Source of the DNA: Gammaproteobacteria bacterium
GTDB taxonomy: Bacteria; Pseudomonadota; Gammaproteobacteria; GCA-001735895
Reading direction: 5' to 3'
Length of the DNA: 64,000 nucleotides
Assembly (NCBI GenBank): GCA_030066085.1
Contig: JASJCI010000036.1
Coordinates: 1-64,000 of the forward strand
Shown: positions 1 through 64,000 of the stretch, one piece after another
How positions within the stretch are numbered: position 1 is the first letter of the stretch
Layout of the letters: each line of letters opens with the position of its first letter
Position numbers and translations under genes: made by a program
Notes under the pieces: generated by a model
Told to the model about the DNA's origin: nothing
Database searches by the model: none
What the model saw: only the letters and a program-made list of their open reading frames with translations

Positions 1-16
1 GAGCCAAGGTTTTCTG

Positions 17-46
17 GATCCCGCGGTCGAGCCGCGGGATGACAAC
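17..46. repeat. Dispersed palindromic repeat, short copy
   Basis: A near-perfect inverted repeat (ATCCCGCGG...CCGCGGGAT) followed by GACAA. It resembles the intergenic repeats at 150-237, 5883-5983 and 62604-62695, which share ATCCCGC/GCGGGAT arms and a GTCAT or ATGAC flank. It lies in the 308-base gap at the window edge, where no gene was found. Confidence 0.5.
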
Positions 47-149
47 TCAAGAGGTAGAGAATTAAGTCGGAGTACGGCTTTAGCGTACCAAAACATCGTT
101 TTTAAAAGAGTTTTTGATCAGGCGTTTAAAATATCCCGGACAGTAGTGC

Positions 150-237
150 GCGAAAGCGGGGATCTCAAAATGACGGCACCGTCACAAGATTCCCGCTTGC
201 GCGGCGGTCCGCCGAAGCGGAATGACGGGGATGACGG
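150..237. repeat. Dispersed intergenic repeat (family A)
   Basis: Contains GCGGGGATCTC, then CCGCTTGCGCGGCGGTCC and a closing AATGACGGGG. The same core GCTTGCGCGGCGGTCCGCCG recurs at about 62660, so this is a dispersed repeat and not part of a gene. The short open frame that overlaps it (146-460) has no protein-like character. Confidence 0.6.
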
Positions 238-308
238 AGGACTCGCGGAGATTGCACAAGTTTGCAGGGATGCCGGTAACGACTGGGTTACGGGCGGGAC
301 GACGATAA

Positions 309-2405
309 TCAGGCGGCGGATTCGCTGGCGGCGAGCAGTTCGCTCATTTCGAAGGCCGACACGGGTTTGCCGAAATAGAAGCCCTGGAAATACTCGCAGC
401 CGTGGTCCTGCAACAATGCAAACTGTTGCTCGGTCTCGACACCCTCGGCGACCACCTTGAGTCCGAGGTGCCGCGACAGCGCGAGTATCGACGCCACCAT
501 GGCCTCGTCCCCGGCGTTGTTGCAGATGTCATGGACGAAACTGCGATCGATCTTGATATGGCTGACCGGCAGGTTTTTCAGATGGCTCAACGACGAGTAG
601 CCCGTGCCGAAGTCATCGAGCGAAAAGCGGATTCCGCACTGCATCAATTCGCCCATGCGCAGGATTGCATCGTCGAGGTCGTGGATGATGTTGTGCTCGG
701 TCACCTCCATCACGATGTTGCGCGACGACAGGTTGAATCGCTCGAGCTGACTTTGCACGTTGCTGGCGAACTGCGGGTCGCGAAACTGGCGCGGGCTGAT
801 GTTGATACACAGGGCAAAATCCTCGTGCCAGATCCCCTGCTGCATCCACTGCGTAACCTGGGCCAGCGCACTGGAGACTACCCAGTCGCCGACCTCGACG
901 ATCTGGCCGGTGGATTCCAGTACCTCGAGGAATTCGGACGGCGCGGTAATGCCCCGCTCCGGGTGGTCCCAGCGAATCAGGGTTTCGGCGCCGATGATAT
1001 GGCCGCGGGCATCGACCAGCGGCTGGTAAAACAGCTGGAACTGGCGTTCGCGCAGGGCCCGTCGCAGCAGGTTTTCCAGCTCGAGCTGGCGCGACACATC
1101 GCTGCTCATGGTTTCGCTGAAAAACTCGGAGCGGTTGCGGCCTTCGCGCTTGGCCTCGTACATCGCGGTATCGGCGAAGCGCAACAGGTCATGGCCGCTG
1201 GCATCGTCGGAGGTGATCATCGTGATACCGATACTCGCGGTCAGGTGCAGGTCGGTATCGTTGACATGGCACTCCAGCGCCACCGTGTCGCGAATCTTGT
1301 TGGCGATCTCGCGCGCCTGCGCCACCGCCTCGATACTGTCCGCGCTCAGGCCCGACAGGATGACGACGAACTCGTCACCGCCGAGCCGCGCCACCGTATC
1401 GTCACCGCGCAGGTACTTGCGCAAGCGCAGGCCCATTTCCTTCAATACCTGGTCACCCACCGGGTGGCCGAGGGAATCGTTGATCGTCTTGAAGTTGTCG
1501 AGATCGATGAACAACAGCGCACCGTGACGATGATTGCGCCTGACCCGCGAGACCTCCATGTCCAGGCGCTTGGCCAGTTCGTTGCGGTTCGGCAGACCGG
1601 TAAGAGGGTCGTAGTAAGCAAGGTACTCGACGCGCTCCTCGGCCGCGCGCAGGTGACGAATGTCGCGCGCGATGGTCGAGAAAAATTCGATATCGCCGCG
1701 CTGGTTACGATGCGAGATCAGTACCTGCGAGGTCAGGATCATCTCGCCGTTGTTGGTGCGGAAGGTGGTTTCATCCGACCAGGTACCGTTGCGCACGGCG
1801 GTGGGAATACCGTCGCGCAGGATTTTCTGGCCGTCCGCCGGCGAGTGAAAATCGGCGAGCCGGATACGGCCGATATCTTCGTCCGCGGTGATGCCGAGCA
1901 TTTCGCGGCCGGCGCGGTTGATATAGGTCAGGAAGCCATCGAGATCGGCGATGCAAATCAGGTCGGGGGTAGCCTCGAGGATAGCGGTCAGGCGCTGCTG
2001 TCGTTCGTTGGCGAGCTTTTGTTCGAACATCAGACGCCATTCACGCAGCACGCGGCTGGCCGCGCGCGGCATCGCCGCCATGGTCTCCGGAGACTTGACG
2101 ATATAGTCGGCGGCGCCCGACTTGATGACCTGCACCGCGACCCGCTCGTCGCTGTAGGCGGTCATGACGATAGTCGGGCAACGGCCGTCGGGTTCGATCA
2201 GCTCGGTCCCCTCGCCGTCCGGCAGCCTGAGGTCGGTGATGACGAGGTCGGGCGCGGCCAACCGCATGCTCTGACGCGCCTGCGCAAGCGTGCCCACGGT
2301 ATGCAGCTGGCAGAGGCTGTCGCTGGCGAATTCACGCTCGATCAGCTCCGCGTGCGCCGGATCGTCTTCGACCAGCAGGATCCTGTAGTTTGACTGATTG
2401 CGCAT
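309..2405 (-). CDS. Response regulator with PAS, GGDEF and EAL domains
   Basis: 698 aa. Probable cyclic-di-GMP turnover protein. Order: receiver domain (about 6-120, acidic EDD pocket, phospho-acceptor in TDLRLPDG, conserved Lys in VKS), PAS (about 140-260), GGDEF (about 265-430, intact GGDEF within RLGGDEFVVIL), EAL (about 440-690). The EAL signature reads ETL in GAETLIRW, but the other phosphodiesterase motifs (DDFGTGYSSL, KIDRSFV, AEGVE) are intact, so hydrolysis is plausible. I chose the ATG at 2405, directly ahead of the receiver strand YRILLVEDD; the frame stays open further upstream but reads as non-protein. It lies upstream of two more minus-strand signalling genes. Soluble, no membrane segment seen. 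Confidence 0.93.
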   Translation of the reverse strand: MRNQSNYRILLVEDDPAHAELIEREFASDSLCQLHTVGTLAQARQSMRLAAPDLVITDLRLPDGEGTELIEPDGRCPTIVMTAYSDERVAVQVIKSGAADYIVKSPETMAAMPRAASRVLREWRLMFEQKLANERQQRLTAILEATPDLICIADLDGFLTYINRAGREMLGITADEDIGRIRLADFHSPADGQKILRDGIPTAVRNGTWSDETTFRTNNGEMILTSQVLISHRNQRGDIEFFSTIARDIRHLRAAEERVEYLAYYDPLTGLPNRNELAKRLDMEVSRVRRNHRHGALLFIDLDNFKTINDSLGHPVGDQVLKEMGLRLRKYLRGDDTVARLGGDEFVVILSGLSADSIEAVAQAREIANKIRDTVALECHVNDTDLHLTASIGITMITSDDASGHDLLRFADTAMYEAKREGRNRSEFFSETMSSDVSRQLELENLLRRALRERQFQLFYQPLVDARGHIIGAETLIRWDHPERGITAPSEFLEVLESTGQIVEVGDWVVSSALAQVTQWMQQGIWHEDFALCINISPRQFRDPQFASNVQSQLERFNLSSRNIVMEVTEHNIIHDLDDAILRMGELMQCGIRFSLDDFGTGYSSLSHLKNLPVSHIKIDRSFVHDICNNAGDEAMVASILALSRHLGLKVVAEGVETEQQFALLQDHGCEYFQGFYFGKPVSAFEMSELLAASESAA

Positions 2406-2637
2406 TGCCGGTTGGCTTTTATTTCCCGGATTGCCCGATTCTGCGGGCTTTATCGGCCGAAAGGGCGAGAACCTGAGGGTTATCTGCACCGTAAACGGAG
2501 CGACTTTGGCCCCCCTTTATAGCTATGCGCCATGCCTGGCGGGGATCGCCGGGGGGGTGGCCGCGAGCAGCCGGGGCTGGCGATGAAATCGAGCGGAGAT
2601 CGATCCGCTGCAGCGCCTGTGCCGGCGCAAGCCGGGC

Positions 2638-3483
2638 TCAGGGGGCGAGCAGGATGCCGCGCAATTCGGCGAACTGTTCGTCGCGGGACTCGATCATGTC
2701 CTGCAGCGCTACCGCACCGATTTCGAGGGCTTCGGCCAGCACGCGCGGCCCGACGTCTTCCGGCGCATCACCGTTGGCCAGGGCGTTGGCGAGCGCCAGC
2801 ACCAGCACCACGTAATGCGAATCACCCCGCGCCAGCTGGTACTGGTGGTGGCAGCGCGCCATTTCGGCAAGCTCCTGCGGCAGGCTCCAGGTCTCGAGCA
2901 GCAGCGCGCCGACCTCGGCGTGATCGAAGCCCAGCACCTCGCGCTCCGCCTGGTCGGGCAACTGGTGGCGCTCCTCGCTCTGGCGCTCGACCGCGGCGGC
3001 CAGCGGCGCATCCCACTGGTAAATCACGAGCCGGCCGATATCGTGCAGCAATCCGCCGAGAAACAGGTTTTCGGCATTGATGCCCGCCAGCCGGCGCGCT
3101 ATCAGCCGACCGCCAATGCCGGTCAACAGGCTGTGTTCCCAGAACTGGTCGATATCGATACCGCTGAAGCGGACGCTGTTCATCGCGCCGACCACGCTGG
3201 TGGCGAGCACCAGGTTGCGTAGTTCCAGCTCGCCGACCAGGCCCACGGCATCGTCGATCGCCTCGATTTCGCGCGGAAAACCGTAGTAGGCGCTGTTGGC
3301 GATGCGCAGCACGCGCGCGCACAGCGCCGGGTCATGGCCAAGGATCTCGGCGACCTGCTCGCGGGTGTGGTTCGGATCGTCGATGGTTTTCTGCAGCCGC
3401 AGGTACAGCTCCGGCAGGCTGATCAGCTGGGTCAGGTTTTCGACCAGGGTATGGGGCGTAGTGGTCTTCTCGGCGGTCTGCAT
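2638..3483 (-). CDS. HDOD domain protein
   Basis: 281 aa from the ATG at 3483. HDOD domain across about 15-215, with the typical DPALCARVLRIANSAYYG and LHDIGRL segments. HDOD proteins act as scaffolds or regulators in bacterial signalling, often beside c-di-GMP or receiver proteins, and no enzymatic activity can be claimed. A TTG at 3525 overlaps the stop of the receiver gene as TTGA and would add 14 residues, so translational coupling from that start is a real alternative. Organised with the receiver gene as a likely two-gene operon. Confidence 0.88.
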   Translation of the reverse strand: MQTAEKTTTPHTLVENLTQLISLPELYLRLQKTIDDPNHTREQVAEILGHDPALCARVLRIANSAYYGFPREIEAIDDAVGLVGELELRNLVLATSVVGAMNSVRFSGIDIDQFWEHSLLTGIGGRLIARRLAGINAENLFLGGLLHDIGRLVIYQWDAPLAAAVERQSEERHQLPDQAEREVLGFDHAEVGALLLETWSLPQELAEMARCHHQYQLARGDSHYVVLVLALANALANGDAPEDVGPRVLAEALEIGAVALQDMIESRDEQFAELRGILLAP

Positions 3484-3521
3484 CTGGATCCGGTCGGTTC
3501 GGGTACTGACCGGAGTATAGT

Positions 3522-3974
3522 TCAACGCCCCGGAATTTGATTCCAGGTCAGCCAGTAGAAGCCGAGGTCGCGCATCAGGGTCTCGAAACGATCGAAATCC
3601 ATCGGCTTGACTACGTAACTGTTGGCGTTGTACTCGTAGGCGCGCGCAATGTCCTTGTCGGCGGCCGAGGTGGTCATGACCACTACCGGCGTCTTGCGCG
3701 TGGTCTCGTCGCTCTTGATCCGGCGCAGCACCTCGATGCCGTCGACCCGCGGCAGGCGCAGGTCGAGCAGGATACAGTGCGGACGCGGATAGCGCTTGGT
3801 ATCGACATATTCCCCCTTGCGAAAAACATAGTCCAGCGCTTTCTGCCCGTCACTGAGGTGGACGATGCGGCTGCCGACGTCATGCTGCGAGAAGCTGCGC
3901 ATGACCATCTCGGCGTGGGCGTCGTTGTCCTCGACCAGCAGCAGGACCAGGGGCTCGGTTGATTCTTCAGTCAT
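3522..3974 (-). CDS. Stand-alone response regulator receiver
   Basis: 150 aa, a single receiver domain with no output domain. Seen: acidic pair in VEDND near residue 16, phospho-acceptor Asp in LLDLRLP, Thr in MTTSA, Lys in VVKPMD. The length and the insertion after DGQKALDYVF resemble Rcp1-type receivers partnered with phytochrome-like kinases, but no kinase gene adjoins it. Its stop overlaps a possible TTG start of the HDOD gene, suggesting co-transcription and a functional link. Confidence 0.92.
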   Translation of the reverse strand: MTEESTEPLVLLLVEDNDAHAEMVMRSFSQHDVGSRIVHLSDGQKALDYVFRKGEYVDTKRYPRPHCILLDLRLPRVDGIEVLRRIKSDETTRKTPVVVMTTSAADKDIARAYEYNANSYVVKPMDFDRFETLMRDLGFYWLTWNQIPGR

Positions 3975-4046
3975 CGATCGTGTCTCGCTCGGAGCCTAGC
4001 CTAGTAGAGATGGGCGTAGCTGTCTATCGCGATCAAGCGGCCGCGT

Positions 4047-5576
4047 TCAGTCGCGATTCGGCTCGAATGCCGGTGGTCGCGGGTAGCGCGAAGTGATATC
4101 GAAGCGGGTGAGATCCATGTGGCTGCGGGTGTACTCCTCGGAGGCATCGCGCGCGGGATTGAAATCCCAGCCCTGGTAGCGGCCCACGCGCAGCGCGGCG
4201 TGCACCGCACGACGGCGCTGCTGATCGGCAATCACCGTCGCGCGCATGGCCTCGGGGTCCCAGTGCGCGGCCGCGGCGGCCCTGAATTCGTCCAGCGCGG
4301 GGTGATCGACGAGATTGTTCTTTTCGTCCGGATCGGCGTCAAGATCAAACAGCTGTTCCGGGTCGGTGGAACAGCTCACGTATTTCAACGCCCCCCGGCG
4401 CAGCATCAGCATCGGCGCGCCGGTGCCCTCGGCGAGATACTCGCTGACGCAGGCATTGGGGTCGTCGGCGGCGTCACCGAGGCACAGCGGCAGCAGCGAA
4501 CGGCCGTCGATCGGGTCGATCATCTGCGGCCGCTCGGCACCCGCATCGACGCCGAGGTCGACCAGTGTCGGCAGCATGTCGACCTGCGCCACGGGATTCG
4601 CGACCCGGCGCGCAGCAAACCGCGACGGCTGATGCACGATCAGCGGGATACGGTTGGACCACTCGCGAAAGCTCATCTTGTACCAAAGTCCGTACTCGCC
4701 GAGCATGTCGCCGTGATCCGAGATGAACAGGATCGTGGTGTCTTCGCCAAGACCGCATTCGTCGAGCGCCGCGCGCAGGCGACCAACCCACTCGTCGACG
4801 TAGCTGACGTTGCCGTAATAGGCACGCCGGGCGTTGACGATCTCGGCCTCGCTGACGCTGACCGCGTCGAGATCGATGACTTTTTCCAGGCGCGCGGTAT
4901 GCGGGTCCGGGGTCGACTGCCGCGGTACGGCGGGCGGCGCAATCTCCACGCCTGCATAGCGGTCCCAGTACTGCTGGCGCGTGGCGTAAGGATCGTGCGG
5001 ATGGATGAAACTCGCCACCAGGCACAGCGGGCGCGCGTCCTCGCTGCGGGCGTGGTCGTAGATTACGCGCAGTGCCTGGCCGCCAACCTCGTCGTCGTAG
5101 GCGAGCTGGTTGGTGATCGCGGCCACGCCGGCCTGCTTGACGCTCGACATGTTGTGATACCACAGGTCGATACGCTCGTCGGGCCGGGTCCAGTCCGGCA
5201 CCCAGCCAAAGTCGGCGGGATAGATGTCGGTGGTGACGCGATCCTCGAAACCGTGCAGCTGGTCCGGGCCGACGAAGTGCATCTTGCCCGACAGGCAGGT
5301 GCGGTAGCCCATCAGGCGCAGGTAGTGGGCAAAAGTCGGCATGGTCGCCGGCAGGTAGGCGGCGTTGTCATAGCCGGCGCAGCGCGAAATGTTCTGCCCG
5401 GTCATGAAGGCGTAGCGCGCCGGCGTGCACAGCGGACTCGAGCTGTAGGCGGCGTCGAAGATCACGCCTTCCTCGGCGAGGCGGTCGATATGCGGGCTGT
5501 ACACCGCCGGGTTGCCGTAACAGCCGAGCGCCTTCGCGGTCAGCTGGTCGGCCATGATGACGAGCAGGTTTTGCAT
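4047..5576 (-). CDS. betC: Choline-sulfatase
   Basis: 509 aa. Predicted to hydrolyse choline-O-sulfate to choline and sulfate in the cytoplasm, feeding glycine betaine formation or sulfur supply. Seen: sulfatase N-terminus with LLVIMADQL, the formylglycine motif CTPAR near residue 53, then the BetC-typical stretches LSGKMHFVGPDQLHG, DIYPADF and WYHNMSSVKQAG, and a C-terminal WDFNP with YTRSHMDL. These specific segments favour BetC over other arylsulfatases. ATG at 5576 is preceded by GGAGG at 8 nt; an in-frame GTG at 5591 is less likely. No betA, betB or betI lies beside it in this window. Confidence 0.9.
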   Translation of the reverse strand: MQNLLVIMADQLTAKALGCYGNPAVYSPHIDRLAEEGVIFDAAYSSSPLCTPARYAFMTGQNISRCAGYDNAAYLPATMPTFAHYLRLMGYRTCLSGKMHFVGPDQLHGFEDRVTTDIYPADFGWVPDWTRPDERIDLWYHNMSSVKQAGVAAITNQLAYDDEVGGQALRVIYDHARSEDARPLCLVASFIHPHDPYATRQQYWDRYAGVEIAPPAVPRQSTPDPHTARLEKVIDLDAVSVSEAEIVNARRAYYGNVSYVDEWVGRLRAALDECGLGEDTTILFISDHGDMLGEYGLWYKMSFREWSNRIPLIVHQPSRFAARRVANPVAQVDMLPTLVDLGVDAGAERPQMIDPIDGRSLLPLCLGDAADDPNACVSEYLAEGTGAPMLMLRRGALKYVSCSTDPEQLFDLDADPDEKNNLVDHPALDEFRAAAAAHWDPEAMRATVIADQQRRRAVHAALRVGRYQGWDFNPARDASEEYTRSHMDLTRFDITSRYPRPPAFEPNRD

Positions 5577-5591
5577 ACCAGGATCCTCCAC

Positions 5592-5983
5592 AACGGCGCG
5601 GTTTCGCGCCTCGGACGGCGATCATGTCACCGCGATCGGTGCAGTGCAATGGTCAGCCGGTAACCACGACGTTCAGGCGCAAGGTGATGTCGCTGCGACG
5701 GAGTGCTCCTGTGGCGGGCTGCGCCCGGTGGAGGCGGTCCAGACCGAGAGTACGAATGGGTTCCCGCGGCGAGCGCAGGGGGCGCGGAGCGGGTGCCGGG
5801 GTCGGGTTTGCGAGTGAGTTTTGCCCGGTTGGGTATGGGTTTGCGGTGAGGGCGTGGGGGAGTCCGGGATTTCAAGCTAACTCGTCATTCCCGCGTAAGC
5901 GGGAATCTTGTTTCGAGGGCGCTATTTTTGGATTCCTGCTTTCGCGGGAATGACGAGGAGACCGCGGGAATGACGGGGTCGGG
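5592..5983. other. Intergenic region upstream of betC
   Basis: 392 bases between the betC start and the end of the GFA gene. The betC promoter should lie in the part next to 5592. The part near 5883-5983 is a dispersed repeat. Short frames here give Arg/Pro-rich nonsense and are not called as genes. Confidence 0.5.
5883..5983. repeat. Dispersed intergenic repeat (family A)
   Basis: Starts CGTCATTCCCGCGTAAGCGG and closes with GCGGGAATGACG, then a second half copy GCGGGAATGACGGGG. The inverted arms can form a long hairpin. Same family as 150-237 and 62604-62695. Confidence 0.65.
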
Positions 5984-6343
5984 TTAGAGGAGGTTTTTGC
6001 CGTCGAAGATGGCGACTTCGAAGTCGGAGGTATCGAGATCCTCGATGCAGCCGAGGTTGATACGGCACTGGCCCGGAAAGCGTGCGGTCTCGTTATGGGT
6101 GTAGATACCGCAACGCTTGCAGAAGTAGTGCTTGGCGATCCTGGTATCGAACTCGTACAGGCCGAGCGCATCATCCTCGACCTCGACCTGCATGTCTGCC
6201 AGCGGCACCACGAACGGTGTCATCATCGCGCCCTTGCGCGAACAGATGGAACAGGTACAGCGCAGGGCCGACGTGATTGCTTCGCTGGCGAAACTGAATC
6301 GAATGGCGCCGCAATGGCAGCTGCCGCGATATTGCTCGGTCAT
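5984..6343 (-). CDS. GFA-fold zinc protein
   Basis: 119 aa, full-length member of the GFA family (named after glutathione-dependent formaldehyde-activating enzyme; fold shared with CENP-V). Zinc ligands are visible: CHCGAIRF near residue 9, CTCSIC near 30 and CKRCG near 75. The enzymatic role of most members is not established, so no reaction is assigned. It is followed closely by the gene for the cyclase-GFA fusion, one of seven GFA proteins in the window. Confidence 0.88.
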   Translation of the reverse strand: MTEQYRGSCHCGAIRFSFASEAITSALRCTCSICSRKGAMMTPFVVPLADMQVEVEDDALGLYEFDTRIAKHYFCKRCGIYTHNETARFPGQCRINLGCIEDLDTSDFEVAIFDGKNLL

Positions 6344-6403
6344 GCCGGTTTCCTCGTGCCTCTGGGCAAAGATCGGGGATACACCCTGCCCGTCATTACG
6401 CGC

Positions 6404-7501
6404 TTAGTCTTGCTCCGCCCCATTCTCGAGTTCGCGCGCATTTTCATAGTCCAGCGCCACCCATTTATCCGGATCGGCGGCATCCATCGAGCTCCAGGCC
6501 TTGCGCAGGAAAGGCGATTCCTCGCAGCGTGCGCGAGGCAGGTCATCATGGATCTGCAGCCAGGGTAGCTGGCTTTCGATACCACCATGCCAGGTCGGCG
6601 CATAGTCCGCCGGATTGTCCAGGACACCTGTCGGTATCGCGAGATAGTTTCCGAGCTCAGGCTTGAGACTGCGCCACAGGACGGGGCTGCCGCACTTGGC
6701 GCAAAAACCGCGTTCGGCGATGAGTGACAGGCGGTGACGTTGCGGCTGGTCCCCGACAAACCTGACGCCGTCGACCGGGAACGCGGTCCAGGCAAACACG
6801 GGCGCGCCGATACTGCGCTGGCAAATCTTGCAGTGACAGTAGCCCGTGCCTAACGATTCCTGCGAGATTTCGATTTCGATCGAACCACAGGCACAGCGAC
6901 CGCGCGTGACGAGCTTGCGTTCGATGGCGTCGTCGAACATCAGCTGGCCCTTTACCCGGGACTCGACCGCCGCCATGGGATGATTCTCGTAGGGATCCTT
7001 TGCGCGAATCTGGTAGACGTGTATGGGTCGACTGATGTTCTTGAAATCGCGGTAACCGAGGTCGTCATAACTGAACTCGATGCCCGACCCGAGCTGGTCG
7101 AATACCGCTCCCGACACGCACACGCCGCCAACCGGCGCGATATCCTGGATCCGGGCGGCGAGGTTGACGCCATCGCCGTAGATATCGCCCCGGTCGTGGA
7201 TGACCTCGCCGAGATTAACACCGATCCTGAACTGGACGCTGTCGCCTTCGCCCGCCCCGCTCTCAGCCATGACTTGCTGAAAACGCAGCGCAGCTTCGAC
7301 CGCGGCGGTCACGGCGGGGAATTCGGCCAGCATCGCGTCGCCGGCCTCGTGTACTTTTTTGCCGCCATGGGCATCGATTTGCTCGATCAGCAGGTTAAGA
7401 CCCTGGTTGAGCTGGCGGTGGGTTTCAGCTTCGTCCTGGCTGGTCAGCCGGCTGTAACCGGCGACGTCGGCGTACAGGATCGCGGCGAGCTGTCGTTCCA
7501 T
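6404..7501 (-). CDS. Class III nucleotide cyclase fused to a GFA domain
   Basis: 365 aa. Residues about 1-170 form a class III adenylate/guanylate cyclase domain: first metal Asp in LYADVAGYSRL, second in AGDAMLAEF, and the RIGVNLGEV and YGDGVNLAARIQ segments with the transition-state Asn and Arg. The usual adenine-selecting Lys before GD is His in KVHEAGD; a related subfamily I recall also lacks it. After a linker, residues about 199-345 form a GFA domain (CACGSIEIE, CHCKIC, CAKCGS). The join lies inside one uninterrupted frame, with no stop or frameshift visible. Soluble; no transmembrane segment. The next minus-strand gene downstream encodes another GFA protein. A fusion of these two domains is unfamiliar to me. 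Confidence 0.9.
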   Translation of the reverse strand: MERQLAAILYADVAGYSRLTSQDEAETHRQLNQGLNLLIEQIDAHGGKKVHEAGDAMLAEFPAVTAAVEAALRFQQVMAESGAGEGDSVQFRIGVNLGEVIHDRGDIYGDGVNLAARIQDIAPVGGVCVSGAVFDQLGSGIEFSYDDLGYRDFKNISRPIHVYQIRAKDPYENHPMAAVESRVKGQLMFDDAIERKLVTRGRCACGSIEIEISQESLGTGYCHCKICQRSIGAPVFAWTAFPVDGVRFVGDQPQRHRLSLIAERGFCAKCGSPVLWRSLKPELGNYLAIPTGVLDNPADYAPTWHGGIESQLPWLQIHDDLPRARCEESPFLRKAWSSMDAADPDKWVALDYENARELENGAEQD

Positions 7502-7583
7502 CCGGCGATCCTACCACAGTGACCAGCCATATTCCCGTCAGCGAACCCGGGTCGCCCCGTGGCCGTCCTCGTGCGGACGGTTG

Positions 7584-8363
7584 CTAGTGAGGCTTGACCG
7601 CGCTTACCAGGAAACGGTTGACGCAGAAAAAGTAGGCATCGGACTGGCGCAGTGCCTCGAGGTCGGCGAGCCAGGTCTCGGATTCCTCGCGGCTGACGGT
7701 TTGCTGCCGACGCGCGGTGCGCGCCATGTTTTCCAGCATGTTGACCGAAAAGCTGTGCTCGCTGTGGCCGGCGTTCAGCAGCGGAATCGCTTCTATCCGC
7801 CGGTTGGCGAAGCCGGTGGCCTCGAGCAGCGGCCGCAGCCGGCCGGGCAGGTGGGGATTGTTGACCGCCAGGCCCCAGGCGCCGAGCACGCGCCGGGTCA
7901 GGTCACGGTTGTTGCTGTGGATAATCGCGCCGTCCCAGTCAGTCTCGATGATCGCGATCCGCCCACCCGGGCGCAATACGCGAAAAAACTCGTCGAGCGC
8001 GGCCTGCAGATCGTCGACGTAGAGCAATACCTGGGTGCAGCTGAGCGCATCGAAACCGGCATCGTCGAACGGCAGCCGGGTAGCGCTGCCCTGCTGCAGG
8101 CTGACCTGCGGCAGCCTTTCGCAGCGCCGGCGCGCGTGGACGAGCATATCTTCGCTGGCATCGAGACCCTCGGCGCGCCCGCTGGCACCGACCATTCGCG
8201 CCTCCTGCTCGAGCAGCAAGCCCGTGCCGCAACCGACGTCCAGCACGCTTTCACCGTCGACCAGCGCCAGCGCGGTCAGCGTCCGCAGCCGCTGCTGCAC
8301 GATCTCGGGAGTCTGGTAGCTGCGCTCGAGCAGCTCGGCGGCTTTATGGTCGTACTTTTCCAT
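7584..8363 (-). CDS. SAM-dependent methyltransferase
   Basis: 259 aa. Class I methyltransferase: motif I VLDVGCGTGLLL near residue 47, acidic residue in AEGLDAS, post-I DALSCTQVLLYV, then FRVLRPGGRIAIIETDWDG. The substrate is not evident; the C-terminal half resembles small-molecule methyltransferases of the UbiE/ArsM type only in general form. The ATG at 8363 overlaps the hemY stop by 20 nt, so it is probably translated from the end of the hem operon. The frame extends upstream into hemY but reads as nonsense there. Confidence 0.85.
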   Translation of the reverse strand: MEKYDHKAAELLERSYQTPEIVQQRLRTLTALALVDGESVLDVGCGTGLLLEQEARMVGASGRAEGLDASEDMLVHARRRCERLPQVSLQQGSATRLPFDDAGFDALSCTQVLLYVDDLQAALDEFFRVLRPGGRIAIIETDWDGAIIHSNNRDLTRRVLGAWGLAVNNPHLPGRLRPLLEATGFANRRIEAIPLLNAGHSEHSFSVNMLENMARTARRQQTVSREESETWLADLEALRQSDAYFFCVNRFLVSAVKPH

Positions 8364-9579
8364 CGGAACTGGCGACGAGACCGGTGCCCGGCGCCGCTTC
8401 GAGACAAAGCCTGAGGCCCTGCTGGTAGTAACGCGCGGCCTGGTCGGGATGCTGCAGGTGCTGTTCGAGCAATTCGGCCAGCGCAAGGCAGGCCGCCGGC
8501 ATCGGCCGCGCGCCGATACTGGCCTCGAGATATCCCTGCGCCTTGCCCCACAGGCGCGCGCGCATCGCGATGCGGCCGAGCGCCAGCAGCAGGTCCTCGT
8601 TGTGCCCGAAGTCATCCAGCCAGGCCTCCGCGCGGGTCAGCTGCGCGTTCGGATCGCGCGCCTCGTAGCGGCCGTAGGCCTCGATCAGCGCATTGTTCCA
8701 GCGGTTCTCGAGCGCCTTGACCAGCAGCTGTTCGGCATTACCGCCGGACCAGCGGTTGCGCGCGAGCCGGTCGAGGTAAAAGTGGAGCATTTCTGGGTCA
8801 CCCTGCAGCGCTTTCGGCACCTTGCTCCAGGCTTCGGCGAAAGCCTGCTCGCTGCCCGCGGCCTGCTCCAGTACACCGCGGTAACCGGCGAGCTCGAGCT
8901 TGTGCAGGCGCCCATCGTCGAGCAGCTTGCGCCGCCGCAGGTCGGGCAGGATGGCAACCAGCGCCGTCCAGTCGCCGGTTTCGCTGTGCGCGCGCGCGAG
9001 CAGGCGGGTGACGTGATCGTGGCGCGGCGCGACGCCGTGCAAATGGCTCAGCGTAGCCAGTGCCTGTTCACTCTGGTGCGCCGCCAGCTGCAGCTCGGCC
9101 TGGGTCACGCCGATCGCAAGCTCCGCCGCCGGATTGGCCTCGTGCGCGGCCTTGAGAAAATTGTCGCGCGCATCGTGTTTACCCTGCAATTGCGCCGCGC
9201 GCGCGGCGGCGAGGTAATGCACCAGCGGACTCTCGCTGTACTCGATCTGGCGCATCAACTGCTGCTCGGCCTGCGCGAAGCGACCTTCGGCGAGGTCGAT
9301 CAAACCCTGGTTGAGATGCTTGCGCGCCTTGCCGTGACGGCGATTGACCGAGCGGTCGTGCAGGGTATCCGGCAGGCGCAGCATGCCGCGCAGGAAACGC
9401 ACGGCGTAGTACAAGGCGACGACGATAACGATCAGCGCAACGCCGGCGAACCAGAGCGTAGTTTCGATCGTCCAGTCGTGAACCCGAACCATGACGAAGC
9501 CGGGATATTTTTGCACGGCCATCACCGTTACGAGCGCGATAACGATTACGGCCAGTAGCTTGATGATGAACCTAAGCAT
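8344..9579 (-). CDS. hemY: HemY, heme-cluster membrane TPR protein
   Basis: 411 aa. Two N-terminal transmembrane helices (about 2-22 and 35-60), then a long helical TPR-like region (about 100-400). This is the proteobacterial HemY of the hemCDXY cluster and not the protoporphyrinogen oxidase given the same name elsewhere. Its role is thought to be scaffolding or coordination of tetrapyrrole synthesis at the inner membrane. ATG at 9579 overlaps the hemX stop by 8 nt. Confidence 0.9.
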   Translation of the reverse strand: MLRFIIKLLAVIVIALVTVMAVQKYPGFVMVRVHDWTIETTLWFAGVALIVIVVALYYAVRFLRGMLRLPDTLHDRSVNRRHGKARKHLNQGLIDLAEGRFAQAEQQLMRQIEYSESPLVHYLAAARAAQLQGKHDARDNFLKAAHEANPAAELAIGVTQAELQLAAHQSEQALATLSHLHGVAPRHDHVTRLLARAHSETGDWTALVAILPDLRRRKLLDDGRLHKLELAGYRGVLEQAAGSEQAFAEAWSKVPKALQGDPEMLHFYLDRLARNRWSGGNAEQLLVKALENRWNNALIEAYGRYEARDPNAQLTRAEAWLDDFGHNEDLLLALGRIAMRARLWGKAQGYLEASIGARPMPAACLALAELLEQHLQHPDQAARYYQQGLRLCLEAAPGTGLVASSDGKVRP

Positions 9580-11032
9580 CCGAAGCCTCCTCGTCCACCG
9601 CGGGTGCCGGCGCGGTTTCCACCGGCGCATTCTTGCGCTGACTCAGAATCTTTTGCAGCTGGCGCAACGAGCCGGTGATGTCAGGTTTTTGCGCATGCAG
9701 CCGGGTCTGTTCCAGCTGCTTCAGCTGATCGTGAAAATCGTTGTTGGCGGCGTGATCGAGATCGTAAAACTCGCGAAACAACCGCAGGCTCTGCGCGATC
9801 AACTGGTCGTACTGCCAGGCATCGCGGTCGAGCACCGCCCAGCGCGCGAGCTTGAGGTTGTCTTCCAGGGTCTCGCCAACATCGACGATGCTGGCCTCGA
9901 TTTCACTGGGCTGGCCGGCCTCGTGACGAATCTCGACCAGCGAATCGACCCAGCCCACCAGCCGATCCATCCAGTCGGACGGTTCGGCCGGCGCCGGTGC
10001 GTCAGCGTCGGCATCGGGCTGGCTGGTACGCACGTCGAAACCCGGCTGCAGCGTCGGCACCTGGCGTGCAAGCTGCGCGAGAACCAGGGTCATGCCGACC
10101 AGGTCCGGACGCCTGCGGGTTTTCAGGTCGGCGATTTCCTCGCTGATCGAAACCCGCACCGGCAGCATGCCGGGATCGCCGATCTCGGCGATCTTGTCGC
10201 TGGCCGCCTGCAGCGTGGCCGCGGCGCCCTCGAAATCGTCCTGCAGGATCAGCCTGTGCTGAGCGATGCGCATGAGGTACTCGACCTCGGCGAACTGCCA
10301 GTCGTTCTTGTCGCGACCATAGAGCTCGAACAGCTTCGCGCTGGTGACCTGCAAATCCTGCTGGCCGCTGTCGAGCCGTTCGAGCTCCTGCGCCAGGGCT
10401 TCGATGTTACTGCCGAGCGGTCGCAGGCCGGCCGCAAGCGCGCTGCTTTCGGCCTTGCTGTCGATCTGCGCGCGCAGGTCGGCGATCGTCGCCTCGTAAT
10501 CGCGCGCTACCTGCTGCTGCTGCCACCAGTACCAGCCGCCGGCGCCGGCCAGGGCCAGGATCAGCAGAAAATTGAAGAATCCGAACCAGGAGCGACGCGG
10601 CTTCGGGCGCGGTGGTTCGCCCGGTCCGGCGGGCAGTTCGCGCTGCTTTTTCGGCGGCGGAGGCGCGGTCTTTTGTTCGCTTTCGACTACGGGCTCTTCA
10701 ACCCCGGCGGCCTTGTCGTCGGCCCCAGGCGCGGATTCGGATTCGGCAGCCACTTCCGCTTGACCGGCATCCGGCCGGGCCGCGTCCGGCCGGGCCGCGT
10801 CCGGCTGGGCCGCATCCGAATGATCAGCGCCCTGATCGTCGGCGTTTTCCGCCCCCTGCGACGGGTTATCTTCGCCAGCCCCCAGCTGCACCTGGTCGGT
10901 ATCGGTGGTGTCGACCGTCGCTGGCGCCTCGGTATCCTCTTCCCCGGGCTTGCCGACCTGCACGGGATCCGGATCGGTCGCAATGACCTCGGTGCCCTTG
11001 TCCGCGTCGCTGGAAGCCTTGTCTTTGGTCAT
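9572..11032 (-). CDS. hemX: HemX, heme-cluster membrane protein
   Basis: 486 aa. A low-complexity acidic and Ala/Pro-rich N-terminal region (about 1-130), a single transmembrane helix near 145-165 (NFLLILALAGAGGWYWW), then a helical coiled region with several Gln-rich segments. This matches the HemX layout in proteobacteria: a cytoplasmic disordered tail and a periplasmic domain. It was once thought to be uroporphyrinogen methyltransferase, but no methyltransferase motif is seen. The start is the ATG at 11032, 7 nt downstream of the hemD stop. The tail contains three tandem 15-bp units near 10772-10820. Confidence 0.9.
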   Translation of the reverse strand: MTKDKASSDADKGTEVIATDPDPVQVGKPGEEDTEAPATVDTTDTDQVQLGAGEDNPSQGAENADDQGADHSDAAQPDAARPDAARPDAGQAEVAAESESAPGADDKAAGVEEPVVESEQKTAPPPPKKQRELPAGPGEPPRPKPRRSWFGFFNFLLILALAGAGGWYWWQQQQVARDYEATIADLRAQIDSKAESSALAAGLRPLGSNIEALAQELERLDSGQQDLQVTSAKLFELYGRDKNDWQFAEVEYLMRIAQHRLILQDDFEGAAATLQAASDKIAEIGDPGMLPVRVSISEEIADLKTRRRPDLVGMTLVLAQLARQVPTLQPGFDVRTSQPDADADAPAPAEPSDWMDRLVGWVDSLVEIRHEAGQPSEIEASIVDVGETLEDNLKLARWAVLDRDAWQYDQLIAQSLRLFREFYDLDHAANNDFHDQLKQLEQTRLHAQKPDITGSLRQLQKILSQRKNAPVETAPAPAVDEEASDA

Positions 11033-11039
11033 AGGATTA

Positions 11040-11825
11040 TTATCGATCTTGCGCCCAGTCGGATATCGTGTCGACGATACCCGTGTCGCTCGCGCTTTGC
11101 GCGATGACGATGGCGGCATTATGTCCCAGTTTCAGCGCCGATTCACGCATTCTTTCGCTGATCAGCAGCCATGGAATCCGGCACAGGCGGTCGGCGGCCT
11201 CGCTGCCCGCGAGCTCGAGCAGATTGTGCATTCCCTCGTTGCTGGTCAGGATCACCAGCGTCGGCCAGCAGGGCTCGACCAGGGCGGCAAAATCCGCCGG
11301 CCTGGCCGCCGGCAGCGCGCGTCGGTAGACCTCGCCATAGTCGACGTGCGCGCCGCGCCGCGCGAGCTCGTCGCCGAGCAGGTTACGTCCGGCCTGGCCG
11401 CGCAGGATCAGGATACGCTGGCCCTCGACAGTCTGCAGCGCGGCGTGCGCCAGCAGGGCCTCGCTATTGAAAGGGTCACTTTGAATCAGGCGCTCACCGG
11501 GATCGCCGATGTGTGCCAGCAGCGCATCACGCGTGGCCGAACCGATGACACCGTAGCGCAAGCCGGCGGGCAGCGCCGTATCGCCGAGATGGGCGAAGGC
11601 ACCGTCGACCGCGTTGCGGCTGACGAAAATCAGGATGTCGTAATCCGGCAGTGCCTGCGCGAGCCCACGATGAAACGCCGCTGGCGCCACCGGCACGATC
11701 TCGATTGCGGGGAAAGACAGTACGCGCGCACCGCGCGCTTCGAGCATTGCCGTCAGCTGCGCCTGCTGGTGAGCCGGGCGCGTATTCAGCAGCACCTGGC
11801 CCTGCAGGTCGCCGCTCACGGTCAC
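11040..11825 (-). CDS. hemD: Uroporphyrinogen-III synthase
   Basis: 261 aa, the usual length. Closes and inverts ring D of hydroxymethylbilane to give uroporphyrinogen III. Seen: [21 protein letters not shown] at the N-terminus, [11 protein letters not shown], the IGSATRDAL turn and the C-terminal [17 protein letters not shown] start at 11825 overlaps the hemC stop by 4 nt, consistent with translational coupling. Confidence 0.94.
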
Positions 11826-12748
11826 TCCCGCAGCTTGGCCAGGATTTGGTCCGCACCGCGCGCAAGCAGGCGCCGGGCAAGCTCGACACCGAGCTCACGC
11901 GCCTCGGCGCGCGGCCCGCGAATTTCCTCGTGCAGGATGAGGCTGCCGTCGGGCTCACCCACCAGGCCACGCAGGTACAGGTCGTTACCCTCGAATACCG
12001 CGTAACCCGCGATCGGCACCTGGCAGCCGCCGTTCAGGGTTTCGTTGAGCGCACGCTCGGCGGCGATGCGCTCGGCGGTCTCGGCGTGCTCCAGCGGCGC
12101 GATCAAATCCCGCACGCGCGTGTCGCCGGTACGGATTTCGATACCGAGCACACCCTGGCCGATCGCCGGCAGGCAAAGCTCCGGTTCGATTTCGGCGCGA
12201 ATGCGGTCGTGCATGCCGAGGCGCTTGAGGCCGGACGCGGCGAGAATGATCGCGTCGAATTCACCCGCGTCGAGCTTGGCCAGGCGGGTGTTGACGTTGC
12301 CGCGCAGCCAGTCGATCTCGAGGTCGGGAAAAGCGGCACGCACCTGCGTCTGGCGGCGCAGGCTCGAGGTGCCGACGCGACTGCCGGCAGGCAGGTCGGC
12401 GAGGCTGTCGTAGCGACTGGAAACGAAGGCGTCGCGCGGATCCTCGCGCTCCATTACCAGCGCCAGTTCGAGTCCGTCGGGAAAATGCACCGGCACGTCC
12501 TTGAGCGAATGCACCGCGAGGTCGGCACTGCCCTCGAGCAGGCCGGCTTCGAGCTCCTTGACGAACAGGCCCTTGCCGCCGACCTTGGCCAGCGGCGCGT
12601 CGAGCAGCTTGTCGCCGCGAGTCTTCATCGTCACCAGCGATACGCTGAGTCCCGGGTGCAGTGTTTCGAGGCGTTCGGCAACGTGTTCCGCCTGCCACAG
12701 CGCGAGCGGACTGCCGCGCGTGGCGATTCGTAGTTGTTCGCTTGACAT
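11822..12748 (-). CDS. hemC: Porphobilinogen deaminase
   Basis: 308 aa. Polymerises four porphobilinogens into hydroxymethylbilane. Seen: [16 protein letters not shown] at the N-terminus, the substrate loop [35 protein letters not shown], and the cofactor-binding Cys in [11 protein letters not shown] near residue 241. First gene of hemC-hemD-hemX-hemY, 2 nt after algR, so possibly also read through from the algZR promoter. Confidence 0.96.
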
Positions 12749-12750
12749 GA

Positions 12751-13482
12751 TTACAGGGTCTTGATGATTTTGCGCACGCCGGGCAAATGCCGGCGGCTGA
12801 TTTCGAGGGTATCGTCGATATCGCGAAAGGTAACCTGGTGGCCATCGTTATCGGAACGCATCCCGCCCAGGTGCTGCAGGCTGACCAGTGCATTGCGGTG
12901 AATGCGCACGAAACGATCCTGGAATTCACCCTCGAGATTCTTCAGCGCATCCTCGATCAGCACCTCGCCTTCGGCATGGCGCACGGTGACGTATTTCTGC
13001 TCGGCGTGAAAATAGTAGATGTTTTCGATCGGTACCAGCACGAGGCTGCCGCGCACGCGGGCGCAGATATGCTGGCGCGGCTCGAGTTCGGAGAGTACAT
13101 CGTCGCTCTTGCTCGCCTGCGCGCGGGTCGGGCGAATGGCGGCATCCATCGCCGCCTGCAGGCGCTCCTGTTTGACCGGCTTCAGCAGGTAGTCGACCGC
13201 GTGAGTCTCGAAGGCCTCGAGCGCGTGGTCGGAAAACGCGGTGGCGAAGATCACTGCCGGCGGCTCGTCGAGACGCGCAATGTGGCGCGCGGCCTCGATG
13301 CCGTCCATGCCCGGCATTCTTATGTCCATCAGCACGATGTCGGGCTCGAGACTCTGCGCCAGGCCGAGGGCTTCGAGGCCATTGACCGCTTCACCCACCA
13401 GCTCGTGCTCCTCCAGACCGTTGACCATACGCGCCAGCCGATCGCGCGCCGGCTTTTCGTCGTCGACTATCAGTATCTTCAC
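12751..13482 (-). CDS. algR: LytTR-type response regulator AlgR
   Basis: 243 aa. Receiver domain (1-115; DDE near residue 7, phospho-acceptor Asp in [12 protein letters not shown], Lys in LLKPVKQ) and a LytTR DNA-binding domain (about 140-240; [35 protein letters not shown]). Its ATG overlaps the algZ stop by 4 nt. The position between algZ and hemC is the conserved gammaproteobacterial order, which supports the AlgR name. In pseudomonads AlgR controls alginate and pili; targets here are unknown. Confidence 0.92.
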
Positions 13483-14531
13483 AACGCCTCCGCGCCAGGA
13501 ATTCTTAACCTTACAGTATAGCGCGTCTCGTCCTCTGTGAGCTCCATCGATGCTGCGCCGCCGAACGCGAGCGCCAAACGCTCGCGGATGTTATCCAGCG
13601 CCATGCTGTTGCCCTTGCGTCGCGGGGCGTCTGCCGGCACGACAGGATTGGAAATCGAGATCTCGATTTTGTCACCGACCGTGTCGATCACGAGATCGAT
13701 CGTGCCGCCCTCGGACAGCGGTTCGATGCCGTGGTAAATCGCGTTTTCGACCAGCGGCTGCAGGGTCAACGCCGGCAGGTTTAGTTTCGGCTCCTCCTCC
13801 GGCAGGTGCCAGTTGACCACCAGCCGGTCGCCGAGGCGCAGCGCCTCGAGATCGACGTAACTGCGCGTGAGTTCGAGCTCCTGCGCGAGCGTGATACTCG
13901 ACTCCGCGGCGAGGCTCGCGCGGAACAGGTCGGACAGGTTTTCGATCGCATGTTCGGCGAGGTCGGGCTGATCGTGGGTCAGGCTTGCAATCGTGTTCAT
14001 GCTGTTGAACAGGAAGTGCGGCCGAATGCGCGCCTGTAGCGCCTGCAGGCGCGCGCTGGCCTCGGTCTGCATGCGCAGGTCGGACTCGTAATGCAGGTAA
14101 AAGTAGCGTAGCGCAAGGCCGACCAGGATCGCCGCGATCGCGAGGTTACGCGTCAGCGTCAGCGCGATACTATTCGCAGAGCCAAAGCGCAGCATTTCGC
14201 CAACGGCAAGGCTCAGCAGGCTCGCGAACAGCGTCATCGCGAGTACCACGGCAACGGTGACGATGGTCGTGCGCACATGATCGCCGAGCCAGTCGCGGCG
14301 CGCGAACCAGCACAGCGCGGCGGCCGAGCACAATCCGACCCACAACATGATCACCGAGATCAGCGCGATGTGCACGAACAGCCCGCCGCTGTCGTAACTC
14401 ACCAGGGCGAACACGATCGCGATCAGCTCCACCACCAGCAACAGGCGCAGGAAAACCTCGCCGTCGCAAAAATCGGGCAGGTAGGAACGATTACTGGATT
14501 CGAGGGCCGGTTTTTCCGGAATATCTGGCAT
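13479..14531 (-). CDS. algZ: LytS-family sensor histidine kinase AlgZ/FimS
   Basis: 350 aa. Four membrane helices in the first ~150 residues, then a His_kinase domain (LQARIRPHFLFNSMNTIASL with the phospho-acceptor His) and an HATPase_c domain (LQPLVENAIYHGI, ALDNIRERLALAFG). This family lacks the canonical H-box and uses this PHFLFN motif. Partner of the following response regulator, with which its gene overlaps by 4 nt. The divergent 102-base gap to argH should contain both promoters. Confidence 0.9.
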   Translation of the reverse strand: MPDIPEKPALESSNRSYLPDFCDGEVFLRLLLVVELIAIVFALVSYDSGGLFVHIALISVIMLWVGLCSAAALCWFARRDWLGDHVRTTIVTVAVVLAMTLFASLLSLAVGEMLRFGSANSIALTLTRNLAIAAILVGLALRYFYLHYESDLRMQTEASARLQALQARIRPHFLFNSMNTIASLTHDQPDLAEHAIENLSDLFRASLAAESSITLAQELELTRSYVDLEALRLGDRLVVNWHLPEEEPKLNLPALTLQPLVENAIYHGIEPLSEGGTIDLVIDTVGDKIEISISNPVVPADAPRRKGNSMALDNIRERLALAFGGAASMELTEDETRYTVRLRIPGAEAL

Positions 14532-14633
14532 TCAGGTGTTGATTTGTTGGTCCCGCACTGCAAGCATACAACAATATTCATCCCGATGGACCGCCGTCGG
14601 TAACTACTTGCGGCGCACCGAACAGCATTCACC

Positions 14634-16022
14634 ATGAGCAAAAAAGACAGCCGCATGTGGGGCGGCCGATTCAGCGAACCCACCGATGAATTCGTACAGG
14701 ACTTTACCGCATCGGTGCAGTTCGACCAGCGCCTCGCGCGGGCCGATGTCGAGGGCTCGCGCGCGCACGCGGCAATGCTCGCGCGCGTCGGCATCCTGAG
14801 TGCCGACGAGCTGGCCTCGATCCAGCGGGGGCTGGACCAGATACTCGGCGAAATCGACGCCGGGGCATTCAAGTGGTCGGTGGCGCTCGAAGACGTACAC
14901 ATGAATATCGAGGCGCGCCTGACCGAACTGATCGGCGACGCGGGCAAGAAACTGCACACCGGCCGCTCGCGCAACGACCAGGTCGCGACCGATATTCGCC
15001 TTTACCTGCGCGAGCGCATCGGCGATTGCATGCAGGGCATCCGCACGTTTCAGCACGGCCTGCTCGACCTCGCCGAACGCGAGGCCGACACGATCCTGCC
15101 GGGCTTCACCCACCTGCAGGTGGCACAGCCGGTCAGCTTCGGCCATCATATGCTGGCCTGGTTCGAAATGCTCGAGCGTGATCACGGCCGCCTCGCCGAC
15201 TGCGTGCGGCGCATGAACCAGAGCCCGCTCGGCGCGGCCGCGCTGGCCGGCACGTCCTACCCGCTCGACCGCGAATACACCGCGGAACTGCTCGGCTTCG
15301 ACGCACCCTGCCGCAACTCGATCGACGCGGTGTCCGATCGCGACTTCGCGATCGAATTCTGCGCCGCGGCGTCGCTGTGCCTGGTGCACCTGTCGCGCAT
15401 GGCGGAGGAGCTGGTGCTGTGGTCGTCGGCGCAGTTCGACTTCGTGCGCCTGCCCGACCGCTACTGCACGGGCTCGTCGATTATGCCGCAGAAAAAGAAT
15501 CCCGACGTGGCCGAACTGGTGCGCGGCAAGGCCGGCCGCACCGCCGGCAATCTCACCAACCTGCTGATGCTGATGAAGGGCCAGCCGCTGTCGTATAACA
15601 AGGACAACCAGGAAGACAAGGAACCGCTGTTCGACACGCTGGACACCCTGCTCGGTTCGCTGCGCGCGTTTGCCGACATGGTGCCGTCGCTCGAGGTCAA
15701 CCGCGAGCAGATGTATCGTGCGGCACAACAGGGTTACGCCACTGCAACCGACCTCGCCGATTACCTCGCGAAAAAAGGGCTGCCGTTTCGCGACGCGCAC
15801 GAGGTTGTCGGCAGCGCGGTTGCGTTCGCGATCGAGCATAACAGGGATCTCGGCGAGTGTACGCTCGCAGAGCTGCAGCAATTCCATTCCACGATCGACA
15901 AAGACGTGTTCGACGTGCTGACGCTGGAAGGCTCGCTCAACGCGCGCGACCTGACCGGCGGTACGGCGCCCGCACAGGTACTGCGGCAGGTGAAGGCGGG
16001 ACGCAAGCTGATCGAGGACTGA
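14634..16022 (+). CDS. argH: Argininosuccinate lyase
   Basis: 462 aa, standard length. Cleaves argininosuccinate to arginine and fumarate, the last step of arginine synthesis. Seen: [28 protein letters not shown], the TxxxH region [20 protein letters not shown], and the signature [12 protein letters not shown] near 285-296. Divergent from algZ. ATG at 14634 follows an unremarkable ribosome site. Confidence 0.97.
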
Positions 16023-16033
16023 TCAACCCTCGC

Positions 16034-16146
16034 CCGTCATTGCGAGGTCCGCAGGACCTTTATGCCCTTCGGGTAGAAGCAATCTTTGGAAGCCGCGCAT
16101 GATGCCGGGAGATTGCTTCGCTGCGCTCGCAATGACATACGAGAGG
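16034..16146. repeat. Dispersed palindromic repeat (family B)
   Basis: Opens CGTCATTGCGAGG, then AAGCAATCTTTGG and the inverted arm AGATTGCTTCGCTGCGCTCG, closing with CAATGAC. It is followed by two degenerate CGCAATGACGTGCGAG units to about 16190. The second family, also at 48481-48566 and, decayed, at 38243-38325. Confidence 0.75.
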
Positions 16147-16214
16147 GCGCGCGCAATGACGTGCGAGAGTGCGATCGCAATGACGCGGATGAGATGCGTC
16201 CTGCGGGACGCCGT

Positions 16215-16883
16215 TCAGGACAGGATGGTTTCCAGCCACTCGGCGATGTGAAAGATCTCCTGCTCGCAGACGCTGTGCGGCATCCCCTTGTACTCGTGCC
16301 ACTGAATCTCGTACTCGAGCGCCTCGAGCTGCGCCCGCGTTGCGTGGGCAAGATCGATCGGCACCACCGGGTCAGCCGAGCCGTGACCAATCAGGATCGG
16401 CACATCGATATTCGCACCGGAGCGCTCGGCATCGAGCGACTCCGCCAGCGGCAAGTAGGTCGACAGCGCGATGATACCGGCAAGTCGTTGCGAGTAACGC
16501 AGACCGGCATGCAGCGCGATCGCGCCGCCCTGGGAAAAACCCGCCAGCACGATACGCTCGACCGCTATACCCTGCTCCACCTGGCTCGTGACCAGCTCGT
16601 CGATCAGCTCGGCCGACGCACGAATACCCTTTTCGTCCTGCTCCGCGCCGATGTCGGCCGCGCGGATATCGTACCAGGCGCGCATGACGAAGCCCTGGTT
16701 GATCGTCACCGGCATCATCGGCGCGTGCGGAAACACGAAACGTACCGAGATCCCGGGGTCGAGGCGCAATTCGGGCACGATCGGCTCGAAGTCGTGCCCG
16801 TCGGCGCCGAGGCCGTGCAACCAGATAACGGCCGCGTCGGGCGCGTGCACGCCGGTTTCGATAATCAGGGCATCATCAGCCAT
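16215..16883 (-). CDS. Carboxylesterase, alpha/beta hydrolase of the YpfH/EstB type
   Basis: 222 aa, compact phospholipase/carboxylesterase family. Oxyanion motif LHGLGADGHDF near residue 24, nucleophile Ser in AGFSQGGA near 117, Asp in GHGSADPVVP near 166, His in GMPHSV near 206. The substrate cannot be inferred. No signal peptide. Separated from the integrase by 44 bases, on the same strand; it marks the chromosomal boundary of the integron. Confidence 0.92.
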   Translation of the reverse strand: MADDALIIETGVHAPDAAVIWLHGLGADGHDFEPIVPELRLDPGISVRFVFPHAPMMPVTINQGFVMRAWYDIRAADIGAEQDEKGIRASAELIDELVTSQVEQGIAVERIVLAGFSQGGAIALHAGLRYSQRLAGIIALSTYLPLAESLDAERSGANIDVPILIGHGSADPVVPIDLAHATRAQLEALEYEIQWHEYKGMPHSVCEQEIFHIAEWLETILS

Positions 16884-16927
16884 GTGAAGTCTCGCGGGTT
16901 GGATCGAAGGGCGGCATTATAGCGATG

Positions 16928-18379
16928 CTACCCGCCCGGTACACCTCCAAAAAGGGCGGGCGCCTGGTCCGAGTGGCGGAGCAGTTCATCAAGCGGGCTG
17001 CGGATCGTTACCCCGGGCTTGTTCAACACGTGCGTATAGATCATGGTCGTCGATACGTCGGCATGCCCGAGCAGTTCCTGCACGGTCCTGATGTCATAGC
17101 CGTTTTCCAGCAGGTGGGTCGCAAACGAATGCCGCAATGCATGACAGTTCACTTTCTTCGTAATGCCGGCAAGACCAGCCGCTTTCTTGATTTGCCGTTG
17201 CAAACTGTTTTCGTGAACGTGGTGGCGACGAGCCTCGCCCGTGCGCGGGTCGGCTGAAATCCGGGCGGCCGGGAAGGCATACTGCCAACGGAACTCGGCG
17301 TCGGCGTTCGGATACTTGCGCAACAAAGCATCCGGCAGAAAAACCCGGCCGAAGCCGCGCGCAAGATCCTCCTCGTGCAGCAACCTGACCCTGTCGATCT
17401 GCACCCGCAAGTCTTCCACGCATGCAGCCGGGATCGGCACGACCCGGTCTTTCCTGCCCTTGGTTTCGCGCACCAGGATATGGCCATAGCCAAAGTCGAG
17501 GTCGAGTACTCGCAGGCGAACACACTCCATCAGTCGAAGACCACAGCCATATAATAATGTTGCCATCAGGCGGTGGGTGCGGCCATCGAGATAACGCAGC
17601 AGCCGGCTGATTTCGTTCGGCGTCAAAACCACGGGTAATCGCCGCTGCTTCTTCGAACGCACAAACTCAATTCGATCGGAGAGCTCGCGTCCCAGCACAC
17701 GCCGATAGAAAAATACCAGTGCATTCAGGGCCTGACCCTGGGTAGCGGCGGAAGCATTACGAGCGGTAACGAGGTTCTCGATGAAGGACGCAATATGCGC
17801 CTCGTCGAGCTCGGCCGGGTCCTGCATCCCGTGAAAAGCGACAAAACGATTGAACCAGTCGAGGTAGGTTTTTTCAGTGCGTGGAGAATACTGCAGCACC
17901 CTGATGCGCGTCATAATTTCCTCCACGTGATGCGGAAACCGATGATGCACTCGCGCCTGCAGGCTTTCTCCCCGGGTGCCACCCTCGCCCGCCTTTTCAA
18001 GTGAACGCGAGGGCAGCGGGCGATAGGATCGATCCAGGGTCACGTGATCATCGGGCAGCGTGTCCGCCGTCGCCAGCCACTCGCCCCAGTCATAGGATTT
18101 TGCCCACGGCAGCTCCGCCATGTCACACAATAAAATCTGTATCGCCTGAACAACCTGGCAAAACTGCCATCGCTGCAGCCGCGGGTTTCTGCCTTTCTCC
18201 TTCAGGTACCGCTGTACATATTCAGCGGAGTGGCTCGATAGCCGCACCTCCGGATAAGCCTTCAAATAGGCTTCCGCATGTCGCACATACCAACGCAATG
18301 CATTGTCATGCACCTTGTAACGTTTTGATATTTCGATATATTTGTCCCAGAAACGGGAACCAGGATCATCCGACATCAT
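16928..18379 (-). CDS. intI: Integron integrase with a long N-terminal extension
   Basis: 483 aa tyrosine recombinase that would insert and excise gene cassettes at attI and attC. Catalytic residues: Arg282 (GCGLRLMEC), Lys307, His413 and Arg416 (HALRHSF), His439 and the nucleophile Tyr448 (MIYTHV). Residues about 350-390 carry the integron-specific insertion (LPDALLRKYP, ADPRTGEARRHH) that other tyrosine recombinases lack. Core-binding domain about 155-245. Residues 1-150 form an extra helical domain absent from the ~320-340 aa class 1-3 enzymes. Tandem ATGs: the second, at 18376, sits at a better distance (7 nt) from AAGGAG than the first. Transcribed away from the cassette array, the usual arrangement. 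Confidence 0.95.
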   Translation of the reverse strand: MMSDDPGSRFWDKYIEISKRYKVHDNALRWYVRHAEAYLKAYPEVRLSSHSAEYVQRYLKEKGRNPRLQRWQFCQVVQAIQILLCDMAELPWAKSYDWGEWLATADTLPDDHVTLDRSYRPLPSRSLEKAGEGGTRGESLQARVHHRFPHHVEEIMTRIRVLQYSPRTEKTYLDWFNRFVAFHGMQDPAELDEAHIASFIENLVTARNASAATQGQALNALVFFYRRVLGRELSDRIEFVRSKKQRRLPVVLTPNEISRLLRYLDGRTHRLMATLLYGCGLRLMECVRLRVLDLDFGYGHILVRETKGRKDRVVPIPAACVEDLRVQIDRVRLLHEEDLARGFGRVFLPDALLRKYPNADAEFRWQYAFPAARISADPRTGEARRHHVHENSLQRQIKKAAGLAGITKKVNCHALRHSFATHLLENGYDIRTVQELLGHADVSTTMIYTHVLNKPGVTIRSPLDELLRHSDQAPALFGGVPGG

Positions 18380-18454
18380 GCTACTCCTTTAGCAATTGAA
18401 TAGAAAAGCCCGTCCGAAGGCTCCACTGGATTATGCGAAATCACCCCCCAAACA

Positions 18455-18521
18455 TCAAACGACAAATACTGATTCTGCCTAACCAGGCAAATTACAGATT
18501 CTGTCTAAATCACTGTTAGAG
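18455..18521 (+). other. attI recombination site of the integron
   Basis: The core GTTAGAG lies at 18515-18521, where the first cassette begins; its complement CTCTAAC matches the end of that cassette's attC. Upstream are two 15-base direct repeats with the consensus AYWGATTCTGYCTAA (18468-18482 and 18494-18508, 13 of 15 identical), placed as accessory integrase-binding sites would be. Left edge approximate. Confidence 0.7.
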
Positions 18522-18529
18522 CACATCAA

Positions 18530-19138
18530 ATGCTACGAATTATTTCAATTTGTATCTGCTGCTTTATCCTTGGATGCAGCGAAACAATTGATTCAGAAGA
18601 TGGCAACCTGATTATTGCATCAGCGTGTGCGAAGAAGCTATCTGACGGCTCTATTGTTGAATGTGACCCTTCAAGCAAGCCAGTAGGAAAATATGGCTCA
18701 ATAATTTTAAAAGTGGTAAAAATAAATAAGTCATTTCCAGGTCCGGAGGATCCATTGACGCGCGGCATTAGTAAAGATCAATTACACCAAGTAAAAGAAA
18801 TTAGTGTCGGTGGGGGTATTAGACTTGAAAACGGAATACTTCTTAAGCTTGCTGGGTTGAAGTGTGAATCCGAGGAAGCAACAAGGTATCTTGAGGATGT
18901 TTTTCTGAATAGGCATAAAGCAAAGTTGTACTTCCAACTCACGGGCTACGAACTTAACCAATATAAATACGCCTATATTTGGGGAGTGTATTTAAACTCA
19001 GATGAACAAGACTCAGAAATTAGCTCGGCAATCACGCCAAATGAACACGTGCTGATTGAAGGTTGGTGTCAACCTATTCCCCAAGAAAATCACCGTTTCC
19101 ACGAACGCTACAAGAGAGTGGCCGCCCTTGGAGAGTAG
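18530..19138 (+). CDS. Cassette 1: lipoprotein with a nuclease-like region
   Basis: 202 aa. N-terminal signal with a lipobox ending FILGC (Cys16), so likely a membrane-anchored lipoprotein. Residues about 95-180 (ILLKLAGLKC, YKYAYIWGVYLN, VLIEGWCQP) are reminiscent of staphylococcal-nuclease-like (SNc) proteins, but the catalytic Arg/Glu set is not clear, so activity is not claimed. The stop lies 2 nt before its attC. Markedly more AT-rich than the genes flanking the integron. Confidence 0.75.
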   Translation: MLRIISICICCFILGCSETIDSEDGNLIIASACAKKLSDGSIVECDPSSKPVGKYGSIILKVVKINKSFPGPEDPLTRGISKDQLHQVKEISVGGGIRLENGILLKLAGLKCESEEATRYLEDVFLNRHKAKLYFQLTGYELNQYKYAYIWGVYLNSDEQDSEISSAITPNEHVLIEGWCQPIPQENHRFHERYKRVAALGE

Positions 19139-19140
19139 TG

Positions 19141-19215
19141 CTCTAACAAGCGCATGCAGACGGACATTTCCACTCGCTACGCGAGTGAAAAAGCCGCTGA
19201 TGCGAGGCGTTAGAG
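19141..19215 (+). repeat. attC site 1
   Basis: 75 bases from CTCTAAC to GTTAGAG. R'' AACAAGCGCATGCAG and R' CCGCTGATGCGAGGCGTTAG are imperfect inverted copies that fold into the recombinogenic hairpin; the middle pairs TCCACTCGC with GCGAGTGAA. Confidence 0.93.
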
Positions 19216-19222
19216 AGCCAAA

Positions 19223-19843
19223 ATGGCGCGAAAAGATTTAGCACTTTCCATCCTACTTGTTTTGTTAGCGCAATCTGGATATTCGGTGGCAAGCGACATA
19301 CCCGATAAACCCATATCAAGTGAGGAGCTAGTCGCATTAATCAAAGCCGAACCACACACGCACTCAAAAGGTATTGTTTTGTCAGCAAAACTACTAGGCG
19401 AACAAAAATCCTTATTGCCTGGCCCCTATTACTTGTCATTGAAGAGAACGACCGAGATCGACGGCTGGGATATTTGGCACCACCCGGAAGATAACTCAAC
19501 GAACATATCTGATCTTGCAGAAATGAATCGAGATCTGATCCAAAAACTATATGGGTCAGACAAAGATAACTCCCTATTTTCTGATGAAGGCAGCATCAAA
19601 CTTAGTCTCGCAGGCCTAAGCGTTCTCGCCACAAGAGACTCTCTTGGAATTATTTGCGGCATACCGATAGCCAGACATATCGACTATGATTTTGATCAGG
19701 CACCAGGTATATGGGCTTTCCGGTTTGAATCTAGTAAGACACGGGAATCTTGTCTTGAGTTTGGATTAATATTTGCTGTTAGTGGTCTGAAGCTAACAGA
19801 ACATGACGGATTGTTAGTCATTGAAAAAACAGATACACACTAG
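19223..19843 (+). CDS. Cassette 2: exported protein of unknown function
   Basis: 206 aa. Signal peptide in the first ~24 residues (ALSILLVLLAQSGYSVA, cut near ASD). The mature part is mixed alpha/beta with no motif I recognise. Ends 3 nt before its attC core. Base composition matches the other cassettes, suggesting acquisition from outside. Confidence 0.7.
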   Translation: MARKDLALSILLVLLAQSGYSVASDIPDKPISSEELVALIKAEPHTHSKGIVLSAKLLGEQKSLLPGPYYLSLKRTTEIDGWDIWHHPEDNSTNISDLAEMNRDLIQKLYGSDKDNSLFSDEGSIKLSLAGLSVLATRDSLGIICGIPIARHIDYDFDQAPGIWAFRFESSKTRESCLEFGLIFAVSGLKLTEHDGLLVIEKTDTH

Positions 19844-19846
19844 GCT

Positions 19847-19921
19847 CTCTAACAAGCGCATGCAGCCGGACCTCACAAGTCGCTACGCGCCTTGTGAGGC
19901 CGCTGATGCTGGACGTTAGGG
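19847..19921 (+). repeat. attC site 2
   Basis: 75 bases from CTCTAAC to GTTAGGG. Internal arms CCTCACAAG and CTTGTGAGG give a stable stem; R' reads GCCGCTGATGCTGGACGTTAG. Confidence 0.93.
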
Positions 19922-19952
19922 GCTACCGAAGAATGTTGGAAAATTTAAATCA

Positions 19953-20372
19953 ATGCCATTAATTCTTAAGTTTCTCACAGCACACGCTATCGCATGCTTA
20001 GGATTTCTAATCGTTTCAGTAATTCCCCTTGAATCTTACATAATCAATGGTCGTTCCGTGACGTATGCAGAGTGGTGGAGTAGCGGCATCGGAGTTTACG
20101 CATCTGTGCTAGGCGCGCTAATGGCGATTGCTGGATTCCTTCTCGTTACAAAGAAACCGTTTTCTCGACAGATTTACTTAGGGATCTTGTCACTAAGCCT
20201 GGCAGCGCCGTACTTTCTGCTTGGAGCACATTGGAGCTCGCTTTTCAGTTTGATTGTCGTAGTCATGATTGCAGCGTATCTACACCTAAAGGCATCAGCA
20301 AAAGAGTACTTCGCCCCTAACAAGCGCATGCAGTCGGACCGTCAGCCGGCTACGCCGTCTGGCGGCCGTTGA
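19953..20372 (+). CDS. Cassette 3: small membrane protein running into its attC
   Basis: 139 aa. Four predicted transmembrane helices (about 8-28, 45-65, 73-90, 95-112). The final residues NKRMQSDRQPA are encoded by the attC site itself, so the coding region reads through the R'' box into the hairpin. Function unknown. The in-frame tail is a common sign of a cassette whose own stop was lost. Confidence 0.7.
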   Translation: MPLILKFLTAHAIACLGFLIVSVIPLESYIINGRSVTYAEWWSSGIGVYASVLGALMAIAGFLLVTKKPFSRQIYLGILSLSLAAPYFLLGAHWSSLFSLIVVVMIAAYLHLKASAKEYFAPNKRMQSDRQPATPSGGR

Positions 20373-20387
20373 TGCTGGACGTTAAGC
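20315..20387 (+). repeat. attC site 3
   Basis: 73 bases from CCCTAAC to GTTAAGC. The internal arms CAGCCGGCTACGCC and the GGCGGCC region are related to those of attC 4, 6 and 7. Overlaps the end of the cassette 3 reading frame. Confidence 0.93.
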
Positions 20388-20428
20388 GGCGAGGTAAAAT
20401 TAGGAGTTAAAGCACGAGGCTTAAAGAA

Positions 20429-20617
20429 ATGAAAGTAAAGGAACTACTGAAAATTCTGGAGGAAGACGGCTGGGTCCTAAATAGAACGAGAGGCAGCCAC
20501 AGACAGTTCAAACACCCAATAAAACCTGGTCTGGTTACGCTTGCTGGTAAACCTTCCGCAGATGTGCCAAAAGGCACGTTAAATACCAGACTTAAACAAT
20601 CTGGACTTAAGGAATAG
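20429..20617 (+). CDS. hicA: Cassette 4: HicA-family mRNA interferase toxin
   Basis: 62 aa, the usual HicA size. HicA_toxin (YcfA) fold with the dsRBD-like sequence LKILEEDGW, the catalytic His in RGSHRQFKHP and a C-terminal GTLNTRLKQSGL. Predicted to cleave mRNA when free of its antitoxin. 9 nt upstream of hicB, in the cassette orientation. Confidence 0.92.
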   Translation: MKVKELLKILEEDGWVLNRTRGSHRQFKHPIKPGLVTLAGKPSADVPKGTLNTRLKQSGLKE

Positions 20618-20626
20618 ACGCAAGTC

Positions 20627-20839
20627 ATGAAATACGCTGTCATCATTGAAAAAGGAGAAGATGGGTACGGCGCGTATGTGCCTGATTTACCGGGATGTAT
20701 TGCCGCCGGCGACACCAAAGACGAAGTAGTCAAACTCATCCAAGAGGCCATCGAATTCCATATCGAAGGGCTTAGAGAAGATGGGCAAACAATTCCAGAG
20801 CCCTCCTCAACCATCGAAATTATCGAAGTCGCCGCCTAA
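20627..20839 (+). CDS. hicB: Cassette 4: HicB-family antitoxin
   Basis: 70 aa. HicB_antitoxin fold: the conserved VPDLPGCIAAGDTKDEV strand-turn-helix and EAIEFHIEGL. It lacks a separate C-terminal DNA-binding domain, as in short HicB proteins. Its TAA stop lies in the GCCTAAC core of attC 4. Neutralises HicA; autoregulation would need partner binding. Confidence 0.9.
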   Translation: MKYAVIIEKGEDGYGAYVPDLPGCIAAGDTKDEVVKLIQEAIEFHIEGLREDGQTIPEPSSTIEIIEVAA

Positions 20840-20906
20840 CAAGCGCATGCAGCCGGACCGCCAGCCGGCTACGCCGTCTGTCGGCCGCTGATGCTGAACG
20901 TTAGAT
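20834..20906 (+). repeat. attC site 4
   Basis: 73 bases from GCCTAAC to GTTAGAT. R' carries CTGATGCTGAACGTTAG, one change from attC 2. Its right end encodes the stop codon of the inverted ccdB. Confidence 0.93.
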
Positions 20907-21218
20907 GCCCGTGATAAGCATGTCTATAGCATCAAGGATTTCGTATCGAAAGTCTTCCAATGACGCCTCTTCTCTCGCCAGTATTGAGGACGGGACCGAG
21001 GTCATTTGATGGGTGAGAAGCACGTAATTTCCCCCGCGAATAGGAATAACCGGACAAAGCCTCTCAACATCAGTTTTATTTAGTGAATTGTGCCCCGTGA
21101 GTGGAATGACCAATCTCGAATTCAAATCGGAAAACAATGCATTCTGGACATCGACAAAGTATGGATAAGTTTCTTTAGAGCGCTTATCCTGATTTTTGTA
21201 AACGCAAAATTGAGTCAT
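20901..21218 (-). CDS. ccdB: Cassette 5: CcdB-family gyrase toxin
   Basis: 105 aa. CcdB fold: TYPYFVDVQNALFSDL, RLVIPLTGH and LTHQMTSVPSSIL. The last residues are ITGI where the F-plasmid protein ends WGI; my recollection is that the Vibrio fischeri integron CcdB also ends this way. Predicted to poison DNA gyrase. Encoded opposite to the other cassettes, so it needs its own promoter. Shares one base with the ccdA stop (TAATG). Confidence 0.93.
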   Translation of the reverse strand: MTQFCVYKNQDKRSKETYPYFVDVQNALFSDLNSRLVIPLTGHNSLNKTDVERLCPVIPIRGGNYVLLTHQMTSVPSSILAREEASLEDFRYEILDAIDMLITGI

Positions 21219-21463
21219 TAAAACTCACGAAAACTATCAGAGAACAGGCCTCTCTGTTCTGCCAGATTGTTTAGTGCCGAAATGGCTTTTTTGTTTCTCT
21301 TTAACCACTTCTCCTTTTCGGCATTTTTAATTTCTAAAACCAGGGCCTTTTCCAAAGTTGCAGAGAGATTGATTTTCATTTTTCGAGCACGAGAGAGTAG
21401 ATCGCTATTAACACTTAAATTGGTTGGTTTTTTTGCTGCCTTTGAATCAAACACATGTGCCAT
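21218..21463 (-). CDS. ccdA: Cassette 5: CcdA-family antitoxin
   Basis: 81 aa. N-terminal ribbon-helix-helix (KPTNLSVNSDLLSRARKMKINLS) for DNA binding and dimerisation, C-terminal region KWLKRNKKAISALNNLAEQRGLFSD that wraps CcdB and ends in the conserved acidic/aromatic tail. First gene of the ccdAB operon. Confidence 0.92.
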   Translation of the reverse strand: MAHVFDSKAAKKPTNLSVNSDLLSRARKMKINLSATLEKALVLEIKNAEKEKWLKRNKKAISALNNLAEQRGLFSDSFREF

Positions 21464-21515
21464 GTTGAAAACCTTTCAATACGCATTCAATATGCGCATT
21501 ATTATGCACATAGAT
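21464..21515 (-). promoter_or_regulatory. Candidate ccdAB promoter-operator
   Basis: The 50-odd bases between ccdA and attC 5 are AT-rich and hold the imperfect palindrome TATGCGCATTATTATGCACA (21491-21510), placed where CcdA autoregulation would act. On the minus strand, AAAGG precedes the ccdA ATG. No confident -35/-10 pair is claimed. Confidence 0.4.
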
Positions 21516-21520
21516 CGGAC

Positions 21521-21595
21521 ATCTAACAAGCGCATTCAGCCGGACCTCACAAGTCGCTGCGCGCCTTGTGAGGCCGCTGATGCTCGACGTTATGC
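21521..21595 (+). repeat. attC site 5
   Basis: 75 bases from ATCTAAC to GTTATGC, nearly identical to attC 2 (CCTCACAAG/CTTGTGAGG arms), with CGCATTCAG in R''. Confidence 0.93.
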
Positions 21596-21607
21596 GTAAA
21601 TAGACCG

Positions 21608-22279
21608 ATGTCACTTAAAGGTTGGCTTGGAGAAAAGAAGACCACGTTTAATATGTGGCTGTCTCTCAACAAGGAGGTTTATCGTAGATTCCACAACTTA
21701 ATAATTCCCGCGAAAAATGGAACTACACAAATCGATCATCTACTTGTATCGCCTTATGGGTTATTCATTGTCGAAACAAAAAACAAGAAGGGTTGGATCT
21801 TTGGGTCGGAAGACCAACCGAAATGGACCCAATCGATATATGGAAAAAAGTACTCCTTTCAGAACCCGTTGCGACAAACCTACCGGCAAAAGAAAGTTCT
21901 CTCAGAATACCTAGGAATCGACGAGTCAAAAATTAGAGCAGTGGTGTTTTTTGTTGGTGACTGCAAATTCAAAACACGTCTACCAGAGAACGTTATCAAA
22001 TCTGGACTCGGCAGATACATTAAACAGTTTAAAACCACAATTATTGATGCATTGGAAATCGATACAATCACAGTGCGTCTCCAGAGACACGCCCTGGAAT
22101 CCACACTTTCAAACAAGGACCACGTCCAGTCTTTACGTGAACGGCATAATTCGACTACTGTTTGCCCAAAGTGCGGTTCTAATCTTGTAGAAAGGACAGC
22201 ACGAAAAGGCTCTAATGCAGGCTCAAAATTTCTTGGTTGCGAAAACTATCCAAAATGTCGGTTCACCAAAAACGCATAA
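21608..22279 (+). CDS. Cassette 6: NERD-domain protein with topoisomerase-type zinc finger
   Basis: 223 aa. NERD (nuclease-related) domain about 20-130, with conserved acidic/Glu-x-Lys positions GTTQIDHLLVSPYGLFIVETKN. A C-terminal zinc finger of topoisomerase I type (CPKCGSNLVERTAR...FLGCENYPKCRFTKN, about 180-223). This combination suggests a DNA-binding nuclease, plausibly defence- or repair-related, but no direct evidence of activity is visible. The stop lies in the GCATAAC core of attC 6. Confidence 0.85.
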   Translation: MSLKGWLGEKKTTFNMWLSLNKEVYRRFHNLIIPAKNGTTQIDHLLVSPYGLFIVETKNKKGWIFGSEDQPKWTQSIYGKKYSFQNPLRQTYRQKKVLSEYLGIDESKIRAVVFFVGDCKFKTRLPENVIKSGLGRYIKQFKTTIIDALEIDTITVRLQRHALESTLSNKDHVQSLRERHNSTTVCPKCGSNLVERTARKGSNAGSKFLGCENYPKCRFTKNA

Positions 22280-22346
22280 CAAGCGCATCCAGCCGGACCG
22301 CCAGCCGGCTACGCCGTCTGTCGGCCGCTGATGCTGGACGTTATGT
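22274..22346 (+). repeat. attC site 6
   Basis: 73 bases from GCATAAC to GTTATGT; R'' is AACAAGCGCATCCAG. Same central arms as attC 4. Confidence 0.93.
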
Positions 22347-22361
22347 GCTTTCAACTTCAGT

Positions 22362-22389
22362 CTGAAAAAACAACCAAAATCCGTATAAT
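22362..22389 (+). promoter_or_regulatory. Candidate promoter for the cassette 7 addiction module
   Basis: TATAAT at 22384-22389 is a perfect -10 box. CTGAAA at 22362-22367 is a fair -35 at 16 bases. The expected start point falls on or beside the ATG at 22396, which would give a leaderless transcript. Confidence 0.45.
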
Positions 22390-22395
22390 TCGGTC

Positions 22396-22596
22396 ATGGA
22401 TATTAATTCTCTCTCTGTTTCAGAACGTATTCTGTTGGCCCAGGAGCTCTGGGACAGCATCCACGACAGATCCGACGAAATTGAAGTATCTCCAGAACAG
22501 ATGAAGATGCTAGAGGAGCGATTAGCAGCCTATCACGCTGATGGCGATCCTGGCGATTCTTGGGAAAACGTCAGAGCCAGAATAGAAAACACCTGA
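22396..22596 (+). CDS. Cassette 7: addiction-module antitoxin-like protein
   Basis: 66 aa. Matches the small addiction-module family (TIGR02574 type): LSVSERILLAQELWDSI near the N-terminus, acidic central helix, and C-terminal PGDSWENVRARI. Paired with the ParE/RelE-like toxin, whose GTG start follows the stop by 2 nt. Probable antitoxin of a type II system. Confidence 0.85.
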   Translation: MDINSLSVSERILLAQELWDSIHDRSDEIEVSPEQMKMLEERLAAYHADGDPGDSWENVRARIENT

Positions 22597-22598
22597 AC

Positions 22599-22895
22599 GT
22601 GAAGTTCAATTTATCCATTCGGAAGGAAGCCGAAGCGGATATCGCCGAAGCACACCAATACTATGAGAATTGCAATCCGCCCTTGGGCTCTGCATTTTTG
22701 ATATGTATTGACGAAGCAATTTCCAGAATTGAACGAAATCCCCGGCAATGCAGAGTAATAGGAAATGATATTAGGCGAGCGCTGGTCAAACGTTTCACGT
22801 ATGGCGTTTTCTATACAATAAATGATCATCAAATTATTGTAATTTCGGTGGCCCATGCCAGGCGAAATCCAACACATTGGAAATCACGCACATAA
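22599..22895 (+). CDS. Cassette 7: ParE/RelE-superfamily toxin
   Basis: 98 aa from the GTG at 22599; an upstream in-frame ATG would overlap the antitoxin and gives an unlikely N-terminus. ParE/RelE fold: IRKEAEADIAEAHQYYE, FLICIDEAISRIERNP, and the closing VISVAHARRNPTHW. ParE- or RelE-type specificity cannot be told apart reliably from this sequence. Stop lies in the ACATAAC core of attC 7. Confidence 0.88.
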   Translation: MKFNLSIRKEAEADIAEAHQYYENCNPPLGSAFLICIDEAISRIERNPRQCRVIGNDIRRALVKRFTYGVFYTINDHQIIVISVAHARRNPTHWKSRT

Positions 22896-22962
22896 CAAGC
22901 GCATGCAGTCGGACCGCCAGCCGGCTGCGCTGTCTGTCGGCCGCTGATGCTGGACGTTAAGT
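22890..22962 (+). repeat. attC site 7
   Basis: 73 bases from ACATAAC to GTTAAGT; central GCCGGCTGCGCTGTC differs slightly from attC 4 and 6. Confidence 0.92.
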
Positions 22963-22975
22963 GGTTTCGTAAGAC

Positions 22976-23302
22976 ATGAACCTACTTTTCGTTTGCAGCG
23001 AGAACAGATTAAGGAGCCCAACCGCTGAAGAAGTGTTCTCGAAATATGAAGGAATAAATGCGATCGGGGCTGGTACAAACAATGACGCCTTCACACCCGT
23101 CAGTGGGGATTTGATTGCATGGGCGGACATAATTTTTGTCATGGAAAGAGCCCATCGAAACAAGGTATCGAGGAAATACAAACAATTACTAAAAGACAAA
23201 AGGCTGATTTGCCTGGACATTCCCGATGACTACGAAAGAATGGACCCTTGTCTGATTAGACTTTTAGAAAACAAGGTTAACAGGCATGTACGAATCAGAT
23301 AA
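22976..23302 (+). CDS. Cassette 8: low-molecular-weight tyrosine-phosphatase-like protein
   Basis: 108 aa. Phosphatase P-loop C-x5-R-S at CSENRLRS (Cys7, Arg13) and the small-family signatures RSPTAEEVFSKY, AWADIIFVMERAHRNKV and CLDIPDDYERMDP. This matches the COG4551 group of short phosphatase-like proteins. Substrate unknown; the motif is complete, so activity is possible. Confidence 0.87.
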   Translation: MNLLFVCSENRLRSPTAEEVFSKYEGINAIGAGTNNDAFTPVSGDLIAWADIIFVMERAHRNKVSRKYKQLLKDKRLICLDIPDDYERMDPCLIRLLENKVNRHVRIR

Positions 23303-23305
23303 ACC

Positions 23306-23380
23306 ACGTAACAAGCGCATGCACACGTATCAGCCCACTCGCTGCGCTCACGGTCTGGCTGCGGATGCGTGGCGTGATGT
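23306..23380 (+). repeat. attC site 8 (divergent)
   Basis: 75 bases from ACGTAAC to GTGATGT. The left core is normal; the right one has G in place of T at the third position. Arms CAGCCCACTCG and CGGTCTGGCTG pair only in part. Confidence 0.8.
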
Positions 23381-23404
23381 GGCGAGCAATCTGACGTCAG
23401 GTAA

Positions 23405-23866
23405 CTGAGCATTAGTATTACATTCAAAAAAGCCGAGCCATCTGATCTACCTGTACTAATGCGCCTTATGCAGGAATTTCATGAATTTGATCACACAGAA
23501 CCATTTGATGAGGCTCCGGCGAAGATGGCCATGGAAAATGTGATGTCGGATGAACGAGTCGGACTGGTATGGTTAATCAGGTCCTCTGGCGAAGATGTTG
23601 GCTATATCGTGCTTACGCTGCACTATCGACTTGAGTCACGAGGGACATGCGCTAATTTGGATGAGCTTTTTATTAACGAAGCAAATCGCGGTCAGGGAAT
23701 TGGCAGCAAAGCAATGGAATTTCTCGAGAATACTTGCAGGGATCACGGCGTTGCAGTCATGCAATTAGAGGTAAAAAAGGACAATCCCGAGGCAGCTTCC
23801 TTGTATGAGAAAGCGGGGTTCGAAATACTTGATCGTGATTTCATGCTCAAAAATATTGCCACATAA
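23405..23866 (+). CDS. Cassette 9: GNAT acetyltransferase with unusual start
   Basis: About 153 aa. GNAT fold with acetyl-CoA-binding motif A NRGQGIGSKAMEFLE and the motif B end YEKAGFEILDRDFML. The first beta strand SITFKKAEPSDLPVLMRLMQ is encoded upstream of the first ATG (23459), between an in-frame TAA and that ATG, where only CTG (23405) or ATT codons could start it. The family's N-terminus is needed for the fold, so I extend it to 23405. The ATG would give 135 aa. Stop lies in the ACATAAC core of attC 9. Confidence 0.7.
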   Translation: MSISITFKKAEPSDLPVLMRLMQEFHEFDHTEPFDEAPAKMAMENVMSDERVGLVWLIRSSGEDVGYIVLTLHYRLESRGTCANLDELFINEANRGQGIGSKAMEFLENTCRDHGVAVMQLEVKKDNPEAASLYEKAGFEILDRDFMLKNIAT

Positions 23867-23933
23867 CAATCGCATGCAGTCTGACCAGCTAAACACTGCG
23901 CGCTTCGCTGGCCGCTGATGCAAGCCGTCATAA
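23861..23933 (+). repeat. attC site 9 (divergent)
   Basis: 73 bases from ACATAAC to about GTCATAA. R'' reads AACAATCGCATGCAG, R' CCGCTGATGCAAGCCGTC. The right core departs from GTTRRRY. Confidence 0.8.
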
Positions 23934-23957
23934 GGCTGTTTTGAGGGAAATGTAGAA

Positions 23958-24305
23958 ATGGCATTTAGCGAACTTGAAAGAAACCGCATTGGAAAAATCA
24001 TGGAAGACTACCTGGAGAGAGTCAGGCCTCCCGCGCATCTTAGGGATCGAGTAGATATTGCCTATCGAGTAGACAATCAAAGCGTAGAGTTATTCGAAAT
24101 CCGCCCAGCCTTTCAAAGGCCAACCCAGAAAGTGGAAGAGGCTATAGCAAAGGCAACCTATGTAAAACGGGCGATGGAATGGAGATTGTATTGGATGAGG
24201 GCTGATTTAAGGTGGCACAGGTACGAGCCTGTCCCGGAGGTAGAAAAGCTGGAGGAATTTCTCCAGGTTGTTGAAGAAGATGCATATAGCTGTTTTTATG
24301 GTTGA
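23958..24305 (+). CDS. Cassette 10: DUF3024 protein
   Basis: 115 aa. Matches the DUF3024 family in the segments RPPAHLRDRVDIAYRV, ELFEIRPAF and the aromatic WRLYWMRADLRWHRYEP. Function unknown. Members are common as single-gene cassettes and accessory genes. AGGGAAA lies upstream of the ATG. Confidence 0.8.
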   Translation: MAFSELERNRIGKIMEDYLERVRPPAHLRDRVDIAYRVDNQSVELFEIRPAFQRPTQKVEEAIAKATYVKRAMEWRLYWMRADLRWHRYEPVPEVEKLEEFLQVVEEDAYSCFYG

Positions 24306-24308
24306 CCC

Positions 24309-24380
24309 ACGTAACAAGGTGCTGCAGTCGCACAAAGTGCCCTCTACGCGGGCACTTTATCGCTGAGCGCCGCGTCATGT
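24309..24380 (+). repeat. attC site 10
   Basis: 72 bases from ACGTAAC to GTCATGT. Different arms from its neighbours: AAAGTGCCC and GGGCACTTT pair perfectly round a short loop. Confidence 0.85.
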
Positions 24381-24398
24381 GTCTTTCAAATCCCGCCA

Positions 24399-24692
24399 AT
24401 GAATAATCAAACGCTTAGTGAAATAGGGCTAGAGTTAGCAAGCGAACTGAACCAGCTCAGCGAGCAGTTTCATGTTAAGTCAGATGCCAGGGATATCCTT
24501 GGATACGAAGCGGCTACAGTAGAAGAAGAAGCGAGAGATTTGATAGAGAATTGTGGCGTCAGTGAGCATCTAAGAAAATCTACCCTACTAAGTAAATGGG
24601 GTGACTCGATATTACACCAGCTTCCTGATTCCGAAATCATAGCTAGAGTCAGAGAATTTCATGCAAATTACCGCAAACAAAAAAACGCATAA
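24399..24692 (+). CDS. Cassette 11: small helical protein of unknown function
   Basis: 97 aa, largely helical, acidic in the middle (VEEEARDLIENCG) and basic at the end. No family recognised. Stop lies in the GCATAAC core of attC 11, so the gene spans the cassette almost completely. Confidence 0.65.
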   Translation: MNNQTLSEIGLELASELNQLSEQFHVKSDARDILGYEAATVEEEARDLIENCGVSEHLRKSTLLSKWGDSILHQLPDSEIIARVREFHANYRKQKNA

Positions 24693-24759
24693 CAAGCGCA
24701 TGCGGGCGGACCAAGTACGCGCCGCGCGGTTATTGCGTCGCTGAGACTCAGCGCTATGC
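24687..24759 (+). repeat. attC site 11
   Basis: 73 bases from GCATAAC to GCTATGC. The left core is normal, the right one has C for T at the second position. R'' AACAAGCGCATGCGG is retained. Confidence 0.75.
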
Positions 24760-24791
24760 GGTGTATCGCGTGAGCAAGAACCACGACAACG

Positions 24792-25235
24792 TCAAGCACT
24801 GAACAGTTTTGCAATCTTCTTAAGCGTCGCTAGCGTTGTTTTCAGATCCTCAATTGGCATATTACCCGCACACTCGTTTGCCCACGGAATCTGAATGGCC
24901 TCCATTTTTTCATATACGCTTTTGCCGAGCGCAGTCAAAACAGCAAGCTTGGCACGCTTGTGATTGGGATTATCCTGGAATTCGACCAGTCCCGTTTCGC
25001 ACATGATGTTAACCAGGCTTTGCACCGCCTGACGAGATTGCCCCATATTACGCGCAATCTGTGACACGGTGAGCGGATGCTCGGACCGTGCCAACGCACC
25101 CAGGATTTTCCATCTTGCACTGCTTAGCCCAAGCGGCGCAGCGATACGGTCCCCTTCGGTCGCAAGCAGGCCGCTCAATCTGAACGATTCGATGACGATC
25201 TCGGTAAATGCATGACCTTTAGTGCTGTGTTTCAT
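24792..25235 (-). CDS. MarR-family transcriptional regulator
   Basis: 147 aa from the ATG at 25235; the frame runs 13 residues further upstream but into the operator. Winged helix: LGLSSARWKILGALARSEHPLTVSQIARNMGQSRQAVQSLVNIM, then the wing NPNHKRAKLAVLT. The divergent membrane-protein gene and the shared palindromes suggest it represses itself and that gene. Ligand unknown. Confidence 0.9.
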   Translation of the reverse strand: MKHSTKGHAFTEIVIESFRLSGLLATEGDRIAAPLGLSSARWKILGALARSEHPLTVSQIARNMGQSRQAVQSLVNIMCETGLVEFQDNPNHKRAKLAVLTALGKSVYEKMEAIQIPWANECAGNMPIEDLKTTLATLKKIAKLFSA

Positions 25236-25256
25236 GACAAGCCTCAAAAATCGTAT

Positions 25257-25294
25257 TTGACAACTTATTGTCATAATGACAATATATTGTCATA
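25257..25294. promoter_or_regulatory. Nested palindromic operator between marR and the membrane protein
   Basis: A perfect 16-base palindrome TGACAATATATTGTCA at 25277-25292 overlaps another, TTGTCATAATGACAA (25268-25282), and a TTGACAA half-site at 25257. Four TTGTCA-type half-sites in 38 bases fit two bound MarR dimers. The AT-rich stretch also offers promoter elements for both directions. Confidence 0.75.
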
Positions 25295-25316
25295 TTATTC
25301 TATTGGACTGCTCATT

Positions 25317-25775
25317 ATGAAACAAGTCGTTCACCGCGTTGCAGCCATAGTCGCCGCTCTATGTATCGGAACTTTTCTTGTTGCGACCATTGTTGTCGAG
25401 TTGTTGGGAAACAGCTCGATGATTGCCACCGTCAAGAATCTAATCGTAATGCCAGGCCTGTTTATCCTCGTGCCCGCGATAGCGGCAGCCGGGGTAACTG
25501 GCTTTGCCGTGGCGGGTCAGCGCAAAGGCGAGCTGATTGATAAAAAGAAAAAACGGATGCCGTTTATAGGAGCAAACGGGATCCTGGTACTTTTGCCAGC
25601 TGCGATCTATCTCGACCATCTCGCCGCAGGCGGCAATTTCGACACCGTTTTCTACCTGGTCCAGGCGCTCGAACTAATCGCGGGCAGTGTTAACCTGACC
25701 TTGATGTCATTGAACATTCGCGACGGACTTAAAATGTCAGGACGCCTGCGCCGCTTGAATCAGACAGTCGCTTAA
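25317..25775 (+). CDS. Membrane protein of unknown function, divergent from MarR
   Basis: 152 aa. Four predicted transmembrane helices (about 8-30, 40-62, 82-98, 105-125) with a basic KGELIDKKKKR loop. ATG at 25317; the longer frame upstream runs through the operator and is not used. Possible effector controlled by the MarR protein. No family recognised. Confidence 0.8.
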   Translation: MKQVVHRVAAIVAALCIGTFLVATIVVELLGNSSMIATVKNLIVMPGLFILVPAIAAAGVTGFAVAGQRKGELIDKKKKRMPFIGANGILVLLPAAIYLDHLAAGGNFDTVFYLVQALELIAGSVNLTLMSLNIRDGLKMSGRLRRLNQTVA

Positions 25776-25829
25776 GCTGTTCTCCAATAACCTGGCGTGG
25801 CGCACCTGAAATGAGAATGCCCAAAACAC

Positions 25830-25889
25830 CCGGCAACAAGCGCATGCAGCCGGACCGGGCTGCTCCCGGCCGCTCAAGCGCGCCATATG
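25830..25889 (+). repeat. Degenerate attC site 12
   Basis: About 60 bases. The left box GGCAACAAGCGCATGCAGCC is intact; CCGGACCGGGCTG and GGCCGCTCAAGC follow, but no GTTRRRY core is left. Shorter than the upstream sites. Confidence 0.7.
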
Positions 25890-26049
25890 GAACGATTCTC
25901 GACAAAACACAGTAACGCTTTGGACAGGGCTATGGCCTTCGTCTTTAAATATTTCTTTATGCAAAGCCAAGTATTATTAAATTTACCTGGCACCAGGCGT
26001 GTGCCAGCCTTCGCTCATCAAAATTTACCTGTACGGAACCTGACTAGCC

Positions 26050-26277
26050 ATGCCAAAGTACAACGACAAATTCACATTAGACATCGATGATGTCGCGCTA
26101 ATAGAACAAGCACTGCGTACCCTTTGGTCTGAGGAAGAAAAGAAACTTCCGCCAGAAAAAGTTTTCCCGATAAAAACAACGGATCGGATCAGGGATATTC
26201 ATAGTTTGCTGGGGAAGATTTCCAGCCAGAAAATCTATTACAGTGAAGTAAACAGAACATCCTGTCCTATAGGTTAG
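26050..26277 (+). CDS. Small cytoplasmic protein of unknown function
   Basis: 75 aa, acidic/basic helical, with LDIDDVALIEQALRTLW and DIHSLLGKISSQKIYY. No family I can name. The position between degraded attC sites suggests an old cassette. The ATG is reasonable but has no clear ribosome site. Confidence 0.6.
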   Translation: MPKYNDKFTLDIDDVALIEQALRTLWSEEEKKLPPEKVFPIKTTDRIRDIHSLLGKISSQKIYYSEVNRTSCPIG

Positions 26278-26757
26278 GGCCAATACATACGAGGCCGCCA
26301 GGAATCATCAGTCCAGCTTAAGACACCCCGGGATGCCAATTCCGGGAACGGTGCGCGCATTTCTTTTGAGTAAATTTCATCGGGCGCCTGATGGCTTACC
26401 GATAAGCAAGCCATGGCCAGGATGGCTATGACTTGTTTCGAGTGCCTCGCAGTCTATGGCCCAGCATGGTTTCCACTGAATCCAGGCCGGCTACTACCGG
26501 GTAAAAGCAGTTCGGCCGTCGAGACCCTGGTTAGCAGTACGCCCATACCGGCAGGCCCATGGACAGTGACCAACTCGCGCACGTCCTGCAAGCGAGAGCC
26601 GAAAGGTCGCTTGCACGTCACTGTACAGAAGCAAAACGTCACCCACCTGGCTGGTCGCTGATGCGGGGCGTCTGGTTCCATATGAAATCTCTTCACTCGA
26701 TTCAACAAACGCGTGTTACATTGCCATGATTAAATGTCGCAGACAAAGGAGAGACAG
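26278..26757. other. Intergenic region with a degraded attC right half
   Basis: 480 bases with no credible gene; the open frame at 26413-26661 looks like chance. Around 26650-26680 is CTGGTCGCTGATGCGGGGCG, clearly the R' half of an attC. Its core now reads GTCTGGT and the matching left half is not recognisable. A decayed cassette may have filled this stretch. Confidence 0.55.
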
Positions 26758-27174
26758 ATGCGCAGAGGTAGCTGTCAATGTGGGCAGGTTCAGTTCGAGT
26801 TCACCGGAGAACCCATAAACCAGGTTTTCTGTTACTGCACTGACTGTCAAAAGAGGACCGGCAGTGATCAGTGGTTCGGTATCTGGGTACCCAGTGAAAA
26901 CTTCAGGTTTACAGGTGAATCAGAACCGGCAGTATATACAACACAGGATGACGCTGGCGGCAATATCCATTGCTACACTTGCCCCAATTGTGGCGTCAGT
27001 TTGAGTGTCGAATTTTCGCGCGCAGGCTTCCATACCGTCGCCGCCGCATGTATCGATGGAAACGAGGAATTCAAACCAAAACTGGCCATCTTCACATCGT
27101 CAGCACCGAAGTGGGCAATAGTACCCACGGACATTCCCGTGTTTGATAAATTGCCGCCAGAGATGAGCGGTTAG
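26758..27174 (+). CDS. GFA-fold zinc protein in a decayed cassette
   Basis: 138 aa. Zinc ligands CQCGQVQFEF near residue 6, CYCTDCQKRTG near 27 and CPNCGVSLSVEF near 76; full GFA length. The ATG at 26758 has AGGAG 8 nt upstream; an earlier in-frame ATG (26734) adds 8 residues without a ribosome site. Activity unassigned. Confidence 0.87.
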   Translation: MRRGSCQCGQVQFEFTGEPINQVFCYCTDCQKRTGSDQWFGIWVPSENFRFTGESEPAVYTTQDDAGGNIHCYTCPNCGVSLSVEFSRAGFHTVAAACIDGNEEFKPKLAIFTSSAPKWAIVPTDIPVFDKLPPEMSG

Positions 27175-27175
27175 A

Positions 27176-27252
27176 AACTAACAAAACGCATGCAGCCGTA
27201 CCTCACGAACCGCCAGGCGTCTTGTTATACCGCTGGTGCTGGACAGTACGAA
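27176..27252 (+). repeat. Degenerate attC site 13
   Basis: 77 bases from AACTAAC to GTACGAA. R'' AACAAAACGCATGCAGCCG and R' CCGCTGGTGCTGGACAG are recognisable; CCTCACGAA with TTGTTATA pairs only in part. Confidence 0.7.
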
Positions 27253-27272
27253 TAAAGTCAGCCAGCACGCGC

Positions 27273-27497
27273 ATGCCGGATAAGTTATACCTCATATCCC
27301 TGTTTGTTATCTGGCTGATCTACGTGTCCTGGCGGGGTGTGAAATATTACAAACTGGAAGATGAAATTCATGCTCGCTTCGACGAATTCGAAAAGTCCTT
27401 GCGTAGCGGAGTCGACGAATACAGGTGTTTCACAAACAACCATCCCCACGTCTGGGGTGAGGAAAACTACCAACGCTTAAAAAAAGAAAATCATTAA
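27273..27497 (+). CDS. Small single-pass membrane protein
   Basis: 74 aa from the ATG at 27273. One N-terminal transmembrane helix (about 4-21, LISLFVIWLIYVSW) and a charged cytoplasmic tail. The longer frame begins inside attC 13. Function unknown. Confidence 0.55.
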   Translation: MPDKLYLISLFVIWLIYVSWRGVKYYKLEDEIHARFDEFEKSLRSGVDEYRCFTNNHPHVWGEENYQRLKKENH

Positions 27498-27528
27498 CTC
27501 GCCGCGTATCGATGGAAAAAATCTCCTG

Positions 27529-27675
27529 ATGTTTTTTATTTTTGGAGACGAGTTCAGCCTGAAAGCAGATGAAGATAAACTGTATATTTATATCGCTCTA
27601 GGGGCAGAGAAATTCGAGTGGAACTCGTTGTGTCATGAAGACGAATGGCGTAGGCGCAAGGTTATTCATTACTGA
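27529..27675 (+). CDS. Very small ORF of unknown function
   Basis: 48 aa: begins MFFIFGDEF, acidic, with KLYIYIALGAEKFEWNSL and the charged end EDEWRRRKVIHY. Composition is protein-like and AT-rich as in cassettes. It lies directly before a degraded attC. Could be part of the same cassette as the preceding membrane protein, or a fragment. Confidence 0.4.
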   Translation: MFFIFGDEFSLKADEDKLYIYIALGAEKFEWNSLCHEDEWRRRKVIHY

Positions 27676-27681
27676 TTCACA

Positions 27682-27756
27682 TCACAGGAAGCGCCTGCAG
27701 GCGCGCCAAACCAGGTGTCGTACTCCCAGCCTGGCCGCTTGTGCAAGGCTTTACAG
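27682..27756 (+). repeat. Degenerate attC site 14
   Basis: R'' AGGAAGCGCCTGCAG and R' GGCCGCTTGTGCAAGGC align with the consensus sites; both cores are lost. The left arm GCGCCTGCAGGCGC now forms its own palindrome. Confidence 0.55.
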
Positions 27757-27786
27757 TCGCCTATGTAATGAAAAACCGGAGGGCAA

Positions 27787-28209
27787 ATGAGCGAGGGTAA
27801 AGGTCGCTGCCTGTGCGGCGCAGTGAGTTTCACCGTTAAAAACATGAACTACAGCGTGGACTCCTGTCATTGCGGTATGTGCAGAAGATGGGGTGGCGGA
27901 CCCTTGATGTTCGTCGATTGCAGCACGGATGTCAGTTTCGAAGGAGCGGAAAACATCACGGTATACGACTCTTCCGACTGGGCAGAGCGAGCCTTTTGCA
28001 GGAAATGCGGCAGTCACATTTTTTACCGGCTCAAGCACAACCACGCCCACCAGATGCTGGTGGGACAGTTTGACGAGCAAGAAAACTTTCATTTCGATCT
28101 GCAGGTATACATGGACAGCAAACCGGCCTTTTACGACTTTGCAAATAAAACGCGGGAACTGACGGAGACCGAGGTTATCGAAGAATTTGGCCCCGGGCAG
28201 AATACCTGA
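27787..28209 (+). CDS. GFA-fold zinc protein
   Basis: 140 aa. Zinc ligands CLCGAVSF near residue 8, CHCGMCRRWGGGP near 28 and CRKCGSHIFYR near 71. A His-rich stretch (LKHNHAHQ) follows the third site. Function unassigned. Lies between two degraded attC sites, so probably a former cassette; not closely similar to the GFA protein at 26758 except at the ligands. Confidence 0.87.
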   Translation: MSEGKGRCLCGAVSFTVKNMNYSVDSCHCGMCRRWGGGPLMFVDCSTDVSFEGAENITVYDSSDWAERAFCRKCGSHIFYRLKHNHAHQMLVGQFDEQENFHFDLQVYMDSKPAFYDFANKTRELTETEVIEEFGPGQNT

Positions 28210-28278
28210 CAAAAGTGCATACTACGGAATTGTGAATCTCGGCGCGACCAGGGCAGCCGTTGAGGCGGGGCGTTAAAC
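28203..28278 (+). repeat. Degenerate attC site 15
   Basis: Starts at the GFA stop (CCTGACAAAAGTGCAT for CCTAACAAGCGCATGC) and ends GAGGCGGGGCGTTAAAC, where GTTAAAC still resembles a core. Central stem poorly conserved. Confidence 0.55.
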
Positions 28279-28409
28279 AGCATGTGAATTTGGCCCCTGG
28301 AACCCGGGTTTACAAAGTATATTGCTTACTGTGGGTCTCCCGAGCATACTCCCGCACAAAGCAAACATGACGCAGGTTCGAATGATCCTGAAAACGTCAA
28401 GGTGAATCC

Positions 28410-28718
28410 ATGAAACCAAAATACGTTATTACTATTGCCACCCTGTTCCTTTTGTCCGGCTGTGGCGCCACCTGGATCAACCTCGACGATACCAGGGCGG
28501 ACCTGGACAAAATCAACGCAGCAAAAGCCAAATGTAACCATGACAGTACCCTGCTAAAACTCCAGGCCGAGGAAACCAAGAAAGACGCCAAGGTTATCGC
28601 CACTTCCAGTATTGCGGAAAAGAAAGCACTCGAAGAGGCTTACGAAGCCAGGGAAAAGCAGGTTTATGCCAAATTGAATGACTGCATGGCCAGCCACGGA
28701 CTGAAACCTCTCCACTGA
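28410..28718 (+). CDS. Small lipoprotein
   Basis: 102 aa. Signal with lipobox LSGC (Cys18), then a charged, probably coiled-coil helix (about 35-90). Resembles many small outer-membrane lipoproteins without a family that predicts function. The next gene, pdxJ, has its own gap of 156 bases. Confidence 0.78.
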   Translation: MKPKYVITIATLFLLSGCGATWINLDDTRADLDKINAAKAKCNHDSTLLKLQAEETKKDAKVIATSSIAEKKALEEAYEAREKQVYAKLNDCMASHGLKPLH

Positions 28719-28874
28719 TTGTTGCAAGCAGAACCGGGGAATCCGCCTGTTTGATATTCCCGTGATACGCATCTAATATGCATCACGTACGAGCCCAGTG
28801 GGCCTGGTAAGCACAGGCGGTCGAGCAACAAACTGGCGACCCGGTCCAACACCAACCATTAGATTTTTCGAAGG

Positions 28875-29612
28875 ATGACAGTACTCAGCGTCAATCTGAA
28901 CAAAATCGCCCTGCTGAGAAATTCCCGTGGCAGGGACTTCCCGGGTGTCGTGCAGTTCGCACAGAAGTTTATCGACCTGGGTGTACGCGGTATAACCATC
29001 CACCCAAGACAGGACGAGCGTCACATCACCCGCCAGGATGCGGTCGACCTGGGCCGACTGGTAAAAAGCCTCGAGGGTATAGAGCTCAACATTGAAGGTT
29101 ATCCATCGGAGGATTTCCTCGAGCTGGTGGAAAAAGTCGGTCCGACGCAATGCACCCTCGTACCGGATAGCCCGACCCAGTTGACCTCCGATCATGGCTG
29201 GGATCTCACGCAACAGTTCGAGCAGGTGCACGAAACCTGCACGAGGCTCAACGGTGCCGGGATTCGCCCGGCGATTTTCCTTGACCCCGACACGAGCCAG
29301 GTAAAGCTTGCGCCGGCTACCGGCACAAAACGGATCGAGTTATACACCGAAGAATACGCGGCCACGTATGGCACGCCGGAAAACGAATCCGTATTTCGCA
29401 GGTACGAAGAGTCCGCCGCCCTGGCACAGGAGCTGGGGCTGGAAGTAAACGCGGGGCACGACCTGGACCTGGATAACCTCGCCAGGTTCCTGGAGATCGA
29501 TGGAATCCTGGAAGTATCGATAGGGCATGCACTGACTGTCGAGTGCATCGAAGCCGGGATGACCAAGGTTGTAGGCAAGTACCTGGACATCTGCGGCCAG
29601 GCGGGAAATTGA
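28875..29612 (+). CDS. pdxJ: Pyridoxine 5'-phosphate synthase of unusual type
   Basis: 245 aa, normal PdxJ length. Condenses 1-deoxyxylulose 5-phosphate with 3-amino-2-oxopropyl phosphate in vitamin B6 synthesis. Seen: LSVNLNKIALLRNSRG, GITIHPRQDERHI, LNIEGYPS, LVPDSP, VNAGHDLDLDNL and SIGHALTVE. The VNxNKIA and HPRxDERHI forms fit what I recall of Bacteroidota-type PdxJ; the enterobacterial form is VNIDHIA. It is not near recO, acpS or era, the usual neighbours. Flanked by decayed attC sites, so probably acquired. Confidence 0.9.
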   Translation: MTVLSVNLNKIALLRNSRGRDFPGVVQFAQKFIDLGVRGITIHPRQDERHITRQDAVDLGRLVKSLEGIELNIEGYPSEDFLELVEKVGPTQCTLVPDSPTQLTSDHGWDLTQQFEQVHETCTRLNGAGIRPAIFLDPDTSQVKLAPATGTKRIELYTEEYAATYGTPENESVFRRYEESAALAQELGLEVNAGHDLDLDNLARFLEIDGILEVSIGHALTVECIEAGMTKVVGKYLDICGQAGN

Positions 29613-29736
29613 TCTATCGTCGCCACGGCCGGGATCGAAACGACAGCGCCTGCCCGGCACCGGCAATCGCGCCAAACCATTCGCTACTCGCTTCTTCCCA
29701 TGCTATCGGGGAATGCCCAACACAGCCGGGGATCGC

Positions 29737-30138
29737 ATGATTATTGAGCTCGACGGCTACGAATTCGACGCAGTATTCGAGACGGAAAAATCGCCTGCCA
29801 GCTGCGCGGCCTTTCGCAGGGCGATGCCTTTAAGCGGAGAGGTCGTGCATGTTCGCTGGAGCGGTGAAGGCGTCTGGATACCGCTCGGCGACCGGGATTT
29901 TGCCGTCGGCTACGAGGATGCGACTTCATATCCGGCACCCGGGCAGATACTGCTTTATCCCCGCGGCAAAAGTGAAACAGAGATCTTGATCGCTTACGGT
30001 TGCGTTCAGTTTGCATCGAAGGCGGGCGTGCTGGCAGGAAATCACTTCGCAACGATCAGATCGGATCTCGACAGGTTGACAGAAATAGGAATTTCGACGC
30101 TTTGGGAAGGGAAAAAGCAAATCCTGTTTCGTGACTAG
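29737..30138 (+). CDS. DUF3830 cyclophilin-like protein
   Basis: 133 aa from the ATG at 29737, next to a GGGGAT; 8 extra in-frame residues upstream are unlikely. DUF3830 features: FRRAMPLSGEVVHVRWSGEGVWIP, YPAPGQILLYP, EILIAYG and AGNHFATI. The family has a cyclophilin-like beta-barrel; its function is unknown, and some members lie near transport or amidohydrolase genes, but none adjoins here. Confidence 0.82.
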   Translation: MIIELDGYEFDAVFETEKSPASCAAFRRAMPLSGEVVHVRWSGEGVWIPLGDRDFAVGYEDATSYPAPGQILLYPRGKSETEILIAYGCVQFASKAGVLAGNHFATIRSDLDRLTEIGISTLWEGKKQILFRD

Positions 30139-30146
30139 GCGCGCGG

Positions 30147-30216
30147 CCTGGCAAGCGCATGCAGCCTGCCCCCAAATACCTCGTGCCGGGCATCGGCCGC
30201 TGTTTCGGCATTCAGG
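30147..30216 (+). repeat. Degenerate attC site 16
   Basis: Left box CCTGGCAAGCGCATGCAGCC is nearly intact; right box GGCCGCTGTTTCGGCATTC is worn. Cores no longer match. About 12 kb from attI. Confidence 0.65.
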
Positions 30217-30240
30217 AGCACGACCAGGATTGAGTACAAA

Positions 30241-30723
30241 ATGGAAAACAGCCTCGTAACCATCATCGGTATGTGTTTTGTCCTTGTCGGGGTTTCAACC
30301 GCGGCCTTCTTTTGTTATCGCATCTACCAGGCCGCCAGCAGCAGGCGCTGGCCTTTCGTGCTCGGAGAGCTCGAATCCAGCGATCTCAGGGAAGCCGTCT
30401 ATCGCGGGCAGCAGGTCGGCGGGGGCCCGGACGAAGCTTCCTCGTGGGTAGTGAACTTCAGGTACCGTTACTCTGTCGCGGGCACGGACTACCTCGGTAA
30501 AAGAGTTACCTACTCCGACGGGATAAACAAGCCGATGCGCGCATTGCACAAGCTGCAGGAAAGATACCGGCATAAATCCCAGGTACAGGTTTACTACAAT
30601 CCCGGCAAACCTGGTCGAAGCGTACTGGTCCCGGGACTCAGCGTGTTCAACTTCACCCCCTTGATAACCAGCGCCCTGTTTATTCTCGCCGGGGTATTTA
30701 TCCAGACCCATGATTTCTCGTAA
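30241..30723 (+). CDS. DUF3592 membrane protein
   Basis: 160 aa. Transmembrane helices near 7-27 and 138-155 around a beta-rich domain typical of DUF3592 (WPFVLGELESS, VNFRYRYSVAGTDYLG, VQVYYNPGKPGRSVLVPG). Function unknown. Probably the content of the last recognisable decayed cassette. Confidence 0.82.
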   Translation: MENSLVTIIGMCFVLVGVSTAAFFCYRIYQAASSRRWPFVLGELESSDLREAVYRGQQVGGGPDEASSWVVNFRYRYSVAGTDYLGKRVTYSDGINKPMRALHKLQERYRHKSQVQVYYNPGKPGRSVLVPGLSVFNFTPLITSALFILAGVFIQTHDFS

Positions 30724-30734
30724 GCACCGCGAAA

Positions 30735-30809
30735 ACTCCCGCCGCAGGCAATCGGAGCCGACAAATCGAAACCTGTTTCGCCCGACCGCTGATGGCGGAA
30801 GCCGTCAGC
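30735..30809 (+). repeat. Possible attC relic 17
   Basis: The right half GACCGCTGATGGCGGAAGCC, ending in GTCAGCC, resembles R'. The left half is barely recognisable. If real, it is the distal end of the array. Confidence 0.35.
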
Positions 30810-30901
30810 CCGGTGTACGAGTCGAAAGCGCGACGGCGGCCGCGTTCGCTACACGGCCCCGGGCTGCCGGTGCATACATGCCGTAACCGCGATATAACCT
30901 G

Positions 30902-32113
30902 ATGATCAGCAATTCAGATGCTACTCGACTGCTACACAACCCACTGGAGCTTCCCTGCGGCGCAATGCTGAAAAACCGCCTGGCAAAATCCTCCATGTCA
31001 GACTCACTTGCGGACGGCCAAGGCAATCCCACGGCTGCGCAAATTCGACTCTACGAAAGATGGGCGGAAGGCGGCGTAGCGTTGTCGTTTATCGGCGAGG
31101 TCCAGGGGGATCCGCGCTTTCCCGAAAAGCCGGGCAACCTGGTGCTGGGGGAATATTCCGACCGGGACTCCCTGCGTCAACTGACGCGGAGAGCGTCGAC
31201 CAATGATGCTCACCTGTGGGCGCAGATAGGCCATGCAGGCGCTCTTGCGCACGCGCCGATCAGTGAGCCGAAAGGGCCATCACCCCTCGATATCGACGGC
31301 CTTCGCTGTGAAGGGCTGACGCTCGAAGAGATACGCGACCTGCCCGGCATGTATGCCAGGACCGCACTGCTGGCGAAAGAGGTCGGCTTTAGCGGGATTC
31401 ATATTCACGCCGGACACGGCTTTTTGCTAAGCCAGTTCCTGTCACCCCTGTTCAACCACAGGACAGACGGGTACGGCGGTTCGATCGAAGCAAGAAGCCG
31501 CATCGTAACCGAGATCATCAGCGAGGTCAGAGGCGTCGTCGGGCCGGAATTTCCGCTTGGCATCAGGATCAATTCGACCGATCAACTGCAGGGTGGATTG
31601 ACCGAAGCCGACGCCCTAGAAGTGGTGCGTATGCTCGACCAGACTTCGCTAGACCTGATCGATATCAGCGGCGGAACCTACTTCCCGGGGGCAAAAGCGA
31701 GCTCCGAAGGGGCGAGTAGCGGCCCCTATTTCGTCGACTTTGCCCGGCGGGCCAGGGAGGTTACCCGTATCCCCGTGATGCTGACGGGCGGCATCAAAAA
31801 GCGTGGTGAGGCGATTGACGCGGTGGCAACCGGTGCCGCAGACATGGTAGGCCTCGCGCGCGCCATGGCGCTCGATCCCGGCCTGGCGGACGCCTGGTTG
31901 AGCGAGGCAGGCGGCGATCCCGGCTTCCCGAGCTTCGAGGGCACTGTTCCCGGCGGGGTTACGGCTTGGTATACCATGCGACTTACTGCCATCGGCGAGG
32001 ATCGCGAGAACAGGTTCGATATGGACCTCGCGAGCGCGCTGCGGGAATACGAGGCGCGTGATGCAAGGCGTTGCCCGCTCTGGCAAAACCGCTTTGAACC
32101 CCGGGCTGGATAA
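30902..32113 (+). CDS. NADH:flavin oxidoreductase, Old Yellow Enzyme family
   Basis: 403 aa. FMN-dependent TIM barrel reducing activated C=C bonds or similar. Seen: MLKNRLAKSSMSD, QIGHAGALAHAPIS, the signature IHAGHGFLLSQFLSPLFNHR with the paired active-site His and Gln/Asn, DGYGGSIEARSR, and the phosphate-binding MLTGGIKKRGE and MVGLARAM. No iron-sulfur or second flavin domain, so a single-domain enzyme. Substrate unknown. Confidence 0.92.
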   Translation: MISNSDATRLLHNPLELPCGAMLKNRLAKSSMSDSLADGQGNPTAAQIRLYERWAEGGVALSFIGEVQGDPRFPEKPGNLVLGEYSDRDSLRQLTRRASTNDAHLWAQIGHAGALAHAPISEPKGPSPLDIDGLRCEGLTLEEIRDLPGMYARTALLAKEVGFSGIHIHAGHGFLLSQFLSPLFNHRTDGYGGSIEARSRIVTEIISEVRGVVGPEFPLGIRINSTDQLQGGLTEADALEVVRMLDQTSLDLIDISGGTYFPGAKASSEGASSGPYFVDFARRAREVTRIPVMLTGGIKKRGEAIDAVATGAADMVGLARAMALDPGLADAWLSEAGGDPGFPSFEGTVPGGVTAWYTMRLTAIGEDRENRFDMDLASALREYEARDARRCPLWQNRFEPRAG

Positions 32114-32217
32114 GACCATGCCCTGCTTCACAGGATCTTCTGCGGATGACTCCCGGCCAGACCCTGCCACGGGTAATGCCGTCCCGCAGACTGCCGCGGC
32201 AAGGCGCAGCCGGCAAA

Positions 32218-32481
32218 ATGGATAACTACTTCACTCACGGCGTTGGCCTGGTATTTTATTTCTTCGTCCTGTGGGTTTTCCTGCAGCTGGCTTATGCCTC
32301 GTGGGGATGCAAACGCGCCTCGGCCAAATGGACCGCCCTGGTCAGGACGCCTTTCATGCAGCTGATTGGCATCAGGTGGATCAGCGCCATCCTGGTCATC
32401 GTGATTTCACTGCAGATAATGCTCGTCATTACCATGCTCGGGGTGAGCGCCTACACGGGCAAGCCCATCACGTTCGAATAA
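32218..32481 (+). CDS. Small membrane protein
   Basis: 87 aa from the ATG at 32218. Two or three transmembrane helices (about 8-27 and 55-78) with a basic loop (WGCKRASAKW). No family recognised. The frame extends upstream without a convincing start. Confidence 0.6.
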   Translation: MDNYFTHGVGLVFYFFVLWVFLQLAYASWGCKRASAKWTALVRTPFMQLIGIRWISAILVIVISLQIMLVITMLGVSAYTGKPITFE

Positions 32482-32570
32482 CGGGTGACGAACATTCGGA
32501 GTGCCACGGTTGTCGTTCACCGGTGTATCCCGCAGAATCTCGAAAACCGGATTCAGCGAGGTCATGATCG

Positions 32571-33401
32571 ATGAGCATAAACAACCTGGTTGCCGCGAGG
32601 TTCGGCCTGCCCACGGATATCGGCAAATCGGTCGAGGGCAATACGACGATAGAAAACATCCTGTCTCACCGCAGTCACCGCGCGTTCAAAAACGAGACTG
32701 TTCCGGGAGATCTGCTGGACACCCTGTTCGCGGCGGCTTTTTCGGCACCCTCCAAGTCCGACCTGCAGCAGGCCTGCGTCGTTCACGTACAGGATCCGGA
32801 AAAGCAGAAGAGAATTGCGCACGCCACCGCGACAATCCGCTGGGCGGCGGATGCCCCCGTATTCCTGGTCTGGTGCGGCGACAGCCGCCGTATTCGGAAA
32901 CTCGCGAAATGGCGCGGGCACGAGTTCGCCAACGACCATCTCGATGCCTTCATGAATGCAGCGGTCGATGCCGGGATTTGCATGCAAAACTTTATTACCG
33001 CGGCCGAGTCCTTCGGACTTGGCTGCTGCCCGGTGAGCGAGGTGCGGAATCACATCGAACTGCTTTCGCGCGAACTGGATTTGCCGCAGCACGTTTTTCC
33101 CGTTGCCGGGTTGGCCGTCGGCTGGCCACTGCAGGAATCGAGGATCAGCATGCGGCTGCCCATGGCGATAACCGTGCATACGGACAGGTATAACGACGAT
33201 AACCTGGTCGAGGAAGTCGAGCGCTACGATTACCGCCGGGAAGATATCGAACAAACCCCGCCCGACGAGCAAAGGTACGTCGAAGATTTAGGGGTATCAA
33301 CGAGTTACGGCTGGTCGGAAAATCGCACGCGGCAGTACTCGCGTCCAGCGCGGAATGATTTCGGCCGCTACATACGCTCGCAGGGATTCAACCTGGCGTA
33401 A
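32571..33401 (+). CDS. Nitroreductase
   Basis: 276 aa. FMN-dependent nitroreductase fold (NfsA/FRP-like): LSHRSHRAFKNETVP, AAFSAPSKSDLQQ, AAVDAGICMQNFITAAESFGLGCCPV, and LAVGWP. Predicted NAD(P)H-dependent reduction of nitro or quinone substrates. A 4-hydroxylaminobenzoate-lyase-like gene lies 745 bases downstream, so nitroaromatic reduction is a plausible role, as in p-nitrobenzoate (pnbA/pnbB) pathways, but this is inference. Confidence 0.9.
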   Translation: MSINNLVAARFGLPTDIGKSVEGNTTIENILSHRSHRAFKNETVPGDLLDTLFAAAFSAPSKSDLQQACVVHVQDPEKQKRIAHATATIRWAADAPVFLVWCGDSRRIRKLAKWRGHEFANDHLDAFMNAAVDAGICMQNFITAAESFGLGCCPVSEVRNHIELLSRELDLPQHVFPVAGLAVGWPLQESRISMRLPMAITVHTDRYNDDNLVEEVERYDYRREDIEQTPPDEQRYVEDLGVSTSYGWSENRTRQYSRPARNDFGRYIRSQGFNLA

Positions 33402-33481
33402 CGGCAGAAGCTTTTTCCAGGGCTGCCCGCCGAATACATGGCGCCAGCTGCGGGCCGCCACACAATTCGAGGAGAATCGAG

Positions 33482-33907
33482 ATGTCAATTCAGGGCGGGT
33501 GTTTATGCGGCAAGATTCGTTACGCGGTTAACGGCGATCTTTACGACATCAGTCACTGTCATTGTTCGATGTGCAGGCGCCAGCATGGTGCGGCATTTGC
33601 CACCTACGCCGACTTCGATCCCGGAGACTTCGCATGGACTTCGGGTGAGACGCTGGCAAAAATATACGAAACCTCCTCACGGGAAGGCTGGTGTTTTTGC
33701 AGCGAATGTGGCTCGACACTGGCAGGGACCAGTCAGGGTATCGTCACTTCCATCACCCTGGGTAGCGTCGACGGCGATCCGGGAATACGACCGGAGTCGC
33801 ACATCTTTGCCGGGTCGAAGGCGCCGTGGCATGAAATCAGCGACGACCTGCCGCGGTTCGACCAGTGGCCCCCCGAAACCTGGAAACCTGCGAGCAAAGG
33901 CAACTAA
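33482..33907 (+). CDS. GFA-fold zinc protein
   Basis: 141 aa. Ligands CLCGKIRYAV near residue 8, CHCSMCRRQHGAAF near 27 and CSECGSTLAG near 76; C-terminal PWHEISDDLPRFDQWPP is the common GFA tail. GGAGAA precedes the ATG. Placed between the nitroreductase and the PnbB-like gene. Function not assigned. Confidence 0.9.
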   Translation: MSIQGGCLCGKIRYAVNGDLYDISHCHCSMCRRQHGAAFATYADFDPGDFAWTSGETLAKIYETSSREGWCFCSECGSTLAGTSQGIVTSITLGSVDGDPGIRPESHIFAGSKAPWHEISDDLPRFDQWPPETWKPASKGN

Positions 33908-34146
33908 TCCCGCCGAATCCCTACAACCCGAAAGCTGCGGCAAAACGCTGGATTCGAGGCCACCGCTGCAATAAAACGCGGATGATGACTTCGATGAAAC
34001 CAGGAGATTGAATCAGGACGCGCCGGTTTATTCGCCCTTCGTGCGGCAGGATCCCAACCCAACAGGTTGAACGGGGTGCCCGATCCGGGCTCATTTGCGC
34101 AAGCGGGAAACTTTCATGTATAACCACGGCGTGAGGATTCGAAATC

Positions 34147-34614
34147 ATGCATATTGAACAATTCCGGGACCTGCTCAAACCGGTAACCGATTTTGTGGCA
34201 GGCCAGGCGGTAAACCCTGACCTCGCGGTGGCACTCAACCGACGATTCCCCGGGGACAGTGACCTTTTCAACACCATCGAAGCGGCCTGCCACGCGGCCA
34301 TTGCGGAAGGCTGGATGTGCGCGCAGGGTTCCGCGGGGCGGCGTTTCGGTCGCGTAATCGAACCCGGCGACGAGACCGGCGGACTCAGTGTCGACGTGGT
34401 CGCCCTCGAGGATTTCGTCGGCCCGCACCATCGTCACCCGACCGGCGAGATCTGCATGATCATGCCGGTTTCGCAGGCGGCGCGCTTCGATGGCAATCCG
34501 AGGGGCTGGTGCATTTTCGAACCGGGATCCGACCATCGCCCGACCGTTACGGACGGCGAGGCACTGGTGCTGTACATGCTGCCGCAAGGCAAAATCGAAT
34601 TCACCGGGCAATAA
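34147..34614 (+). CDS. DUF4863 protein, 4-hydroxylaminobenzoate-lyase-like
   Basis: 155 aa. Resembles the DUF4863/PnbB family, whose characterised members deaminate 4-hydroxylaminobenzoate to protocatechuate. Seen: a cupin-like segment FVGPHHRHPTGEICMIMP with two His, ARFDGNPRGWCIFEPGSDHRPTV and VLYMLPQGKIEFTG. The family call is from memory, so moderate confidence. The neighbouring nitroreductase supports it. Confidence 0.68.
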   Translation: MHIEQFRDLLKPVTDFVAGQAVNPDLAVALNRRFPGDSDLFNTIEAACHAAIAEGWMCAQGSAGRRFGRVIEPGDETGGLSVDVVALEDFVGPHHRHPTGEICMIMPVSQAARFDGNPRGWCIFEPGSDHRPTVTDGEALVLYMLPQGKIEFTGQ

Positions 34615-34621
34615 TCGTCCA

Positions 34622-34735
34622 GGCAAGGCGCGAGCCATGCTGTATCGAGACGTCTGCGGCTGGTTCGAAAAGGTATCGCGCGGCATTTACGGCCTGTCTC
34701 CGCGCGGCCGGCGGGAAGTCAACACGTGGCACCGC
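34622..34735 (+). pseudogene. Relic of a DUF2161 C-terminus
   Basis: About 32 codons, beginning LYRDVCGWFEKVSRG and ending GLSPRGRREV. This matches the C-terminal winged-helix tail of DUF2161 (putative PD-(D/E)XK proteins), where a sequence like YGWFERVxRGVYxLTPxG ends the protein. The nuclease part is absent. It continues in frame into the following hypothetical gene. Confidence 0.5.
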
Positions 34736-34783
34736 CCGTGTTTCCGAAAGCCCACTCAGGGCAGGCAACGACGCACAACTCTT

Positions 34784-35317
34784 ATGCATGCATCCATCAT
34801 CCATGAGAATCCTGCCGGGCACGACTCCAAACCGCGCGTCTACCTGAATTCGATCCAGGTGCGATCCCGTGCCGAACCGGTGCTGCTGCAGACCTTCTAC
34901 AGTGAAGACTGCTCGGAAATCGCCGGTATCATTCGCGCCCGACTGGTAGACCTCATCCGCCTGCCCCACGTGTCCACGGTAAGCGGCGCCAGGAGCAGTG
35001 ACCTCGCGCTCGATATTCTCGTGCCCGATTTCGTGACCGCGATTCGCGTTTACGACATGCGCTTTCGACTGTTCCATATCGATCCGCGCTGGCGTCCGAC
35101 CCTGACGCTCGCCGCCCGCCTGAACAGGCTGATATCGGGTGAGGTCGTCGAGCAGGTCAGCATTACCGAATCCATCGAGTCGGAGCTGCGCTGGCGCGAC
35201 CTGCTGTCACCGCGGGCAATACGGAATGATCGCGTCGCGCACCGGCAGCTGGAGCTCGATCGACTGCTGTCCGGCGCCAGCATGGCGCTTGTGGACAGGC
35301 TCAGGGAAGCCGTATGA
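34784..35317 (+). CDS. Conserved-looking protein of unknown function
   Basis: 177 aa from the ATG at 34784. Alpha/beta character with VYLNSIQVRSRAEPVLLQTFY, ARSSDLALDILVPDFVTAIRVYD and RFRLFHIDPRWRP. No family recognised. An upstream in-frame ATG at 34637 would fuse it to the DUF2161-like tail (226 aa total); I favour the shorter form. Ends just before the methyltransferase gene. Confidence 0.65.
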   Translation: MHASIIHENPAGHDSKPRVYLNSIQVRSRAEPVLLQTFYSEDCSEIAGIIRARLVDLIRLPHVSTVSGARSSDLALDILVPDFVTAIRVYDMRFRLFHIDPRWRPTLTLAARLNRLISGEVVEQVSITESIESELRWRDLLSPRAIRNDRVAHRQLELDRLLSGASMALVDRLREAV

Positions 35318-35347
35318 TCACGGGGCACCCGCCTGCAGGAGAAGATT

Positions 35348-36130
35348 ATGGGTGAAAGTACTACCGGCCAGGTTTCCGACGCGGCGGCCCGCGTCTACGA
35401 CGCAGTGTACCTTCCCGCGCTTTTTCAGCAGTGGTGTCCACGGGTAGTGGCCAGCGCGGAAATCTCGGCGGGACAGGAGGTTATCGACGTCGCCTGTGGC
35501 ACCGGCGCCCTCGCCCTGGCTGCAAGCGAAGCGGTTGGAGCCGACGGTTTCGTCGCCGGCGTGGATAACAATACCGGCATGCTCGCCGTTGCCGCGACCA
35601 AATCGGCGACGGTCGAATGGTATCACGCGGGCGCAGAGTCCCTGCCATTCGAACAGGATCGTTTCGACCGCGCGCTCTGCCAGTTCGGGCTGATGTATTT
35701 CAAAGACCGGGTCGGCGCAATCGGCGAAATGATGCGCGTGTTGCGTCCCGACGGCCGCCTGGTGCTGGTAGTGTGGGACGAACTGGCGCACAATCCCGGC
35801 CTGGCCGCGGAAGAATATCTCTGGCAGCAAGTGTTTGACGAGGAGATCGACGAGGCCCCTTACAGCCTGGGCAACAAGTCGATCCTGGAACAACTGTTGC
35901 GCCAGGCGGGTATTAGCGACTTCCGTATCGAAACCCATACCGGCACGGCGCGTTACGACTCTATTCGCAGCTGGATTCATACCGGTGCTGCCGGCTGGAC
36001 CGACGACGATGCGCTAGACGCTGACGAACTCGAGCTGCTGCTCGACACCGCGGAACGCGAGCTGGCGCATTTCAGGACGGCACGGGGTCATGTGGAGTTT
36101 TCGACTTCGGCGCACATCGTGACGGCTTGA
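35348..36130 (+). CDS. SAM-dependent methyltransferase
   Basis: 260 aa. UbiE/Methyltransf_11-like: EVIDVACGTGALALAASE, DNNTGML, LCQFGLMYFKDR, MRVLRPDGRLVLVVWDEL. An all-helical C-terminal part is typical of family members acting on small molecules. GGAG precedes the ATG. Substrate unknown. Confidence 0.88.
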   Translation: MGESTTGQVSDAAARVYDAVYLPALFQQWCPRVVASAEISAGQEVIDVACGTGALALAASEAVGADGFVAGVDNNTGMLAVAATKSATVEWYHAGAESLPFEQDRFDRALCQFGLMYFKDRVGAIGEMMRVLRPDGRLVLVVWDELAHNPGLAAEEYLWQQVFDEEIDEAPYSLGNKSILEQLLRQAGISDFRIETHTGTARYDSIRSWIHTGAAGWTDDDALDADELELLLDTAERELAHFRTARGHVEFSTSAHIVTA

Positions 36131-36209
36131 TCCCGGCGCCTTGCTCGTCGGAACAGATTTGCGGGCCGCTGCGACGAATAGCACAATACCCGGAACTGGT
36201 TCTGCCGAT

Positions 36210-36563
36210 ATGACATCCCGATCCGCCATACGCTCCGCTACCGGCACCTGCAGCCATCTGCACCTGCCGTGCCAGGACTGCCGACGCCGCACCGGCAGCG
36301 CGTTTTGTATTGCCGGGTTTTACCCGTCGGAGACGATAAGAGTCGAAGGCGAATCTCACCGCCTGGCGCGCAGCTCGGCCGACGGCTTCGACCACGAACT
36401 CCACTTCTGTCCCAATTGCGGCGCTACGGTCTACTGGATGACCACGCGCAAGCCCGGCCAGGTGGCGGTTGCCGCCGGTGCTTTCGCCGCTCCCGCGTAT
36501 CCGCCGCCGGGACGCTGCGCGCACGAACAGCGGCGCCATTCCCGGGTTCGCATCGCGCTATGA
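36210..36563 (+). CDS. GFA-fold protein with an incomplete N-terminus
   Basis: 117 aa from the ATG at 36210. The middle and C-terminal parts are normal (CQDCRRRTGSAF, CPNCGATVYW, VAAGAFAAPAYPPP), but the N-terminal CxCGA zinc motif is missing and the C-x-C before CQDC has become CSHLHLPC. Upstream bases do not restore it in frame. Possibly frameshifted or a decaying copy. Ends with a 4-nt overlap to the next gene. Confidence 0.6.
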   Translation: MTSRSAIRSATGTCSHLHLPCQDCRRRTGSAFCIAGFYPSETIRVEGESHRLARSSADGFDHELHFCPNCGATVYWMTTRKPGQVAVAAGAFAAPAYPPPGRCAHEQRRHSRVRIAL

Positions 36564-36892
36564 AACGGGACAACATCAACTGGCCGGCATTCATCAAGTA
36601 CAGCGGTGACGACGAACTGGTGCTGGTGAAGGACGACACCCGCTGGCAACGCGAATTTCGCCAGGCTACGTTCGATGCGGACGACTTCCTGGTAGACAGC
36701 GGCGGCCGCCGCTTCACGCTCGCCGGCGAGAATTCTGCACCGGTGTCGCTGGCGCAGCCGCTCGCGGACGGCGAACTCGATACGCTGCTGCGCAACCATT
36801 TTGCCGCGCTCGGTGAGTGCTGCATTGCCAAGATTCCCGCACTGCCGCCAGCCGAGGCCCTGCGCCTGCTGTGCGACACCGAGGATAGCTGA
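36560..36892 (+). CDS. DUF4144 protein
   Basis: 110 aa. Matches DUF4144 in INWPAFIKYSGDDELVLV, DADDFLVDSGGRRFTL and LGECCIAKI. Function unknown. ATG overlaps the preceding stop as ATGA; the next gene follows at 10 bases. Part of the 36.2-38.2 kb operon. Confidence 0.82.
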   Translation: MKRDNINWPAFIKYSGDDELVLVKDDTRWQREFRQATFDADDFLVDSGGRRFTLAGENSAPVSLAQPLADGELDTLLRNHFAALGECCIAKIPALPPAEALRLLCDTEDS

Positions 36893-36902
36893 GGTCACCG
36901 CC

Positions 36903-37718
36903 ATGAGCGCCGCGGAGCCCGGTGTCGATCCCGATTTTGGTCTTACCGCCGAAGACTACGCGCGACATCGTGCCGGCTTTCCACCGCTCCTGTTCGAGCG
37001 TCTGCGCGAGCAGGGTATCGGTCTGGCCGGTCAGCGGATCACCGATCTCGGCACCGGCACCGGCAGCCTCGCGCGCGGTTTCGCGCAAAACAGCTGCCAT
37101 GTTATCGGTATCGACCGCGCCGCGACCATGCTCGACGCCGCGCGTGAAATCGACGCCAGGCTCGGGATCAACGTCGACTACCGGGTAGCGCCGGCCGAGG
37201 CGACCGCTATTACCACCGCCAGCCAGGACGTGGTCAGTGCCGGTCAGTGCTGGCACTGGTTCGATCGGCCACGTGCCGGGGCCGAGCTGCGGCGCCTGCT
37301 GAAACCGGGCGGTCACGCGCTGATCGCGCACTTCGACTGGATTCCGCTGGCGGGTAACCTGGTGCAGGCGACCGAGGCCCTGATCGAGCAATACAATCCC
37401 GCGTGGGACATGGGAGGTGGTTGCGGGCTCTATCCGCAATGGCTGCGCGACCTGGGGGAAGCCGGGTTCGAAAACATCGAGAGCTTTTCGCACGACGTCG
37501 ACGTGTTTTACTCGCCGATCGACTGGCGCGGTCGCATCCGCGCCAGCGCGGGCGTCGGCGGCAGCCTGACGGCAGCACGGGTTACCGCCTTCGACGACGA
37601 TCTCGCGCAATTACTGGCGCGCGATTTCCCCGGAGAACAACTTGCTATTCCGCATCGCTGCTTCGCGGTAACAGCGCGAGCGCCCGCCGGCAACCCGGGC
37701 GAGGAACTGTCACCATGA
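36903..37718 (+). CDS. SAM-dependent methyltransferase
   Basis: 271 aa from the ATG at 36903. Begins PDFGLTAEDYARHRAGFPP, a common N-terminus of small class I enzymes; motif I ITDLGTGTGSLARG, post-I VVSAGQCWHWFD, then LKPGGHALIAHFDWIP. Similar in layout to the methyltransferases beside GNAT genes in many proteobacteria. Substrate not inferable. Overlaps the GNAT gene by 4 nt. Confidence 0.88.
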   Translation: MSAAEPGVDPDFGLTAEDYARHRAGFPPLLFERLREQGIGLAGQRITDLGTGTGSLARGFAQNSCHVIGIDRAATMLDAAREIDARLGINVDYRVAPAEATAITTASQDVVSAGQCWHWFDRPRAGAELRRLLKPGGHALIAHFDWIPLAGNLVQATEALIEQYNPAWDMGGGCGLYPQWLRDLGEAGFENIESFSHDVDVFYSPIDWRGRIRASAGVGGSLTAARVTAFDDDLAQLLARDFPGEQLAIPHRCFAVTARAPAGNPGEELSP

Positions 37719-38176
37719 AGGTCGAACTGCGTGTCATGGACGCCACGACCCTGCCGCTGGTTCTGCCGCTGATCGCGGACTACCACGCCTTCGAATCGCT
37801 CGACAGCAGCGCGGCGGAGCGCGAGGCCGCGGCACGACAGCTGCTCGACAACCCGGATATCGGCGGGATCTGGCTGGTTTACTGCGACGAGAAGCTGGCC
37901 GGTTACATCGCGCTGTGTCGCGGCTTCAGTATCGAATTCAACGGTTTCGACGCCTTCGTCGACGAATTCTTCCTCGCCGAGAGTTTTCGCGGCCGCGGCG
38001 TCGGCGGGCAAGTGCTCTCGGCCATACGCGCCGAGGCACGTACACGCCAAATCAATGCGCTGCACCTCGAAGTCGCGCGCGACAATCAGGCCGCGCGGCG
38101 ACTGTACCAGGCGGCCGGTTTCGAGGCTCGCGAGAAATACGTACTGATGACGGCACTGCTCGGCGAGGACGAGTAG
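37715..38176 (+). CDS. GNAT acetyltransferase
   Basis: 153 aa. Acetyl-CoA motif A FRGRGVGGQVLSAIRAEA near residue 88, motif B ARRLYQAAGFEARE. The first strand KVELRVMDATTLPLVLPLI is present. ATGA overlap with the methyltransferase gene shows co-translation. Acceptor unknown. Confidence 0.9.
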   Translation: MKVELRVMDATTLPLVLPLIADYHAFESLDSSAAEREAAARQLLDNPDIGGIWLVYCDEKLAGYIALCRGFSIEFNGFDAFVDEFFLAESFRGRGVGGQVLSAIRAEARTRQINALHLEVARDNQAARRLYQAAGFEAREKYVLMTALLGEDE

Positions 38177-38242
38177 TCAGGTCTGCGGAATCAGCACGAA
38201 CCGGTGATGCGCGCTAAACCAAACCATGCTCCGGTAGCGCAG

Positions 38243-38325
38243 GCAGATTGCTTCGGCCTCGCAATGACGACAATCATCCGTCGTTACGAGCCTGGCGACG
38301 CAATCTACCGGCCCTCGTAATATCG
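38243..38325. repeat. Decayed dispersed repeat (family B)
   Basis: AGATTGCTTCGGCCTCGCAATGACG and, after 20 bases, CGTTACGAGCCTGGCGACGC with AATCTAC: a worn copy of the repeat at 16034-16146. Lies between two genes on the same strand. Confidence 0.5.
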
Positions 38326-38382
38326 GGGTGAGGCAAAATCCTTTATGCTTCCCTGGCATCATGCTGAGCTGAAAACGACCCG

Positions 38383-39021
38383 ATGATAAAAGCAGGAGGC
38401 AAAACCGCGGTTATTCTGGATCTCGGCAACGTCGTGCTCGATTACGACGTGCACCGTATCGTCGAATCGCTCGCGCTCGACGCGAGATCCGGTGCCTTGC
38501 TGCGCGACGAGCTGTTTGGCCATCCGGACTGGCTCGATCTCGATCGTGGCAGCCGCACCGAGGCTGAGGTCGTGCGCGCGGTGCACTTGCGCACAGGTCT
38601 CGACCCGGCCACGATCGAGTCTGCCCTGCTGACGATGAAGGACTCGCTCGACCCAATCCCGCAAACGCTCGACCTGATGCACGAGCTCGTTGCCGCCGGC
38701 CTGGATCTTTACTGCCTGTCCAACATGTCGCGCGAAACCTTCGCCCATGTTCGCGAGCATGACTTGTTCAGCCTGTTCGCGGGCATCATCATCTCCGGCC
38801 AGGAGCGAATGGTCAAACCCGACCCGGCAATTTTCGAGCTGCTGCTCGAGCGCTTCGCGCTGACACCCGCGACAAGCCTGTTCGTCGACGACAGTCCTGC
38901 GAATGTCGACAGTGCACGGCGCGTGGGCATCGACGCCTATCATTTTCGCCGCGGCAGGTACTGTTATGCCTGGCTGCGCGGCGCACTGCTCGACTCACGC
39001 CCGCCACGTGGGGCAAACTAA
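38383..39021 (+). CDS. HAD-superfamily phosphatase
   Basis: 212 aa. HAD-IA: motif I VILDLGNVVLDYD (nucleophile Asp), motif II YCLSNMSRE, motif III KPDPAIFELL, motif IV VDDSPANV. The DLGN form of motif I matches YihX-like phosphatases, which dephosphorylate sugar phosphates such as glucose 1-phosphate. Exact substrate not evident. Confidence 0.92.
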   Translation: MIKAGGKTAVILDLGNVVLDYDVHRIVESLALDARSGALLRDELFGHPDWLDLDRGSRTEAEVVRAVHLRTGLDPATIESALLTMKDSLDPIPQTLDLMHELVAAGLDLYCLSNMSRETFAHVREHDLFSLFAGIIISGQERMVKPDPAIFELLLERFALTPATSLFVDDSPANVDSARRVGIDAYHFRRGRYCYAWLRGALLDSRPPRGAN

Positions 39022-39026
39022 GGTCC

Positions 39027-39359
39027 ATGAGCAGGCGATCCGACAGCGGCCGCGACCCGAGCCCGAGCGAATGGGCCGAGGCCGAGCGCATCGCGGCGCT
39101 GCATCCGCTGCAGCAGCAAGACCATCCGACCGCGGTGCCGGCGGATCCGGCCAGGCTCGTGCACGTGAATACCTACGGCGCGCTGCCGACGTTTTACATC
39201 GATCGGCCCTTCATCTGCCGGCGCTGCGGCAAGCGCGAAATCTGGCGGGCGCGTGACCAGAAATGGTTTTACGAGGAAGCCGGCGGACACATCGATGCAC
39301 GCGCGGTCGAGTGTTACACCTGCCGCAAGGCGAAACGCAAGGGAGACACGCAACCATGA
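39027..39359 (+). CDS. Zinc-ribbon protein
   Basis: 110 aa. C-terminal zinc ribbon: CRRCGKREIW near residue 70 and CYTCRKAKR near 97, in the arrangement of the 'probable zinc-ribbon' family. N-terminal half polar and probably disordered. Ends with a 4-nt overlap to the ACT-domain gene. Function unknown. Confidence 0.85.
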   Translation: MSRRSDSGRDPSPSEWAEAERIAALHPLQQQDHPTAVPADPARLVHVNTYGALPTFYIDRPFICRRCGKREIWRARDQKWFYEEAGGHIDARAVECYTCRKAKRKGDTQP

Positions 39360-39754
39360 GCGGCGAAACCGATCTCGACCGGCTGGTAGCCGGCATGGCG
39401 CCCCGGCTACAGCCCGGTGAATTTATATTCCTGAATTTTGCCGATGCGGCTTACGGCGATCATGCCGATCTCGCACCGGTTGCAAGCTGCCGCGAAGCCG
39501 AGGGCCTGACCCTGGTAGTGCCGCGCGCACGCGCGCAGGCCGCGGGTTACGACGCCGGCAGCCCGCTGCGAGCGATTTCGCTGGGCGTGCACTCGAGCCT
39601 GGAGGCCGTCGGCCTGACCGCGATGATCGCGGCCGCGCTAACCGAACACGGCATCAGCGCCAACGTGATCGCCGGCTACTATCACGATCACGTCTACGTC
39701 CCCAGCGAGCGCGCTGAAGAGGCGCTCGCGGTGCTCAGGAAACTGGCGGATTGA
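39356..39754 (+). CDS. ACT-domain protein (DUF2241 type)
   Basis: 132 aa. Two ACT-like halves: LTLVVPRARAQAAG, then SLEAVGLTAMIAAALTEHGISANVIAGYYHDHVYVP. Family members are thought to bind amino acids; no enzyme domain is fused. ATGA overlap with the previous gene. Confidence 0.85.
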   Translation: MSGETDLDRLVAGMAPRLQPGEFIFLNFADAAYGDHADLAPVASCREAEGLTLVVPRARAQAAGYDAGSPLRAISLGVHSSLEAVGLTAMIAAALTEHGISANVIAGYYHDHVYVPSERAEEALAVLRKLAD

Positions 39755-39814
39755 ATCCGCCCGCAACCCGTCGCCGAATCCGCGTCGCAAACCGTTTTCA
39801 GGTACACTTCGGCC

Positions 39815-40144
39815 ATGGCATTTCTCGCTTCTTTTCGCGCCGCCCTGCTGCTGGGCAAGGCCAACCGGCAACTGCAGGATGCGCAGTACGAAGCCGCGCT
39901 CGGGCGCGCTTTGCGCGCGAGGAAACTGCCGCTGAAACCGCAGTACGCCTGGCTGTGCGCGATGATCGAGGGCAAGGCGCGCTATCACCTCGGCGACCGC
40001 GCCGCTGCGCTCGAGCCGCTGCTGCGCGCGCGTGGATTCCTGCAGCCGATAATTGCCGCGCAACCCGACTCGAAACCGCTGCAAAACATCCGTGACGACA
40101 TCGAGTCGCTGATCGCCACCATCGAACCGGAGCAGACATCATGA
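39815..40144 (+). CDS. Small helical protein of unknown function
   Basis: 109 aa, helical with TPR-like spacing (RALRARKLPLKPQYAWLCAMIEGKARYHLG). Overlaps the isochorismatase gene by 4 nt, so part of the operon. No family recognised. Confidence 0.68.
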   Translation: MAFLASFRAALLLGKANRQLQDAQYEAALGRALRARKLPLKPQYAWLCAMIEGKARYHLGDRAAALEPLLRARGFLQPIIAAQPDSKPLQNIRDDIESLIATIEPEQTS

Positions 40145-40686
40145 CCACTGGCTTACTCGTCGTCGACGTGCAAAACGACTATTTCGCCGATGGCGCCATG
40201 GCGCTGGTCGGGATGCAGGCGGCCGCCGACAATTGTCAGCGGCTGCTGCAGGCGTTCCGCGCGCGCGAGGCGCCGATTTATCACCTGCAGCACCTGTCCG
40301 CCCAGGAAGGCGCAACCTTTTTCATTCCCGGCACACCCGGCGCCGAGATCCACCCGCTGGCGGCACCGGCCGATGACGAACCGGTCATCACCAAGCACTT
40401 TCCGAGCGGTTTCCGCGATACCGATCTCGACGAACGCCTGCGCGCCGACGGCATCGCTTCGCTGGTAATCTGCGGCGCGATGAGCCACATGTGCATCGAT
40501 ACCACGACGCGTGCGGCGTTCGACCTCGGTTACGCCAACACGCTGATCGCCGACGCCTGCGCAACGCGCGACCTCGAGTTCGACGGGCGCCAGGTCGCCG
40601 CGACCGATGTACATGCCGCCTACATGGCCGGTATCGGCGCGGTATTCGCGCGCGTTACCGGCACCGACGACTACCTCGCGGAGTAG
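40141..40686 (+). CDS. Isochorismatase-family cysteine hydrolase
   Basis: 181 aa. Catalytic triad in the usual positions: Asp9 in LVVDVQNDYF, Lys in ITKHFPSG near 83, Cys in MSHMCIDTTTRAA near 117, with the cis-peptide GAMSH before it. Family members hydrolyse amides or vinyl ethers (nicotinamide, pyrazinamide-like or isochorismate); the specific substrate is not shown. Confidence 0.92.
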   Translation: MTTGLLVVDVQNDYFADGAMALVGMQAAADNCQRLLQAFRAREAPIYHLQHLSAQEGATFFIPGTPGAEIHPLAAPADDEPVITKHFPSGFRDTDLDERLRADGIASLVICGAMSHMCIDTTTRAAFDLGYANTLIADACATRDLEFDGRQVAATDVHAAYMAGIGAVFARVTGTDDYLAE

Positions 40687-40694
40687 TTCGGCCA

Positions 40695-41129
40695 ATGCCG
40701 GTGCGCCGCTACCGCGACAGCGACCGCGACCAGCTGGTCGAACTCTGGCGCACGGTGTTTCCCGATGATCCGCCGCACAACGAACCGGCAGCTATGCTCG
40801 ACGCCAAGCTCGAGGTCGACGACCTGCTGTTCGTCGCCGAGGGCGAGAACCAACTCGACGGTGCCTGCATGGCTGGCTACGATGGTCACCGCGGCTGGCT
40901 GTACGCGGTTGCGGTACGTTCCGAGGGCAGGCGCCGGGGCCTGGGTCGGGCCCTGGTCGAGGCCGCGCTGGCGGCGCTGCGCGAACGCGGCTGCATCAAG
41001 GTCAACCTGCAGATCCGCAGCGACAACGCCGCGGTAGAATCGTTTTATCGCGCACTCGGTTTCGCCACCGAGGAACGTATCAGCATGGGCCGACATATCA
41101 AAATCAAGCCACAGGAGTTCCGCCAGTGA
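40695..41129 (+). CDS. GNAT acetyltransferase, YpeA/RimI-like
   Basis: 144 aa. VRRYRDSDRDQLVELW at the start, motif A RSEGRRRGLGRALVEAAL and NLQIRSDNAAVESFYRALGF. This last form is characteristic of the YpeA group. Ends in a GTGA overlap with the DUF1330 gene. Confidence 0.9.
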   Translation: MPVRRYRDSDRDQLVELWRTVFPDDPPHNEPAAMLDAKLEVDDLLFVAEGENQLDGACMAGYDGHRGWLYAVAVRSEGRRRGLGRALVEAALAALRERGCIKVNLQIRSDNAAVESFYRALGFATEERISMGRHIKIKPQEFRQ

Positions 41130-41416
41130 GTGCCTTTCTCGTCGTCGATACGAAAATCAGGAATGCCGCGGCTTACGAGGAGTACAAGCAGCGTGCCAAA
41201 CCGATCGCGGAAAAATACGGTGGAACCTACCGGGTCCGGGGAGGCGCCATCGACCTGCGCGAAGCCGACCTGTGGTCGCCGACCCGAATCGTGATTATCG
41301 AGTTTCCGGACGTGGCAAGCGCGCGCGCATTCGCCGATTCGGACGAGTATGCGCCCGTCAAGCCGATACGCCAGCAGAATGCCGCCTGCACCCTGTTCAT
41401 CGTCGAGGGGGACTAG
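41126..41416 (+). CDS. DUF1330 protein
   Basis: 96 aa with a GTG start inside the preceding stop (GTGA). Dimeric ferredoxin-like barrel: SAFLVVDTKIRNAAAYEEY, RVRGGAIDLREADLW, RIVIIEFPDVASARAFADSDEY. Function unknown; family members are small stress-like proteins. Confidence 0.88.
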   Translation: MSAFLVVDTKIRNAAAYEEYKQRAKPIAEKYGGTYRVRGGAIDLREADLWSPTRIVIIEFPDVASARAFADSDEYAPVKPIRQQNAACTLFIVEGD

Positions 41417-41489
41417 GCAAGATGCCTGGTGCTCGCGACTCTGTCCCCGAATATCCGTCAGTGGCTGACATGCCGGACAGGGGTGCTGC

Positions 41490-42323
41490 ATGACTATCGA
41501 AACATCGGACCAGCCGGAAGCTTTCGCCCGCTTCGAACACGAGGGCTGGGAACGCGCCAGCAGCGCCTACGATCGCAGCTTCGGACGCCTCACGCCGCAA
41601 TCGGCCGACGCGCTGCTCGACGCCGCCGGCGTCAACGACAAAAGTCGGCTGGTCGACGTCTGCTGCGGTCCGGGCATGGTGGCGGGCGCCGCGACGGCTC
41701 GCGGTGCGCGGGTAACGGGGCTGGATTTTTCCGCCGCCGCGATCACGCTTGCGCGCAGCCGCGTCGACGGTGCCGAATTTATCGAGGGTGATGCCCAGGC
41801 ACTGCCGTTCGACGACGCCGAGTTCGATGCCGCGGTTTGCGGCTTCGGCCTGATTCACCTGCCCGACGCCGCGCGCGGCCTGGCGGAAATGGTGCGCGTG
41901 GTTCGTCCGGGCGGGCGCATTGCCGTCAGCGTCTGGGAGCCGCCCTCGCCCGGTAACGGCTTCGGCCTGCTGTACGATTCGATCAGGGCCCATGCCGACC
42001 TGAACGTCGACCTGCCGCACGGCCCCGATTTTTTCCAGTTCAGCGACGATACGCGCATGACCGAGCTGCTGCGCGATGCGGGACTGCAGGACATTGGCCT
42101 CGAACGTGCGCCGCAGTTCTGGGTATTCAACGGCGAGCACGCGCTGCACGACGAACTGCTGGAGAGCACCGTGCGCGCGCGCGGCTTGATCCTGGCGCAG
42201 ACGCCAGCGGTGCAGGCGCGCATCCGCGCCGCGGTCATCGACGGCATGGGAACGTTTCGCGCGGTGCACAATGTCTACCGTGTGCCGATGCCGGCCATGA
42301 TCGGCGCGGGAGTAAAACCCTGA
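41490..42323 (+). CDS. SAM-dependent methyltransferase
   Basis: 277 aa. Motif I RLVDVCCGPGMVAGAATARGA, GLDFSAAAITLARSR, AVCGFGLIHLPD, VRVVRPGGRIAVSVWE. Helical C-terminal domain. Third methyltransferase in 7 kb. Substrate unknown. Confidence 0.88.
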   Translation: MTIETSDQPEAFARFEHEGWERASSAYDRSFGRLTPQSADALLDAAGVNDKSRLVDVCCGPGMVAGAATARGARVTGLDFSAAAITLARSRVDGAEFIEGDAQALPFDDAEFDAAVCGFGLIHLPDAARGLAEMVRVVRPGGRIAVSVWEPPSPGNGFGLLYDSIRAHADLNVDLPHGPDFFQFSDDTRMTELLRDAGLQDIGLERAPQFWVFNGEHALHDELLESTVRARGLILAQTPAVQARIRAAVIDGMGTFRAVHNVYRVPMPAMIGAGVKP

Positions 42324-42420
42324 CCAGGCATACCCGCGTCCTGCCGCTATGGGTTCGTGCGGCCTCGAAGATCGCGATATGCCGGTTAAAGCCGCACTGC
42401 CAGGATGTGAAGGTTTGCCG

Positions 42421-42678
42421 ATGAAAACCTACGTCGTGATCGAATCCATTCGCGCGGGCCAGCTACAGGCTGTTTACGCGCGCTTTCACCAACAGGGCCG
42501 CATGTTGCCCCACGGCCTGGAGTACATCGACAGCTGGCTCGCGGCCGATGGCTCGCGGGTGTTCCAGCTGATGCGCACCGCGGACGTCGAACTGTTCGAC
42601 CAGTGGACCACCCACTGGGACGACCTGGTCGACTTCGAAATCGTGGAAATCGGCGACAAACCCGGGGCAACTGAATGA
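42421..42678 (+). CDS. DUF3303 protein
   Basis: 85 aa from the ATG at 42421. DUF3303 pattern: MKTYVVIESIRAG, GRMLPHGLEYIDSWLAADGS, RVFQLMRTADVELFDQW. Ferredoxin-like small protein; role unknown. ATGA overlap with the next gene. Confidence 0.85.
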   Translation: MKTYVVIESIRAGQLQAVYARFHQQGRMLPHGLEYIDSWLAADGSRVFQLMRTADVELFDQWTTHWDDLVDFEIVEIGDKPGATE

Positions 42679-43277
42679 ACGCAGCGCGCGGCGACTACGA
42701 GTTTCATTACCCGGAACTCGCGGCGGCACTGTTTCACGCCCTGCGCGATGACGCTTTCTATCGCAGGCTCGAAAGCGTATCCGACGCCGGGGCGATGCGG
42801 CGCTACCACGATTACTCGATGCGCGAAGCACAAGCCTACGGCGAACTGACGATCCCCGAAGGCAGGCAATACGGGGTCGCAATCTGGGCCCGGCCACTGG
42901 CCGCCGAACGGCAGGCCGAAATGAGCGCGGCGAAAAAAGCCTTCATGCTGGCACACATGAACCGTGCGAGCCTGGAAGCCTACGACGCGATCGGCGGCTG
43001 GATGCTGGCGCAGGCCGAAGCGCTGGTATCACCGGGTGCCTGGTACCTGTCGATTCTTGGTGTCGTACCCGCTTACCAGAATCGTGGACTCGGGGCGTCA
43101 CTGGTGCAACCGGTGCTTGCGCAGACCGATGCGTTCGGCGTGCCGACCTACCTGGAAACCTTCACGCCGCGTAACGAAGCCTTTTACCAGCGCCTGGGTT
43201 ATCGCGTGGCGGGACGCTTTCACGAACCGACTACATCCGCCGCTTACGCGCTAATGCTGCGCGACCCGGCCGGCTGA
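42675..43277 (+). CDS. GNAT acetyltransferase
   Basis: 200 aa. Longer GNAT with a helical N-terminal half (about 1-110) and the motif A PAYQNRGLGASLVQPVLAQ near residue 135, then TPRNEAFYQRLGYRVAG. Layout like GNAT proteins of the fungal-GNAT-like type. Coupled to DUF3303 by a 4-nt overlap. Confidence 0.88.
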   Translation: MNAARGDYEFHYPELAAALFHALRDDAFYRRLESVSDAGAMRRYHDYSMREAQAYGELTIPEGRQYGVAIWARPLAAERQAEMSAAKKAFMLAHMNRASLEAYDAIGGWMLAQAEALVSPGAWYLSILGVVPAYQNRGLGASLVQPVLAQTDAFGVPTYLETFTPRNEAFYQRLGYRVAGRFHEPTTSAAYALMLRDPAG

Positions 43278-43347
43278 CCACGGGTGTCATAGTGAGCGGG
43301 GCCCCCGAACCGAAACACCCGATCACGGCGCGGCGTAACCGCGGACC

Positions 43348-44031
43348 CTACTCGGTGCAGGGCCAGCTCTCGGGTTTCGTCAAACCTTCCGGCAAACGGG
43401 TCGCGTCATCGCCACAGGCAAAGTCCAGCTGTAACTGTCTCAGGTTTTTCACGGCGGTCAGGTCGACACCCTCGAAGCGCGTCAGGAAGGTATAGGCGCC
43501 GCGAAAATTGACGTCGGCCAGCCGGGCGCCAGCGAAATTCGCGCGCGACAGGTTGGAGAACTCGAAATTGACCGACTCCAGGCTGGCATCGCTGAAATCG
43601 ACGCGGCCCAGCTCGGACTTGGACCAGTCCACGCGCGCGATGATCGCGCCGATAAAAGACGCGCGCAAGAACTCCGACTTGCCCAGCAGCGCGTCGCGCA
43701 TCTCGACCCGGTCGAAGCGCGCGCGGTAACCCGACGCCTTGCTCAGGTTGGCGCGGTCGAAACGACTGCCGATGGCCGTGGTGCGAAACAGTTCGGCCTT
43801 GACCAGGCTGGCTCCGGTGAAATCACTGTCGTCCATGGTACTGAGTGCGAGGTTGGTATTGTCGAAGCTGCTACCGACAAAGTTGGATTTGTCGAGCATC
43901 TTGTTGGTTTTCTTGCAGCCCGACCAGTCCATGCCGGGGGCGCGCTTGTCGAAGCAGCCTGCCTCGACCGGGGAGGCCGCCAACAGCAGGCTCGCCGCCA
44001 GTATGCTGGCTAACAGGGATAGGCTTTTCAT
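43348..44031 (-). CDS. Exported pentapeptide-repeat protein
   Basis: 227 aa. Signal peptide LSLLASILAASLLLAASPVEA, then a right-handed quadrilateral beta-helix of repeats such as KSNFVGSSFDNTNLALSTMD, ANLSKASGYRARF and ANFAGARLADVNF. The ATG at 44031 places the signal at the very start; the frame runs 8 residues upstream. Periplasmic or anchored; function unknown. Convergent with the GNAT gene. Confidence 0.88.
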   Translation of the reverse strand: MKSLSLLASILAASLLLAASPVEAGCFDKRAPGMDWSGCKKTNKMLDKSNFVGSSFDNTNLALSTMDDSDFTGASLVKAELFRTTAIGSRFDRANLSKASGYRARFDRVEMRDALLGKSEFLRASFIGAIIARVDWSKSELGRVDFSDASLESVNFEFSNLSRANFAGARLADVNFRGAYTFLTRFEGVDLTAVKNLRQLQLDFACGDDATRLPEGLTKPESWPCTE

Positions 44032-44150
44032 CGGTCTGATAGTTATTGAACTCATGGCTTTGACTTCAAAATCTCGCTTGAATTCCGCTCAAGGACACCA
44101 CTGGTGAGGCGTTATTCTACACCCGTATACGCCGGCAACCCGGATCCAGG

Positions 44151-45080
44151 TCAACTTCCATTGCCGGAAACCCGCTCTTCCGCCATGGTCGAGCCGGCAA
44201 TCCGCTGCTGCCGCGCGATCTCGACTACGCCGGCCAGCAGGATCAACAGGGTACCGCCGATCTCGCGCGGACCGAAAGGCTCGACGGTCAGCATAGCCGC
44301 CGAGATCACGCCGACCACGACCTCGATCATCAACAGCATGCCCACGCGCACCGGGCTCAACACCGATGCCGGCCAGATCGTCAGGTAACAGACCGGCAGG
44401 GTCATCACCGCGACCACCAGCAGCCAGGGCCAGCCGGCGGCGAGGCTGGCCATCGTCGGCAGGTTGTGGACGCCGCCCGGCTGCAGCAGCGCGAGCACCC
44501 CTCCCGTCAACAGGCCGCAAACCACGAATACCATGACCTTTTCGACCAGGTTGCGGGCACCGTCCTGGAACAGCTTGACGGAACTCACGGACCATAGAAC
44601 GCCCGACCCCAGCGCACACCAGTCGCCGGCGTTGCGCGGTATCGGCAGGCCGCTCTCGACCACGAGCACGACGTAGAGGCCGGCGAAAGCGAACGCCAGC
44701 GCCAGCACCCGGTTCAGGGTCAGGCGTTCGCCGAGAAACAGGATGCCGAGCAGCGTGCTCCACAGCGGCGTCATATAAAACAGCAGCAGCGCGCGTACGA
44801 CGTCGGTCAGGCTGATGCTGGCGATGTAGAGCGCAAAAGCGAGACCCGCCATCAGCCCCGGCAGCAGGATATTGTCCCAGTGCTCGATGAAAACCCTGAC
44901 CCGCGTGACCAGCAGCGGCAGAAACAGCAGGCTGGTGGCGCCGAAGATTACCGGCCCGGTCCAGTAGGGGTCGACCCCGGCGGCCTCGATACCCCGGATC
45001 GGAATCCAGTACAGCCCCCATAGCGCCGCGCCAAACGCGAGCCCCAGGCTGGGAAGCAGATCAGCGCGCCCCTCGCTCAT
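44151..45080 (-). CDS. EamA/DMT-family transporter
   Basis: 309 aa, ten predicted transmembrane helices in two EamA repeats (about 10-145 and 155-295). Probable metabolite exporter or importer; substrate unknown. The TauD-like gene ends 3 bases upstream of its start, so the two are probably one operon. Confidence 0.9.
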   Translation of the reverse strand: MSEGRADLLPSLGLAFGAALWGLYWIPIRGIEAAGVDPYWTGPVIFGATSLLFLPLLVTRVRVFIEHWDNILLPGLMAGLAFALYIASISLTDVVRALLLFYMTPLWSTLLGILFLGERLTLNRVLALAFAFAGLYVVLVVESGLPIPRNAGDWCALGSGVLWSVSSVKLFQDGARNLVEKVMVFVVCGLLTGGVLALLQPGGVHNLPTMASLAAGWPWLLVVAVMTLPVCYLTIWPASVLSPVRVGMLLMIEVVVGVISAAMLTVEPFGPREIGGTLLILLAGVVEIARQQRIAGSTMAEERVSGNGS

Positions 45081-45083
45081 GTC

Positions 45084-45947
45084 TCACCCGGGCCGCACGG
45101 CGTCGAGGCCGTCACGCGCACCGGCACTGATGCAGATGCTGCACAGCGAGCGGGCCTCCTCGTAGGGCCAGGGACGACCGCGGTGAAGCGTCGCGCGCTC
45201 GTCCCAGATCAGCACGTCACCAACCTGCCAGCGGTGGCTGTAGACGTATTCTTCGCGCGTGCAAAACTCGACCAGCTCGTCGATCAGCAACTGGGCCTCG
45301 GCGTCATCCATGCCCTCGACACCGCAGGCATGCGACGCGATGTAAAGCGCTTCCTCGCCGGTTAGCGGGTTAGGCCACAGCGCCCGCCAGTGCTGATCCG
45401 GCCATTTCGTGTAACGTTCCAGCCGCGCCAGCCGCGCGGAAGCCCGCGCCACCGAGTGAGTAAATCGATGCCGGATCACACGCTCGCGTATGCGCGCTTG
45501 CAGGCCATCGGGCATGTCATGCCACGCGGCGCGGGTCGACACGAACTCGGTCTCGCCGCCAGTCGATGGCAGCACCTCGGCGCGCAGGATGTTGGCCAGT
45601 GCCGGCACCGGCAGAAAAGTACTGTCGGTATGCCACTGCTGGTTGGCCACGTTGCGCAGCACCCGCAGATCTTCCTCGTCGCCGACAACCTCGTCGCCAT
45701 CGATATTGCTGACCACCGAGATTGTCTCGATCGGATCGGGGCTGCCGGAGCGGTCCTCGATCGGGCCGAACAGACGGCCGAGCGCAAGATGTTGCGCTGC
45801 GTCGAGTGCCTGCCGGCGAAACAGCAACAAAAGATGACGGTCGAACAGGTCGCGAATTTCATCGTAGCCATCGGCCGCGGTCACCTGCGACAGGTCGACC
45901 TGCTCGACTTCGACCCCGAAACGGGGATGCAGCGGCGTGGTTTTCAT
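45084..45947 (-). CDS. TauD/TfdA-family dioxygenase
   Basis: 287 aa. Fe(II)/2-oxoglutarate dioxygenase: His-x-Asp in QWHTDSTFL near residue 98, distal His in ATLHRGRPWPYEEAR near 260 with the 2-oxoglutarate Arg after it. Candidate substrates in the family include taurine and herbicidal ethers, but no substrate can be read from the sequence. Sits with the EamA transporter, which may import its substrate. Confidence 0.92.
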   Translation of the reverse strand: MKTTPLHPRFGVEVEQVDLSQVTAADGYDEIRDLFDRHLLLLFRRQALDAAQHLALGRLFGPIEDRSGSPDPIETISVVSNIDGDEVVGDEEDLRVLRNVANQQWHTDSTFLPVPALANILRAEVLPSTGGETEFVSTRAAWHDMPDGLQARIRERVIRHRFTHSVARASARLARLERYTKWPDQHWRALWPNPLTGEEALYIASHACGVEGMDDAEAQLLIDELVEFCTREEYVYSHRWQVGDVLIWDERATLHRGRPWPYEEARSLCSICISAGARDGLDAVRPG

Positions 45948-46071
45948 GGCTGGAGACAGGTTTTCAGAGAACTTCTATTCTTCCCCACGGCGAGCGGGAA
46001 CACAAGGCGCCGGGGCGGTCTCGACCGGGATGTTGGCCAGTCTCCCGCAACCATGTCGGCCCGCGGCGCGC

Positions 46072-47232
46072 CTAGCAGGCCGCGCAGATTTCGCCGAACG
46101 CGCGCAGGTTGACCGCATCCAGCTCCAGCTTGAGGGGTTCCGGCTGCGACGACAGCTTGACGATCGAGACCTCGGCCACCGGGTCGATGCAGATCCACTG
46201 GCTATGAATTCCGATCGCCAGCAGGGTCTGGTGCGCATCGCCGGTCTGGTACCACTTGTTACGGTAGGAACCGGCGGGAAATTCCTTGGCCGACTCGCCG
46301 CGCTCCCAGGCTTCGCGGCTGCCGCCCTGCCAGCAGTCCTCGATCCAGGCCTCCGGGATCAACTGCCGGCCACCGGCACGGCCGCGATTGCGCATCAACT
46401 CGGCAAATCGCAACAGGTCGCGCGGCAGCACGCAGATACCGCCGGCGGTGCGCGGCGCGCCCTTGCGATCGACGGTGATGCAGGCATCCGCCTCGGCACC
46501 CATCGGCCGCCACAGGTACTGGCTGAACAAATCGGCGATGCGTTGATTGCTGGCCGCTTCCAGGACCCAGCCCAGCAGGTCCGAATTGGGCGAACGGTAC
46601 TGCCAGACTTGCCCGTGGCGGCCGTCACCGGGGCCGATCGAACAGAGAAAGTCGTGCAGGTTGCGGTCGATCTCGTCGACCGCGCAGGGATGCCAAGCGG
46701 TGGCGGTGCGGTAATCGACGAAGATGCCGCTGGTGGCCTCGTAATCCTCGGCGAAGTCGATGCTGACTACCATGTCGAGCACCTGCTGCAGGGTCGCGTC
46801 GCGGTAGCCGGAATCCTCGAGCCGGGGAATGTATTCCACCACTGGCCGCCGCGGATCGATACGCTGGTCGCCGACCAGCACGCCGGCCAGGGTTGCCGTC
46901 ATCGACTTGCTCACCGAGAACACGATGTGCGGATTGAGCGCGATATCCTCGTCGGCATACCACTCGTGCACCAGCTTACCCCGGTGCGCCACCAGCAGCG
47001 CGTCGCTGCAGGACGCCTGCAGCCAGTGCTGCAGCGACCAGTCCTGGCCGTCGTTGCCGGCCACGCGGATCGCATCGATCGCCGGGTTGATTGCGCTCGG
47101 CAGTTCGGCGACCTCGGTACCGCGCCGGATCAGCTCGGTCGGTACGATTTCGCGTACGTGGTGAAACGCCCAGCGGTTCTGCGGCGCCTCGCGCCAGTTG
47201 GACAGGTTCAGCGTCGCGGGTCGCTTCAGCAT
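46072..47232 (-). CDS. Beta-lactamase-family serine hydrolase
   Basis: 386 aa, class C/esterase EstB type. Catalytic SxxK at FSVSKSMTATL near 107, and a Tyr in WQYRSPNSD that would be the second motif. The third KTG-like motif is not clear. No signal peptide, so a cytoplasmic esterase or amidase is more likely than an antibiotic-degrading enzyme. Its ATG overlaps the stop of the enolase-superfamily gene. Confidence 0.88.
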   Translation of the reverse strand: MLKRPATLNLSNWREAPQNRWAFHHVREIVPTELIRRGTEVAELPSAINPAIDAIRVAGNDGQDWSLQHWLQASCSDALLVAHRGKLVHEWYADEDIALNPHIVFSVSKSMTATLAGVLVGDQRIDPRRPVVEYIPRLEDSGYRDATLQQVLDMVVSIDFAEDYEATSGIFVDYRTATAWHPCAVDEIDRNLHDFLCSIGPGDGRHGQVWQYRSPNSDLLGWVLEAASNQRIADLFSQYLWRPMGAEADACITVDRKGAPRTAGGICVLPRDLLRFAELMRNRGRAGGRQLIPEAWIEDCWQGGSREAWERGESAKEFPAGSYRNKWYQTGDAHQTLLAIGIHSQWICIDPVAEVSIVKLSSQPEPLKLELDAVNLRAFGEICAAC

Positions 47233-48467
47233 CAGTCGAGCTCGGTAATCGTTTTCTGGTTATTCGAATCGAGTACGGCCTGGCACATCTCGAGGTGCAG
47301 GCGCCCACCGCTGGTGTAGGGATGCGACTCGACCACGGTTTCATTGAGCACGATGCCGAGACCGGGTTCGCCCGGCGCCGGCATGTAGCCGGCCTCCCAG
47401 GCCAGCGGCTTCATCAGGATCGCATCGTGAAACTCGGTCTGGATGGTTTCCAGGATCAGGAAATTAGGGCAACTGAAAGCCAGGTGAGCCGCGGCGGCGT
47501 GCGCGATCGGCCCGCAGTAGATATGCGGCGCTACCTGCGCGTTGAACAGTTCCGCCAGCGCGGCGATCTTTTTCGTTTCCCAGATGCCGCCGCTGCGGCC
47601 GATATCGGGCTGCAGGATCGATACCCCGGCCTTCAGCGCCTGGTGAAACTCGACCCTCGTGGTCAGGCGCTCGCCGGTTGCGACCGGGATCGTGGTAGCG
47701 TGCGCAACCCGGCCGATGGCCTCCACCTGGTCGGGCGGACAGGGCTCCTCGAACCATAGCGGATCGTAGGGTTCCAGCCGGCGCGCAAGCCGGATCGCGG
47801 ACGAGGTCGTCATCTGGCCGTGGGTACCGAACAGGATATCGGCGCGGTCGCCGACCGCTTCGCGGATCTTGCGCACGCTGTCCTCGCAGCGCGCCAGTTC
47901 GTGCAGCGACAGTTCGCGACCGCCCTGGAACCCATAGGGTCCGGCGGGATCCTGCTTGATCGCGGTAAATCCCATGTCGAGGTAATCGAGCGCGCGCGCG
48001 GCGGCCGCGTCACCGTCGTGATAAACATCGGGCGCATCCTCGCCCGGGTTACCGTCGCTGGTGACCGCTTCGGGGTAGAGGTAGGTATAGGTGCGGACAC
48101 GGTCGTGAAAACGCCCGCCGAGCAGCTGGTAAACCGGCACGTCGTGCGCCTTGCCAAGAATGTCCCAGACCGCAATCTCGATACCGCTGAATACGCCCAT
48201 CATGCTGACGTCCGGGCGCTGGGTGAAGCCGGCCGAGTAGACGCGCCGAAACAGGGTTTCGACATTGTGCGGATCCTCGCCGGCGACGTAGCGCTCGAAG
48301 GTATCCTCGACCATGCGACAGGCGATGTCGCCCGACAGCGGGATGCCGTAACACTCGCCGATGCCCTCGATACCGTCGTCGGTAGTGATCTTGACGATTA
48401 CCCAGAAAGCACCGCCGATGCCGCTCGGCGGTACCGTCACCCAGGTCTTGATGTCTGTTAATCGCAT
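47232..48467 (-). CDS. Enolase-superfamily acid-sugar dehydratase (mandelate racemase type)
   Basis: 411 aa. Mandelate racemase/muconate-lactonising family: GMGFTAIKQDP-like barrel entry, ILFGTHGQMTTSSAIRLA, metal ligands in WFEEPCPPDQ and ATGERLT, a conserved Asp in QPDIGRSGG and a His in VAPHIYCGPIAHA. The last His fits galactonate/mannonate-dehydratase-like members. Substrate specificity is uncertain. First gene of an ATGA-coupled pair with the serine hydrolase. Confidence 0.9.
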   Translation of the reverse strand: MRLTDIKTWVTVPPSGIGGAFWVIVKITTDDGIEGIGECYGIPLSGDIACRMVEDTFERYVAGEDPHNVETLFRRVYSAGFTQRPDVSMMGVFSGIEIAVWDILGKAHDVPVYQLLGGRFHDRVRTYTYLYPEAVTSDGNPGEDAPDVYHDGDAAAARALDYLDMGFTAIKQDPAGPYGFQGGRELSLHELARCEDSVRKIREAVGDRADILFGTHGQMTTSSAIRLARRLEPYDPLWFEEPCPPDQVEAIGRVAHATTIPVATGERLTTRVEFHQALKAGVSILQPDIGRSGGIWETKKIAALAELFNAQVAPHIYCGPIAHAAAAHLAFSCPNFLILETIQTEFHDAILMKPLAWEAGYMPAPGEPGLGIVLNETVVESHPYTSGGRLHLEMCQAVLDSNNQKTITELD

Positions 48468-48480
48468 GGCCCTGCTTCCC

Positions 48481-48566
48481 CGTCATTGCGAGGAGCGCAG
48501 CGACGAAGCAATCTTTTGAACACGGCGCCGAATTCTGGAGATTGCTTCGCTGCGCTCGCAATGACG
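48481..48566. repeat. Dispersed palindromic repeat (family B)
   Basis: Opens CGTCATTGCGAGGAGCGCAG, AAGCAATCTTTTG, then inverted AGATTGCTTCGCTGCGCTCG and CAATGACG. The best preserved copy; it shares its arms with 16034-16146. Confidence 0.8.
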
Positions 48567-48606
48567 CCGTGGTTTTAATGCGCGTAAGTTACTCCAATCG
48601 AGCCCG

Positions 48607-49326
48607 TTACGAAACCGGCACGACCAGCAACTGCGCAATTTCGACGTGTTTCGGCTGGCGCAGCGCGAACAGCACGGTTTCAGCCACGTCCCGCGGCTGC
48701 AGGCTGATATCGTGCGCGTCGTAGAAATTGGCCGCCTGCTGCGCGTCGCCGAGGCGCCGCTCGGCAAACCCGGTGCGCACCAGGCCCGGCAGGATCTCGC
48801 TGACGCGGATACCGCGCCCGGCGTATTCGAGGCGCAGGCTTTCGCTGAATCCGTGCACCGCGTACTTGCTGGCGACGTAGGCGCTCATGGTCGCGAACGG
48901 GCGCAGGCCCGCGGTCGAGCCGATGTTGACCACGTGCCCGCCGCCGCGCTCGAGCATACCGCCGATCAACGCATGCGTCGTGCGAATCACGCCGTTGACG
49001 TTGGTTTCGACGACACCGCACATCTGGTCGGCATCCGAGTCCTCGAACGCCTGCCGACCGCCGGTATCGTGCCCGGCATTGTTGACCAGCACGTCGATCG
49101 CGGCAAAGTCCGGCGGCAGGTTTGCAGGCAGGGCGGCAACCGCGGCCGCGTCCTCCACATCAAGCGTTAGCGGCAGGAAGTTTTCACCCAGCTCATCAAC
49201 CAGCGGCTGCAGGCGCGCGGTGTCGCGCGACGTGCCGATAACCCGGCAACCCTCGGTGCACAGGACTCGGCAGACCGCTTCCCCGATACCACTACTGGCG
49301 CCGGTGACCAGGACGGTTTTGTTCAT
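48607..49326 (-). CDS. Short-chain dehydrogenase/reductase
   Basis: 239 aa from the ATG at 49326 (AGGAG 6 nt upstream). Classic SDR: VTGASSGIG at residues 7-15, NNAG, catalytic Ser in VNIGSTAGLRP and YVASK. NAD(P)-dependent oxidation of an unknown alcohol. Divergent from neither neighbour; it follows the LysR gene on the same strand. Confidence 0.92.
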   Translation of the reverse strand: MNKTVLVTGASSGIGEAVCRVLCTEGCRVIGTSRDTARLQPLVDELGENFLPLTLDVEDAAAVAALPANLPPDFAAIDVLVNNAGHDTGGRQAFEDSDADQMCGVVETNVNGVIRTTHALIGGMLERGGGHVVNIGSTAGLRPFATMSAYVASKYAVHGFSESLRLEYAGRGIRVSEILPGLVRTGFAERRLGDAQQAANFYDAHDISLQPRDVAETVLFALRQPKHVEIAQLLVVPVS

Positions 49327-49355
49327 GTCGTTCTCCTCTGGCATGGTTGCGCAGT

Positions 49356-50291
49356 TTAATCGCCGGCGCCCGGCTGACGCCAGTCCGCTAACGCGCCGGC
49401 CTCGGTGCGCAGCCAGTTGCAAAACAGCGCCAGTGCCGGGTCGACGTCGTCCCGCCGCGGCAACACGAGGTAAAAGCGGTCACGCTCGACCGGCGGCGAC
49501 GCCAGTGCGCAGACCAGCAGCCCCTCGGCCAGCTGGTCGTCGAGCAACGGCACATCACCAAGCGCGATACCCTGCCCACCCTGCGCCGCCTGGATCATGT
49601 TGGTGTAGGAATCGACCGAGACGCCCGGCGGCAGATCGGTCGCCTCGATATCAAAATGGCGAAACCATTCCGGCCACATCGCGTCGCGGCGATAGGCGCC
49701 TTCGAGATGAATCAGGCGCGCCGCGCGCAGGCTTTTCGGCGTTTCGAACGGGCCGTTCGCGCGCAGAAATTCGCGGCTGCACATCGGCAGCTGTGCACCG
49801 GGGAACAGTGCCTCGTAATCGTCGTCTCCGCCACTGCGGCCCCAGCGAATCGCCGCGTCCAGCCCCTCGCGCGCGAGATCGAGGTAATCGTCGGCCACCA
49901 CAAGGCGCAGGTCGATATCCGGATGCGCCTGGCTGAATCGATGCATGCGTGGTATCAGCCAGAAGGTCGCAAAAGCGGCGGTCATGGTAACGCCGAGCTT
50001 GCCCGAGTCGCGCCGACGCCGGATGCGCTGCTGGGTTTCGGCAATTTCGCCGAGACCCCGGCCAACGCTGTCGAACAGCTGCTCGCCCTCAGCGGTGAGG
50101 CTGACGCCGCGATGCTCGCGTCGAAACAGCGCGGCGCCGAGGTAATCCTCGAGCAACCGCACCTGCCGGCTGACCGCAACCCGGGTGACGTGCAGTTCGA
50201 TTGCGGCGGCGGAAAAATTGCCCAGCCGCGCAGCCGCCTCGAACGTGACCAGCGCGTTCAGGTGGCGCAATTCACGGAGTCTTCTTGCCAT
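49356..50291 (-). CDS. LysR-family transcriptional regulator
   Basis: 311 aa. N-terminal winged helix (RELRHLNALVTFEAAARLGNFSAAAIELHVTRVAVSRQVRLLE) and a substrate-binding domain, GcvA-like in layout. It is divergent from the TMADH-like gene across a 235-base gap, so it is a candidate regulator of that operon; the SDR gene, which follows on the same strand, is a second possibility. Confidence 0.92.
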   Translation of the reverse strand: MARRLRELRHLNALVTFEAAARLGNFSAAAIELHVTRVAVSRQVRLLEDYLGAALFRREHRGVSLTAEGEQLFDSVGRGLGEIAETQQRIRRRRDSGKLGVTMTAAFATFWLIPRMHRFSQAHPDIDLRLVVADDYLDLAREGLDAAIRWGRSGGDDDYEALFPGAQLPMCSREFLRANGPFETPKSLRAARLIHLEGAYRRDAMWPEWFRHFDIEATDLPPGVSVDSYTNMIQAAQGGQGIALGDVPLLDDQLAEGLLVCALASPPVERDRFYLVLPRRDDVDPALALFCNWLRTEAGALADWRQPGAGD

Positions 50292-50526
50292 ATACTTTTA
50301 ATTACCTTTTAGATAATCAGGCAGGACGGTCACAAGCATAAAATTCTTTGCTTTAATAGCCTTTTAGCCTGCTTCGGACCCTGTTGCCATGTCAGATAGA
50401 TTACCCCGTAGCGACGCCTCGCGCCAACCTCGGGCGGGATTGCGTCCGGGCCGGGTAATCCGCGGTTTGCCTGCACACTGCGCCGCAGTATCATGGCCAG
50501 TCCCTGTTGTCTTGCGAGCATCGGTC

Positions 50527-52509
50527 ATGACCCTGTACCACAACCTGTTCCAGCCCCTGCAGCTGCGCCATCGCAGGCTCGACAACCGCATCGTGTTCGG
50601 CGCGCATACCGCCAACATGTCCGACCTCGGCCTGCCGTCCGAGCGCCATCTCGGCTACTACCTCGAGCGTTCGCTCGGCGGCGCCGCCATGATCGTGGTC
50701 GAGCCGATGCCGGTGCACCCGACCGCGGTGCTGACGCGCGGTAATTTTCGCAACTGCGACGACGAGGTGATTCCGCATTTTCGCCGGATTACCGACGCGG
50801 TCCACGAACAGGGCACGACCATCCTGCAGCAGCTCTACCACGTCGGCCAGCACGGCGACTCCGACCTGTCGTTCATGCCGCACTGGGGACCGTCCGGACT
50901 GCAGTCCTACCACGATTCCGACGGTTCGCACGCGATGCGCGAGAACGAAATCCTCGAGATCATCGACTGCTTCGTCGCGGCTGCAAGGCGCTGCCAGGCC
51001 GCGGGCTTCGACGGTGTCGACCTGTTCGCCGCCTATCACAGCCTGCTCGACCAGTTCTGGACCCCCTGGTCGAACCGGCGCGACGATCGCTGGGGCGGTT
51101 CGATGGAAAACCGCTGCCGGCTGTCGACCGCGATCATCAACGGCATCCGCGAAGCCTGCGGCGAAGATTTCATCATCGGCATGTCGACCGGTTACGCCGA
51201 CAACACGCCGTTCGTCATGACCCTGGAAGACTTCCAGGAAGTCATCGCGTATCACGACGAACAGGCCAACCTCGATTACGTTTCCTGTGGCTCGGGCAAC
51301 TACGTCGACGTCGATCGCATCATGCCGACCTTCGTCTACGGCGAGAAGCAGGGCGTACCGCTGGCGGGCGCGCTGAAGCAGGTCGTCAAGCACGCCAAGG
51401 TCACCGCCGAGAGCCACATCCGCACGCCCGAAAACGCCGACTACACCATCGCCTCCGGCGATTCCGACCTGGTCTCGATCGTGCGCGGCCAGATCGCCGA
51501 TCCGCACTGGGTCAACAAGACCCGCGAAGGCCGCGACGACGACATCCGCGGCTGCATCTCCTGCAACCAGATGTGCTGGGGACGGCGCTCGCGCGACTAC
51601 TGGATTTCCTGCCTGATCAACCCGTCGGCCGGGCGCGAGTTCGAATGGGGCGGCGATCGCTTCAGCCCGACCGACACGCCGAAGAAAGTGCTGGTGGTCG
51701 GCGCTGGACCCGCCGGCATGGAGGCCGCGCGCGTTGCCGCCGAGCGCGGCCACGCGGTCACGCTGGTCGAGGCGTTGGGCGATCTCGGCGGCCAGTTTCG
51801 CCTCGCCGGGCTGGCCCCGCGCCGCGGGCAGATCACCGACCTGCTGGGCTGGTACCTGCGCCAGTTCGAAAAGCTCGCTGTCGAGGTGCGCTATTTCACG
51901 CCGATGGACGAAACCGACATTCTCGAGTTTGGCGCCGACGAAGTCGTACTCGCCACCGGCTCGATGCCGGACGGACTGGCGCGCCAGCGCTGGCTACCCG
52001 AGGCCGAGCAACTGCCCGGGCTGGAAAACGGCGCGGTGTTTGCCTGCGAAGAGGTGTTCCGCGAACAGGCCGAGCTCGGTAAGCGCGTGATCGTGCTCGA
52101 CGAGGGCGGCAACTGGCGCGGTACCGGCACCGCCTGGTACCTCGCCGACAAGGGTCACGAAGTCACCCTGGTGACACCCGACCCGATGGTCGGCAAGGAA
52201 CTGACGCGGACCGCATCGGATTTCCAGATTCGCGCCGCGCTGAAAAAGCTCGGCGCGACCTTCATGCTCGAGTCGGTCATCGCGCACTGGCACGGCGACC
52301 GCGCCGAGATTCGCTCGCTGCTCGATGGTAGCGTTACCGGGGTGGCTGCGGCGGCCATCGTTACCGCCACCACCAACACCGTGTGCAACGACGTCGAACT
52401 GGCCCTCGCCGAAGCCGGCGTCAGCTTCCACCTCGTCGGCGACGCCGCGGCACCGCGCCAGGCGCCTTACGCGTTTCACGACGGCCGCAAGATCGGATTA
52501 CAGCTATGA
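50527..52509 (+). CDS. Trimethylamine/dimethylamine dehydrogenase-like flavoprotein
   Basis: 660 aa from the ATG at 50527. FMN TIM-barrel (1-340) with the 4Fe-4S cysteines in GCISCNQMC...WISC (about 340-360), then two Rossmann regions (VLVVGAGPAGMEAARVA near 390 and a second near 525). Architecture of TMADH/histamine dehydrogenase or 2,4-dienoyl-CoA-reductase-type enzymes. Overlap with the MttB-like gene suggests oxidative demethylation of an N-methyl compound, for example a betaine or methylated amine. Confidence 0.9.
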   Translation: MTLYHNLFQPLQLRHRRLDNRIVFGAHTANMSDLGLPSERHLGYYLERSLGGAAMIVVEPMPVHPTAVLTRGNFRNCDDEVIPHFRRITDAVHEQGTTILQQLYHVGQHGDSDLSFMPHWGPSGLQSYHDSDGSHAMRENEILEIIDCFVAAARRCQAAGFDGVDLFAAYHSLLDQFWTPWSNRRDDRWGGSMENRCRLSTAIINGIREACGEDFIIGMSTGYADNTPFVMTLEDFQEVIAYHDEQANLDYVSCGSGNYVDVDRIMPTFVYGEKQGVPLAGALKQVVKHAKVTAESHIRTPENADYTIASGDSDLVSIVRGQIADPHWVNKTREGRDDDIRGCISCNQMCWGRRSRDYWISCLINPSAGREFEWGGDRFSPTDTPKKVLVVGAGPAGMEAARVAAERGHAVTLVEALGDLGGQFRLAGLAPRRGQITDLLGWYLRQFEKLAVEVRYFTPMDETDILEFGADEVVLATGSMPDGLARQRWLPEAEQLPGLENGAVFACEEVFREQAELGKRVIVLDEGGNWRGTGTAWYLADKGHEVTLVTPDPMVGKELTRTASDFQIRAALKKLGATFMLESVIAHWHGDRAEIRSLLDGSVTGVAAAAIVTATTNTVCNDVELALAEAGVSFHLVGDAAAPRQAPYAFHDGRKIGLQL

Positions 52510-54035
52510 ATGCACCCGCACGCCCCGCGAGACGCGGACGCCGGCAGGGAGGCAGCGCGGCGCGCCGCGCCGCCGTCGCCAGCGCCGCGGTGATTCACCA
52601 CCCCGAGATCAGGCGCGGCATCCCGATCCTCGAGGTCTGCAACCAGGAAGGCGTCGAGCTGATGCACGACTTCGCAATGCGCGTGGTCGAGGAAATCGGC
52701 TGCGACTTCCAGGACGGCGAATCGCTGGACTACTGGCGCCAGACCGGCGCCGAGATCGACGGCGAGCGCGTGCGCATCGGTCGCGACGAACTACTCGAAC
52801 TGATCGGCAAGATTCCGTCATCCTACGTGCATCACGCCCGCAATGCCGAACGTACGGTCAAGGTTGGCGACGGCCACGCTGTCGTATCGCCATCCTACGG
52901 CGCGCCGTTCGTGCGCGACATGGTAGGCAATCGACGCTACGCCACGCTCGACGACCTCAACAACCTGCAAAAGCTGAACCACATGGCGTCGACCATCCAC
53001 ATCGCCGGCGGCACCATCGTCGAGCCGGTCGACATCCCGGTGCCGCACCGCCACCTGCACATGGCCTACAGTGCATTCAAATACTCGGACAAGCCGATCA
53101 TCGGCAACGTCACCGCGCGCGAGCGTGCCGAGGACACGGTGGAAATGTGCAAGCTGGTGTTCGGCGACGAATTCGCGGTCAACAATACCTGCACCACGTC
53201 GCTGATCAACGCCAACTCGCCGCTGGTGTGGGACGAAACCATGCTCGACGCGCTCAAGGTCTACGCGCTGAACAACCACGCCGTCATGGTTTCGCCGTTT
53301 TCGATGGCGGCGGCGAGCACGCCGGCGAGCAACGTCGGCACGGTCGGCGTGGTGCTGGCCGAGGCGCTGATGGCGATGGCGATGACGCAGGTCGTGCGCC
53401 CGGGCTCACCGATGCTGTTCGGCGTGCCGGCGATGACGGTGGCGCTCAACAGCGGCGCACCGGTGCACGGCTCGCCCGACTCGGCGATGGTGCAGCTGCT
53501 GTCGAACGCGATGGCGCGTTACTACCAGGTGCCGCACCGCGCCATCCTGAATGTCGCGACTTCGAAGTCCGGCGATATGCAGTCCGCCTACGATTCCATG
53601 TGGGGGCTTTTCCCGAGCATGCTGTCGGATGCCAACTGGCTGACCATGGGCGGCGGCATGCTCGAGGGTGCGCTGACGGTCGGCTACGGCAAGACCATGA
53701 TCGACTTCGAGCAACTCGACGCGTTCTATCATTTCCTGCAGGGCCCGGACTTCAGCGACCTCGACGAGATTTTCGAAATGACCAAAAAAGTCGGACCGGG
53801 CGGCCATTTCCTCGGCGAAACCCACACCCTCAACAGCAACCTGTTCATCTTCGAATCGCAGCACAATAATCCTTATGAACAGTGGGATCTCGACGGCCGC
53901 CTGGACAGCGAGCAAGTCGGCGTGCGCAAGGCTCAACGCTGGCTGCAAAAGTACGAGGCCCCGGTGATCGACCCGGCGATCGACGAAGCGCTGCTCGACT
54001 ACATCGCGCGCCGCGAACGCGAAATCCCGGCCTGA
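52506..54035 (+). CDS. MttB-family methyltransferase (non-pyrrolysine)
   Basis: 509 aa, uninterrupted by an in-frame UAG, so it lacks the pyrrolysine of archaeal trimethylamine methyltransferases and resembles bacterial glycine-betaine or related methyltransferases. Seen: VGNRRYATLDDLNNLQKLNHM, SDKPIIGNVTARERAEDTVEM, VNNTCTTSLINANSPLVWDETM and GAPVHGSPDSAMVQ. Begins in a 4-nt overlap with the flavoprotein. No corrinoid partner or reductive-activation gene is in the window. Confidence 0.93.
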   Translation: MNAPARPARRGRRQGGSAARRAAVASAAVIHHPEIRRGIPILEVCNQEGVELMHDFAMRVVEEIGCDFQDGESLDYWRQTGAEIDGERVRIGRDELLELIGKIPSSYVHHARNAERTVKVGDGHAVVSPSYGAPFVRDMVGNRRYATLDDLNNLQKLNHMASTIHIAGGTIVEPVDIPVPHRHLHMAYSAFKYSDKPIIGNVTARERAEDTVEMCKLVFGDEFAVNNTCTTSLINANSPLVWDETMLDALKVYALNNHAVMVSPFSMAAASTPASNVGTVGVVLAEALMAMAMTQVVRPGSPMLFGVPAMTVALNSGAPVHGSPDSAMVQLLSNAMARYYQVPHRAILNVATSKSGDMQSAYDSMWGLFPSMLSDANWLTMGGGMLEGALTVGYGKTMIDFEQLDAFYHFLQGPDFSDLDEIFEMTKKVGPGGHFLGETHTLNSNLFIFESQHNNPYEQWDLDGRLDSEQVGVRKAQRWLQKYEAPVIDPAIDEALLDYIARREREIPA

Positions 54036-54188
54036 GGGGATTTAGCGGCCGGCGCCCCGGTCGAATTCGCCGGCGACCACGGGCACTCGATTCGACAACC
54101 CGCGCCGCTACCTCGCCTTGCCGGTTTGCCAAGGCTCGAAAAGCGGTGATAACCTGCGTCCAGGCCGTTATCCCGCGAGGCTGACCGA

Positions 54189-54404
54189 ATCAATCACGAA
54201 ACCCGACAGCAAGACCGCACCCCTAACGAGCACTACTCGGCCTGGCACCCCGGTATCGAATCCGAAATCCCGCTCGAGTACCGGGATCTCGAAACCATCT
54301 ATAATCCCGGCAACGTATTCACCGGTCACGCCGAGGTCGAGGAACTGGCGCAACAGACCGGACTCAGCCCGGTCGACCTGGTCAGTTTTCGTCCGCACCG
54401 GCTG
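54189..54404 (+). other. Possible N-terminal coding extension of the P-loop protein
   Basis: The frame of the next gene stays open from just after stops at 54147-54152. It reads as protein: SAWHPGIESEIPLEYRDLE, YNPGNVFTGHAEVEELAQQT, LSPVDLVSFRPHRL. But there is no ATG, GTG or TTG before 54405, only ATC/CTG codons. Either a rare start is used, or a short indel removed the true start. Confidence 0.55.
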
Positions 54405-55952
54405 GTGCTGCACGAACTGATCGTGCGCGTGACCGCCGATATCCTGGTGCGCGAGGGTGAAACGGAGGAAGACCTCGGCATCCATTTCCGCGAGATCGCG
54501 CAACGCATTTTCAGCCGCTACATCATTCCGCGGCTGATGACGATCGAACACGAGTACGACACCATGCGTACCCGCATCGAGGACATGATGCGCAGCGAGC
54601 TCGAGACCGCGTTGCGCGGCGACAGGCCGGCACCGCCGGCAAAACAATCGATCCTGCAGCGCCTGCTGGGCGGCAAACCGAAAAAACCCGCGGTACCGGT
54701 CGCGAGCCGCCAGGAGCGCGAGTTCGAAACCATCAACCGCTTCAAGCAGCGCGGCCTCGCAACCGACGACGAACTCGAGGCCGCGGTGTTCCGCAGCCTT
54801 TACCGCGTGCTCGGTTCGATTGCAACCACGCGCGGCTTTATCGGCAACGACGTCGACTACCTGCTCGCGATCTGCGTCAACCACGCGAGCAACTACCTCG
54901 GCAGCCGCGACATCGGCCACAAGGTCGGCAAACTGGTGCGCGAAGCGATCGAGGCAGAGGGCTACGAACGGATTCCCGATGCCGAGACGCCGGTACTGAT
55001 CAGCCTCAAGGGTGCCTCGGCCTCAGGCAAGAGTTCGTTGCGGCCACAGCTGTCGCAAATGATTTCGGATCTCGGTATCGATACCCACGGCTACGGCACG
55101 ATCAGCCCGGACATCTGGCGCCGCATGCTGCTCGATTACGAGGCTCTCGGCGAGAGCTACAAGTACGCCGGACGCTTCACCAGCAACGAGGTCTTCATCA
55201 TCGACGGCAAGCTCGACCGCTACATCCGCGCCAAGGCCGAGCGCCGCCATTCGATTCCGCACCTGATGGTCGACCGCTTCCGTTTCGACAGCTTCAACAG
55301 CGAAAAGATCACCAAGGTGCTGCACCGGACCTACGTGCGCTACATCGATACCATGTACATGTATTTCGTCGTTACGCCGCCGGCAGCTACCGTGGAGCGC
55401 GGCTGGGAACGCGGCCTCGAGCGTGGCCGCTACAAGGCGGTGGAAGATTTCCTCGGCCATTGCGTCGAGGCTTACGCCGGCATGCCCAGGCTGCTGTTCA
55501 AGTGGCTCGCCAACGACAGTCCACGTTACTACTTCGAGTTCCTCGACAACAGCGTACCGAAGGGAACCTATCCCGAGCTGATCGCGCGCGGTACCCAGGG
55601 CTCGATGCAGATCTACCGCCCCGCGCCGTTGATCGACATCGAACGCTACCAGCGGATCAACGTGCTCGCGACCGTGCCGGAAGCGGTGGCGGCGCCAGCG
55701 GCACAGCAGCGCGTGGCCGCCAATCTCGGTTTCCTGCGCCAGTGTATCGCGCGCATCGGGCGCATCGACTGGGTCGACCCGGACAGCGATACGACCTACC
55801 TGACGATGCGCGCCGGGCGCAGCGAAGTGATCGATGCCGACTGCCTGCGGCGCCGTCTGGAGGACCCGGTGATCGCGGAAATCCTCGCCGAACTCGCGCC
55901 CGAAGTCGCCCCGCGGCAAGCTGAAGCCCCCGCCGACACCGGCATCGGCTAG
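54405..55952 (+). CDS. P-loop NTPase/kinase-like protein of unknown function
   Basis: 515 aa from the GTG at 54405, longer if the upstream extension is real. Helical N-terminal domain (about 1-140), then a Walker A GASASGKSS near residue 206 and a following domain with DTHGYGTISPDIWRRMLLDYE, reminiscent of zeta-toxin/AAA phosphotransferases. The C-terminal part (about 420-500) is unlike any family I know. The substrate cannot be inferred. Short gap to the MttB-like gene and to lrgA. Confidence 0.8.
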   Translation: MLHELIVRVTADILVREGETEEDLGIHFREIAQRIFSRYIIPRLMTIEHEYDTMRTRIEDMMRSELETALRGDRPAPPAKQSILQRLLGGKPKKPAVPVASRQEREFETINRFKQRGLATDDELEAAVFRSLYRVLGSIATTRGFIGNDVDYLLAICVNHASNYLGSRDIGHKVGKLVREAIEAEGYERIPDAETPVLISLKGASASGKSSLRPQLSQMISDLGIDTHGYGTISPDIWRRMLLDYEALGESYKYAGRFTSNEVFIIDGKLDRYIRAKAERRHSIPHLMVDRFRFDSFNSEKITKVLHRTYVRYIDTMYMYFVVTPPAATVERGWERGLERGRYKAVEDFLGHCVEAYAGMPRLLFKWLANDSPRYYFEFLDNSVPKGTYPELIARGTQGSMQIYRPAPLIDIERYQRINVLATVPEAVAAPAAQQRVAANLGFLRQCIARIGRIDWVDPDSDTTYLTMRAGRSEVIDADCLRRRLEDPVIAEILAELAPEVAPRQAEAPADTGIG

Positions 55953-56006
55953 CGCGGGCACTGCTGTGCTACAGTGCGAGCTATCCCCTGCTGAACCGTC
56001 GCACCG

Positions 56007-56378
56007 ATGCTGACTTACCTGACCCTGATTTTCTGCTGCCAGCTGGTTGGCGAACTGCTGGTATCGGCCACCGGCCTGCCGGTTCCCGGACCGGTAATCG
56101 GCATGCTGCTGCTGTTCGCCGGCCTGCTGCTACACGGTAGTCTGCCCGCGGACCTCGGGCGCGTGGCGGACGCGCTGATCACCAACCTGTCACTGCTATT
56201 CGTGCCCGCCGGCGTCGGCGTAATGCTGCACCTGCAGCTGCTCGGCAGCGAGCTGGTGCCCATTTCAATCGCGCTGGTGGTCAGCACGCTGATCACTATC
56301 GCCATCAGCGGCGGCATGATGCTGTGGCTGAACCGCGGCAGGGCGACCGCGCGGCACAATCGCGGCGAGGATACCTGA
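56007..56378 (+). CDS. LrgA/CidA-family membrane protein
   Basis: 123 aa. Four transmembrane helices and the family's PVPGPVIGMLLLFAGLLL near residue 28. Holin-like LrgA/CidA or YohJ proteins form a two-gene unit with LrgB. Two bases separate it from lrgB. Confidence 0.92.
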   Translation: MLTYLTLIFCCQLVGELLVSATGLPVPGPVIGMLLLFAGLLLHGSLPADLGRVADALITNLSLLFVPAGVGVMLHLQLLGSELVPISIALVVSTLITIAISGGMMLWLNRGRATARHNRGEDT

Positions 56379-56380
56379 GC

Positions 56381-57097
56381 ATGCGCGATCTTCAGCAGAT
56401 CTGGGTTTACCTCAGCGCCAATCCCTTGCTCCACCTGACGCTGACGTTGCTCGCCTACCAGGCCGGACTGATCCTGTACCAGCGCAGCAAGCTCAACCCG
56501 CTGCTGAACCCGGTGCTGATTGCGATCCTGCTGGTCGTCGGCGTCCTGTTGCTGACCGATACCGGCTACGAAACCTACTTCGACGGCGCCCAGTTCGTAC
56601 ACTTTCTGCTCGGCCCGGCAACGGTGGCACTCGCGATTCCACTGTATCGCCAGTTCGACAAGGTGCGCGAGTCCGCCCTGGCGGTGCTCGCGAGTATCGT
56701 GGTCGGCTCGCTGACCGCGGCCGCCACCGGCGTCGGCATTCTGTGGTGGCTCGGCGGCTCGGAGACCGCGCTGCTGTCGATCGCGCCCAAGTCGGTCACC
56801 GCCGCGGTCGCGATGGGGATTGCCGAACAGCTCGGCGGACTGCCCTCGCTGACCGCGGTGCTGGTCATTACCACCGGCATCATCGGTGCGGTGCTCGGCC
56901 CCTATTTGCTCGACCTGCTGCGTATCCGTGACTGGGCCGCGCGCGGGATTGCCATCGGCACAGCGAGCCACGGCATCGGCACCGCGCGGGCACTGCAGGT
57001 TAACGAGGTTGCCGGTGCATTCGCCGGACTCGCGATGGGGCTCAACGCGCTCGCCACCGCGATCCTGCTGCCGCTGGCCTGGTACTGGCTGTTCTGA
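56381..57097 (+). CDS. LrgB-family membrane protein
   Basis: 238 aa from the ATG at 56381. About seven transmembrane helices; the LrgB signatures AIPLYRQFDKVRE, IAPKSVTAAVAMGIAEQLGG and IGTASHGIGTARALQ are all present. With LrgA it probably forms a membrane transport or export system for small carboxylates, as reported for some members, though 'murein hydrolase regulator' is the traditional name. Confidence 0.94.
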   Translation: MRDLQQIWVYLSANPLLHLTLTLLAYQAGLILYQRSKLNPLLNPVLIAILLVVGVLLLTDTGYETYFDGAQFVHFLLGPATVALAIPLYRQFDKVRESALAVLASIVVGSLTAAATGVGILWWLGGSETALLSIAPKSVTAAVAMGIAEQLGGLPSLTAVLVITTGIIGAVLGPYLLDLLRIRDWAARGIAIGTASHGIGTARALQVNEVAGAFAGLAMGLNALATAILLPLAWYWLF

Positions 57098-57176
57098 ATG
57101 CGCTACGGGACGGGCGGGTTGTTTGTCGGTAACCGGCGCACAGGACTAAACTGACGATTTTACGGGAGGTGTCCAG

Positions 57177-57596
57177 ATGAGCAAGAAAACCGGCGGCAGC
57201 TGCCTTTGCGGCAAGGTTCGCTACGAGTTCGAAGGACCGGTGGCGGTGTTCCAGTATTGCCACTGTTCGCGTTGCCGCAAAACCTCGGGCGCCGCGTTTT
57301 CACCGAACATTATCGTCAGCCCGGAAAACTTTCGCTGGCTGGCAGGCGAGCAGCAGGTCGGCCGCTTCGAACACCCCGACGCCAAACACTTCGCCACCGG
57401 CTTTTGTAAAAACTGCGGATCCAACCTGCCGTGGCGCTCGCAGTCGGGGCGCGGCGTCATCATTCCGGCCGGCACCCTCGACGAGGATCCCGGCGTACGC
57501 CCGGTGCAGAACATCTACTACGGCAGCGGCGCGCCCTGGCGCGAGGCGGTCGACGACCTGCCCCGCCACGACGAGCTGCCGCCGCGTAAATCCTGA
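57177..57596 (+). CDS. GFA-fold zinc protein
   Basis: 139 aa. Ligands CLCGKVRYEFEG near residue 9, CHCSRCRKTSGAAFSPN near 28 and CKNCGSNLPW near 76, with the C-terminal PWREAVDDLPRHDELPP. GGGAGG lies upstream of the ATG. A complete member; function unassigned. Convergent with polB. Confidence 0.9.
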   Translation: MSKKTGGSCLCGKVRYEFEGPVAVFQYCHCSRCRKTSGAAFSPNIIVSPENFRWLAGEQQVGRFEHPDAKHFATGFCKNCGSNLPWRSQSGRGVIIPAGTLDEDPGVRPVQNIYYGSGAPWREAVDDLPRHDELPPRKS

Positions 57597-57611
57597 CGCC
57601 GGTTACCCGGC

Positions 57612-59957
57612 CTAGAACAGGTCCTGCTGCTGGCGCGTGACCGCGTCCATCGACGAGCCGATCGCGTTCAGGATCGTGTCGGCGATCGGCACCAGCTGCT
57701 TGTCGACGTAGTGCTCGTAATCGAGTTTCGCATCCTGGCACTCGCGGGTCTGCGCACCGGCCACGGTGACGACATACTCGACCCAGCTGCGATTGCGGTA
57801 GCGCGCTGGCTCGCCGCGCGCGCGAAACGCGGCCTCGGCCTTGATCGCGGCCTGCGCATGCGGCGGTACGTTCTTCTGGTACTCGTTGAGCCGTTTGTGC
57901 AGGCGCTTGCGGTAAACCAGCAGGTCGTCGTACTCGCCGCGCCCCAGCGCGGCCACCGTGTCGCGAATGTAATCGGCGTACTCCTCGCCATCGAACACGC
58001 GCCGGTAAAGCTCCTGCTGGAAACGCCGCGCCAGCTCGGTCCAGTCGGTGCGCACGGTTTCGAGCCCCTTGTAGACGATGCGCCGGTTGCCGCGATCATC
58101 GTCGATTACCCCGGCGTAGCGTTTCTTGCTGCCCTGCTCCGAACCGCGCATGGTGGGCATGAAAAACGGGTGGAAGTGGGTTTCGAACTCCATTTCGAGG
58201 AAAGACTCGATGCCGTACTCGGTGGCCAGGTGCTCGCGCCAGTAGCGGTTGATGTCAGCCGCCAGCCGGTTGCCGATCGCGGCCGCGGCGGTATTGTCAT
58301 GCGCGCGCTGCAGGGTGACGAACACCGAGTCGGTATCGCCGTAGATCACCTCGTAACCCGCCGCCTCGATCAGTTTCACGGTCTGTCGTATCAGGTCGTG
58401 GCCGCGTTTCGTGATCGAGCTCGTCAGGCGCGAGTCGTGCAGGCGGCAGCCGGCGGTGCCGAGCACACCGTAAAACGAGTTCATGATGATCTTGATCGCC
58501 TGCGACAGGGCCGCGTTGCCGTCGCGCTTGGCTGCGTCGCGCGCCTGCCAGAGATGCTCGATGATCTGCGGCAGGATGTGCTCGTGCTTGTGGAAGCTGG
58601 CACCATCGTACCCGGGAATGACATCGGTATCGGGCGCGTTGCGCGCCGCGATCCGCGCGTAGGGATCGACGCGGAAACTGCGGATGATGCTCGGGTACAG
58701 GCTCTTGTAATCCAGCACCAGCACCGAATCGTGCAATCCCGGTTTCGAATCCATGACGTAACCGCCTGGTGCACTGAGGTCACCCTCGTAGTCGCCGATG
58801 TTGGGCGCGACGTAACCCTTGCGGTGCAGGCGCGGCAGGTAGAGATTATCGAAGGCCGCCACCGAACCGCCGGGGCGGTCCATCTCGAGGCCCGTCAGGC
58901 GCGCGCGCTCGATCGAGAAGGCAACCAGGTCGGCATGCGCGAACACGTCGCGCACCAGGCGGCAATCCTCGAGGTTGTAGGCGGCGAGCGCGGCCTTGTC
59001 GTCGCGAAACTGGCGCCGGATTTCGCGCGCCTTGTACAGTGGATCAGTGTTATCGTGGATCAGCTTGCCGCGCCCAAGCAGTTCCTGCGCGACCGCGTCG
59101 AGCGCAAAGCTCGGGAAGTTATAGGTTGCCGAGCGCAGCGTATCGACACCGTCGAGGACAACGCGCCCGGGAATCAGCACGAAGTGCTGGTTACGATCGG
59201 CCTGCGACTGACGCCAGACCGGCAGGCTGCGCCCGCGGCCAACGGTAAACGGCAGGCCGAGAGCCTGGCAACGTTTCTGCAGTAAACGCAGGTCGAAGTT
59301 GATCACGTTCCAGCCGGTCAGGATGTCCGGATCGACGCGTTCGACCTCGGTCAGCCAGCGCTCGATCAGCACTCGCTCGTCGGCGACGTATTCGACCGTA
59401 GCGCTCGCCGGACCGTCGCCGATCATCAGTACGCGCTCCTCGCTGCCGGTCACCCACGCGATCGAAAACAGTTCGTCGCTTTCGAAATCGGACTCGATGT
59501 CGAACGACATGAACTCGAACCGCGGGCGATAGTCGCCGGGCGCCAGGCGTACGTCGACCAGAACCTCGTCGGCCTGGTCCGAATCGATATCGATCGACGC
59601 GGTTATGAAACGCTCGCACAGAAAGCGTTCGGTCGGCCGGATATCGGCCTCGTAACAGGCGATGCCGTTTTGCGCCAGCCGGTCGCGCGCACGGTACAGC
59701 TGCTGCTGCGCACGAAAGTAGACACCGTCGACCGGTTCGCCGGCAAAGGTTTCGAGATCGAGCGGCCGAATCTCGATCCCGTCGCGCGGTAACAGCGCCG
59801 CCGCCGCGTCCCTGTCCCGCCGGCGAATGAAAAACAGCACGGACTGGCGCCGGATCGAAACCTCGACCGGGCCGCGCGCGCTGCTGAGCCAGAAGTGCAG
59901 GCGGACGCCGTCAGCCTCGTCGAACCACTGGCGGGTCAACAGGAATGCGGGCGTCAC
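57612..59957 (-). CDS. polB: DNA polymerase II
   Basis: 781 aa, close to the 783 of E. coli Pol II. Family B replicative-repair polymerase. Exonuclease motifs: SFDIESDF, GWNVINFDLRLL and YNLEDCRLV. Polymerase motifs: VLDYKSLYPSIIRSF (A), KIIMNSFYGVLGT (B), YGDTDSVFV (C). GTG start at 59957 has CAGGAG 8 nt upstream; the frame upstream is nonsense. Normally SOS-regulated; no LexA box was looked for in detail. Confidence 0.95.
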   Translation of the reverse strand: MTPAFLLTRQWFDEADGVRLHFWLSSARGPVEVSIRRQSVLFFIRRRDRDAAAALLPRDGIEIRPLDLETFAGEPVDGVYFRAQQQLYRARDRLAQNGIACYEADIRPTERFLCERFITASIDIDSDQADEVLVDVRLAPGDYRPRFEFMSFDIESDFESDELFSIAWVTGSEERVLMIGDGPASATVEYVADERVLIERWLTEVERVDPDILTGWNVINFDLRLLQKRCQALGLPFTVGRGRSLPVWRQSQADRNQHFVLIPGRVVLDGVDTLRSATYNFPSFALDAVAQELLGRGKLIHDNTDPLYKAREIRRQFRDDKAALAAYNLEDCRLVRDVFAHADLVAFSIERARLTGLEMDRPGGSVAAFDNLYLPRLHRKGYVAPNIGDYEGDLSAPGGYVMDSKPGLHDSVLVLDYKSLYPSIIRSFRVDPYARIAARNAPDTDVIPGYDGASFHKHEHILPQIIEHLWQARDAAKRDGNAALSQAIKIIMNSFYGVLGTAGCRLHDSRLTSSITKRGHDLIRQTVKLIEAAGYEVIYGDTDSVFVTLQRAHDNTAAAAIGNRLAADINRYWREHLATEYGIESFLEMEFETHFHPFFMPTMRGSEQGSKKRYAGVIDDDRGNRRIVYKGLETVRTDWTELARRFQQELYRRVFDGEEYADYIRDTVAALGRGEYDDLLVYRKRLHKRLNEYQKNVPPHAQAAIKAEAAFRARGEPARYRNRSWVEYVVTVAGAQTRECQDAKLDYEHYVDKQLVPIADTILNAIGSSMDAVTRQQQDLF

Positions 59958-60049
59958 CTGCCGACTCCTGCCGGAGCCCTGTCGATCGAAGACCCGCAAA
60001 CGCGCTCGTCCCGCTCGCTGCCGCGCCGGCACTCGCGCGATCGAATGCG

Positions 60050-60070
60050 GCGCGTGTCCGCGACACGCGC
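60050..60070. promoter_or_regulatory. Inverted repeat between polB and cuyA
   Basis: Perfect 9-base arms GCGCGTGTC and GACACGCGC round a 3-base loop. It lies in the 274-base divergent gap and has no T-run, so operator or stem-loop rather than terminator. No specific regulator is implied. Confidence 0.35.
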
Positions 60071-60231
60071 AATCGGTTTATTACCGCACGGGATGATGAG
60101 ATCCCCGAGCCACTTCAGTTCCAACGATCCGGATCAACAACGCAAAAGAGGGTTATTTTATCGCAAACAAATTGCATAATTAACGCGCCTGGACACCGTC
60201 ATCACGCGCCTCTGTAACGCTGGAGCACAAC

Positions 60232-61245
60232 ATGCACCTTTCCCGATTTCCGCGGCTGCACTTCGCCCACCTGCCGACCCCGCTGGAGTCGCTGCCACGC
60301 CTTTCGGAAGCACTCGGCGGCCCGCACCTGTGGATCAAGCGCGACGACTGCACCGGCCTGTCCACCGGCGGCAACAAGACCCGCAAACTCGAGTTCCTGA
60401 TGGCCGATGCGTTCGCGCGCGACGCCGACACGATCATCACCCGCGGCGCAACCCAGTCGAATCACGTGCGCCAGACCTGCGCCATCGCGGCCAAAACGGG
60501 CATGAACTGCCACGTCCTGCTCGAGGACCGCGCCATCAGTGACCACCCGGCTTATACCCAAAGCGGCAACGTGCTGCTCGACCAGCTACACGGTGCTACC
60601 ATCTCGAAACGCCCGGGCGGCAGCGACATGGACGCTGAAATGGCGCAGCTCGCGGACCAGCTCGCGAGCGAAGGCAGCCGGCCCTACGTGATTCCGGTTG
60701 GCGGCTCCAACGAGGTCGGCGCGCTGGGTTATGTCAACGCCGCGCTGGAGCTGACCTACCAGGCCAACGAACGCTCGTTGCGCCTCGACCACCTGGTGCA
60801 CGCCACCAGCAGCTCCGGCACCCAGGCCGGACTGGTGCTCGGGCTCCAAGCGCTCAACAGCGGCATCCCGGTTTACGGCATCAGCGTTGATCATCCCCGC
60901 GAAATCATGCAGGAAAACGTCTACGAACTCGCGCGGCGCACGGCCGAGTACATGGACCTCGATCCCGACCTGTTGGCGCGCGACCGAATTGTCGCCAACA
61001 GCGATTACATCGGCGAAGGCTACGGCATCCCCACCGATAGCATGATCGAAGCCGTCAAGCTGATGGCCCGCTACGAAGGTATCCTGCTCGATCCGGTATA
61101 TTCCGGCAAGGCGTTTGCCGGGCTGATCGACCTGATCCGCAAGGGTCATTTCCGGGAGGGTGAAAACGTCGTCTTCCTGCACACCGGCGGCAGCAGTTCG
61201 CTGTTCGCCTATGCGCAAATTTTTGATCTGCCCGACCACGGCTGA
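60232..61245 (+). CDS. cuyA: L-cysteate sulfo-lyase or D-cysteine desulfhydrase
   Basis: 337 aa. PLP fold II enzyme of the ACC-deaminase group: the Lys in [27 protein letters not shown], a phosphate loop near GSAGTQAG-like [12 protein letters not shown], and [14 protein letters not shown]. Its start [18 protein letters not shown] is what I recall for CuyA, which releases sulfite and ammonia from L-cysteate, giving pyruvate. D-cysteine desulfhydrase is the main alternative. The adjacent hpsN favours CuyA. ATG chosen; the start fits the family. Confidence 0.8.
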
Positions 61246-61268
61246 AGCGGGCACTGCCGGAGAACAAC

Positions 61269-62573
61269 ATGCAACAGCTAAAGGCGCCGGGCCGCAGCCC
61301 GGAAGAGGCGGACCGCCAGGCTCGCGAAACGGTCGAGACGATGCTCGACGATATTCGCGCACGCGGCGAGACCGCGGTGCGCGAACTGGCGCAGAAATTC
61401 GACAACTGGAGCGGCGACTTCGTCCTGTCGCAAGACAAGAAACGCCGGCTGATCGATTCCGTGCCCGAGGACGTCAAGGCCGACGTTCGTTTTGCCTGGG
61501 AACAGGTCTCGCGCTTCGCCGAGGCACAGCGCGACAGCCTGCAGTCGTTCGAGGTCGAAACGCATCCCGGCGTGATTCTCGGGCAGCGGGTACTGCCGGT
61601 GCAGTGTGCGGCCTGTTACGTGCCGGGCGGGCGCTACGCGCACACGGCCTCGGCAATCATGAGCGTGGCCACGGCGAAGGCCGCCGGCGTCCCGTTCGTG
61701 GTCGCGGCATCACCGCCGCGCGGCGATGCGATCGATGCCTCGGTGTGTTACGCGATGGATCTCGCCGGCGCGGACATGATTCTCGAGATGGGCGGCGTAC
61801 ACGCGGTGGCGTCGATGGCACTCGGCCTGTTTACCGGCAAGTCGGCCGATATTCTAGTCGGGCCCGGTAACGCCTACGTTGCCGAGGCCAAGCGTATCCT
61901 GTTCGGCGAGGTCGGTATCGACGTATTCGCCGGCCCGACCGAGTCGGCAATCATCGCCGACGACAGCGCGGACGCGATGACGATAGCGGTCGACCTCGTG
62001 TCGCAGGCCGAACACGGAGTCAACTCGCCGGTGTGGCTGTTCACGACCTCGGCGGATCTCGCGGCGCAGGTCAACGCGCTGATGCCGAAAGTAGCCGCCG
62101 ACATGCCGAACGCCGAGGTTGTCATGCAGGCCTGGGACGATTACGGCGAAATCATCGTCTGCGACTCGCGCGAGGAAGTGGTCGAAGTCAGCGATCGCTA
62201 CGCCAGCGAGCACCTGCAGGTCATGGCGGCCGATCTCGAATGGTGGAAACAGCAGCTCAACAACTACGGCTCGCTGTTCCTCGGCGAGGGCAGCACGGTC
62301 ACCCACGGCGACAAGTGTTCCGGCACCAACCATATACTGCCGACCAAACGTGCGGGGAGATACAGCGGCGGGCTCAACGTGCAGAAATTCATGAAGGTAC
62401 TGACCTACCAGCAAATCGACCAGCAGGCCAACGAGGTTTTCAGCGCGGTGGCATCGCGTATCTCGCGCATCGAGGGCATGGAAGGACACGCGCGCGCCTG
62501 CGACTGGCGCCTGCGCAAGTACTTCCCCGAGCGCGACTGGGATTTCGAGGTCTACGACCAGGCGAAGTACTGA
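61269..62573 (+). CDS. hpsN: Sulfopropanediol dehydrogenase-like HisD homologue
   Basis: 434 aa. Histidinol-dehydrogenase family (zinc/NAD, two-step oxidation). Conserved: CAACYVPGGRYAHTASAIM, VGPGNAYVAEAKRILFG, FAGPTESAII, QAEHGVNSPV, and GTNHILPTKRAGRYSGGL. Gene context (cuyA upstream, no his cluster) and the departures from HisD suggest HpsN, which oxidises 2,3-dihydroxypropanesulfonate to sulfolactate. Starts 23 bases after cuyA with GGAG ahead. Reaction is inference. Confidence 0.78.
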   Translation: MQQLKAPGRSPEEADRQARETVETMLDDIRARGETAVRELAQKFDNWSGDFVLSQDKKRRLIDSVPEDVKADVRFAWEQVSRFAEAQRDSLQSFEVETHPGVILGQRVLPVQCAACYVPGGRYAHTASAIMSVATAKAAGVPFVVAASPPRGDAIDASVCYAMDLAGADMILEMGGVHAVASMALGLFTGKSADILVGPGNAYVAEAKRILFGEVGIDVFAGPTESAIIADDSADAMTIAVDLVSQAEHGVNSPVWLFTTSADLAAQVNALMPKVAADMPNAEVVMQAWDDYGEIIVCDSREEVVEVSDRYASEHLQVMAADLEWWKQQLNNYGSLFLGEGSTVTHGDKCSGTNHILPTKRAGRYSGGLNVQKFMKVLTYQQIDQQANEVFSAVASRISRIEGMEGHARACDWRLRKYFPERDWDFEVYDQAKY

Positions 62574-62603
62574 CGGCACAGCCTTCATCCCCGTGAAGTA
62601 AAA

Positions 62604-62695
62604 GTGTCATCCCCGCGCAAGCGGGGATCTCGCGAATATGGTAGTTTTCCCGAGGTCCCCGCTTGCGCGGCGGTCCGCCGAAGCGGGACGACGGG
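62604..62695. repeat. Dispersed intergenic repeat (family A)
   Basis: GTCATCCCCGCGCAAGCGGG, then a spacer and CCCCGCTTGCGCGGCGGTCC to the closing CGGGACGACGGGC. Shares its right part with 150-237 and its arms with 5883-5983. Confidence 0.7.
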
Positions 62696-62703
62696 CAAAG
62701 ATT

Positions 62704-63906
62704 ATGAGCAAGACGGTATTCGAAAAACCCTTCACCCAGCAGGAAGCGATTCCCGCCGCCGGTATCGAGCACGCGGTCGAGGTGCTGCGCTCGGGTCGCC
62801 TGCACCGCTACAACACCCTGCCCGGCGAAACCTCCGAGGCCGCCCTGCTGGAACGCGAATACGCGCAGTGGCAGGGCGCGAAGTACTGTCTCGCCTGCGC
62901 CTCCGGCGGCTACGCGTTGCACATCGCACTCAAGGCGGCAGGCCTCAAACCCGGTGACGCGGTACTCAGCAATGCGTTTACGCTGGCGCCGGTACCGGGT
63001 GCGATCGACAATGCCGGCGGGCGCGCGGTACTGGTCGAGATCGATGAAAACTACCGCGTCGACCTCGCCCACCTGGAAGCGCAGATGGCCGAATCGGGCG
63101 CGCGTTTTTTCCTGCTGTCGCACATGCGCGGCCACGTCGCCGACATGGACGCCATCGTGTCGCTGTGCGATCGTTTCGGCGTCACCCTGATCGAGGACTG
63201 CGCGCACACGATGGGCGCCGCCTGGAACGGCCGCCGCTCCGGCAACTTCGGCCGGGTCGCCTGCTTCAGCACGCAAACCTACAAGCATATGAACTCGGGC
63301 GAAGGCGGCCTGCTGACCACCGACGACGACCAGGTCATCGCGCGCGCGATCGTCTACTCCGGCTCCTACATGCTCTACGAACGTCATGGCACCCTGCCCG
63401 AGCCGTCCGCGTTCGCCGCGGTGCGGCTCGACACGCCCAACTACAGCGGCCGCATGGACAACCTGCGCGCCGCGATCCTGCGCGCGCAACTGCCCGCTCT
63501 CGAGGACAATTGTCACCGCTGGAACGAACGTTACGCCGCGCTCGCCGAACGTCTCGCGACCAATCCAGCAATTCAGCTGCCGCGGCGGCCGGCACAGGAG
63601 ACGATGGTCGGCAGCTCACTGCAGTTTCGCGTGCCCGGCCTCGATGAGCGGACCATCCCGGATTTCATCAGCGCCTGCGCCGCGCGCGGCGTCGAGCTGA
63701 AGTGGTTCGGCGGTGCCGAGCCGCACGGCTTTACCAGCCGCTACGACAGCTGGCACTACCTCGACAACGATCAACACCTGCCGCGCACGCTCGAGATCCT
63801 GGCGACGACTTTCGATCTGCGGATTCCGCTGACCTTCGACGTGGCGGACATGGCCGTGATCGGCGAAATCATCGACGACGAGGTAAACGCTGCCGCGGGC
63901 AACTGA
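62704..63906 (+). CDS. DegT/DnrJ/EryC1-family PLP aminotransferase
   Basis: 400 aa from the ATG at 62704; the frame upstream lies in the repeat. Type I fold: CLACASGGYALHIAL, VLIEDCAHTMGAAWNGRRSG-like GVTLIEDCAHTMGAAW, and the PLP Lys in FSTQTYKHMNSGEGG. Family members aminate keto-sugars; here a sugar or other carbonyl substrate is possible. The 131-base gap after hpsN, with a repeat, means co-transcription is uncertain. Confidence 0.9.
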   Translation: MSKTVFEKPFTQQEAIPAAGIEHAVEVLRSGRLHRYNTLPGETSEAALLEREYAQWQGAKYCLACASGGYALHIALKAAGLKPGDAVLSNAFTLAPVPGAIDNAGGRAVLVEIDENYRVDLAHLEAQMAESGARFFLLSHMRGHVADMDAIVSLCDRFGVTLIEDCAHTMGAAWNGRRSGNFGRVACFSTQTYKHMNSGEGGLLTTDDDQVIARAIVYSGSYMLYERHGTLPEPSAFAAVRLDTPNYSGRMDNLRAAILRAQLPALEDNCHRWNERYAALAERLATNPAIQLPRRPAQETMVGSSLQFRVPGLDERTIPDFISACAARGVELKWFGGAEPHGFTSRYDSWHYLDNDQHLPRTLEILATTFDLRIPLTFDVADMAVIGEIIDDEVNAAAGN

Positions 63907-63930
63907 ACCAGGCCTGCCCGCAGCGTCGGC

Positions 63931-64000
63931 TCAACGCTGCGCGCCCGGCGCGCCCTCCTGGTTCAGACCGAGCTCCTTTTGCCTCTTGCGGCTCAGGCCC
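63931..64000 (-). CDS. C-terminus of a gene running off the window
   Basis: Only 22 codons: GLSRKRQKELGLNQEG then APGAQR and a stop (TGA at 63931-63933). Too short to identify. Oriented opposite to the aminotransferase gene. Confidence 0.35.
   Translation of the reverse strand, partial: GLSRKRQKELGLNQEGAPGAQR

Follow-up and report, generated by a model that had tools for sequence, protein, structure and literature searches.

The stretch of gammaproteobacterial DNA analysed here, 64,000 nucleotides long and hereafter called the window, contains a gene that joins a class III nucleotide cyclase domain to a zinc-binding GFA domain, and the GFA half of its product is probably an undescribed sensor controlling a cyclic-nucleotide signal. 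The reading that we favour, and consider rather likely, is that of a soluble cyclase whose GFA domain serves as a zinc- or thiol-based input changing its activity. More tentatively, we suggest that a dedicated clade of GFA domains may be a bacterial zinc/thiol sensory module not described so far, which would have been joined independently to at least two lineages of class III cyclases and to a winged-helix transcription factor, and would place cyclic-nucleotide and gene control under a metabolite or redox signal. GFA proteins abound, yet their role is disputed; even for Gfa, the formaldehyde- and glutathione-related function is contested (PMC4682968). With one GFA clade wired to cyclases and to a DNA-binding domain, cyclase activity can report the ligand of the GFA domain, and if the proposal is true, the zinc-thiol beta-tent joins the list of bacterial sensor domains.

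An earlier note, made from the letters of the window, had described the gene as one uninterrupted frame of 365 codons joining the two domains. This is what we find: the frame starts with ATG, has 365 codons plus a stop, and harbours a Guanylate_cyc match (PF00211) at residues 6-149 (E 3e-12, 46.8 bits, cut-off 21.9) and a GFA match (PF04828) at residues 199-305 (E 7e-19, 68.5 bits, cut-off 24.3). Sequence searches of the PDB divide the protein in the same way, with residues 2-165 matching 3mr7, a cyclase of Silicibacter pomeroyi, and residues 201-315 matching 8ajq, the CENP-V/GFA protein PA2722. The linker varies in length between fusion clades and is shorter in the roseobacter-type one. The C-terminal extension is also present in the nearest stand-alone GFA proteins. 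No second protein with both domains was found in the window's own genome.

Table 1. Features of the fusion gene and of the adjacent GFA gene (positions in the window)
Feature	Position	Strand	Evidence
Cyclase-GFA fusion gene	6404..7501	-	Uninterrupted frame with an ATG start; full length conserved across 8 genomes within the genus and, at greater distance, in further families
Class III nucleotide cyclase domain, residues 1-166	7004..7501	-	Pfam PF00211; PDB 3mr7 E 2e-32 (sequence), Foldseek E 1e-15; motif comparison
Linker, residues 167-198, low predicted order	6908..7003	-	AF2 pLDDT <50 at 170-193; identity lower and dN/dS higher than elsewhere in the protein
GFA (beta-tent) domain, residues 199-305	6587..6907	-	Pfam PF04828; AF2 model; cysteines
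C-terminal extension ESQxPWLxxxDDLPRxR...SPxLxxAW	6404..6586	-	Alignment of GFA proteins
Adjacent stand-alone GFA protein, 119 aa	5984..6343	-	Pfam PF04828 E 1e-14

In the alignment of fused proteins, D12 and D55 make up the metal-binding Asp pair, D55 being invariant and D12 present in every sequence that covers it, and the transition-state residues N113 and R117 are invariant in 15 fused proteins. These are the Asp pair and the Asn and Arg that had been pointed out in the earlier note, and together with the domain score they place the protein among the class III nucleotide cyclases. The domain had also been called complete, to which the base-selecting residue adds a caveat. D106 is present, but in the window's clade the position of the base-selecting Lys, four before D55, is occupied by His51, and the Lys plus Asp/Thr signature of canonical adenylate cyclases is thus lacking. 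The alphaproteobacterial fusions have Lys at that position, the unfused cyclases of the genus His or Arg. His51 bears on the substrate rather than on class III membership; judging from the residue, activity or substrate could be unusual, and because of it the product, whether cAMP, cGMP or another nucleotide, is uncertain.

The closest unfused cyclases in the genus, with open frames of 589-860 aa, carry other C-terminal partners, indicating that this cyclase family swaps partners. The S. pomeroyi protein 3mr7 belongs to the same family (the fusion is 40% identical to it by structure alignment, with the metal Asp pair and the Asn/Arg kept); its relatives also have other C-terminal partners, and GFA was found on none of them outside the present set of fusions. 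Mycobacterial LipJ/Rv1900c is likewise a single-chain protein that combines a cyclase with a domain resembling a small-molecule enzyme and has a noncanonical residue at the base-selecting Lys position, but its partner is an N-terminal alpha/beta hydrolase whereas that of the fusion is a C-terminal zinc beta-tent. The LipJ NCBIfam model gives the fusion 48 bits against a cut-off of 800. A protein encoded on a Paraburkholderia plasmid (L149:1851-3353) starts with a cyclase of the fusion's own family and continues into what appears, by eye only, to be an alpha/beta hydrolase, an order reversed with respect to LipJ. Modular sensory control of class III cyclases is also found in PAS, GAF, BLUF and HAMP cyclases, in which a known sensor usually precedes the cyclase at the N-terminus; here, in contrast, the partner is a C-terminal GFA domain attached through a flexible linker.

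As for the GFA half, the earlier description of a complete zinc-binding domain is supported by the Pfam match and by the presence of all seven cysteines. By their counterparts in Gfa of Paracoccus denitrificans (C31/C33/C99/C102 and C52/C54/C57; PMC4682968), C203, C205, C267 and C270 are assigned to a four-Cys zinc site and C222, C224 and C227 to a three-Cys site. Across 31 GFA domains, six of the seven never vary, and C270 is missing only in one (L013). Folded alone, the domain gave a confident AF2 model with a pLDDT of 93.7, whose closest solved GFA structure is PA2722 (8ajq; Z 17.1, 128 residues, 2.3 A, 26% identity), a stand-alone CENP-V/GFA protein without a cyclase domain; the model also matches Gfa (1x6m; Z 11.6, 145 residues, 4.0 A). 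Domain score, both cysteine sites and the predicted fold thus identify a GFA beta-tent. Gfa (1x6m/1xa8) has the same fold and both zinc sites, but it is a stand-alone protein of 13% identity, and its glutathione-contacting Arg98 aligns with F266, a Phe invariant in the 31 domains. With respect to this residue, the fused domain departs from the Gfa-type glutathione-dependent formaldehyde-activating enzymes. In the full-length AF2 model both domains are ordered, yet how they lie towards each other is not predicted (pTM 0.47, linker pLDDT <50), and hence no coupling path is visible in it. Foldseek with the full model returned only cyclases in its top 50 (3mr7, E 1e-15), which is why the GFA part was folded separately.

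We found 17 cyclase-GFA proteins; the pairing thus occurs, with different cyclases, in at least 16 bacterial genomes including that of the window. In the genus of the window, the fusion is present in 8 of the 31 species examined, with 61-67% identity along the whole length. Another gammaproteobacterial family has one fusion (L182, in G1419), a family of roseobacter affinity has six such proteins in 5 genomes (L067, L072, L073, L074, L075 and L076; 38-41% identity), and another alphaproteobacterial family has one (L153, in G957). In Zongyanglinia marina, the copy (L017:4860-6020) has an in-frame TAG inside the cyclase part and is either a decayed gene or affected by a sequence error. The taxonomic label available for the roseobacter-affinity family places it in the same phylum as the window; its alphaproteobacterial nature is suggested by IS110 elements on its contig that are 81-94% identical to elements on Ruegeria, Phaeobacter and Sulfitobacter plasmids. 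IS110-type transposase sequences close to plasmid copies of these three genera lie directly downstream of one alphaproteobacterial fusion gene (L115:8992-9094 and 12969-13854).

The earlier note had named a sequencing error, a missed stop or a frameshift between residues 170 and 200, as what would undo the join. Such an origin is ruled out by the 15 further uninterrupted proteins, next to the one interrupted copy, and by the low dN/dS on either side, about 0.04-0.07 for the cyclase part and 0.03-0.12 for the GFA part in close pairs. The join is therefore real, and purifying selection acts on both of its halves (dN/dS about 0.03-0.12). Recurrence across genomes also dismisses the idea of a one-off oddity. 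In tblastn searches, no plasmid or phage match covered both domains: the long matches, found in Microvirga, Paraburkholderia and Rhizobium ruizarguesonis, combine a cyclase with something other than GFA, and the viral contigs matched the cyclase part only.

In the GFA tree, all sampled fused domains, i.e. 15 distinct cyclase-linked sequences and one linked to a winged helix, form a single clade (support 99/95). No stand-alone GFA protein among those sampled falls inside it, and the nearest ones, several of which are from the window's genus, lie outside. The winged-helix protein, a Trans_reg_C domain fused to GFA, comes from one contig of a Rhodobacteraceae MAG (L018:4614-5498); on plasmids, no further protein of this type was found above 80% coverage. 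The cyclase tree has a different shape. The gammaproteobacterial fusions group with the unfused cyclases of the genus (support 99), and the roseobacter-type and Zongyanglinia-type ones are placed elsewhere. A clade of gammaproteobacterial and roseobacter-type cyclases is rejected (p-AU 0.007; 0.0105 in an earlier set), as is one of gammaproteobacterial and Zongyanglinia-type cyclases (p-AU 0.004), whereas roseobacter-type plus Zongyanglinia-type is not (p-AU 0.48) and all three types together are borderline (p-AU 0.057). One common origin of the fused cyclases was set aside on these grounds, with the borderline value for all three types as a reservation. From these phylogenies, one GFA lineage is combined with two or more lineages of cyclase and with a DNA-binding domain; either fusion happened repeatedly or the cyclase was replaced while the GFA domain stayed.

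In ToxR/CadC-like proteins, the partner of the winged-helix output domain is commonly the sensor. As one GFA clade is repeatedly tied to signalling outputs, GFA is best read as an input domain, and it is the simplest reading that the partner shared by the two outputs is the input. The N-terminal domain of the soluble enzyme would make a cyclic nucleotide as a homodimer, and the C-terminal zinc beta-tent would change its activity when a small molecule meets the labile zinc/thiol site C222/C224/C227 or the GFA groove. The signal would most likely be a thiol, a redox change or a reactive carbonyl. Beta-tent folds are ligand-binding scaffolds with a groove, and the RIG-I C-terminal regulatory domain is one of them (PMC4287342); the zinc at the three-Cys site of Gfa is labile, and Gfa cannot bind glutathione without C54 (PMC4682968), the counterpart of C224. 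It is for these reasons that we favour a zinc- or thiol-based sensor.

Other readings account for part of these data. The two halves might form a tethered bifunctional enzyme, in which GFA keeps a catalytic or carrier job and the cyclase signals alongside, or in which the cyclic nucleotide controls GFA. Every zinc cysteine of an enzyme-like family is kept, and cyclase-enzyme fusions do exist, as exemplified by the Paraburkholderia protein and by LipJ, which is named a bifunctional lipase/cyclase. We nevertheless regard this as unlikely, since the same GFA clade on a DNA-binding winged helix fits an input domain better and Gfa itself did not catalyse formation of the formaldehyde-glutathione adduct in careful assays (PMC4682968). 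Alternatively, GFA could be a structural zinc module involved in stability or dimer formation, or a neutral passenger. The fusion is sporadically distributed: among 31 genomes of the genus it occurs in 8, and among 395 of the roseobacter-type family in 3. This pattern and the flexible linker would agree with such a reading. The union of GFA with at least two cyclase lineages, the dN/dS of the GFA part and the retention of the labile three-Cys site, and not only of the structural four-Cys one, make it quite improbable.

A more specific form of sensing, in which GFA is a detector for formaldehyde or S-hydroxymethylglutathione, with detoxification as the response to the cyclic nucleotide, is suggested by the name of the family and by the ability of Gfa to bind glutathione (Kd about 500 uM; PMC4682968). 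We consider it very unlikely: all members of the fused clade have Phe in place of the Arg with which Gfa contacts glutathione, and no formaldehyde genes are linked to the fusion, whose neighbours differ between genomes. The earlier suggestion of a GFA domain that senses a small thiol or a formaldehyde adduct and tunes the cyclase output is thus plausible with respect to tuning, given the repeated pairing of the GFA clade, but a formaldehyde-glutathione adduct as the specific ligand is not supported, in view of these observations and of the lack of adduct catalysis in Gfa.

Class III cyclases with diverse partners are already known, and GFA proteins are common. In agreement with the earlier note, which knew of no protein with this pair, we found neither an NCBIfam model nor a paper for the combination; domain-architecture databases were outside this search and may list it. 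In the cited part of PMC554113, the two Pfam families figure among those over-represented in Proteobacteria associated with plants, but they are not mentioned together.

The next minus-strand gene downstream encodes a stand-alone GFA protein, as had been noted. It lies 60 bp from the fusion on the same strand, is 21% identical to the fused domain and belongs to a different GFA branch, and in other genomes it does not accompany the fusion. As support for a sensor role it is weak evidence, because five stand-alone GFA genes lie in the window, of which two or more are within or next to an integron cassette array. A function derived from the operon or neighbours was also discarded, as the neighbours are conserved only among four genomes with a common SecF-flanked context. 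The four other stand-alone GFA genes are located at 26734-27174, 27787-28209, 33482-33907 and 57150-57593, the first two being those in or beside the array, and the window's genome encodes about a dozen GFA proteins. Integron cassettes carry GFA genes more often than most other genes (PMC7370490), and it is possible that integron cassettes are a source of mobile GFA domains. The array itself is probably a chromosomal integron: a tyrosine recombinase resembling integron integrases (16928-18379, minus strand) is followed, at about 18400-30200, by a stretch of low G+C (0.45-0.50) with small plus-strand ORFs, between which lie about a dozen attC-like repeats (TAACAAGCGCATGC...GATGCTGGACGTTA).
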